A program made the translations under genes and the position numbers. Positions 1 to 33,332 of a stretch of 33,332 nucleotides of DNA are shown here, piece by piece; the stretch's first letter is position 1; every line of letters starts with the position of its first letter. The notes under the pieces are model-generated. The model was given only the letters and a program-made list of their open reading frames with translations. It had not been told where the DNA came from and did no database searches. This stretch comes from Candidatus Hydrogenedentota bacterium (GTDB lineage: Bacteria; Hydrogenedentota; Hydrogenedentia; Hydrogenedentales; JAGMZX01), in assembly GCA_029556545.1 (NCBI GenBank), contig JAKQEQ010000080.1, positions 1-33,332 of the forward strand, written 5' to 3'.

Positions 1-1012
<1,012 letters not shown>

Positions 1013-1091
1013 ATCGCATCCTTTCAACGGCGCGAGAAGCATTATCGATCCCGCGCCATACGGTCGGGCTTACTTGTCGATCGGTGATGTT

Positions 1092-1120
1092 AGACTGCCA
1101 CACGCGGCTTCCGTGCGCAA
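1092..1120 (-). promoter_or_regulatory. Putative promoter of the propeller-like paralogue 1
   Basis: Reading leftward, TTGCGC (1120-1115) is followed after 17 bases by CAGTCT (1097-1092), which is preceded by TGG as an extended -10. The -10 hexamer itself is weak. The same block is conserved upstream of paralogue 2 at 9128-9156, which supports a regulatory role, though shared descent of the duplicated segment also explains it. Confidence 0.35.
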
Positions 1121-1164
1121 GGCGCTTGGGCGCCATACAATCCAGCGTAGTCCTCGCAGAGGAA

Positions 1165-1197
1165 CAAGGCCGGACTCACGAGGTGAGTCCGACCTTG
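1165..1197 (-). terminator. Hairpin downstream of the Gly-rich protein gene
   Basis: The 15-bp stem CAAGGCCGGACTCAC / GTGAGTCCGACCTTG has one mismatch and a 3-base loop, 33 bases past the stop codon at 1230. The U-tract in the leftward direction is short (TT). The left arm is identical to that of the hairpin at 9190-9222 behind another gene of this island. Confidence 0.6.
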
Positions 1198-1229
1198 TGA
1201 TCGCCATTGTGGCTGATGCCGACAGAACG

Positions 1230-4200
1230 CTACGCCGCCCCAGGGCAGAAACCGTCCTCCGTGCCCTGGTCCGGGCAGGCGTGATAGCCACCCGAGTTAT
1301 AGAACTGGATCACCCGCAGCAGTTCCGTCAATTTGATCCGCCAATCCGGCCCGGCCGGGGCGTAGTCGCTCGCGTGAGGCGCGCAGGTCTGGTCTCCCGG
1401 ACCCGGCGCGTAGCCATCCTCCGTGCCTTCCTCACAGTGGAACCCGTCGGAATTATAGAACTGAATCACCCGCAGCAATTCCGTGAGATTGATCTGGCTG
1501 TCGCCGTTAGAATCCGCGGAATGGCTCAGAATTCTACCGTCATAGTTCTGGTCGGGGCTGTTCTCAGTCAAGTTCGTGTAACTGCGCGATTCCGGTTCAA
1601 ACCCGTAACTCTGGCGAATGGGCGTCACGATCCCGGTCCAATCATAGGGAACCTCCACGCTGTAGAGTCCGTCTGGGCCGGTGACGGGGTCGCCGGGCAG
1701 TCCGGCGAGCGTAACGTCGGCAAGGCCCAGGCCGTTGGCGGTAACGATGCCCGAAACGACGGGATTCACCGCCGCGTAGTCCTGGTCGGCGGCGTCCGCC
1801 GTAAGGTTGGCGTACTCGCGCGACGGCGGGCTAAATGTCGAGCCGGCCAGTGTGGGGGTGACTGTGCCGCTCCAGTTGTAGGGAACCTCCACGCTGTAGA
1901 GTCCGTCTGGGCCGGTGACGGGGTCGCCGGGCAGTCCGGCGAGCGTAACGTCGGCAAGGCCCAGGCCGTTGGCGGTAACGATGCCCGAAACGATGGGATT
2001 CACCGCCGCGTAGTCCTGGTCGGCGGCGTCCGCCGTAAGGTTGGCGTACTCGCGCGACGGCGGGCTAAATGTCGAGCCGGCCAGTGTGGGGGTAACTGTA
2101 CCGCTCCAGTTGTAGGGAACCTCCGCGCTGTAGAGTCCGTCTGGGCCGGTGACGGGATCGCCGGGCAGCCCGGCAAGCGTAACGTCCGCAAGGCCCACGC
2201 CGTTGGCGCTAACGGTGCCCGAGACGACCGGGTTTATCGCGGTATAGTCCTGATCCCTTGTATCCGCACTGAGATTGACGTAGCTGCGTGACGGGGGACT
2301 AAAAGAACTCCCGGTCAGGGTCGGCGTGACCGTGCCGCTCCAATGCAGCGGGAGCACAACGCCGTAGGTCCCGTCCGGACCAGTGACCGGATCTCCCGGC
2401 AGGCCGACAAGCGTGACGCCGGCCAGGCCCGCGCCATTCGCCGTTATCGTCCCGGAAACGACGGGATTGACGACAATGAAATTCGTTTTCGATTCCGTGT
2501 CGGCGCCGGCGACAGTCGTAACCGTCAGTGAGACCGTGAAAAGTCCTGGAGTCTGGTAGATATGTAACGGGTTCTGGTCCGTGCTGTTTGTCGCGTCCCC
2601 GAAATCCCATTCCCACCAGACAATAGTCATTCCGTTGCCGGGATCGGACGTGTCAGTGAACTGCACCGGAAGTGGAGTCGCTCCAACAACCGGACTTGCC
2701 GTGAAACCGGCTGTGGGCAGAAAGAACTCCGTGACGGTGCCGTCCGCCCCGCCGTTGTTTCCGAGCGCGAGGAGAGCGCCGCTGTACAAGGTCTCGATAT
2801 AGCGCGCGCTGATACGCCCGCCGCCACCGCCGAAACCGCCGCATACCGCCGTCCCGCCGTTCGCGGTAATTGCGCCCGCGCCGCTGAAGGTGTAACACGT
2901 CAGGTTTATGCTGCCGCCGGAACCCCCGCCGTGACAGTTGCCCGGGTCCACCCCATCCGCGCTAAGGGAACCATGAACCGCGATTTCACCAGATGCGTCG
3001 ATACGAAGCACACCACCACCACCGCCGCCGGCGCCGGAACCGCCGCCGCTGCCCGGGTCGACCGGCCACTCGGCGGATCCGTAGGTAGAACCGCCGCCGG
3101 AACCGCCGCCCGCGCCGCCGTAGCCGCCGCCGGACTCCCAGCTTGCCGCGGCGCCCGGTCCTGCGCCTGTCGGATGACCGCAACCATCGGCCCGTATCGC
3201 GCCGAGAGGCGCGACGATAAGGGTGCTCGTTTGAATGGTGAAGTTGCCGCGCAGCGTACAGCTGGGTCCTACGGTCAGATTGGCGCACGTGAGATTCGCA
3301 GGCAAGTACGGCAGCGTGCCGCTGTACAGGCTCAAGGACGCGGCGCCGCCGACGGTAATGTCGCCCGCCGCTTCGATGTCCGAACCGTCTTCGTAAGTGG
3401 CCGCCGATCCGTTGGTGATTGTTATGTCGTGATAGGCAAGCAACCCCTCGTCGTTACGTTGGAAGCGCCACGTCGGGCCGGCAAGGAGGTTGACGCCCGG
3501 GCTCCGCCCAAGCGTCTTGAAGTATCCGACCGTTCCCGGTTCGCCCCCGAGGTCTCCGCCCGCGGCGTGAGCGGGCTGCGGACTGTCGCCGCTGACATAA
3601 TAGACGGCGATACGCCCGCCGCCGCCGCCGCCTTGTCCGCATCCGCTCGAGCCGCCATCCGCCGCGAGCATGCCCGCGCCCGCGAACGCGCCCGCGGAAA
3701 TGTTGATCGTGCCGCCCGATCCTGCGCCGTTGCAGGCGTCGGCCCCATTGGCCGTCACTGTGCCGGCCACATCCAGGGTTCCCTCGACGGATAGGAATAT
3801 GGCGCCGCCTCCCGCTCCCTCGCCGCCGCCGCTGCCCAAGTCCGCGGGCAGGACCGCGGAGCCATACGGGTCAGGACCGCTGCCGCCGCGCCCGCCGTAG
3901 CTGCCTCCGCGATACCATTCGTCACCCGCTCCGGCACCCGACTGCGCGGGATGCCCGATCCCGTCCGCATGAATGCCGGCGTTCTGCGCAATGGTAACGT
4001 AGCCGGATGCATCCACAGTGATATTACCTTCAATGCTACTCGTGTCCAACAGGTCGAGATTGGCGACGTTCAGAGTCAGAGGCGCGAAAGGCAGCGTGCG
4101 GTCATATGCCGTCAGAATCGAGTCCCCTTCCATCGTAAAGTTCTCTGCGGCGACGGTCAGGGCCGGGGCGTAGGCCGCCACACAGTCAGACAGGAGCACA

Positions 4201-5774
4201 TTGCGATAGGTCACGGGATCGCCTGCCTCAAATCGCCATGTCCCTGTGGAGTACAGATCAGTGCTGCCTGGATTGGTGGTGTCGAAGAATGCGACCGTGC
4301 CGGGCGCTCCCGGTGTCCCGCCGCTTCCGCCGTCAACGTGGGTCGTGCCTAAGAATACGTGTGGGAGATGGGCGCAGTAAACGGCAATGCGTCCACCGCC
4401 GCCGCCGCCTTGACCGCATATGCTGTCGCCGCCGTACGCGTCTACGGCGCCGGAGCCGCCGAGCGCGCCCGTAGTGATATAGATGCTACCGCCCGACCCC
4501 GCGCCATTACACGCATCGTCCCCGTTGGCCGCGACTTGGCCGTCCAACGTCAGATTGCCCGCTACGTTCAACCGAATCGCGCCGCCGGCGGGGGACTCGC
4601 CGCCGCCGCTGCCGAAGTCGGTGGGGTGCGCCGCGGAACCGTACGTCGCAGGGCCACCGCCCCCGACGCCGCCGTAGCTGCCGCCCTGCCACCAATCCGC
4701 GCCCGCGCCGGGGCCGGCATTGGACGGATTGCCGGCGCCGGATGCCGTCAACGTACTGCCGGGTGCGATAGTGACGTCGCCTGTGGCGTGCAGCGTGATA
4801 TTGCCTTGTATCCACGAATTTCCGGCCACGTTCAGGGTGGCGACATTTAGATTGAGAGCGGGAAATGGGAAAGTGCGGCCATACAGGTCAAGACTGGACA
4901 TGTTCCCCAGAGAGAACTGCGCTGCTGAGATGTTTGTCAGCGCGGCCTCATAGGTGGCTGCGGTTCCGTCGAGGAAGATCGCGCCGTATTGCGTCGGGTC
5001 GCCCGCCTGGAAGCGCCATGCATGGCCGGCGTGCAGGACAAGACTGGCGGGGCTGCTTCTATCAAGAAAGGCGACGGTTCCCGCTTCTCCGGGCGGACCG
5101 CCGGTTCCGCCGTACGCCGATGCCGCGCCAATAAACGAACTTGCCTCATAGTATACCGCTACGCGCCCGCCGCCGCCGCCCCCGTTGCCGCAAGTACTGT
5201 TGCCGCCGTCCGCAGTGAACGCGCCGATGCCTTCGAGTTCGACGGTCGCGAGGTAGACTGTTCCTCCGGCGCCTGCGCCATTGCAGGTGCTGATGCCGTT
5301 TGCGCTGATTGTGCCATCGATGATGGCGGTGTCGCCCACTTCGATCCGAATGGCCCCGCCCCCCGCGGACTCTCCACCGCCGCTTCCCTTGTTCACCGGT
5401 TCAACGGCGGACCCGTAAATCGCCGGTCCGCCGCCGCCCGCGCCGCCGTAACTTCCACCTTGCCACCACTCGGCGCCGGCGCCCGGCCCCTGCTGCGCCG
5501 GGAATCCAGTTCCATCGGCGGAGATGGCGGCGCCCTCTCCGACCTCGAATTCGCCGATGACGACAAGCGTCATCGACCCGAGCAGGGTCAACGTGGCGTT
5601 GTTATCTACCTTGACATTGTCGAATTCCAGGACGAGGTCCGGCCCTAGGATGGTATCGGTCGTTACGAGGAGGTCCGCGCCTCGCACCGGGGTCGGCCAT
5701 GCGGCCAACAGGATGCCGGCAAGGAAATGGAAAGAAACAAACACTTTGGAGTCAACATGCTTGCTGTTCTTCAT
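1230..5774 (-). CDS. Giant secreted Gly-rich / PKD / 78-aa-repeat protein with dockerin-like tail
   Basis: I choose the ATG at 5774 (TTGGAG upstream), giving 1514 aa. An in-frame start at 5810 lacks this support. A signal peptide ends near PVRGA-DLLV. Residues about 30-1010 hold four modules of about 257 aa. Each has hydrophobic strands, then Gly-rich segments such as GGSYGGAGGGGP, GSGGGESAGGGAI and GQGGGGGGRIAVY, then a WRFQAGDP-type strand. This layout suggests a long beta-structured stalk. A PKD domain (WWEWDFGD, HIYQTPGLFTVSLTV) lies around 1025-1108. Four 78-aa repeats (VTLAGLPGDPVTGPDG, SFSPPSR, DQDY) follow to about 1420. The last about 85 aa are a paired dockerin-like module whose first half has an EF-hand-like loop, DSNGDSQINLTE. 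No Gly-Glu linker is present, unlike its neighbours. No catalytic motif is visible, so adhesion or structural surface display is inferred. Confidence 0.9.
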   Translation of the reverse strand: MKNSKHVDSKVFVSFHFLAGILLAAWPTPVRGADLLVTTDTILGPDLVLEFDNVKVDNNATLTLLGSMTLVVIGEFEVGEGAAISADGTGFPAQQGPGAGAEWWQGGSYGGAGGGGPAIYGSAVEPVNKGSGGGESAGGGAIRIEVGDTAIIDGTISANGISTCNGAGAGGTVYLATVELEGIGAFTADGGNSTCGNGGGGGGRVAVYYEASSFIGAASAYGGTGGPPGEAGTVAFLDRSSPASLVLHAGHAWRFQAGDPTQYGAIFLDGTAATYEAALTNISAAQFSLGNMSSLDLYGRTFPFPALNLNVATLNVAGNSWIQGNITLHATGDVTIAPGSTLTASGAGNPSNAGPGAGADWWQGGSYGGVGGGGPATYGSAAHPTDFGSGGGESPAGGAIRLNVAGNLTLDGQVAANGDDACNGAGSGGSIYITTGALGGSGAVDAYGGDSICGQGGGGGGRIAVYCAHLPHVFLGTTHVDGGSGGTPGAPGTVAFFDTTNPGSTDLYSTGTWRFEAGDPVTYRNVLLSDCVAAYAPALTVAAENFTMEGDSILTAYDRTLPFAPLTLNVANLDLLDTSSIEGNITVDASGYVTIAQNAGIHADGIGHPAQSGAGAGDEWYRGGSYGGRGGSGPDPYGSAVLPADLGSGGGEGAGGGAIFLSVEGTLDVAGTVTANGADACNGAGSGGTINISAGAFAGAGMLAADGGSSGCGQGGGGGGRIAVYYVSGDSPQPAHAAGGDLGGEPGTVGYFKTLGRSPGVNLLAGPTWRFQRNDEGLLAYHDITITNGSAATYEDGSDIEAAGDITVGGAASLSLYSGTLPYLPANLTCANLTVGPSCTLRGNFTIQTSTLIVAPLGAIRADGCGHPTGAGPGAAASWESGGGYGGAGGGSGGGSTYGSAEWPVDPGSGGGSGAGGGGGGVLRIDASGEIAVHGSLSADGVDPGNCHGGGSGGSINLTCYTFSGAGAITANGGTAVCGGFGGGGGRISARYIETLYSGALLALGNNGGADGTVTEFFLPTAGFTASPVVGATPLPVQFTDTSDPGNGMTIVWWEWDFGDATNSTDQNPLHIYQTPGLFTVSLTVTTVAGADTESKTNFIVVNPVVSGTITANGAGLAGVTLVGLPGDPVTGPDGTYGVVLPLHWSGTVTPTLTGSSFSPPSRSYVNLSADTRDQDYTAINPVVSGTVSANGVGLADVTLAGLPGDPVTGPDGLYSAEVPYNWSGTVTPTLAGSTFSPPSREYANLTADAADQDYAAVNPIVSGIVTANGLGLADVTLAGLPGDPVTGPDGLYSVEVPYNWSGTVTPTLAGSTFSPPSREYANLTADAADQDYAAVNPVVSGIVTANGLGLADVTLAGLPGDPVTGPDGLYSVEVPYDWTGIVTPIRQSYGFEPESRSYTNLTENSPDQNYDGRILSHSADSNGDSQINLTELLRVIQFYNSDGFHCEEGTEDGYAPGPGDQTCAPHASDYAPAGPDWRIKLTELLRVIQFYNSGGYHACPDQGTEDGFCPGAA
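1545..2468 (-). repeat. Four tandem 234-bp coding repeats
   Basis: The block starting AGGGAACCTCC recurs at 1646, 1880 and 2114, exactly 234 bases apart. The two central units are almost identical in DNA. The outermost copies are more diverged, and the fourth (protein C-terminal) copy ends with a different strand pattern (YGFEPESRSYTNL). Each unit encodes one 78-aa domain, probably a small beta-sandwich of the carboxypeptidase-regulatory type. Confidence 0.9.
2740..5690 (-). repeat. Four Gly-rich modules of about 770-785 bp
   Basis: The marker GGSYGG/GGGYGG is encoded near 5460, 4690, 3915 and 3130, giving a period of about 770-785 bases. The units are diverged in DNA but keep the same order of Gly-rich blocks and paired Cys (CNGAG...CGNG/CGQG). 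The duplication is therefore older than that of the 234-bp units. Confidence 0.8.
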
Positions 5775-5810
5775 GATACGAATCTCCAAGAGAAGGCGGA
5801 AGCGCGACAC

Positions 5811-6349
5811 AATCTCTGTGTACTCTATTTCTGTCTGCGCAGGCTTCGCGGTACTTTACTGACTTTCATTCTCCGCATTACAGGGCCGTGGACGGAGCCG
5901 GTCTAATGAGTAACCGTCAGGAAGGAAACGACAAAGAGGTGTCAGCCCCCTCGAAGAACCCCCACCCCGCGGCCCATGCTATCCGCCTGCAAGCACGCTC
6001 CACATCCGGAAAGAGAGTAGACGACCTTCACCGGAGCGGTTCCTCGGAGAGGGGGCATCAATAGCATCTTGTATTCTGCCCGAAATGTGTCCCTTGAGGT
6101 CAGTGCGCCCGTCCTTCGCCATCGGCAAGACCTCACACATGGTAAGCATAACCCGAGGCTCCAAAATGAACTTGGCCGCCACTGTCACAGCCAGACTCGG
6201 CTTGATCTTACTCTGACGCTTCAAGGCGCGCAAGCAAGATCAATCCTCGTCAGAGACCCGTCCCCGCAATGCCTCGATCGTGTATCCCTCGGAATCCGAA
6301 GTCATACCGTCGACAAGAACTGCGAATGAGGTAATCTTGCCTCCCGCCA
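5811..6349. other. Intergenic stretch without a supported gene
   Basis: About 540 bases lie between the Gly-rich protein gene and the end of the 899-aa gene. They are visibly less GC-rich than the flanks. Short open frames exist on the minus strand (6233-5979 and the 37 codons ending at 6240), but none has a clear ribosome site or a family I recognise. An inverted repeat TTGATCTT (6202-6209) / AAGATCAA (6236-6243) encloses a smaller GCTT/AAGC stem and could end leftward transcription, but no U-tract follows. The part nearest 5810 should contain the promoter of the Gly-rich protein gene. I see no convincing -35/-10 pair. Confidence 0.5.
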
Positions 6350-9049
6350 TCATCCGCTTCCGGGGCAGAAGCCGTCCTCCGTGCCTTCCGCCGGGCAGTA
6401 GTGATAGCCGCCGGAGTTGTAGAACTGGATTAGGCGCAGCAACTCGGTAAGAACGATCTGCCAGTCCGGCCCACTCGGCGCGTAGTCGCTGTCGTGCGGA
6501 CAACAGGTCTGGTCCGCGCCCGTGCCGGGCACGAACCCGTCCTCCGTGTCGCCGGGGTCTGCCGCGCAATGAAACCCGCCGGAGTTGTAGAACTGGATCA
6601 CCCGCAGCAACTCGGACAGGCCGATCAGGTTGTTCCGGTCCTGGTCCGCCGTGTGATATTCGCTCGCGCAGGGGTCGCCCTCACCCTCCCCCTCACCCTC
6701 GCCTTCACCCTCGCCTTCGCCCTCGCCCTCGCCCTCGCCTTCGCCCTCGCCTTCACCTTCACCCTCGCCTTCACCTTCACCCTCGCCTTCACCCTCGCCT
6801 TCACCCTCGCCTTCACCCTCGCCTTCTGCGCCGCCGGCGTCGCGCACCAGCCGCACATAGTTGTATATGCGAATAGCGTCGCCCTGCGGACCACGACCCG
6901 TTGGGTAATCGGCGGGATCGCCCGCTTTGGGGTCGCTACGCTGGCAACCGGCACCGTGGATGTCGGTCCACGTGCCGTTCATGTACCCGAGCGCACGGCC
7001 AAAGGCGACGTAATTCGCCTCATTGCCGACGATGGTTCCCTCGAGAGATTCGGCGGCGTGCGTGGTTCCCGTCCAGTAGAATGGATAGTCGGCCTGGCCT
7101 GCTTCGTTGGTGATTTGCGTGCAGGTAAAGAGCGGGTCAATGGCCGCCGAAGCGGTGGTATTGGGCGACCGGGTGTAATCCACGATGCTCTGAAGCTCCT
7201 TGGCGTTCGGAAGGCGCCAATCGTCATAGCCCAGGTAGTTCTGGGAGTTCTTCGTGTGCACCCACGCCAGCGCGCTCTCCCAGTTCATGCCGGAGCCGCA
7301 GTCCGCTTGTGTCCATATTAGGCCGGCGGCAAGGTCGGTCACGGTGCCGTCGCCGTTGACGACGAACTGGTTGACGCCGTAGCTGGTGTTGCCGCGGACG
7401 CACAGCACGTGATACGGCTTTCCGGTGGCTGCCGAGACGGGATAGCCCTTGATGCGGCCGTCGGCGAAGTTCACGCCGAACATCTGCTCGGTGGCGGCGA
7501 CATACAACGTGGAGGTGACCCATTGCGAGTCGATGATCCGCTCTGTTATGGGGGTTCCGCCAAGGCCGGTTCCGGCGGACTCGCCGATAAAGCCGTAAGC
7601 GAATCCGAAGACGTCCGTGTCGATGAACGGCGTCGTGCCTTCGGTCGCTGTGGGATCGAGGTCAACGCCGCTGTGGTCAATAAGCGAGTAGAGTTCCTTG
7701 ACGGTGGGCAGGCGCCAATCGTTGTAGCCGCCATAGGCGGCGGCGTTGAGCGTGGCCGGAAAAAGCACGGCGTTCTGATACGTCAGTTTGTCGTCGTGCG
7801 TGAGCGAGCCGTCGAAATTCGTGTCCGGACTTTGCATCCAGGTCAGCCCGGTGTTGTTGTCATAGACGGTCAGCCCGTCACCGCTGAGCGTGTAGCTGGG
7901 CTGGTTGCCGGCGAATTGGGCGTCCTGCCCAGAAAAGGGCTGCCCCGAGATCGGGCACGCGATTGCCGCTGACGTGTCGTAGCAATCCGTCTGGTTCGTA
8001 TCCACCACCGTGTAGCCGATCGCTTCGCCCTCGCCTTCACCTTCGCCTTCACTTTCTCCTTCGCCTTCACCTTCGCCTTCGCCTTCGTCCTCACCTTCGC
8101 CTTCGCCAGCCGGTATGCGCTCGAAAAAATGGACCGGCTGTATGCTGTATGTGTTCGCTTCGCTTGCCGTGTAGTAGCCTATGTCATCGGCGGCGAAGGC
8201 CACGGCTTCGCCCTGGATTTCGAATACCAACGGCACGGGACAAGATGAGCGAAACAACGCTTCGTGAAGCATCTCGCCGGGAAGTCGCTTCCACAGATGC
8301 GCCATGTAGTAGGTGCGAATCAGGATTTCGTCGCCCGCCGGCGAGACGTCCCCCGCCGTGATCATTCCAGGCAGCCCCGTGCCGAAGGACAAAGTCCCGA
8401 TCTCCTCCAATACGGCCTCGATGCCGGGAGTGTGCGGCGCGGCCTTCCGGAAGATATGACACAGGCCGCCCTCCACCTGCGGGCTGGAGCTGTCCTTGGT
8501 TATCAGGTAGATATCGCCGAGAATCGGGTCAACCAACAGGGTCCCGCAGTCATAGACCACGGTCGGCGCGAACGGATACACCAATGGAAACGCTTCGACG
8601 CCTTCCACGAGGACGTCTTGGGGCGTCTGCAGCGGGTCGACTTCCGGTTCCGCTATGCGGTAGATGACCAGGCAGGTTCTGTAGAGGCCGTTATTGCCGA
8701 AATCGCCGACGTAGGTGTAGTCGCGTTGCGCGTCCGGGCCAGGTCCGAAGGCCATGTCCTCCCAATCCACCGCGCCCGCCCCGTCCAGCAGATATACGCC
8801 CAAGTGCTCTCCTGTGTGCGAAAGCGCGTACAGGCGCGGCGCATCGCCGCTGTCATTGTGCGTCCAGAAGACTCCCGGGTGTTGTCGGCTGTCCAGCAGC
8901 CCCCAGATTTCGGTCAAGGCCGGCGATTGGGGCGTGCAGTAATACACGCCGTCCTGAAACTGAGGGCATGCATAGGCTGCCAGGCACAACAACATCGCCG
9001 ACGCCACGAGGGCGCATGAGAACAAGAGACTGGTGCGCGAAGTTCTCAC
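6350..9049 (-). CDS. Secreted propeller-like / double DUF1566 protein with Gly-Glu linkers and dockerin-like tail
   Basis: The GTG start at 9049 follows GAAAGGT, and the product is 899 aa. A signal peptide (SLLFSCALVASAMLLCLAAYA) precedes a propeller-like domain to about residue 312 (WTHNDSGDAPRLYALS, VDWEDMAFGPG, YVGDFGNNGLYR). A first Gly-Glu linker covers about 312-343. Two DUF1566/Lcl_C domains (PF07603 family) follow. Each has the hallmark NDWRLPTVKEL or DDWRLPNAKEL and a closing V(L)CVRG or YVRLVRD strand, spanning about 350-550 and 555-735. A second, longer Gly-Glu linker covers about 739-790. The last about 108 aa are the paired dockerin-like module with CCPHDSDY and FCPG cysteines. 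DUF1566 domains are known mostly from secreted or surface proteins, some resembling C-type-lectin folds. Ligand binding at the cell surface is therefore an inference. Confidence 0.92.
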   Translation of the reverse strand: MRTSRTSLLFSCALVASAMLLCLAAYACPQFQDGVYYCTPQSPALTEIWGLLDSRQHPGVFWTHNDSGDAPRLYALSHTGEHLGVYLLDGAGAVDWEDMAFGPGPDAQRDYTYVGDFGNNGLYRTCLVIYRIAEPEVDPLQTPQDVLVEGVEAFPLVYPFAPTVVYDCGTLLVDPILGDIYLITKDSSSPQVEGGLCHIFRKAAPHTPGIEAVLEEIGTLSFGTGLPGMITAGDVSPAGDEILIRTYYMAHLWKRLPGEMLHEALFRSSCPVPLVFEIQGEAVAFAADDIGYYTASEANTYSIQPVHFFERIPAGEGEGEDEGEGEGEGEGESEGEGEGEGEAIGYTVVDTNQTDCYDTSAAIACPISGQPFSGQDAQFAGNQPSYTLSGDGLTVYDNNTGLTWMQSPDTNFDGSLTHDDKLTYQNAVLFPATLNAAAYGGYNDWRLPTVKELYSLIDHSGVDLDPTATEGTTPFIDTDVFGFAYGFIGESAGTGLGGTPITERIIDSQWVTSTLYVAATEQMFGVNFADGRIKGYPVSAATGKPYHVLCVRGNTSYGVNQFVVNGDGTVTDLAAGLIWTQADCGSGMNWESALAWVHTKNSQNYLGYDDWRLPNAKELQSIVDYTRSPNTTASAAIDPLFTCTQITNEAGQADYPFYWTGTTHAAESLEGTIVGNEANYVAFGRALGYMNGTWTDIHGAGCQRSDPKAGDPADYPTGRGPQGDAIRIYNYVRLVRDAGGAEGEGEGEGEGEGEGEGEGEGEGEGEGEGEGEGEGEGEGEGEGEGEGEGEGDPCASEYHTADQDRNNLIGLSELLRVIQFYNSGGFHCAADPGDTEDGFVPGTGADQTCCPHDSDYAPSGPDWQIVLTELLRLIQFYNSGGYHYCPAEGTEDGFCPGSG
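6675..6826 (-). repeat. Gly-Glu coding hexamer tract, long linker
   Basis: About 152 bases of imperfect CCCTCG/CCTTCA/CCTTCG hexamers encode about 25 Gly-Glu dipeptides before the C-terminal module. Third-position variation shows it is older than the pure tract at base 1. Confidence 0.9.
8023..8107 (-). repeat. Gly-Glu coding hexamer tract, internal linker
   Basis: Hexamers encode about 14 Gly-Glu units with one Asp and one Ser interruption, between the propeller-like domain and the first DUF1566 domain. Its right end forms the edge of the duplicated segment shared with bases 1-1197. Confidence 0.9.
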
Positions 9050-9127
9050 GACTTACCTTTCAACCACAGGCGGTGTGCGGTCGGGCGTGTGTTTCCCCGT
9101 CCGGTCCCGCCATTGCACGGTAACCTC

Positions 9128-9156
9128 AGACTGCCACAAGCGACTCCCGTACGCAA
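9128..9156 (-). promoter_or_regulatory. Putative promoter of the 899-aa protein gene
   Basis: TTGCGT (9156-9151), a 17-base spacer, then CAGTCT (9133-9128) preceded by TGG, matching the block at 1092-1120. The -10 is weak, so this rests mainly on conservation. Confidence 0.35.
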
Positions 9157-9189
9157 GGCGCGCGCGGCTGCATTGACTCGAACGCGAAA

Positions 9190-9222
9190 CAAGGCCGGAC
9201 TCACGCCACGAATCCGGCCTTG
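9190..9222 (-). terminator. Hairpin downstream of the 1709-aa protein gene
   Basis: A perfect 10-bp stem CAAGGCCGGA / TCCGGCCTTG, extendable past one mismatch, lies 30 bases after the stop at 9252 and is followed leftward by TTT. It is homologous to the hairpin at 1165-1197. Confidence 0.65.
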
Positions 9223-9251
9223 TCGTCTCCCTCTTCAGGGTTGCTGGACTC

Positions 9252-12200
9252 TTATGCTATCCCGGGGCAGAAGCCGTCCTCTGTGCCTTCCGCCGGGCAA
9301 TAGTGATAGCCGCCGGAATTGTAGAACTGAATGACGCGCAACAATTCCGTCAACTTGATTTGCCAGTCCGGGCCAGCGGGCGTATAGTCGCTGTCGTGGG
9401 GACAGCAGGTCGTGTTCGCGCCGGGCCCGGCCACATAGCCGTCCTCGGTGTCGCCGGGATTCGCCGCGCAATGGAACCCGCCCGAGTTGTAGAACTGGAT
9501 CACCCGCAGCAACTCGGTCAATTCGATCTTGCTGCTGTGGTCCTGGTCCGCCGTGTGCCACTCGTCGACGCAGGGCTCGCCCTCTCCTTCTCCTTCGCCT
9601 TCGCCCTCTCCCTCTCCCTCTCCCTCGCCTTCGCCTTCGCCTTCGCCTTCGCCTTCCCCTTCGGCGCCGCCAACAGTGGCGATGCACAACATCCAGCCAT
9701 TCAAGCTGCCGGTGCTTCCGCCGTCCAAGTCCGTCACCTTGAGCAACCAGACGCCGCCGGTGGCCTCGCCCTCGAAGCCCGCAAGCGGTTGCTGCGGGAT
9801 ATAGATGTCGCTGTAGGGAGCGAAACCGGCGAAGATGCTGATCTCCGCCGTGTCGTCGAAGCCGGTCTGCTCAAAGTCCTGCCCGTCGTTGTCCAATTCG
9901 GAGAAGAGAACGACCTCTATCCCCTGCGGGCTTTCCAGCCGCACGTCGAGTGCGGAAGTGCTGTCGCAGGTGATATCGAGCAGCACGTTGACGTCCTGGA
10001 CGTAGCCCTCCTCCATAATCGTCAGTTCGCTGATCACCGTATCCCCCGCGACAAGGGGTAGGGGCGTATCCAGTGCGACATAGGGCGAGCAACCGCCCGT
10101 ATAGGCGGCGGTGATAGTGACGAACTGGCCTTCAGTGGATACGGTCGCTTGCCGGTTCGATGGTTTGGTCCAGCCGGGCACTTGATTGAACTCGATGGTG
10201 TAGGAACCCAAGGCCACCTCTTCCATTTCGCTGCTCGCCAGCCACGATGCGCCGTCGGTGCGGCGCCACCGCGCTCCCGCGTTCGCCGCGGCTGCCGGTG
10301 TGATGTTGACCTGGATCATGCCGGTGTGCGCGAGATATAGCCCTTCGGCCTGGGTATCCACGCCGCTTGTAACAAAGACGACGATGTTCTCCGGCGTGGT
10401 CCAGCCGGCCACGGAACTGAACTCGACCTCGTGGAAGCCGTCCTCCAGGTTCGAGACGGTTTCACCGCTTTCGTTCCACGTCGCCGTGTCCACGATACGC
10501 CACTGTGCCCCGGCGGACACCGCGCCGGCGGGAAGCAGAGTCACCGTCAGGGCACCCGTCTCGGCATATTGCGCTGTCTCCTCGGTCGTCGCATTAAGGG
10601 CGACGGTCACGATCATGTCCTCGGGCGCTATCCAGCCCGCCACGGGGCTGAATTCGATCCGGTATCTGCCCACGGGGACATCCGTCTCCGTGACACCGCT
10701 GTCGAGCCACGGCCCGCTGCCGTCCGGCGTACCCTCGGGAGGCATCATCTCGTCCGTCGTGATGCACAGGCTCCAACTGTTCAGGACGGTTTCATAGCCT
10801 TCACCATCCACTGTCCAGTCCGTGACAATAAGTTCCCAACTGCCCGCTGCGGGGATACCGTTGAGGCCGGATAGCGGGTAATCCGGACGGAACACGCCTG
10901 AATAGGGCGCCGTGCCTTCGCTGATTAGCACGGCGGCCTGGTCGTCGAATACGGTGCCGCGCATGTTGCTCCCGGAGAGCACGGTGCCCATCACGGGAAA
11001 CGTTTCCACATTCGCGGTGACCGCGTACAGCGTAATCTCAAGCTGGCTATTGTCCGGACAGTCGAGGTCCAGGTGAAGATTGATGTCCGTGATGTTTCCG
11101 GGCTCCGTCACCTCCAGCGTGGATATGGTACTGCCGCCATCGCAGGATTGGGGCACGTCGGTGCTGGCAATGTTCACGCATTCCAGTTCCGACGGGTCTG
11201 GAAGCCGTTCCGCGCGCCGCCACTGCGCCCCGGCCGCGGCGGCCCCCGCCGGCAGCAGCGTGACTTGCAGCGCGCCGCTCCTGAATTCGTAGTAGCCCTG
11301 TGCCACGGTGGTTTCACCGAGTTCGACCGTGACGCTCTGATCCGGCGGCCGCGTCCAGCCCGCGAGGGGCTTGAACTCGATGACGTGGTCGCCGACCGGC
11401 ACGAGACTCTCGGTCTGGCTGGCGCCCAGCCAGGTCTCCGTGCCCTTGCGACGCCAGTATGCGCCCGCCCCGACCGCTTCTGTCGGGAAAATATCGACAC
11501 GAAGCGCCCCGGAGCTTGTTAGCGTGTAGGTGCCCGTCCTGAAAACTGATTCACCTTGCGACACGTCCGCGCCCATCGGGTCGGGCACGGTCCAGTTGGG
11601 TAATGGTTTGAATTCGACGATGTGATTCCCTATCGATACACTTGCGGTGTAGCCGCTATCTTTCCAGGAATCAGGCGGCAGGAGGGGGTCCCGCCACCGC
11701 CGCCACTGTGCGCCCGCTGCTACGGCGCCCGCTGGTTCGATAGTAACGGTTAGAGAACCGCTCTGCGCATAGGTGCCGCTCGTGGTGGCCAGCGTGTCCG
11801 GCAATATGGTCACCGTCTGCGCCGCGGGGCGCAGCCAGCCGGATATCTGCTTGAATTCCACGACCCGGTTGCCGGCCCACACCTGGGTTTCCGTATAGCC
11901 GCTATTGCGCCATTCGAACGCGCCCTGGCGCCGCCATTGCGCGCCCGCGATACGGGCAAGAGGCGGATTGATGGAGACGGTCAGCGAGCCGAATCCCGAC
12001 AGGGTAAACGCCGGGCTGGGAGGGGACCACGGCCCGATATTGCCCGCGTGGTCAATCGCGCGCACCCGGGCATGGTAGGAACCTCCCTCGACCGCCGTGA
12101 ATTCATGATAAAGCGTGTTGCCCACATTGCCGTCGAAGACGTCGTTGCCGTCCGGCGTCGTGCCGATCTGGCATTCGTAGGACGCGACCCCCGAACCGCT

Positions 12201-14381
12201 GTCCGTCGCCTCGGTCCACTCGAAGTACATATCGAGGCCGCTGTTCTGCTTCACGAGCGGCGCGCCCGGCGCTGTGGGCGCCTGGAAATCGAAGTGGTAG
12301 GGTCCCAACCTGACGGTCGAGGGCCGGACCTCGCCACACCGGTTCACGGACCGCAGATGGAGATAGTAACTTCCAGAGCCTTGGTACGGGCTGACATAGA
12401 GGTATTCCGTGTTCCAAGTCGGTTCCGACCCGGAGAAAGTATAGGAAGGAATCATATTCCATGCGTAAGCAAAGCCGTTCACAAGTTGTTGGTCATCGAA
12501 ACCCAGCGGATTGGTGAAGGAATAGGTGTCGTCGGGGTGATACGTCCCTTCCTGCAGCGGGAAGACGCTTAACACGTTGACACCGGGGATGGGCAGTTCC
12601 GCGTGGGTGCACACCGAGATGTATCGCTCGGGGGGCCACAGGCTGTAACTCCAAGTGCGCACATCGTTGCGTTCACCCGCCACGGCGCGCACGCTGAACG
12701 TGAGCTTCGTGTTCACCGGGTAAACATTCGGAAGTTGGATGACGTTCACATTCGCGGCGGCCATCTGGACCGGCTCCGAGGGGGGCTGCCCGTCATAGCC
12801 GATGTAGCACCGGAAGCCGAATTCATCAGAGGAATTGTCGTTCCAGCCAACCTGAATCTTTGAGGCCGATACGGCACTGCCCCACAGACCCGACGGCGCC
12901 GCGGGCGGCGGCGTGCCGGTCGGGTCGAACGCGTACAGCGTATTCCCTTCCGAGAAGTACATGCGCTGCTCGTCCGCGATCAACTGGCGTGGACTCGCGC
13001 CCGCATGAAGCCAATCCGCAACCACGTAGGTGCCGCTGTTGTAGCCGTCGGTGACCCACAGTTCCCGCCGCCCATCCCCCTCGGCGTCCGCGGTGAAATA
13101 GCACCTGCCCCCCATGGCCGCGAAGTTCGACGGATTCGACCCTTCCGCGCCGGGGCGGATATCCTTAACGAGCCACGTACCCCCTTCCGTACCGTCGCTG
13201 CGCCACAACTCCGTGCCGTTGCTGCCGTTGTCCGCGGCGAAGTACACGGCGTCAAAACTCCCGTACTTGGCCAGGTACATCCCGGAGGGAGCCGACCCCT
13301 CGTTGCCGGGGCGGATGTCCTTGATAAGGACCGTGCCGGACTCCGTGCCGTCGCTCTTCCACAATTCCCGTCCGTAAGCCTCCGAAAACGCGGCAAAGAC
13401 GATGGACCCGTACAATGGTCCGGCCATATCGCTGACGGTCGAACCCGAACTGCCGGTGTTGATGTCCTTGACCATCTGAATATTGGAGCCGCCACGGTCC
13501 ACCCACAATTCCCGGCCGTGCGTCCCGTTGTCCGCCGTGAAGAAAAGCTTTGCATCGCTTCCAAGCAAGACGCGCATAAGCGACTGCGGGGACGACCCCG
13601 TGGAACCGGGCCGCAGGTCATGAACGGTGTGGGTGGGAACCCTGTTGCCATAGGTATCTTCCACCACCGTGAAGGTGACATATTCGCGTCCGTGGGTCCC
13701 GTCGTCCGCGGAGAAGGCAAAGTAGGATCCCGGTCTGCGCGTGATATCCCTCGGGTTCGCGCCGCTTGCACTGATGCGTGTACTGAATACTTCGAAGGGT
13801 TTCCAGAGAATGATGGGAGACAGGTACACGAAATCCGCCGAGCCGCCAAGGGCCAGGTCCGCGTCCCCATGCAGGTCGGAAACGCCGTCAAACCAGATGC
13901 CGCCGAGGTTGTAGGGCTCCACATGCTCTGGCGTGTAGTAGCGATAGGGCGCCCCGCCGCCACGGCGCATGGCATAAAGCCTGTAGAGGTCTTCTGCCCC
14001 GTCCGCGTTCTGCCACACATTCCTGGCAACGAAAAATATCCGGTCTAAGCTCAATATGTACTCGCTTGGCGGGCCCGAGTAAACATACGCGTGCGGAAAC
14101 GACCCTGATGGTCCTTCCCAGATATCCCCCCGCTGCACCGTTCCCGAGACGGTCCCGTTGCTTGTCCACGGCTCGACATTGCTTGCGCCATTCTGAGCCC
14201 CCGCGAAGTACAATATGCCCGCGTCAACAAAGAACGAGCCGGGCGCCACATCAAATGTCCTCAACTCGGTCAATCGCGGACGGGCCTGCGCCTCGGCCTG
14301 CGCCCCGATCAAACATGCCGCCAGCACCAACAGCGCCGGCATCCAAGACCATCGCGTCCAAATACCTTTGATATACAACAT
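9252..14381 (-). CDS. Giant secreted ELWxxDGT / Fn3 / PEGA-like / P-domain protein with dockerin-like tail
   Basis: ATG at 14381 follows AAGGAG at 7-base spacing, and the product is 1709 aa. A signal peptide (MPALLVLAACLIGAQAEAQA) precedes hyalin-like ELWxxDGT repeats to about residue 490 (ELWKSDGTESGT, ELWRSDGTEGGT, KDIRPG). Two fibronectin-III-like domains follow (about 492-585 and 700-795). Six repeats of about 78 aa run from about 797 to 1430 with the core GAQWRR, VEFK and GWTxP (PEGA-like). The fourth repeat is split by a P-domain (about 1064-1214: ECVNIAS, FDDQA, PDYPLSGLNG, SWSLCI). A second P-domain follows the repeats (about 1430-1563: FDDTAE, PQQPLAGFEG, GWMLCI). A Gly-Glu linker and the paired dockerin-like module finish the protein. 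P-domains normally accompany secreted proteases, but no protease domain is visible. The role is probably surface adhesion or scaffolding. Confidence 0.92.
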   Translation of the reverse strand: MLYIKGIWTRWSWMPALLVLAACLIGAQAEAQARPRLTELRTFDVAPGSFFVDAGILYFAGAQNGASNVEPWTSNGTVSGTVQRGDIWEGPSGSFPHAYVYSGPPSEYILSLDRIFFVARNVWQNADGAEDLYRLYAMRRGGGAPYRYYTPEHVEPYNLGGIWFDGVSDLHGDADLALGGSADFVYLSPIILWKPFEVFSTRISASGANPRDITRRPGSYFAFSADDGTHGREYVTFTVVEDTYGNRVPTHTVHDLRPGSTGSSPQSLMRVLLGSDAKLFFTADNGTHGRELWVDRGGSNIQMVKDINTGSSGSTVSDMAGPLYGSIVFAAFSEAYGRELWKSDGTESGTVLIKDIRPGNEGSAPSGMYLAKYGSFDAVYFAADNGSNGTELWRSDGTEGGTWLVKDIRPGAEGSNPSNFAAMGGRCYFTADAEGDGRRELWVTDGYNSGTYVVADWLHAGASPRQLIADEQRMYFSEGNTLYAFDPTGTPPPAAPSGLWGSAVSASKIQVGWNDNSSDEFGFRCYIGYDGQPPSEPVQMAAANVNVIQLPNVYPVNTKLTFSVRAVAGERNDVRTWSYSLWPPERYISVCTHAELPIPGVNVLSVFPLQEGTYHPDDTYSFTNPLGFDDQQLVNGFAYAWNMIPSYTFSGSEPTWNTEYLYVSPYQGSGSYYLHLRSVNRCGEVRPSTVRLGPYHFDFQAPTAPGAPLVKQNSGLDMYFEWTEATDSGSGVASYECQIGTTPDGNDVFDGNVGNTLYHEFTAVEGGSYHARVRAIDHAGNIGPWSPPSPAFTLSGFGSLTVSINPPLARIAGAQWRRQGAFEWRNSGYTETQVWAGNRVVEFKQISGWLRPAAQTVTILPDTLATTSGTYAQSGSLTVTIEPAGAVAAGAQWRRWRDPLLPPDSWKDSGYTASVSIGNHIVEFKPLPNWTVPDPMGADVSQGESVFRTGTYTLTSSGALRVDIFPTEAVGAGAYWRRKGTETWLGASQTESLVPVGDHVIEFKPLAGWTRPPDQSVTVELGETTVAQGYYEFRSGALQVTLLPAGAAAAGAQWRRAERLPDPSELECVNIASTDVPQSCDGGSTISTLEVTEPGNITDINLHLDLDCPDNSQLEITLYAVTANVETFPVMGTVLSGSNMRGTVFDDQAAVLISEGTAPYSGVFRPDYPLSGLNGIPAAGSWELIVTDWTVDGEGYETVLNSWSLCITTDEMMPPEGTPDGSGPWLDSGVTETDVPVGRYRIEFSPVAGWIAPEDMIVTVALNATTEETAQYAETGALTVTLLPAGAVSAGAQWRIVDTATWNESGETVSNLEDGFHEVEFSSVAGWTTPENIVVFVTSGVDTQAEGLYLAHTGMIQVNITPAAAANAGARWRRTDGASWLASSEMEEVALGSYTIEFNQVPGWTKPSNRQATVSTEGQFVTITAAYTGGCSPYVALDTPLPLVAGDTVISELTIMEEGYVQDVNVLLDITCDSTSALDVRLESPQGIEVVLFSELDNDGQDFEQTGFDDTAEISIFAGFAPYSDIYIPQQPLAGFEGEATGGVWLLKVTDLDGGSTGSLNGWMLCIATVGGAEGEGEGEGEGEGEGEGEGEGEGEGEGEGEPCVDEWHTADQDHSSKIELTELLRVIQFYNSGGFHCAANPGDTEDGYVAGPGANTTCCPHDSDYTPAGPDWQIKLTELLRVIQFYNSGGYHYCPAEGTEDGFCPGIA
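9577..9663 (-). repeat. Gly-Glu coding hexamer tract
   Basis: Imperfect CCTTCG/CCCTCT hexamers encode about 14 Gly-Glu units linking the second P-domain to the dockerin-like module. Confidence 0.9.
10735..11190 (-). other. P-domain inserted inside a PEGA-like repeat
   Basis: The coding segment for the first P-domain lies between GAQWRRAERL and PWLDSG, the two halves of the fourth PEGA-like repeat. In the other five repeats these motifs are separated by only a few to about a dozen residues. The flanking halves still match the other repeats well, so the host domain has tolerated the insertion. Confidence 0.8.
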
Positions 14382-15265
14382 GATCCATCTCCTTGTCCGT
14401 CATACTTATTCACTCTGTCTGCTTGCGTTATGGCCGAACAGGACAGCAGCCACTCTCCTATGTCTGACGACGCGTAGTAGCGATAGACGTCGGAGTTGCA
14501 GGACCGGATATCCTGCAACGGCAGCGTCGGTTCGATGCGCTGGTCCGGCACTGCTCGGTCGCTCGCCATTCAGCCACGCAGCGTCTTCCCCCGGTTTTCC
14601 AGCCATGGCCGAAAACGATCGGGCGTCTATCCTGGAGCGGTCTTCCGTTGCCCGAAAGACTCCCCTGCTGGTCATGCCCCATACGCGGAAACAGCGATCG
14701 TGGAAACCGATCCTTAACAGGCATAGCCAGAGCGTGCCGCGCGCCGCGCGGACTGGAGTTCCCCCGTAGGACCATATCGAGTAGCGTTGGTAGCGAGCCC
14801 CGAACCCCCAGATGGCGCTACTACCTACTTCCCGCATTCAGCGCGCCCCCAAGAGCACGCGATCCTCCCATATGAATTGACTGAAGAGCCTTCCGCGTAC
14901 TACAAGGCTTTTCATTTCCACCCGTCCGATGAGGTGTTAATCAACAGTTCCCCCGATCCGGCGGGCCACCGGGCCACACCCCTAAACTGACACTCACCCC
15001 ATGTGTGAGTCATATTACCTGAATGACAGGCGACAATCAACCATTTTAGGTAAGTGCGTCTATTGTCCCAATCAACTGCTAAATGTGAGAATAAACAATC
15101 CCGTGCCCCGGCGCGGCGATTCTCCAAGACAGCGTGTCACTGGCGCGTTCGAAACGAAGGGCGAGTACGAGTACCAACAGGAAGTGAGGAATCTTGGAGC
15201 TGGGCGGCCTGCGATATCTTTCGAGGTTGCCAGATGGCAGATGCTCGCCGCCTTGCGCATTTTGG
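14382..15265. other. Intergenic stretch with decayed sequence
   Basis: About 880 bases separate the surface-protein island from the hydrolase gene. Apart from the degraded C-terminal module at 14440-14570 I find no frame with a credible start, codon pattern or family. Short minus-strand frames (for example 15127-14912) are unassigned. A small inverted repeat ACTCAC...GTGAGT lies near 14991-15009. The block 14880-15110 is less GC-rich than the flanks and could be imported or decayed DNA, but no insertion-sequence end or transposase motif was recognised. Confidence 0.5.
14440..14570 (-). pseudogene. Degraded remnant of the dockerin-like C-terminal module
   Basis: On the minus strand one frame reads DQRIEPTLPLQDIRSCNSDV followed by YRYYASSD. 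This aligns without gaps to DWQIKLTELLRVIQFYNSGG and YHYCPAEG of the intact modules, keeping D, I, T, L, NS and the tyrosines. The DNA also shares blocks such as CGGAGTTG with the intact copies. The stop codon is lost, and no upstream reading frame for the rest of a protein survives. It is probably the tail of a former surface-protein gene upstream of the 1709-aa gene. Confidence 0.6.
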
Positions 15266-16246
15266 TCAGGCGCCTGGGGTTCGCGGCAGGATCGGCGCAA
15301 GAAATTCCTCCCAACCGCGCAGGTAGACTTCCATCGAGAGGACGAAGCCTTCGTTGTGGTCGCCGCGAATCTCAAGGAACCGTTTCGGTTCGGAGGCGCG
15401 CGCGAAAAGCTCTTTCCCGTGCCGGTACGGAATGACGTGGTCGTCGGGGCTGTGGATGATGAGTAGCGGGGCGCGGATGGCCGCTATCTTGTCCTTGTTC
15501 GCGAATTGCACGCTGACGATCCACCGCGTCGGCAGGAAGGGAAACAGTTCGCGCGCCATGTCGGGAACGGACAGAAACGTGCTTTCGAGCACCACGGCGG
15601 CAGGCGCGACTTCCCGGGCGAGGTCCGTCGTCACGGCCCCGCCGAGCGAGCGACCGAAGAGAAGAATCTGTTCCGGGGCGAAACCGCGATCGCAGGTCAG
15701 GTGTTGCCACACGGCGCGGATATCGGCGTAACAGCGTTCTTCGGAGACCCTGCCCGTGCTGCGGCCATAGCCGCCGTAGTCGTAGGCCATGACCGAGAAG
15801 CCCAGCCCGCGCAGCAGTTGGACCGATTCGAGGCGGTCGGCGATGTTTCCCGCGTTCCCGTGCGAAAACAGCACGACTCCCCGCGCGTCTTCGAGCGGGA
15901 TAAACCAGCCGTGCGTGCGCTCCTTTCCGACGTCCAACATGACGTCTTCGTAAACCCAGCCGAAGTCGGCGGGTGTCCGGTAAATCGCTCGGGTTGCTGG
16001 AAAGATGACCCAGTTCTGCAACATCCGAATCATGATCGCGCCGCCCGCCAGCAGCAGCAGCCCGATGAACGCGACGCGCGCAACGCGGATAACAAGGGAG
16101 GGCGACGGCGCCACGATGTCCTCGGCGTCTCCGCCTTCGTCGCTGCCGCGCAAGCGGGCATCCGGAAACTCTCCTCGACGTGGTTCTGCATCCGCTTCAA
16201 CACGTTTCTCCCGCTTGTTCTTCATCGCCATCTGAGTCGCCATCAT
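15266..16246 (-). CDS. Membrane-anchored alpha/beta hydrolase (BEM46/ABHD13-like)
   Basis: The frame is open from 16318. I prefer the ATG at 16246 (326 aa), because further upstream it would cover the trpB promoter, but no start has a good ribosome site. An N-terminal charged segment of about 50 aa precedes one membrane helix (VAFIGLLLLAGGAIMI, about 55-76). The hydrolase domain shows the oxyanion strand VVLFSHGNAGN, the nucleophile elbow GRSLGG (Ser200), the acid in HSPDDHVIP (Asp269) and GDHNEGF (His297). The order and spacing match the BEM46/ABHD13 group of serine hydrolases, whose substrates are mostly unknown. The gene is divergent from trpB, and nothing around it suggests a pathway. Confidence 0.88.
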   Translation of the reverse strand: MMATQMAMKNKREKRVEADAEPRRGEFPDARLRGSDEGGDAEDIVAPSPSLVIRVARVAFIGLLLLAGGAIMIRMLQNWVIFPATRAIYRTPADFGWVYEDVMLDVGKERTHGWFIPLEDARGVVLFSHGNAGNIADRLESVQLLRGLGFSVMAYDYGGYGRSTGRVSEERCYADIRAVWQHLTCDRGFAPEQILLFGRSLGGAVTTDLAREVAPAAVVLESTFLSVPDMARELFPFLPTRWIVSVQFANKDKIAAIRAPLLIIHSPDDHVIPYRHGKELFARASEPKRFLEIRGDHNEGFVLSMEVYLRGWEEFLAPILPRTPGA

Positions 16247-16249
16247 GAG

Positions 16250-16279
16250 TTGGCATTTTGCCGGTCCATGGATTACACT
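16250..16279 (+). promoter_or_regulatory. Putative sigma-70 promoter of trpB
   Basis: TTGGCA (16250-16255), an 18-base spacer and TACACT (16274-16279) lie about 118 bases before the trpB start. The hexamers overlap the start region of the divergent hydrolase gene, so the two genes may influence each other. Confidence 0.45.
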
Positions 16280-16396
16280 ACCCGCCATTATTGCATTTAT
16301 GGGGAACCTGTTGGCCACTTACACGGGAGGTCCGCCGCGGTTCGCATGGAGAGCGGTTGTCAGACCGCGGGCGGCACAAGAAGAAAGGTTTTCGTC

Positions 16397-17767
16397 ATGA
16401 ACCAGTACAACATCCTGCTCGACCCGGCCCGGATGCCCGACGCCTGGTACAACATCAATCCGGACATGCCCGTGCCGATGGCGCCGCCGCTGCACCCGGC
16501 GACCCTGCAGCCGGTCGGGCCAGAGGACCTTGCCCCGATCTTCCCGATGCCGCTCATCGAGCAGGAGGTCTCGATGCAGCAGTACGTCTCGATTCCGGGC
16601 GAGGTGATGGACGCCTATCGGCTGTACCGGCCGACGCCGTTGCGCCGCGCGCTCCGTTTCGAGAAGGCCCTCGGGACCCCAGCCAAGATTTACTACAAGA
16701 ACGAAAGCGTGAGCCCTTCCGGCAGCCATAAGCTCAATACCGCCGTGGCGCAGGCCTATTTCAACAAGGTCAGCGGCATCAACGGGCTCACGACCGAGAC
16801 CGGGGCGGGCCAGTGGGGCACCGCGCTCAGCATCGCGTGCAGCATGTTCAACATGTCCTGCGACGTGTACATGGTGAAGGTCAGCTTCGATCAGAAGCCC
16901 TATCGCCGCTCGATCATGCAAACCTACGGCGCGAACGTCTTTGCGAGTCCCACGGACCGGACCGACTTCGGGCGGCGTTACCGGGCGGAATTCCCGGATA
17001 CCTCGGGCAGCCTCGGCATCGCCATCACCGAGGCCGTCGAGGCGGCAGTAACAAGCGGCGGCGCGCTTCGGTACAGCCTCGGCAGCGTGCTGAACCACGT
17101 GCTGATGCACCAGACGATTATCGGACAGGAGGCGAAACTGCAACTGGAAAGCATCGGCGAATACCCGGACATGGTGATCGGTTGCTGCGGCGGCGGCTCG
17201 AATTACGCAGGCACCGCGTGGCCCTTCGCCCACGACAAAATTAAGCAGGGGAAGAATATCGACCTCATCGCGGTCGAGCCGACCGCATGCCCGACGTTGA
17301 CGAAGGGCATATACGCTTACGATTTCGGCGACACGGGCGAAATGACGCCGCTGCTCCTGCAATACACGCTCGGGCACAAGTTCGTGCCGCCGCCGCTGCA
17401 CTCGGGCGGCTTGCGGTATCATGGCGTGGCGGCTCAGGTCGCGCACCTCACGAAATTGGGCGTCATGCGCGCCGTGGCGTACCAACAGAACACGTGCTTC
17501 GACGCGGGGGTTCTCTTTGCGCGTTGCGAGTGCATCTTGCCCGCGCCCGAGAGCAGCCACGCGATTCGCGCGGTCATGGATGAGGCCCTGAAGTGCAAGG
17601 AGACGGGCGAGGCGAAGACGATCCTGTTCAACCTGAGCGGCCACGGCCACTTCGACATGTCCGCCTACGAGGCGTACTTCAGCAAGAAGCTCGAAGATTA
17701 CGAGCTCGACGAGGAAGCCATCCGCAAGGCCGAGGCCGACATCCCGAAGGTCCCGATTCCACAGTAA
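16397..17767 (+). CDS. trpB: Tryptophan synthase beta chain, TrpB2 type
   Basis: This 456-aa pyridoxal-phosphate enzyme condenses indole with serine to give tryptophan. The ATG at 16397 follows GAAAGG. The frame is open far upstream, but that part is antisense to the hydrolase gene. SPSGSHKLN carries the PLP lysine (Lys112), ETGAGQWG the catalytic glutamate, and GCCGGGSNYAG the phosphate-binding glycine loop. The long N-terminal extension (DAWYNINPDMP...LHPATLQPVGPEDL) and the RPTPL substrate motif are typical of the TrpB2 (trpB_rel) branch. Members of that branch usually lack the residues for TrpA contact and often act alone. No trpA or other trp gene is adjacent, which fits indole salvage or a second TrpB. 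The gene ends 21 bases from the convergent glycoside-hydrolase-like gene. Confidence 0.95.
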   Translation: MNQYNILLDPARMPDAWYNINPDMPVPMAPPLHPATLQPVGPEDLAPIFPMPLIEQEVSMQQYVSIPGEVMDAYRLYRPTPLRRALRFEKALGTPAKIYYKNESVSPSGSHKLNTAVAQAYFNKVSGINGLTTETGAGQWGTALSIACSMFNMSCDVYMVKVSFDQKPYRRSIMQTYGANVFASPTDRTDFGRRYRAEFPDTSGSLGIAITEAVEAAVTSGGALRYSLGSVLNHVLMHQTIIGQEAKLQLESIGEYPDMVIGCCGGGSNYAGTAWPFAHDKIKQGKNIDLIAVEPTACPTLTKGIYAYDFGDTGEMTPLLLQYTLGHKFVPPPLHSGGLRYHGVAAQVAHLTKLGVMRAVAYQQNTCFDAGVLFARCECILPAPESSHAIRAVMDEALKCKETGEAKTILFNLSGHGHFDMSAYEAYFSKKLEDYELDEEAIRKAEADIPKVPIPQ

Positions 17768-17788
17768 TCCGAAGCGACGTCGGGCCCA

Positions 17789-20722
17789 TCATTCGGGCAT
17801 GAGCAGCACGGTGTGGCACAGCGCCGGCGCGGTCGCGGGCCAGCGGAGCATCACGTTGTCGGCCATACGCGCCTCGACGTAATACTCGATGCCGGTCGGG
17901 GCGATGTCCTCCGCCGCGAGGCGCGCTCTTACCATGTGCCGTCCGGCGGACGTCATCGGCACGGCCGTGAACGGACCTTCGCCGAGCGAACGCCAGTGCA
18001 GGGCGGCCTCCGAGGCTGGCGCGCGATCGAGGGTCGCGGCCCGCACTTCGAGCGGTTCGACCGGCGCGAGCGACGTGCGTTTCGTCAACACGATGAGGCG
18101 CGGTCCGCCCGTGTAGTCCTTGGGCAGGCGCGCTTCCTCGGGCAGTTCGCCCACCAGTTCGGCCAGTTCCGCGCCCGGGATATCAAGCATGCCGGGAAAG
18201 GTATGCTGTTCCAGGTTGCACACCGTGCCCAGTTCGCCGCTCGTGCTCACGGTCGCGAGCAAGTGTCGATAGACGTTCTCGACGGCGCGGACCAGCGCCA
18301 TGCGCGCGGGCAGCGCGTGCCTGCGCGCGGCGCGTTCCCGGGCTGCCGGGTCGGCTTCCGCCTTTGCCTGTTCGAGCGCTTCGTTGAAGTCATGCCAGCG
18401 GCAACGCATTTCGCCCGTGGCGCGCAGGAATTCGAGCGTATGCCACCAGTAATCGAAGCGTTCGAGGTTTCCCGCACCCGTCACTTTCGGGCGTAGCGCC
18501 GCGAACGCATCCACGAAGGCATAGGCTTGCCGCGCCTCGTCCCACGGCATCGGGTCCGGCCGGTAGCCGCCGGGGCCGTTCACCCAATCCGAGGGCCGCG
18601 GCAGGCGCCCGTCGACTTCCGCGAAAATACGCGCGGCGTCTTCGCCCGCCTCGGGGCCGAATGCGGCCAGCGCCCAATCGCGGTAGAAGTCGTAGGCGGG
18701 CGCATGGAGGGGCGGCGCCTCGACTTCCGCGGGGTTGTTCCAGTCGTCTTGGTCCCACGCGGCCTGTGCGAGCGCGGCCACGTTCGGCCCGAGAATCCGT
18801 GTGCGCCAATGGATGCCCATTAGCCCATCGCAGCCGTAGCGGAGCGCGTCTCTCGCGTCGCGCCGCATGCGCCCGACCCAAAGCTGCGGCGAAGTCATGG
18901 CGGGGTCGTCCTCAAGCCAGGGGATAGCCCACTTGCCGCGGCCCTCGACCTCGGCGAAGGCCGGTTCGACGGGTTCATGGCCGACCTGACGATTGATGCA
19001 GCTTACGGCCATATCCTGTGGCAATTCGTGGCCAAGCAGCGCGCGATCATATTGCGGCCCGAGCACCCAGCCACAGGTGGCGAGTTGAAACGGTGTCCCG
19101 AGCCGTTGCGCTACGTCGTGCGCCGTTCGAATATCGCGTATCGTCGCGGCTACTTGCGCTTCAGAGACACTTTCCCAGGTCCAGCCCTCCGGGGTCCAGA
19201 ACCAGTAGTAATCGAGGGGGTGCGCGCGCAGGATGCGGGTAAAGATACCCTCGTAGAGCAGCGCCAACTGCTCGGGCGAGAGCGCCGAGGCGTCTTCGCC
19301 CGCATAGTCCTGGTACGCCGGTCCGGCGCAATTCACCTTCTGGAACACGCCTTCACCCTCGAGGGAAAGCGCCGCGATGCACGGAAACTCGATCTCGCGC
19401 GTGAACTCGACGTCCATGCACCCGTCCGTGACCTCGACGTGCTCGAACGTGAAATCGAGCGCGTGGTTCTGGCCGACGCGCGCGAATACGTCCAGCGATT
19501 CGATGACTTGTCGGCCCTCGATGCGCACGCCGAACTCACGCGCGCCCGTGGATGCATACGCCGGCTCGACAAAGCGCAGTGTCACCGTATACTCGCCGTT
19601 CGGCACGTCGCAGCGGTAGGCGTCGAGATCAAAGCGCACAGACTGATACAGCACGTCGTCCTCGGTCCCGTCCATGGCCGCGCTGAAGTGGGCGGGCTTG
19701 CCGCCGTCGGGCCGCCATCCCGACCCGGTCGGCCCAAGCCGTTCGAGGACCTTGCGCGGCGCGATGAGCGGCGTCTCCGTACCGATGCAGGTCTTGATTC
19801 CGAGGCTGCGCGCAAGCGTGAAGGACTCGCGGAAGAGGGCCGTCGCGCGCGCGAACAACTCGACGCAGTCCTCCGGCGATTCCGGTCGCGGACTCAACCC
19901 GCGCATCACGTCCGATCCGTAGTCGTCGCGGTCGAACAAAGCCCCCGCGCCACAAGCGTAATCGCTCGTCCTCTTCGCCTGGAATCCCCAGCCCACGGGC
20001 AGCGCCGTGTTATACCAGATGGCGGGATAGGCGGAGGTTACAGCGCCGTCCGGCGCGACGTCCTCCGGCTGTCCGATCCACACCGTCGGCTCGGCGGCGG
20101 GCCGGTCCTCGGGGTACGTGTGCAACCCGAAGAAGTTCATGCGCAGCTTCGGCAATTGCGCCAGGATCGCCTTGTAGTCGTCGGGGTTCCACCAGTCCGG
20201 GCCCTCGGGGAAATCGTGGAACGGCTGGATGCCGCGCAGCGCGAACAACGGCGCGTGCGTCTCGTCCACTTCCGGCAACGCGAGCGGCATCCGCGCGTCC
20301 GGCATTTCATCGCCGTGCAGGTAGAACCGCACGCCCAGCAGTTCGGCGAACCGGTACGCCGCGTACAGCGTCGCGGTCGCGTCGCCACCGATGCAATATA
20401 GCCGCCGCCCACCCGGCGCGTCGATACTCTTGAGCAGAAACGCCTCGGCGCGCAGGGCCGCCGCGTCGGGCAGGTCCCGGGCCAACGCGGTGTCCTTGCG
20501 CGCCACGACGACGGCCTCGCCCTCCGGCGGCGCGGTGGTTACGGATAACAGCGCGCCCGTGCGGACATACACGTAACGCCGGACTTCAAGGGCCGCGAAG
20601 TGTTCGAGGGCCGAGGCGTCCTCCGCCACCACGATGGCCGGCGTCTCCGCCGTTGACCGCGCCGATACGCCCAGCATGGGCAGCGCGAGGAGAAGGCTTA
20701 CGAGAAGTTCCCAGTGTCGCAC
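17789..20722 (-). CDS. Secreted glycoside-hydrolase-like protein with inserted malectin-like domain
   Basis: I choose the GTG at 20722 (977 aa), because it follows GGAGG and begins a signal peptide (RHWELLVSLLLALPMLGVSA). Earlier in-frame codons encode no signal. Residues about 25-150 resemble the alpha-glucuronidase/GH20-type N-terminal domain (FAALEVRRYVYVRTGA, AAYRFAELLGVRFYLHGDE). A probable TIM-barrel core follows (DYKAILAQLPKLRMNFFGLH, DYYWFWTPEGW, GIHWRTRILGPN). It is interrupted at about 361-457 by a malectin-like carbohydrate-binding domain (GEYTVTLRFVEPAY, REFGVRIEGRQV, ALSLEG). The C-terminal about 100 aa form a small beta domain. The substrate is unknown, and polysaccharide or glucuronide breakdown outside the cytoplasm is inferred. 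The catalytic acids could not be assigned. Confidence 0.85.
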   Translation of the reverse strand: MRHWELLVSLLLALPMLGVSARSTAETPAIVVAEDASALEHFAALEVRRYVYVRTGALLSVTTAPPEGEAVVVARKDTALARDLPDAAALRAEAFLLKSIDAPGGRRLYCIGGDATATLYAAYRFAELLGVRFYLHGDEMPDARMPLALPEVDETHAPLFALRGIQPFHDFPEGPDWWNPDDYKAILAQLPKLRMNFFGLHTYPEDRPAAEPTVWIGQPEDVAPDGAVTSAYPAIWYNTALPVGWGFQAKRTSDYACGAGALFDRDDYGSDVMRGLSPRPESPEDCVELFARATALFRESFTLARSLGIKTCIGTETPLIAPRKVLERLGPTGSGWRPDGGKPAHFSAAMDGTEDDVLYQSVRFDLDAYRCDVPNGEYTVTLRFVEPAYASTGAREFGVRIEGRQVIESLDVFARVGQNHALDFTFEHVEVTDGCMDVEFTREIEFPCIAALSLEGEGVFQKVNCAGPAYQDYAGEDASALSPEQLALLYEGIFTRILRAHPLDYYWFWTPEGWTWESVSEAQVAATIRDIRTAHDVAQRLGTPFQLATCGWVLGPQYDRALLGHELPQDMAVSCINRQVGHEPVEPAFAEVEGRGKWAIPWLEDDPAMTSPQLWVGRMRRDARDALRYGCDGLMGIHWRTRILGPNVAALAQAAWDQDDWNNPAEVEAPPLHAPAYDFYRDWALAAFGPEAGEDAARIFAEVDGRLPRPSDWVNGPGGYRPDPMPWDEARQAYAFVDAFAALRPKVTGAGNLERFDYWWHTLEFLRATGEMRCRWHDFNEALEQAKAEADPAARERAARRHALPARMALVRAVENVYRHLLATVSTSGELGTVCNLEQHTFPGMLDIPGAELAELVGELPEEARLPKDYTGGPRLIVLTKRTSLAPVEPLEVRAATLDRAPASEAALHWRSLGEGPFTAVPMTSAGRHMVRARLAAEDIAPTGIEYYVEARMADNVMLRWPATAPALCHTVLLMPE

Positions 20723-20751
20723 GGCAAGGACCCTCCGGTTGCGTGGCCGCC

Positions 20752-20780
20752 AGCATAGCCCAGCGGGGGGAGTTGCGCAA
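20752..20780 (-). promoter_or_regulatory. Promoter of the glycoside-hydrolase-like gene
   Basis: Reading leftward, TTGCGC (20780-20775), a 17-base spacer and TATGCT (20757-20752) lie about 30 bases before the GTG start, leaving a short leader that contains the GGAGG ribosome site. Confidence 0.5.
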
Positions 20781-20806
20781 GGACCGGGCGAAAGCAGGTA
20801 TTTCTG

Positions 20807-20815
20807 TGATAAAGT
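20807..20815 (+). promoter_or_regulatory. Extended -10 of the hicBA operon
   Basis: TGATAAAGT combines an upstream TGn with a TAAAGT hexamer. No good -35 is seen, as is usual for extended -10 promoters. Just downstream CGTCAT occurs twice (20824-20829 and 20836-20841) as a direct repeat, a possible site for autoregulation by HicB. Confidence 0.4.
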
Positions 20816-20867
20816 AGGGGCGACGTCATTCCGGGCGTCATGGCAAGTCGTGCAGGAGGACGTCTCC

Positions 20868-21110
20868 ATGTTGACTAAGTACCTTGAGGCCGCCATGAAC
20901 CGGGCTCATTACGAAATCCTCTCGGACGACGGGTCCTATTATGGGGAGGTGCCCGGGTTTGAGGGCGTTTACGCCAACGCGCCGACGCTCGAGGTCTGTC
21001 GCGCGGAACTCCTCGAGGTGTTGGAGGAATGGCTCTTCCTTCGCATTTCCAATCACCTTCCCATTCCGGTTGTTGAAGATATCCAACTCAAGATTCAGGA
21101 AGTGGTGTGA
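20868..21110 (+). CDS. hicB: HicB-like antitoxin
   Basis: ATG at 20868 follows AGGAGG, and the product is 80 aa. The partial RNase-H-like fold of HicB is recognisable: HYEILSDDGSYYGEVPGFEGVYANAPTLE matches the family pattern of a strand, a Gly-containing turn, EVPxxxG and a following helix of acidic residues. HicB proteins bind and neutralise HicA, and many also repress their own operon. This short form lacks a clear C-terminal DNA-binding domain, so repression would need another arrangement. The stop codon overlaps the hicA start (TGATG), implying translational coupling. The antitoxin comes first, the reverse of the classical hicAB order. Confidence 0.85.
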   Translation: MLTKYLEAAMNRAHYEILSDDGSYYGEVPGFEGVYANAPTLEVCRAELLEVLEEWLFLRISNHLPIPVVEDIQLKIQEVV

Positions 21111-21328
21111 TGCCGCCGCTTGGCCCCGTCAAGCGGAAGGACTTCATTCGTTGCCTGCGGGCACTGGGATTTCAGGGGCCGTATTCCGGCGGTAAGCATC
21201 AGTTTTTCACAAAGGACGAACGGACGGTTCGTGTTCCCAACCCGCATCATGACGATATCGGTATTGAGTTGCTGTCGCGCATCCTCCGCCAGGCCGGCAT
21301 AAGCAAGGACACTTGGGAAGCTCTTTGA
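21110..21328 (+). CDS. hicA: HicA-like mRNA interferase toxin
   Basis: The 72-aa product starts at the ATG overlapping the hicB stop. It has the compact double-stranded-RNA-binding-like fold of HicA: KRKDFIRCLRALGF, then GGKHQFF with the catalytic histidine, a basic strand TVRVPNPHH, and the closing helix LLSRILRQAGIS. HicA proteins cleave mRNA without needing the ribosome and cause growth arrest when free of HicB. The family match is good and full length, so the module is likely functional. It sits between a glycoside-hydrolase-like gene and an MFS transporter without other mobile-element marks. Confidence 0.88.
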   Translation: MPPLGPVKRKDFIRCLRALGFQGPYSGGKHQFFTKDERTVRVPNPHHDDIGIELLSRILRQAGISKDTWEAL

Positions 21329-21372
21329 CCCCCGAAGCGGAGAGACTCGCCTCGTTCCGGTACCGTTCGAAC

Positions 21373-22737
21373 TCACATCCCGCGCTCGCGGTTGCTGATA
21401 TGGAGTCCCGCCGTGATCCACGCGATGCGCGCGAGGGTTCGCACGGGCAGGCCCGGGTTGAGCAGGTCGCGCAGGGGCCGCGTGAACGGGGGGCCATCCG
21501 ACACGAACAGGCGACACGCGACCGCGCCGACAAGCCCCGCCAGCCCGGCGAAGAGAAAGCAGAACCGGAACCCGTCGAGATGCCAACGGTCGATGACGAA
21601 TCCGACGAGGATCGGCGTGAACCCGAGGGCCATCGAGGTGCTGATGGTCCAGATGTTGGTGTAGGCGACGCGCCCCCGCTCGCGCACGAAGTTCAGCATG
21701 GCGCGGTGGCCCGCCATCCAACAGGCGGCGTTGAACAGCGACACCAGGCACACCGCGGGCGCGAGCAGGTAGGGTGTCCAGGCGGCCTCGGGATCAAGCA
21801 GGAGAAACCCGAGCGCGGCGATCGCGTGGCCGACCATACTCAACGCCATAGCGATACTGCTGCCGCTGTGGTCCGCGAATCGTCCCCAGAAGCGAATGGT
21901 GAAGAAGATGCCCGCGCTGCCCGCCGCCATGACGGTCATGATCGTTCGCGACGGGAGTTCGAGCGCGTCGCGCATGTACAGCACGAGCGCGCTGCCGAAC
22001 CAGGACAAGCTAGAAAAGCAGAAGACGCCGGTGAGGATGAACGCGATGTAGTGCCGGTTGTGGAGCACGAGCCCGTAAGCGCGCCAGCCCTTCTCTTCGT
22101 GATCGTCGGTCTCGAGCGGGCCGCCGCCCGGTATACGCGACATGTAGTAGAGGCTGAGCAGACCGGCGAGAATTCCGGCGGCATAAATGCTCAGGAACCG
22201 CCCCATGCCCGGGTCCCCGCTCAGGACGAGTCCCTGCGCAAGTATCAGCGCCACGTTCACGGCCTGCACGATGGTCGCCTCCGCGCTGAAGAACGCGCCG
22301 CGTTCGCCCTCCGACAATACCTCGTGCAGCCAGGGGAACCAGCCGCCCACCGCGACGGCGCGCACGATGCAGAAGCCGAGCGTGGCGCCGGTCAGCACGT
22401 ACCAGCCCGCGCGCGGCCCCCAGAAACGCACTGCGAGCGGCATGAGAAACACGGTCGACATGATCAGGTTGCGCGAGAGCCAACCCTTCATCATGACGTT
22501 TTTCGGTCCGAGCCGGTTCACGAGCGGCACGGTGAACAGCACGAGTATCATGGTGAGCGGCATGAACGAGATAAGGAACCCGACCCACGACGCCGGCATG
22601 CCGATCTTGCGCGCAAAGAGGATCATGGCCGGCCCGACCACGCATTGCCACGAGATCACGTTGAAGAAATTGAAATACAGAAACCTGCGGCCCGGCGGCG
22701 CGAGCTCGTGAACAACTGAAACTATGGGGAGGCGCAA
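21373..22737 (-). CDS. Major facilitator superfamily transporter
   Basis: The 454-aa product starts at a TTG (22737) with GGAG about ten bases upstream. About twelve membrane helices are visible in two halves (FNFFNVISWQCVVGPAMILFA, GWYVLTGATLGFCIVRAVAVGG, YIAFILTGVFCFSSLSWFGSALV, FCFLFAGLAGLVGAVACRLF) with a charged central loop (LETDDHEEKGWRAY). The loop after helix 2 (NRLGPKNVMMKGW) occupies the place of the MFS signature loop but is atypical. The substrate cannot be read from sequence. The gene lies downstream of thiH but has its own putative promoter. Transport of a thiamine precursor is possible but unsupported. It converges on hicA with a 44-base gap. Confidence 0.9.
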   Translation of the reverse strand: MRLPIVSVVHELAPPGRRFLYFNFFNVISWQCVVGPAMILFARKIGMPASWVGFLISFMPLTMILVLFTVPLVNRLGPKNVMMKGWLSRNLIMSTVFLMPLAVRFWGPRAGWYVLTGATLGFCIVRAVAVGGWFPWLHEVLSEGERGAFFSAEATIVQAVNVALILAQGLVLSGDPGMGRFLSIYAAGILAGLLSLYYMSRIPGGGPLETDDHEEKGWRAYGLVLHNRHYIAFILTGVFCFSSLSWFGSALVLYMRDALELPSRTIMTVMAAGSAGIFFTIRFWGRFADHSGSSIAMALSMVGHAIAALGFLLLDPEAAWTPYLLAPAVCLVSLFNAACWMAGHRAMLNFVRERGRVAYTNIWTISTSMALGFTPILVGFVIDRWHLDGFRFCFLFAGLAGLVGAVACRLFVSDGPPFTRPLRDLLNPGLPVRTLARIAWITAGLHISNRERGM

Positions 22738-22770
22738 CGCGCGTCACTCCTTCATGGTTGCGCGGGAACG

Positions 22771-22786
22771 GGGTCTGAGAAGACCC
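22771..22786 (-). other. Leader hairpin of the MFS transporter mRNA
   Basis: GGGTCT (22771-22776), loop GAGA and AGACCC (22781-22786) form a perfect 6-bp stem a few bases after the predicted transcription start and 34 bases before the start codon. Confidence 0.4.
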
Positions 22787-22799
22787 GCGACGGAACTGC

Positions 22800-22829
22800 A
22801 TTCTAGCAGAAACGCGCCGCGCGGTCGAA
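22800..22829 (-). promoter_or_regulatory. Extended -10 promoter of the MFS transporter gene
   Basis: Reading leftward, TTCGAC (22829-22824), an 18-base spacer and TAGAAT (22805-22800) preceded by TGC. The 9-mer TGCTAGAAT is identical to that before thiG. Confidence 0.5.
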
Positions 22830-22846
22830 TCCGAGCGGGCGCAACA

Positions 22847-24001
22847 TCAGGGGCCGTCGGGGCCGTGGAAGGCGTGGTCGTAGTCCTTCCAGACGGGGTC
22901 GTAGCCCGCGCGGCGGATGGCGTCGACGACTTCGAGGGGGCCGCGGTGGTCCTCGATCTCGAACTGCTCGAGGGCGAGGACGCCGCGCTCGGTGTAACCG
23001 CCGGGTTTCGTCGAGGACCCGGCGCTCATGTGCGTGATCCCGAGGGGTATCAGGCGGTCGCGCAATCCGGCGGGTTCGCGGGTCGAGAGGTTGAACCCGG
23101 CTTCCGGCAGGTACAGGCGCATGGCGGCGATGAGTTGCACGAACTCCGCGTCGCTTACGGGGTGTTCGACGTGAAAGCGGTCCGGCGTGTGGCGCAAGCG
23201 CGGGAAGGACAGGGCCACGGCGCTTTGCCAGCACGTTTTCTGCAAGTACTTCGCGTGTAGCGCCAACCGCAAGACGTCGATGCGCCAATCCGCGAGCCCG
23301 AGCAGGACGCCGATGCTCAAGCGGCGCGCGCCCGCGTTCCCCGCGCGCTCGATGGCGTCGAGCCGGTAGTCGTAGTCAGCCTTTTGCCCTTCGAGATGGA
23401 CCTGGGAGTACACGTCGCGGTCATAAGTCTCCATATAGAGCGTCACCCCCTCGAGGCCGAGCGCGACCAGCCGTTCGTAGTCCGCCGTGTCGAGCGAGTA
23501 GACCTCGATGGCCACCGAATGGAAGTACTCGCGGGCGATCGCCACCGCCTCGGTGATGGCGTCCACCGTGACGACCTTGGGCGCTTCGCCCGTAAGCAGC
23601 AGGATGCTCTGGAACCCGCGCGCGGCAAGGGCGGCGCATTCGCGGCGAATCTCATCGGGCTTGAGCGTGAGCCGTTTGTCGCGGATGCCCGAGCGGAAGG
23701 AGAAGCCGCAATAGACGCAGTCGGCGGCGCACAAGTTCGAGAAATACAGGGGCGCGTACAGGCTGATGGTCCTGCCGAAATGCCAGCGGGTCAACCGCTG
23801 CGCCTCGCGGGCCACCCGCTCGAGGAACGGGCGCGCCTGCGGCGAGAGCAGGGCCGCCAGATCGGCGATCGTGTGGTCTTCGCGCGCGAGGGCCGCCTCG
23901 ACCTGCGCGGTCGTGACGCGGTCGAACATCGCCCGCAATCGCGCCTCGGGCCACTCGTCGAGAACCGATTTGAAGTCCACTTCGGACCGTCCTTTCAACA
24001 T
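22847..24001 (-). CDS. thiH: 2-iminoacetate synthase (radical SAM)
   Basis: The 384-aa ThiH cleaves tyrosine by radical SAM chemistry to give dehydroglycine, the glycine-derived part of the thiamine thiazole ring. The [4Fe-4S] motif CAADCVYCGF (Cys91, Cys95, Cys98) follows a conserved SLYAPLYFSNL stretch. FRSGIRDKRLTL, GEAPKVV, YMETYDRDVYSQVHLEGQK and MSAGSSTKPGGY are typical ThiH blocks, and the length matches the family. The ATG at 24001 is used here. A GTG seven codons later has AAAGGA upstream and could be the true start. It is 38 bases downstream of thiG and so co-transcribed. Having ThiH rather than the oxidase ThiO suggests an oxygen-independent route. Confidence 0.95.
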   Translation of the reverse strand: MLKGRSEVDFKSVLDEWPEARLRAMFDRVTTAQVEAALAREDHTIADLAALLSPQARPFLERVAREAQRLTRWHFGRTISLYAPLYFSNLCAADCVYCGFSFRSGIRDKRLTLKPDEIRRECAALAARGFQSILLLTGEAPKVVTVDAITEAVAIAREYFHSVAIEVYSLDTADYERLVALGLEGVTLYMETYDRDVYSQVHLEGQKADYDYRLDAIERAGNAGARRLSIGVLLGLADWRIDVLRLALHAKYLQKTCWQSAVALSFPRLRHTPDRFHVEHPVSDAEFVQLIAAMRLYLPEAGFNLSTREPAGLRDRLIPLGITHMSAGSSTKPGGYTERGVLALEQFEIEDHRGPLEVVDAIRRAGYDPVWKDYDHAFHGPDGP

Positions 24002-24039
24002 ACGTCCCCTGACTCAGGCAACACACACACGCCGACCGC

Positions 24040-24813
24040 TCATTTCAGGAAGCCGGTGAGCGGCGACGATGCTTCGGCGGCGTCGCGTTCGGGGCCGAGC
24101 CCAGCTCGATACGCCATGCGCCCGGCCTCGACCGCAAGAGCGAACGCGCGCGCCATGGCGCCGTGGTCCGCCGCGTCGGCCAGCGCGGTGTTCACGAGCA
24201 CCGCGTCGGCGCCCATTTCCATGGCTTCGGCGGCATGGGACGGCGCGCCGAGACCGGCGTCCACCACCACGGGCACGGTCGCCTGCTCGATGATGATGCG
24301 GATCATGTCGCGGGTGCGCATGCCGCGGTTGCTGCCGATGGGCGCGCCCAACGGCATGACGGTGGCCGTGCCGAGTTCTTCGAGCCGCTTGGCCAGGATC
24401 GGGTCGGCCTGGATGTACGGCAACACGACGAAGCCCGCTTGCACCAGCATCTCCGCGGCGCGCAGGGTCTCGACGGGGTCCGGCAGCAGGTAACGCGGCT
24501 CGGGCGTCAGTTCGAGCTTGACCCACGGGTCGAGGCCCGCCGCCCGCGCGAGTTTGGCCAGCCGCACGGCCTCTTCGGCGGTCCGCGCGCCGCTCGTGTT
24601 CGGCAACAGGAGGTGTTTCTTGCGGTCGATGGCGGAAAGGATGCCTTCCTCCTCCGGTTGCGCGAGGTCGACCCGGCGCAGGGCCACCGTCACGATCTCG
24701 GCATCGGACGCCTCGAGCGCGGCGCGCAGCGCCTGAGCCGACGGGAACTTGCCCGTGCCCACCAGTAGTCGCGACCGAAACGCGCGACCGGCGATAACCA
24801 GGGGATCATCCAT
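24040..24813 (-). CDS. thiG: Thiazole synthase
   Basis: The 257-aa ThiG is a TIM barrel that joins deoxyxylulose phosphate, dehydroglycine and ThiS thiocarboxylate into the thiazole of thiamine. [10 protein letters not shown] near the start, [38 protein letters not shown] (Schiff-base Lys99), [10 protein letters not shown] and [28 protein letters not shown] are all classical family motifs, and the length is normal. The ATG at 24813 follows GGAG. It is the first gene of a thiG-thiH pair. thiS, thiF and thiE are not in the window. No TPP riboswitch is visible in the 100-base leader, which instead holds a 10-bp hairpin. Confidence 0.96.
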
Positions 24814-24831
24814 GCGAGAAGACTCCGTGCG

Positions 24832-24857
24832 GCCCGCGCGGCGATTCCCGCGCGGGC
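24832..24857 (-). other. GC-rich hairpin in the thiG leader
   Basis: GCCCGCGCGG (24832-24841), a 6-base loop and CCGCGCGGGC (24848-24857) form a perfect 10-bp stem. It starts at about the predicted +1 and ends just before the GGAG ribosome site, so it could stabilise the 5' end or affect translation. It could also be the terminator of the upstream Gfo/Idh-like gene, though no U-tract follows. Confidence 0.45.
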
Positions 24858-24861
24858 ATCG

Positions 24862-24890
24862 ATTCTAGCAAATGCCTGTGGAGCCTATAA
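24862..24890 (-). promoter_or_regulatory. Extended -10 promoter of thiGH
   Basis: Reading leftward, TTATAG (24890-24885), a 17-base spacer and TAGAAT (24867-24862) preceded by TGC. The -35 is poor, and the extended -10 carries the call. Confidence 0.45.
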
Positions 24891-24914
24891 AGAAGCGGGC
24901 GCTGCGCCGCGGCC

Positions 24915-26033
24915 TTACGCGCAATTGACCGTCCGCGCTTGCTGGTAGGCCGATAGCGCCGCGTCGATGATCGGCTGCGCGGAAAGGGCAAGGTCGGGGC
25001 CGCAGCGGCAGGGGCGGCCCGCGCGAATCGCATCGAGCCAGTCGCTCACGTGCGCCGCGAGGGCCGTCGCGGGCGTGGGGCCGTCGGCGGGCCGCTTGTC
25101 GCGCGGCGGCATCGCGCCGTTTGCGAACAGGACCGCCTTGTCTTGACGGACGCGCAGTGTCTGGCCGCTTCCGCGCAGTGTGGCCGCCGCGTCGCCGTCC
25201 GGGACATTCGCCGACAGCACGACGGTCAAGTCGCCCGGATACTCGATGGTTGTCAACAGGCAATCCGGCGCGTCGCCGCCGTTCGTGTCCAATGCGCCGC
25301 CTGCGGCGGCGACTCGAAGCGGCGATCCGGGATTGAAAACCGACAACAGCGCGGTCAACTGGCGGAGTTGATGTTCGAGGGCGGGACCGTTGCTTGAGGC
25401 GAGGGTGCGCCGCCAGGAAGCGACGGGCCCCCCGGCCCGACCAGCGCCGCCCGTTTGACACCACCGAATAGGCCCGAGGTCCCCGCGTTCGACAATGGCG
25501 CGCGCTTCGTGCCAGCCCGGCAAGGACAACTCGGCGACGCCGATCTGGACCGCCCGGGACGAGCGACGCCAGGCATCGTGCAGCGCGCGCGCTTCTTCCG
25601 CGGTGCGCGCGGCGGGCGCTTCGCAATAGACGTGCTTGCCGGTGTCGAGCGCGGCCACGGCGATCTCCGCGCGGCACGGGTCCGGCGCGGCGATGACCAC
25701 CGCGTCCACGTCCTCGCGCGCCACGACCTCGCGCCAGTCGGCGAACGCCGGCACACGATGCCGCGTGTAGACTTGCGCTCGGCGAGACGGGCATAGGTCG
25801 CAAGTTGCGATCAAGGCCGCGCCCGCCACCTGTTGCCGGAGAACATCGAGCAACGCGCTTCCGCGCCTGCCGCAGCCGATGACCGCGACTTGTATGCGAT
25901 CATTGGCATCGTGGCGGAGTTGGTCCTCCCGGCCTGCACGGGGGTAAGATGCCCCCGCGCCCGCCGCGACGGCGCCCAAACCAAGGGCAAGGAAATGTCT
26001 TCGCGTGTATTCCTCTGTGGTTGCTTGCGTCAT
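24915..26033 (-). CDS. Tat-exported Gfo/Idh-fold protein with altered active site
   Basis: The ATG at 26033 gives 372 aa. The frame is open upstream but overlaps the preceding gene. A twin-arginine signal (YTRRHFLALGLGAVAAGAGA, Arg11-Arg12) indicates folded export to the periplasm. The Rossmann motif VAVIGCGRRGSALLD and the strand VDAVVIAAPDP are those of Gfo/Idh/MocA oxidoreductases. The usual EKP motif reads CEAP, with Ala139 replacing the conserved lysine. The later region, normally with HxxD, reads EHQLRQL. The nucleotide fold is thus kept while two catalytic positions look lost. It may be a binding or pseudo-enzyme form, or use a variant mechanism. The gene starts 29 bases after the GlmU-like gene and is probably co-transcribed with it. 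Confidence 0.85.
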   Translation of the reverse strand: MTQATTEEYTRRHFLALGLGAVAAGAGASYPRAGREDQLRHDANDRIQVAVIGCGRRGSALLDVLRQQVAGAALIATCDLCPSRRAQVYTRHRVPAFADWREVVAREDVDAVVIAAPDPCRAEIAVAALDTGKHVYCEAPAARTAEEARALHDAWRRSSRAVQIGVAELSLPGWHEARAIVERGDLGPIRWCQTGGAGRAGGPVASWRRTLASSNGPALEHQLRQLTALLSVFNPGSPLRVAAAGGALDTNGGDAPDCLLTTIEYPGDLTVVLSANVPDGDAAATLRGSGQTLRVRQDKAVLFANGAMPPRDKRPADGPTPATALAAHVSDWLDAIRAGRPCRCGPDLALSAQPIIDAALSAYQQARTVNCA

Positions 26034-26062
26034 TGCCCTTCTTTCCATGCACAGGTGCGAGG

Positions 26063-27259
26063 CTACGCCATGATGTCGCGGTCCACGACTTGGCCGGGCC
26101 GCGTGCTCGTGTGCGGCCACAGCTTTCTTCCGGGATAGATGGCCGTGTGGATGCCTGTGTGAACGTGATCGCCGAGGATCGCGCCGAGTTTGCGGCGGCC
26201 CGTGTCGATGAGTTGGTCCTTGATCACCGATTTCTGCGCGCTCTTGTCGTGGCGGTAGTTCGCGGTGACGGTGCCGCAGCCGAGGTTGACGCCCTCGCCC
26301 AGGATGCTGTCGCCCACGTAGTTCTGGTGGGGCGCCTTCGCGCCGTCCATGAGGATCGAATTCTTGATCTCGCTGGCCTGGCCCACCTTGCAGCCGTCGC
26401 ATAACGTCGCGCCGGGCCGGAGCCAGCAGTTCGGGCCGACCTCGCACCGATCGCCGATGTAGACGGGGCCGTCAATCACCGCGCCGGGCCGGACGACCGT
26501 ACCGCGCCCGATATAGACCGCGCCGGTGAGGTGCGCCGCCGGACTGACTTCGCCGAGGTTCTCGGGGCGCAAGAAATTATCGAGCCAGAAGGCGTTCGCG
26601 TCGAGGAGATGCCAGGCGTAGCCTACGGGCAGCCAGTAGCCGCCGGCGCGCACGACGCGGAAGTCGCCTCGCTCGGCGAGGGTCTGCACGGCGCTCGTGA
26701 GTTCGATTTCGCCCCGTTCGGAAGGGGCCGTCTCGCGTAATACGTCGAACACGGCGGGCGTGAACTTGTAGACACCGATGTTGGCGAGGTTTGAAAAGAC
26801 TTCCTTCGGTTTTTCGACCAGGCGCACGACGCGGTCGTCATCGTCGGTCTCGTAGACGCCATAGGGGCGCGGGTCCTCGACGGCGAGCGCGAGTGCCGCC
26901 TGGTCCCGTTCCGCCACGCGCGCCAGGTCGCGCGGGTCGTACAGGTCATCGCCGTTCATCACGAGGAACGGCTCGTTCACGACGCCGGCGCACGAGAGCA
27001 CCGCGTGGCCCGTGCCGCGCCGCTCCGTCTGCGAGACGTAGGTGAGCGGGAGACCCCGGTATTCGACGCCGAACCGCTCGCGGATCATGGCCTCGCGATA
27101 GCCGACGACGATCACGACGCCGTCCACGAGTCCCGACAACGCATCGAGCTGGCGCGCGAGAATGGGCTGATTCATCACGGGCAGGAGCGCCTTCGGGCGC
27201 GTGAGCGTCAACGGGACAGTGCGGGTCGATTCGCCCGCCGCCATGATGATTGCCTTCAT
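26063..27259 (-). CDS. Bifunctional GlmU-like sugar-1-phosphate nucleotidyltransferase / acyltransferase
   Basis: The 398-aa product starts at ATG 27259 after AAGGAA. The N-terminal nucleotidyltransferase domain has IIMAAGESTRTVPLT...RPKALLPV (pyrophosphorylase signature), RRGTGHAV, and MNGDDLY with the metal-binding aspartate. From about residue 245 a left-handed beta-helix of hexapeptide repeats follows (GAVYIGRGTVVRPGAVIDGPVYIGD-type turns), with NCWLRPG, GTVTANY and LGAILGDHVHTGI. Such two-domain proteins, best known from archaea and many bacteria, make UDP-GlcNAc or another nucleotide sugar from a hexosamine or hexose 1-phosphate. The acyl acceptor and sugar cannot be fixed here. It likely feeds cell-envelope polysaccharide synthesis, and its partner downstream is the Gfo/Idh-fold gene. 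Confidence 0.92.
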   Translation of the reverse strand: MKAIIMAAGESTRTVPLTLTRPKALLPVMNQPILARQLDALSGLVDGVVIVVGYREAMIRERFGVEYRGLPLTYVSQTERRGTGHAVLSCAGVVNEPFLVMNGDDLYDPRDLARVAERDQAALALAVEDPRPYGVYETDDDDRVVRLVEKPKEVFSNLANIGVYKFTPAVFDVLRETAPSERGEIELTSAVQTLAERGDFRVVRAGGYWLPVGYAWHLLDANAFWLDNFLRPENLGEVSPAAHLTGAVYIGRGTVVRPGAVIDGPVYIGDRCEVGPNCWLRPGATLCDGCKVGQASEIKNSILMDGAKAPHQNYVGDSILGEGVNLGCGTVTANYRHDKSAQKSVIKDQLIDTGRRKLGAILGDHVHTGIHTAIYPGRKLWPHTSTRPGQVVDRDIMA

Positions 27260-27328
27260 TCGCGTTCCTTCAGCCGCCGGCCGAGACTTTCCCTGTCTAT
27301 CTCATGGTTTCTCCAGGAGGACGCGCTG

Positions 27329-27358
27329 AATCTATCACCCCCGCCGTTCGGCCCGCAA
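27329..27358 (-). promoter_or_regulatory. Extended -10 promoter of the GlmU-like gene
   Basis: Reading leftward, TTGCGG (27358-27353), an 18-base spacer and TAGATT (27334-27329) preceded by TGA. The leader to the ATG is about 60 bases. The promoter is back to back with that of the acyl-CoA dehydrogenase gene. Confidence 0.5.
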
Positions 27359-27382
27359 TCCCGTCGCAGGCGAGACCGCGCG

Positions 27383-27411
27383 TTGACGGCCCTGATAGGG
27401 CGTGATAGACT
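27383..27411 (+). promoter_or_regulatory. Sigma-70 promoter of the acyl-CoA dehydrogenase operon
   Basis: TTGACG (27383-27388), a 17-base spacer and TAGACT (27406-27411) preceded by TGA give the best promoter in the window. A small hairpin CTGT-CGTG-ACAG (27419-27430), flanked by TGCC/GGCA, lies at the predicted 5' end of the mRNA. Confidence 0.65.
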
Positions 27412-27465
27412 GCCGCCGCTGTCGTGACAGGGCAGAACGCAGTACCTGAAATCAAGGGGAAACGC

Positions 27466-28629
27466 ATGGATTTTCGGCTGTCGGAAGAACAACGTGAGAT
27501 GCAGGCCATGGTGCGCCGCTTCGCTCAGACGGAGATCGCGCCGCTGGCCCGCCAATTGGACGAGGAAGAGCGGTTTCCCGCCGAGACCTTTCACAAGATG
27601 GGCGAACTGGGCCTGCTCGGCCTGCTTGTTCCCGAGGAATACGGCGGGGTCGGCGGAGACGTGCTCACGATGTGCGTGGTCACGGAGGAAATCGCCTACG
27701 CTTGCTCGTCGACCGCGCTTTCGTTCTTGGCGCACGCCACGCTCTGCTGCCACAACCTCGCCTGCAACGGCTCTCATGAACAGAAAGCGAAGTACCTGCC
27801 CGACCTTGCCTCGGGAAAGGTCCTTGGCGGCATCGCCATGACGGAGCCGGGCGCCGGGTCGGACGCGCTCGGCCTCCAGACTTCCGCGGTGCGCGTGGGC
27901 GACGAATACGTCCTGAACGGGAGCAAGACCTTCATCACCAACGCGTCGGTGGCGGGGGAGCTGCTGGTCTACGCGCGCACGGACAAGGACGCGGGGCCCC
28001 GCGGCCTGAGCCAGTTCATCGTCGAGATGGATACGCCGGGCGTCTCCGTCGGCAAGCCGTTCAAGAAGATGGGCATGCGCGGATCGCCGACTTCGGAGGT
28101 CTTCTTCGAGGATTGTCGCGTGCCCGCCGCGAATCTTGTCCAGGGTGAGAACCAGGCTTTGGGCATCCTGCTTGGCGGGCTCGACGTCGAGCGGACCGTC
28201 GGCGCGGCGATGGGCGTGGGGGGCGGGCGCGCCGCGCTCGATCGCTCGCTGAAATATGCGCAGGAACGGACCCAGTTCGGCCAGCCCATCATCATGTTCG
28301 AGATGGTCGCCGAGAAACTGGCCGATATGGCCATGAACATCGAGGCCGCGCGGTTACTTACGCAAAAGGCCGCGGTCCTGTGTGACGCGGGCGTGCGCTG
28401 CTCCGCCGAGGCGTCCTACGCGAAGCTCTTCGCCACCGAGAGTTGCCAGAAAGCGTGTAACGACGCGATCCAGATTTTCGGCGGCTACGGGTACATGCAG
28501 GAGTACGAGGTCGAACGCATGCTGCGCGACGCGCGCGTCGGCACCATCGGCGGCGGGACCTCGGAAATCCAGCGGCTTATCATCGTGAAGGAACTGGTCA
28601 AACGAAGCATGGGAGGGACACAGCCATGA
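27466..28629 (+). CDS. Acyl-CoA dehydrogenase
   Basis: ATG at 27466 follows AAGGGGA, and the product is 387 aa, the normal family length. This FAD flavoprotein oxidises acyl-CoA to the 2-enoyl-CoA. MDFRLSEEQ, VPEEYGGVGGD, AMTEPGAGSD, GSKTFITNA, KMGMRGSPTSEVFFEDCRVP, YAQERTQFGQPI, QIFGGYGYMQEYEVERMLRDAR and GGGTSEIQR appear in the usual order. The C-terminal position that holds the catalytic glutamate in medium-chain enzymes is glycine here (IGGGTSE). A glutamate in GLDVER (Glu242) matches the position used by isovaleryl-CoA and long-chain dehydrogenases. This points to a branched-chain or similar substrate rather than a straight medium chain. The stop overlaps the MaoC-like start by ATGA, so the two products probably act in sequence. 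Confidence 0.95.
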   Translation: MDFRLSEEQREMQAMVRRFAQTEIAPLARQLDEEERFPAETFHKMGELGLLGLLVPEEYGGVGGDVLTMCVVTEEIAYACSSTALSFLAHATLCCHNLACNGSHEQKAKYLPDLASGKVLGGIAMTEPGAGSDALGLQTSAVRVGDEYVLNGSKTFITNASVAGELLVYARTDKDAGPRGLSQFIVEMDTPGVSVGKPFKKMGMRGSPTSEVFFEDCRVPAANLVQGENQALGILLGGLDVERTVGAAMGVGGGRAALDRSLKYAQERTQFGQPIIMFEMVAEKLADMAMNIEAARLLTQKAAVLCDAGVRCSAEASYAKLFATESCQKACNDAIQIFGGYGYMQEYEVERMLRDARVGTIGGGTSEIQRLIIVKELVKRSMGGTQP

Positions 28630-29087
28630 GCACCGACGAGGGCATCTACTTCGAGGACATCGAGGAGGGCCGCGTAGCGACCTCCCCGGCGCGGACCGTC
28701 ACGGAAGCGGATATCGTGAATTTCGCGGGGCTCTCCGGCGACTTCAATATCCTGCACACGGACGCGGAATTCATGAAGGGGACGCCTTTCGGCCAGCGCA
28801 TCGCACACGGGCTGCTCGGATTGTCCATCGCCTCGGGACTCGTCGCGCGGAACCCCGGCGCGGAGCAGCACCGCCTGGTCGCGTTCCTGGGCATGACGTG
28901 GGACTTCCGGAACCCCGTGCTTATCGGTGACACCATCCACGTAGTCCAGACCGCGGCCTCGAAGCGCCCGACGAGCAAGCCCGGCCTTGGCGTCGTGGTC
29001 TACGACGTGCAGGTGAAGAACCAGCGCGGGCAGGTGTGCCAGGAAGGGCAGTGGAAGGTCATGTACATGAAGCGCAACGTGGGGTGA
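28626..29087 (+). CDS. MaoC-like (R)-specific enoyl-CoA hydratase
   Basis: The 153-aa single hot-dog-fold protein starts at the ATG overlapping the dehydrogenase stop. The hydratase-2 motif SGDFNILHTDAEFMKGTPFGQRIAHG carries the catalytic Asp39 and His44 and the downstream glycine-rich AHGLLGLSIASG helix. DFRNPVLIGDTIHV is a second typical MaoC block. Such enzymes add water to 2-enoyl-CoA, the product of the dehydrogenase just upstream. The pair therefore looks like two consecutive steps of acyl-CoA breakdown, or of a related route such as mesaconyl-type hydration. Later steps are not encoded nearby. Confidence 0.93.
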   Translation: MSTDEGIYFEDIEEGRVATSPARTVTEADIVNFAGLSGDFNILHTDAEFMKGTPFGQRIAHGLLGLSIASGLVARNPGAEQHRLVAFLGMTWDFRNPVLIGDTIHVVQTAASKRPTSKPGLGVVVYDVQVKNQRGQVCQEGQWKVMYMKRNVG

Positions 29088-29440
29088 TCGGTGTCAGACC
29101 TTCTGGGAAGGCGGGAGGGCGGTCCAGCGCCTACCCATCGACTTTGCGGGAAACTCCGCAAGAAATCCAAAGAAACCTAAAGAATCCTTGACGTAAGCGG
29201 GCCGGCATGACTTACCGAAAGCGTCTCTTCGCAGGGGAAACGGAGTGACGGCGGCTCTGCGCCCCTTTGTAGTCTGGGCGCCCGGAATCGGACAGGGCAT
29301 TTCATTGTTACCAAAAGGGTGCCGTGGGCGCAGGCCCGGTTGCAGTACGAAGCGCGAATAGGTGTTGTGAGGTCGGTCTCCCCCGCGTGGGGCATTTGCA
29401 GTTAGCCATGGCGCAAGGCCAAGTCGAAAGGGAAGGGTCC
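29088..29440. other. Leader region of the PASTA lipoprotein gene
   Basis: A 353-base stretch without a supported gene. A small stem TTGCGG (29144-29149) / CCGCAA (29156-29161) may end the acyl-CoA operon but lacks a U-tract. The middle contains several short purine-rich and GC-rich blocks. I tried to match cobalamin, glycine and cyclic-di-GMP riboswitch cores and found no convincing fit. No clear -35/-10 pair was found, though the promoter of the lipoprotein gene must lie here or upstream. Confidence 0.45.
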
Positions 29441-32400
29441 ATGTCTAGGAAGATCACGTTACGCCAGAGTCTGTTGATAACCCTCATGCTGTTGACGCTC
29501 ATTTCCATGGGCGGATGCCCGCGCCGCGTGACGGTGCCCGACGTACTCGGCATTACGCAGGCCGGGGCGGAGGCGGCGATTGTGAACGCCGGGCTGACGG
29601 TGGGGTCCGTGACGGAGGAATACAGCGATACTGTTGCGGAGGGCTTGGTGATAAGCCAGAGTCCCGCGGCTGGCACGAAGGTGGCTCGGGGCAGTGCGGT
29701 GGCGCTGGTGGTGTCGAAGGGCCCGGAAGCCCGAATCGTGCCTGATGTGGTCGGACTCGCGCAGGCGGCGGCGGAAGCCGCGATCATCAGCGCGGGGTTG
29801 TCCGTGGGCGCGGTCACGGAGGCGTACAGCGCCACGGTTCCCGCAGGCAATGTAATCAGCCAGAGCCCCACGGCGGGATCGAGCGTCCCGGCGGGAACGG
29901 CGGTGGCGCTGGTGGTGTCGAAGGGACTGCCGATCGTACCGAACGTGGTCGGGCTTGCCCAAGCGGCGGCGGAAGCCGCGATCATCAGCGCCGGGCTGTC
30001 CGTGGGCGTGGTCACGGAGGCATTCAGCGCCACGGTTGCGGCGGGCCTCGTAATCAGCCAGAACCCGGCGGCGGGTTCGAGCGCGGCGGCGGGCAGCGGC
30101 GTGGACCTCGTGGTCTCGAAGGGACCGTTTACCGTTTCGGGGCGGGTCCTCTTTGACGATGGCGGCCCCGTGGCGGGCGCGGCGGTGTTGGGCAGCGTCA
30201 TCGCGGAGGAAATGCTGAGCGCGTTGCGACAGGCCGCGGTGCAACGCATGTTTGCGACCGACTGGTCGCGTCCCGAGTTCAAGAGCAACCCGCTGCTTAT
30301 GCAGGTGTTGCAGCAATTGCCCTTGCCGCTCCTGCAGCCGTTGCAGGAGCAAAGCGCCACCACGGACGAGAACGGCAATTTCACGTTCGGGCTCGATATT
30401 GACGCGCTGCCCGTGAAGGTGCTCGTGGAGGTCAGCTTCCAACCGGAGGGGCTGCCGGCGGTGCAGACGGCCAAGTGGACGACCGCCGAAGCCGGCCCGG
30501 CGGATATGGGCACAATCATCATCCCAAATCCCGCGGACCGTGAAATGACGGTCACGAACGGGACCAGCGTGAGCGACGACGGCTCGATTCAGGTGGACGG
30601 GTTGCCGCCTGAAGTGGACCGACTGTTTGGCGCGGCCTACGATCCGGATGAAAACCCCGAAGCCTTCCCCGGCGAATTCGCTGAAATGGGCAACATTCCA
30701 TTGAACTCGACGGTCTTCTTGTGGATGGAGGCGTTCGACGCGGCCGGAAATCCGGTGCACGACTTGTCCCATGCGGTCACGATACGGTCCCGCATTCCGT
30801 TCACCCAGTGGATTGACCTCGAGGACATTTCCAACGGCACGGACCGCATCGAGATACCGATTTACACGTACAACGAAGCGATCAACATGTGGGAGCAGGA
30901 AGGGATCGGCTGGGTGGAAGACGGCAGTCGAACCGTCTTGCCCGAGGATGCCGAGCCTTCGATCCTGGACGGCACGTTTCCAGGCGATTTGTACGCGGCA
31001 TTCACGACAAACCATTTTTCCTGGATGAACGTCGACTATGCCTATATCGGGCCGTGGACCCTCTCGCGGCTGGACCCGGCCATGCGAAATAGTGACTGCC
31101 TCTTCGAGGCGCTCCAACTCGCCAAGACCATCGCGAAGTCGGCGGCCGGGCGCGCGGCTTACGCCAAATTCAACACGCCGGACGGCGACCTCGACGTCGA
31201 GTTGGCCGACGCGGCGGGCCCCGAACTCAAGAACGGGGACATAGGGAACAGCTATGGCGAGTTCAAAGGCAATGAGCAGGGGGACCGCGATGATCAGTTC
31301 TACGTGAGCAACAACGTCTGGAACGGCTGCGGCGACGGCGCTACGGCGGACCAGAAGAAGAACACCACGTTGCTCATGGCTATCACTATCCTGCATGAAA
31401 CCGCGCACTGGAAGTGGGACGTCAAGCATGACGGAGGCAAGTGGACGAATGCCGAGCCGGGCGGCGAGGCCGGCAACGAACTCGAGAAGGACCTGTTCGG
31501 CGGCATTATCACGAACGGGAACGGCATCAAGCGCGACGGAAGCGCGGTGGACAACGCTACGCGCGACGGCTGGCTCAACCCGGCCAGTTGGCCGCCACCG
31601 GGCGGCAAGGCCGGGCTCGCCCAGGCCCCGGCAACGCCGCAGCAGGAGATTTCTCCCCTCGAACTGACCATTGCATTGGGGCAAACCGCCTTCGAACTCG
31701 GCGAAGAAATCCCGGTTACGGTGACCCACCGTAATGTTTCGACGCAGTCTATCCGCGTGCTCGATCAGATTGCGCTCGAGGGCTATCCGCTCTGGTTCGA
31801 GATTGTGCGCGACGGCGCCACGGAGCGGGTGCCTTTCGGCGGCAGCAGGGCCAAGCGCGGCATCGACTATGACGCGGACTTCGTCACGCTGCAACCGGAA
31901 GAATCGCTGAATACCGTCGTGACTTTGTTGCGCGACGATCTTGGCAAGTCGCGCTACAACCTGATCGCGTCCGGGGACTACCAGGTGACCGCCTACTACA
32001 GCGGGCACTGGGGACTTCCCGAGACCGCCTCCAACACGCTCGCGTTCAACGTGGGCGCAGGGGGCAGCATTTCGGGCTTGATCACGAACGCCGCAAGCGG
32101 CCTACCGATTCCCGGCGCGACGGTCAAAGTACTGCAAGGCGCAAACATCCTGACCACAGTGACGAGCGACGCCGTTGGCCTGTATCTGGTTCCCGAGCTT
32201 CCGGGCGGCGCGTTTACGCTCGAGGCGCAGGCCGCAGGTTTTCTTCGCAGCCGACAGGAGAATGTGGTGGTGACGGTGGGCGCGAATACGGTGGTCAACT
32301 TCAGTCTTTCGGCCTTGCTGGCGCTCGGCGAAATGCGCCTGGTCCTCACCTGGGGTCAGACCCCCAGCGATCTGGACTCGCATCTCTGGCTGCCCATCGA

Positions 32401-32773
32401 GATGCCCTATCACGTTTACTTCGGGTTGAGAGGCAGCCTGGAAGCATGTCCCTTCGCGGCGTTGGACACGGATGATACGACCGGTTTCGGCCCGGAGACC
32501 ATCACCATCCGGCAGCGGAGACTCGAGGGCACCTACATTTATGCCGTGCATAACTTCTCCGGGTTCCCGAGCTTGGCCGAGTCCGGGGCGCAGGTGCAGG
32601 TATTTGACTCGACAGGGCTCATCGCCACCATCAATGTCCCCACCGAAGGCGAGGGCATCATGTGGCATGTCCTCGAAATCGATGGATTAACCGGCGGGAT
32701 CACGGAGATCAATGAGATCGGGGGCTATACCGAGCCGTACCCGAGCACCGACAACGGCTGCGCAGTGGAGTAG
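29441..32773 (+). CDS. Lipoprotein with three PASTA domains, putative HExxH peptidase and DUF2135-like tail
   Basis: ATG at 29441 follows GGAAGGG, and the product is 1110 aa. LTLISMGGC is a lipobox (lipidated Cys26). Three PASTA domains of about 66 aa (VPDVLGITQAGAEAAI...VISQSPAAGTKV...VALVVSKG) fill about 30-228. A domain with a CnaB-like start (VSGRVLFDDGGPVAGA) and beta-rich regions follows. LHETAHWKWD (His652-His656) with EPGGEAGNELEKDLFGG about 15 residues on resembles a zincin with a glutamate third ligand. After it come a beta-sandwich-like segment, a carboxypeptidase-regulatory-like domain (GSISGLITNAASGLPIPGATV), and a C-terminal DUF2135/YfaP-like domain (LVLTWGQTPSDLDSHL, DTDDTTGFGPETITI, GTYIYAVHNFSG). 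Envelope-anchored peptidoglycan or glycan binding with local proteolysis is inferred. Confidence 0.9.
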   Translation: MSRKITLRQSLLITLMLLTLISMGGCPRRVTVPDVLGITQAGAEAAIVNAGLTVGSVTEEYSDTVAEGLVISQSPAAGTKVARGSAVALVVSKGPEARIVPDVVGLAQAAAEAAIISAGLSVGAVTEAYSATVPAGNVISQSPTAGSSVPAGTAVALVVSKGLPIVPNVVGLAQAAAEAAIISAGLSVGVVTEAFSATVAAGLVISQNPAAGSSAAAGSGVDLVVSKGPFTVSGRVLFDDGGPVAGAAVLGSVIAEEMLSALRQAAVQRMFATDWSRPEFKSNPLLMQVLQQLPLPLLQPLQEQSATTDENGNFTFGLDIDALPVKVLVEVSFQPEGLPAVQTAKWTTAEAGPADMGTIIIPNPADREMTVTNGTSVSDDGSIQVDGLPPEVDRLFGAAYDPDENPEAFPGEFAEMGNIPLNSTVFLWMEAFDAAGNPVHDLSHAVTIRSRIPFTQWIDLEDISNGTDRIEIPIYTYNEAINMWEQEGIGWVEDGSRTVLPEDAEPSILDGTFPGDLYAAFTTNHFSWMNVDYAYIGPWTLSRLDPAMRNSDCLFEALQLAKTIAKSAAGRAAYAKFNTPDGDLDVELADAAGPELKNGDIGNSYGEFKGNEQGDRDDQFYVSNNVWNGCGDGATADQKKNTTLLMAITILHETAHWKWDVKHDGGKWTNAEPGGEAGNELEKDLFGGIITNGNGIKRDGSAVDNATRDGWLNPASWPPPGGKAGLAQAPATPQQEISPLELTIALGQTAFELGEEIPVTVTHRNVSTQSIRVLDQIALEGYPLWFEIVRDGATERVPFGGSRAKRGIDYDADFVTLQPEESLNTVVTLLRDDLGKSRYNLIASGDYQVTAYYSGHWGLPETASNTLAFNVGAGGSISGLITNAASGLPIPGATVKVLQGANILTTVTSDAVGLYLVPELPGGAFTLEAQAAGFLRSRQENVVVTVGANTVVNFSLSALLALGEMRLVLTWGQTPSDLDSHLWLPIEMPYHVYFGLRGSLEACPFAALDTDDTTGFGPETITIRQRRLEGTYIYAVHNFSGFPSLAESGAQVQVFDSTGLIATINVPTEGEGIMWHVLEIDGLTGGITEINEIGGYTEPYPSTDNGCAVE
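29534..30123 (+). repeat. Three PASTA-coding repeats, about 198 bp
   Basis: The second and third units are almost identical in DNA over long stretches, with a period of 198 bases (marker at 29759 and 29957). The first unit is more diverged. This points to recent tandem duplication of the second unit. Confidence 0.85.
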
Positions 32774-32795
32774 GCTCTCATCAACGCTGTACATC

Positions 32796-32824
32796 GGCCC
32801 CGCCGACGCCCCGTCGGCGGGGCC
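32796..32824. terminator. Bidirectional terminator hairpin
   Basis: GGCCCCGCCGAC / GTCGGCGGGGCC forms a perfect 12-bp stem with a GCCCC loop, followed by TTGTAT on the plus strand. It lies between the convergent ends of the lipoprotein gene (32773) and the sigma-54 activator gene (32850). Confidence 0.8.
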
Positions 32825-32849
32825 TTGTATAACCGGGCGCGCCGACGCG

Positions 32850-33332
32850 CTATTGGTCGTGGCCTTGTTCGACGCGGTATTCGTTGAGCTTGTTGCGCAG
32901 GGTGCGCACGGAAATGCCGAGCATTTCGGCGGCGCGGGTGCGATTGCCGTCGCAATGTTCGAGGGTGGCGAAAATGAGCCGTCTTTCAACATCGGCGACG
33001 GTGGCCCCGGCGGTTATGCCGGCGGAGGCCGCGCCGCCGAGCACCGCTTGGACCCCGCCGAGGAAGAACTGCTCGGGGCGCAGCGGCGCGTCGTCGGAGG
33101 CGAGGACAATGGCCTGTTCAATGGCGTGCTGGAGTTCGCGGACGTTGCCGGGCCAATCGTAGGCGAGGAAACGCTTCTGTGTGGCCGGCGCGAAGCCGCG
33201 GACACGGCGTCCGTTCTCGCGGCAGTAGCGTTTGAGGAAGTGGTCCATTAGCGCCGGGATGTCTTCCCTGCGTTCCCGTAGCGGCGGCAGGACGATGACC
33301 ACCACGTTGAGGCGGTAGAAGAGGTCTTCGCG
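32850..33332 (-). CDS. Sigma-54-dependent response regulator, C-terminal part (N-terminus beyond window)
   Basis: The frame enters from the right edge without a start, so about 160 codons are visible. REDLFYRLNVV, LPPLRERREDIPAL and WPGNVRELQHAIEQA are the closing blocks of the AAA+ sigma-54 interaction domain, including the sensor II region. The C-terminus LEHCDGNRTRAAEMLGISVR and TLRNKLNEY is a Fis-type helix-turn-helix that binds upstream enhancers. The protein is therefore an NtrC-family activator of sigma-54 promoters. Whether it has a receiver domain cannot be seen. Its targets are unknown, and it ends at the shared terminator with the lipoprotein gene. Confidence 0.95.
   Translation of the reverse strand, partial: REDLFYRLNVVVIVLPPLRERREDIPALMDHFLKRYCRENGRRVRGFAPATQKRFLAYDWPGNVRELQHAIEQAIVLASDDAPLRPEQFFLGGVQAVLGGAASAGITAGATVADVERRLIFATLEHCDGNRTRAAEMLGISVRTLRNKLNEYRVEQGHDQ

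Follow-up and report, generated by a model that had tools for sequence, protein, structure and literature searches.

Can a lipoprotein that begins with PASTA repeats be a working zinc protease, and do these repeats define the protein? The question is raised by an open reading frame of 1110 amino acids on the forward strand (29441-32773; the ATG lies at 29441 and the stop codon ends at 32773) of the window, by which we mean the whole 33,332-nucleotide stretch of Candidatus Hydrogenedentota DNA analysed here. A sequence-only reading of this DNA had proposed a PASTA lipoprotein carrying a putative zinc peptidase, and the features on which it relied (the reading frame, the lipobox, three PASTA repeats, HETAH and the EPGGE...LFGG segment) are all present in the sequence. 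It was also right that the order of the parts is unusual. In the open-licence papers searched, as far as their titles and abstracts tell, a PASTA lipoprotein with a metalloprotease or sulfatase-modifying-factor domain is not described. The protein and the genes on both sides of it are arranged as follows:

28626-29087, forward strand: MaoC-type gene, the upstream flank, named from sequence
29441..29518, forward strand: signal peptide and lipobox, residues 1-26 (LISMGGC with predicted acylated Cys26; pattern match)
29528..29719, forward strand: PASTA repeat 1 (PF03793, E 5.2e-20)
29735..29923, forward strand: PASTA repeat 2 (PF03793, E 8.3e-18)
29933..30121, forward strand: PASTA repeat 3 (PF03793, E 2.9e-15)
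30128..30535, forward strand: transthyretin-like or carboxypeptidase-regulatory-like beta domain, residues 230-365 (weak PF13620; 34-42% identity in homologues)
30536..31048, forward strand: conserved scaffold region, residues 366-536, ending in HFSWMNVD (57-60% identity, four homologues)
31049..31600, forward strand: zincin-like metallopeptidase domain, residues 537-720 (Tox-MPTase3 matches, invariant active-site pattern)
31097..31099, forward strand: Cys553, invariant in alignments, predicted disulphide with Cys630
31328..31330, forward strand: Cys630, invariant in alignments, predicted disulphide with Cys553
31394..31408, forward strand: HETAH (H652, E653, H656), predicted zinc ligands and catalytic Glu, invariant in five homologues
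31460..31504, forward strand: GGEAGNELEKDLFGG (residues 674-688), E676 as predicted third ligand, E682 invariant, predicted helix at about 675-686
31655..32056, forward strand: Ig-like/beta domain, residues 739-872 (weak Big_3_5, E 0.005; 35-54% identity in homologues)
32066..32308, forward strand: carboxypeptidase regulatory-like (CarboxypepD_reg) domain, residues 876-956 (PF13620, E 1.3e-19)
32321..32770, forward strand: C-terminal module, residues 961-1110, with LTWGxxPxDLDSHLWLP (58-60% identity in homologues)
32850 to the window end, reverse strand: Fis/AAA+ regulator, the downstream flank, convergent

The MLLTLISMGGC lipobox with Cys26 fits the PROSITE PS51257-type pattern. Judged by this cysteine, the protein is a bacterial lipoprotein, with acylation predicted. 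Each of the three PASTA matches exceeds the curated Pfam cut-off, and the E-value for the whole protein is 2.5e-51. The second and third repeats, which had been called recently duplicated, are the closest pair, yet they share only 79.7% of their protein and 81.2% of their DNA sequence, so that the claim was overstated. Three parts had been missed: the CarboxypepD_reg domain at 876-956, a second weak one at about 230-365 (PF13620 matches these residues in isolation with E 1.2e-4, below the cut-off) and the conserved HFSWMNVD region at 366-536. The latter has no clear family; it is strongly conserved and its C-terminal end is HFSWMNVDYAYIG. The tail had been described as DUF2135-like, but residues 874-1110 give no match to Pfam DUF2135 even at E ≤ 10. 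Within the C-terminal module, residues 963-1107 have a counterpart in a protein from a Deinococcus plasmid, at 45.6% identity.

In a scan of 84,980 species genomes, we found two homologues, L028 and L029, and among 395 relatives of the L028 genome we found L035/L037 and the divergent L038. A five-sequence profile detected no further homologues around the L038 genome. The comparison set is therefore five proteins, namely the window protein and four from another lineage, three of which are close to each other. The core aligns end to end, and the four homologues are 41-53% identical to the window protein. With the amino-acid composition of the latter, chance alone would give only 0.008 HExxH motifs. 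HETAH (652-656) turned out to be invariant in all five proteins while the identity of the domain falls as low as 34-39%, which is the conservation in orthologues that the sequence-only reading had asked about. In addition to H652, E653, T654, A655 and H656, the residues GGEAG 674-678, E682, LFG 685-687 and the pair Cys553/Cys630 are the same in all five.

Two glutamates of the EPGGE segment (672-676, followed by LFGG at 685-688) had been put forward as zinc ligands. The invariance of E676 speaks for one of them; the other, E672, was rejected as a conserved ligand, since L038 has Asp at this position. E676 thus appears to be the better candidate for the third ligand. It stands 20 residues after H656 (21 in L038). 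In thermolysin, the third zinc ligand E166 likewise follows H146 at a spacing of 20. Among the three close homologues, dN for the domain is 0.003-0.032 against a dS of 0.12-0.37 (dN/dS of about 0.1 or less), which indicates constraint at the protein level.

We also compared the domain with known zincins. Tox-MPTase3 (PF15639) is a zincin-like metallopeptidase of polymorphic toxins with the signature K, HExxH and F[DE] (PMC3482391). It matches residues 593-687 with an E-value of 0.0074 in the whole protein and 4.2e-4 in the isolated domain, both below the cut-off, and all five homologous domains match it weakly (best E 3.5e-6). The scores are 20.9 bits for the window domain and 19.4 and 16.6 bits for two whole homologues; the Pfam gathering score is 25 bits. 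Across 291 genomes, not one Tox-MPTase3 match lies above the cut-off, and short matches were seen in G052 and G129. The resemblance is that of an alpha+beta zincin with HExxH. The difference is that our domain is internal to a lipoprotein and not the tip of a toxin, and that GGEAGxxxExxLFG replaces F[DE]: the only Phe after HExxH belongs to LFGG. Domain scans recognised neither RHS repeats nor PVC-type elements in the window protein. Because the score is below the cut-off, the F[DE] signature is missing and the position is not that of a toxin, the domain is by these tests not a member of Tox-MPTase3; at best it is a distant relative. One homologue gave a marginal match to Aspzincin_M35 (PF14521; E 0.046). 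The third ligand of aspzincins is Asp, whereas the invariant candidate here is Glu676.

Zincins of the gluzincin type usually carry HExxH on one helix and the third ligand on the helix that follows. The window domain resembles thermolysin-type gluzincins (clan MA(E)) in its HExxH and in a Glu 20 residues on, on what is predicted to be the following helix, but has no sequence similarity to them in Pfam and PDB searches, and its third-ligand segment is GGEAG. A profile search of the PDB with the domain found no peptidase; mannose permease subunits that came up in the PDB profile searches (E 0.4-1.6) were judged to be chance matches. AlphaFold was run twice on the domain, from three sequences, and both models were of low confidence (mean pLDDT 52.7 and 57.0). 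In each of them HETAH falls in a long helix and the helix that follows holds E676/E682, with the middle of the domain unresolved. Using Foldseek against the PDB with both low-confidence models, we obtained no zincin and only noise. As judged from the sequences, an exported zincin-like domain is nevertheless well supported, since invariant motifs, weak zincin-family matches and low dN/dS all point to it.

The PASTA repeats behave differently. Between the lipobox and the core, the window protein has three PASTA repeats; L028 has a CHB_HEX_C_1/Fn3-associated domain, as do L029 and L035 by alignment; and L038 has essentially nothing, its lipobox and a Gly-rich linker leading straight into the core. 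The lipobox pattern was matched in the window and L038 proteins, and L029 is truncated at a contig end, so that its lipobox would fall outside the contig. A Calx-beta domain ends the homologues (scanned in L028 and L038) and is not found in the window protein. Thus, of the earlier proposal, the lipid-anchored zinc-peptidase-like protein holds by the conservation of HETAH, and PASTA as its defining part does not: none of the four homologues has PASTA, and the order to which the organism belongs places lipobox-PASTA stalks on unrelated enzymes. In L011 (1465-3657) and L024 (1012-3279), both from this order, a lipobox and PASTA precede an FGE-sulfatase domain, and in L014 (1-2196, reverse strand; same order) they precede PKD and an alpha/beta hydrolase. 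These three proteins have 3-8 PASTA repeats before the enzyme; they share the stalk with the window protein and differ from it in the catalytic domain. L013 and L018 carry long PASTA arrays immediately after the lipobox. Since the same stalk stands before a sulfatase-type and a hydrolase domain, PASTA is a stock stalk in this order, and by sequence comparison its place beside the lipobox is a local habit of which the peptidase is independent. In a whole-protein search, 88 of 100 relatives matched, and among the matches listed it was mostly the PASTA part that did so. The NCBIfam PknB model reached 161 of the 450 bits required, through the N-terminal PASTA part only. The repeats are indeed good matches to those of PASTA Ser/Thr kinases (PknB/Stk1) and PASTA penicillin-binding proteins, but the window protein has no kinase or transpeptidase domain, and its PASTA adjoins a lipid anchor and is lost in homologues.

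We consider it likely that the protein works as an exported, lipid-anchored zinc protease, with zinc binding and activity suggested by the motifs. Most of its length, however, consists of beta modules typical of binding proteins or stalks, and the scaffold modules occur in other lipoproteins that do not have this peptidase. It could therefore be chiefly an adhesin or a glycan-binding surface protein, whose zincin-like domain no longer cleaves anything and persists as a structural relic. In a relic one would expect HExxH and E676 to be lost, yet both are invariant in five of five proteins, and between the window protein and L028 the peptidase is the best conserved part (63.6% identity); we regard this explanation as unlikely. 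A role in targeting was also weighed. In kinases and penicillin-binding proteins, muropeptides or beta-lactams are established ligands of the PASTA domains, and the PDB sequence matches of our protein are to PASTA of PknB-type kinases, so the repeats might bind peptidoglycan and direct the enzyme to substrates in the wall. We give very little credence to such a wall-directed peptidase, because the enzyme is retained in four homologues that have no PASTA and because PASTA, which also stands on unrelated enzymes of the order, is not tied to this activity.

Two findings would also fit a peptidase toxin that is displayed on the surface against competitors and is a relative of the Tox-MPTase3 effectors known from polymorphic toxin systems: Tox-MPTase3 is the domain's main Pfam match, and between L028 and L038 its divergence far exceeds that of the scaffold (39% against 77% identity), as changing effectors would show. 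Such a toxin seems quite improbable: the match is below the cut-off and the F[DE] of PMC3482391 does not follow HExxH, the domain is internal and not C-terminal, with no recognised RHS/PVC-type elements, and what follows downstream is a regulator gene in convergent orientation, not a small immunity gene. Moreover, a lipid anchor is poorly suited to a toxin that must be released.

The uneven divergence of L028 and L038 extends to the beta domain after the peptidase, which is only 27% identical. dN is 0.51 in the peptidase and 0.13 in the scaffold (366-536), and dS is similar in both (0.85 and 0.90). The faster divergence could reflect either replacement of the peptidase cassette or faster change under selection, between which a dS near saturation does not distinguish. 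We also observed two very long lipoprotein-like proteins from distant genomes (L061 and L062), in which a transthyretin-like domain and an HFSxWNVD scaffold are followed by other modules, with no peptidase.

Between the MaoC-type gene and the convergent regulator, the peptidase gene is probably transcribed alone. Window positions 26061-29090 are collinear with a genome of the same genus, G001, at 79.6% DNA identity, a match that ends just after the MaoC gene, and the neighbouring acyl-CoA dehydrogenase is 90% identical there. This assigns the contig to the organism itself, and contamination of the metagenome-assembled genome was rejected as the contig's origin. Collinearity with G001 stops a few bases from the end of the MaoC-type gene (29090) and is lost before 26061, so that the peptidase gene lies outside it, at a synteny breakpoint. 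Of the 68 genomes searched in the order, none apart from the window's own has the peptidase domain, and the genome of the same genus lacks it too. A profile search of 386 genomes gave only a short weak stretch (G011, E 0.00175, profile positions 133-182, beyond HExxH). Viral contigs yielded no relatives, and plasmids yielded no match to the peptidase domain. The flanking genes are common to L028, L029 and L037 and not to L038; those of the window are different again, and no conserved operon partner was seen among the compared loci. The simplest reading is that the gene has probably moved between distant lineages.

The window has several other features of note. The gene at 1230-5810 (reverse strand) encodes a large PKD-domain protein and contains a tandem repeat with a unit of 234 bp (2.5-3.5 copies, matching by up to 96%). 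At 6350-9049 (reverse strand) there is a protein of 899 aa, which matches the Lcl C-terminal domain twice and has a TrAA12-like segment, and at 9252-14381 (reverse strand) a 1709-aa protein whose only recognised domain is a proprotein convertase P-domain. Low-complexity TCGCCT and TCGCCTTCACCC-type arrays occur in the latter gene and in the next large gene. A CACCCT hexamer array of 10.7 copies (1-64) occupies the very contig end, which is probably where the assembly stopped.

If the protein is the lipid-anchored zinc protease that we favour, it would be a surface protein of beta-sandwich modules with a single metallopeptidase domain of the zincin type. The zinc would be bound by H652, H656 and E676, and E653 would act as the general base. 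A probable disulphide between Cys553 and Cys630 would fit an extracytoplasmic location of the mature protein. The segment after the lipid-bearing Cys would be a replaceable stalk, which is PASTA in this protein, CHB_HEX in three homologues and missing in the fourth; the beta modules on either side of the enzyme may position it. Its most likely target would be a protein outside the cell, either foreign protein used for nutrition or other surface proteins. It is possible, though we hold this tentatively, that HExxH-x(19,20)-EAGxxxExxLFG together with the Cys pair defines a zincin family found above the cut-off in no library searched, riding on a mobile surface-lipoprotein scaffold of two distant lineages, whose membrane-proximal stalk is swapped and whose peptidase cassette is either replaced or changes faster than the scaffold.

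These results point towards a small family of zincin-like domains that the curated models do not cover. The use of PASTA as a general lipoprotein stalk before unrelated exported enzymes departs from the usual description of this domain. If the activity proves true, the protein would be a clear case of surface proteins whose modules are interchangeable and which have passed from one bacterial lineage to another, distant one.
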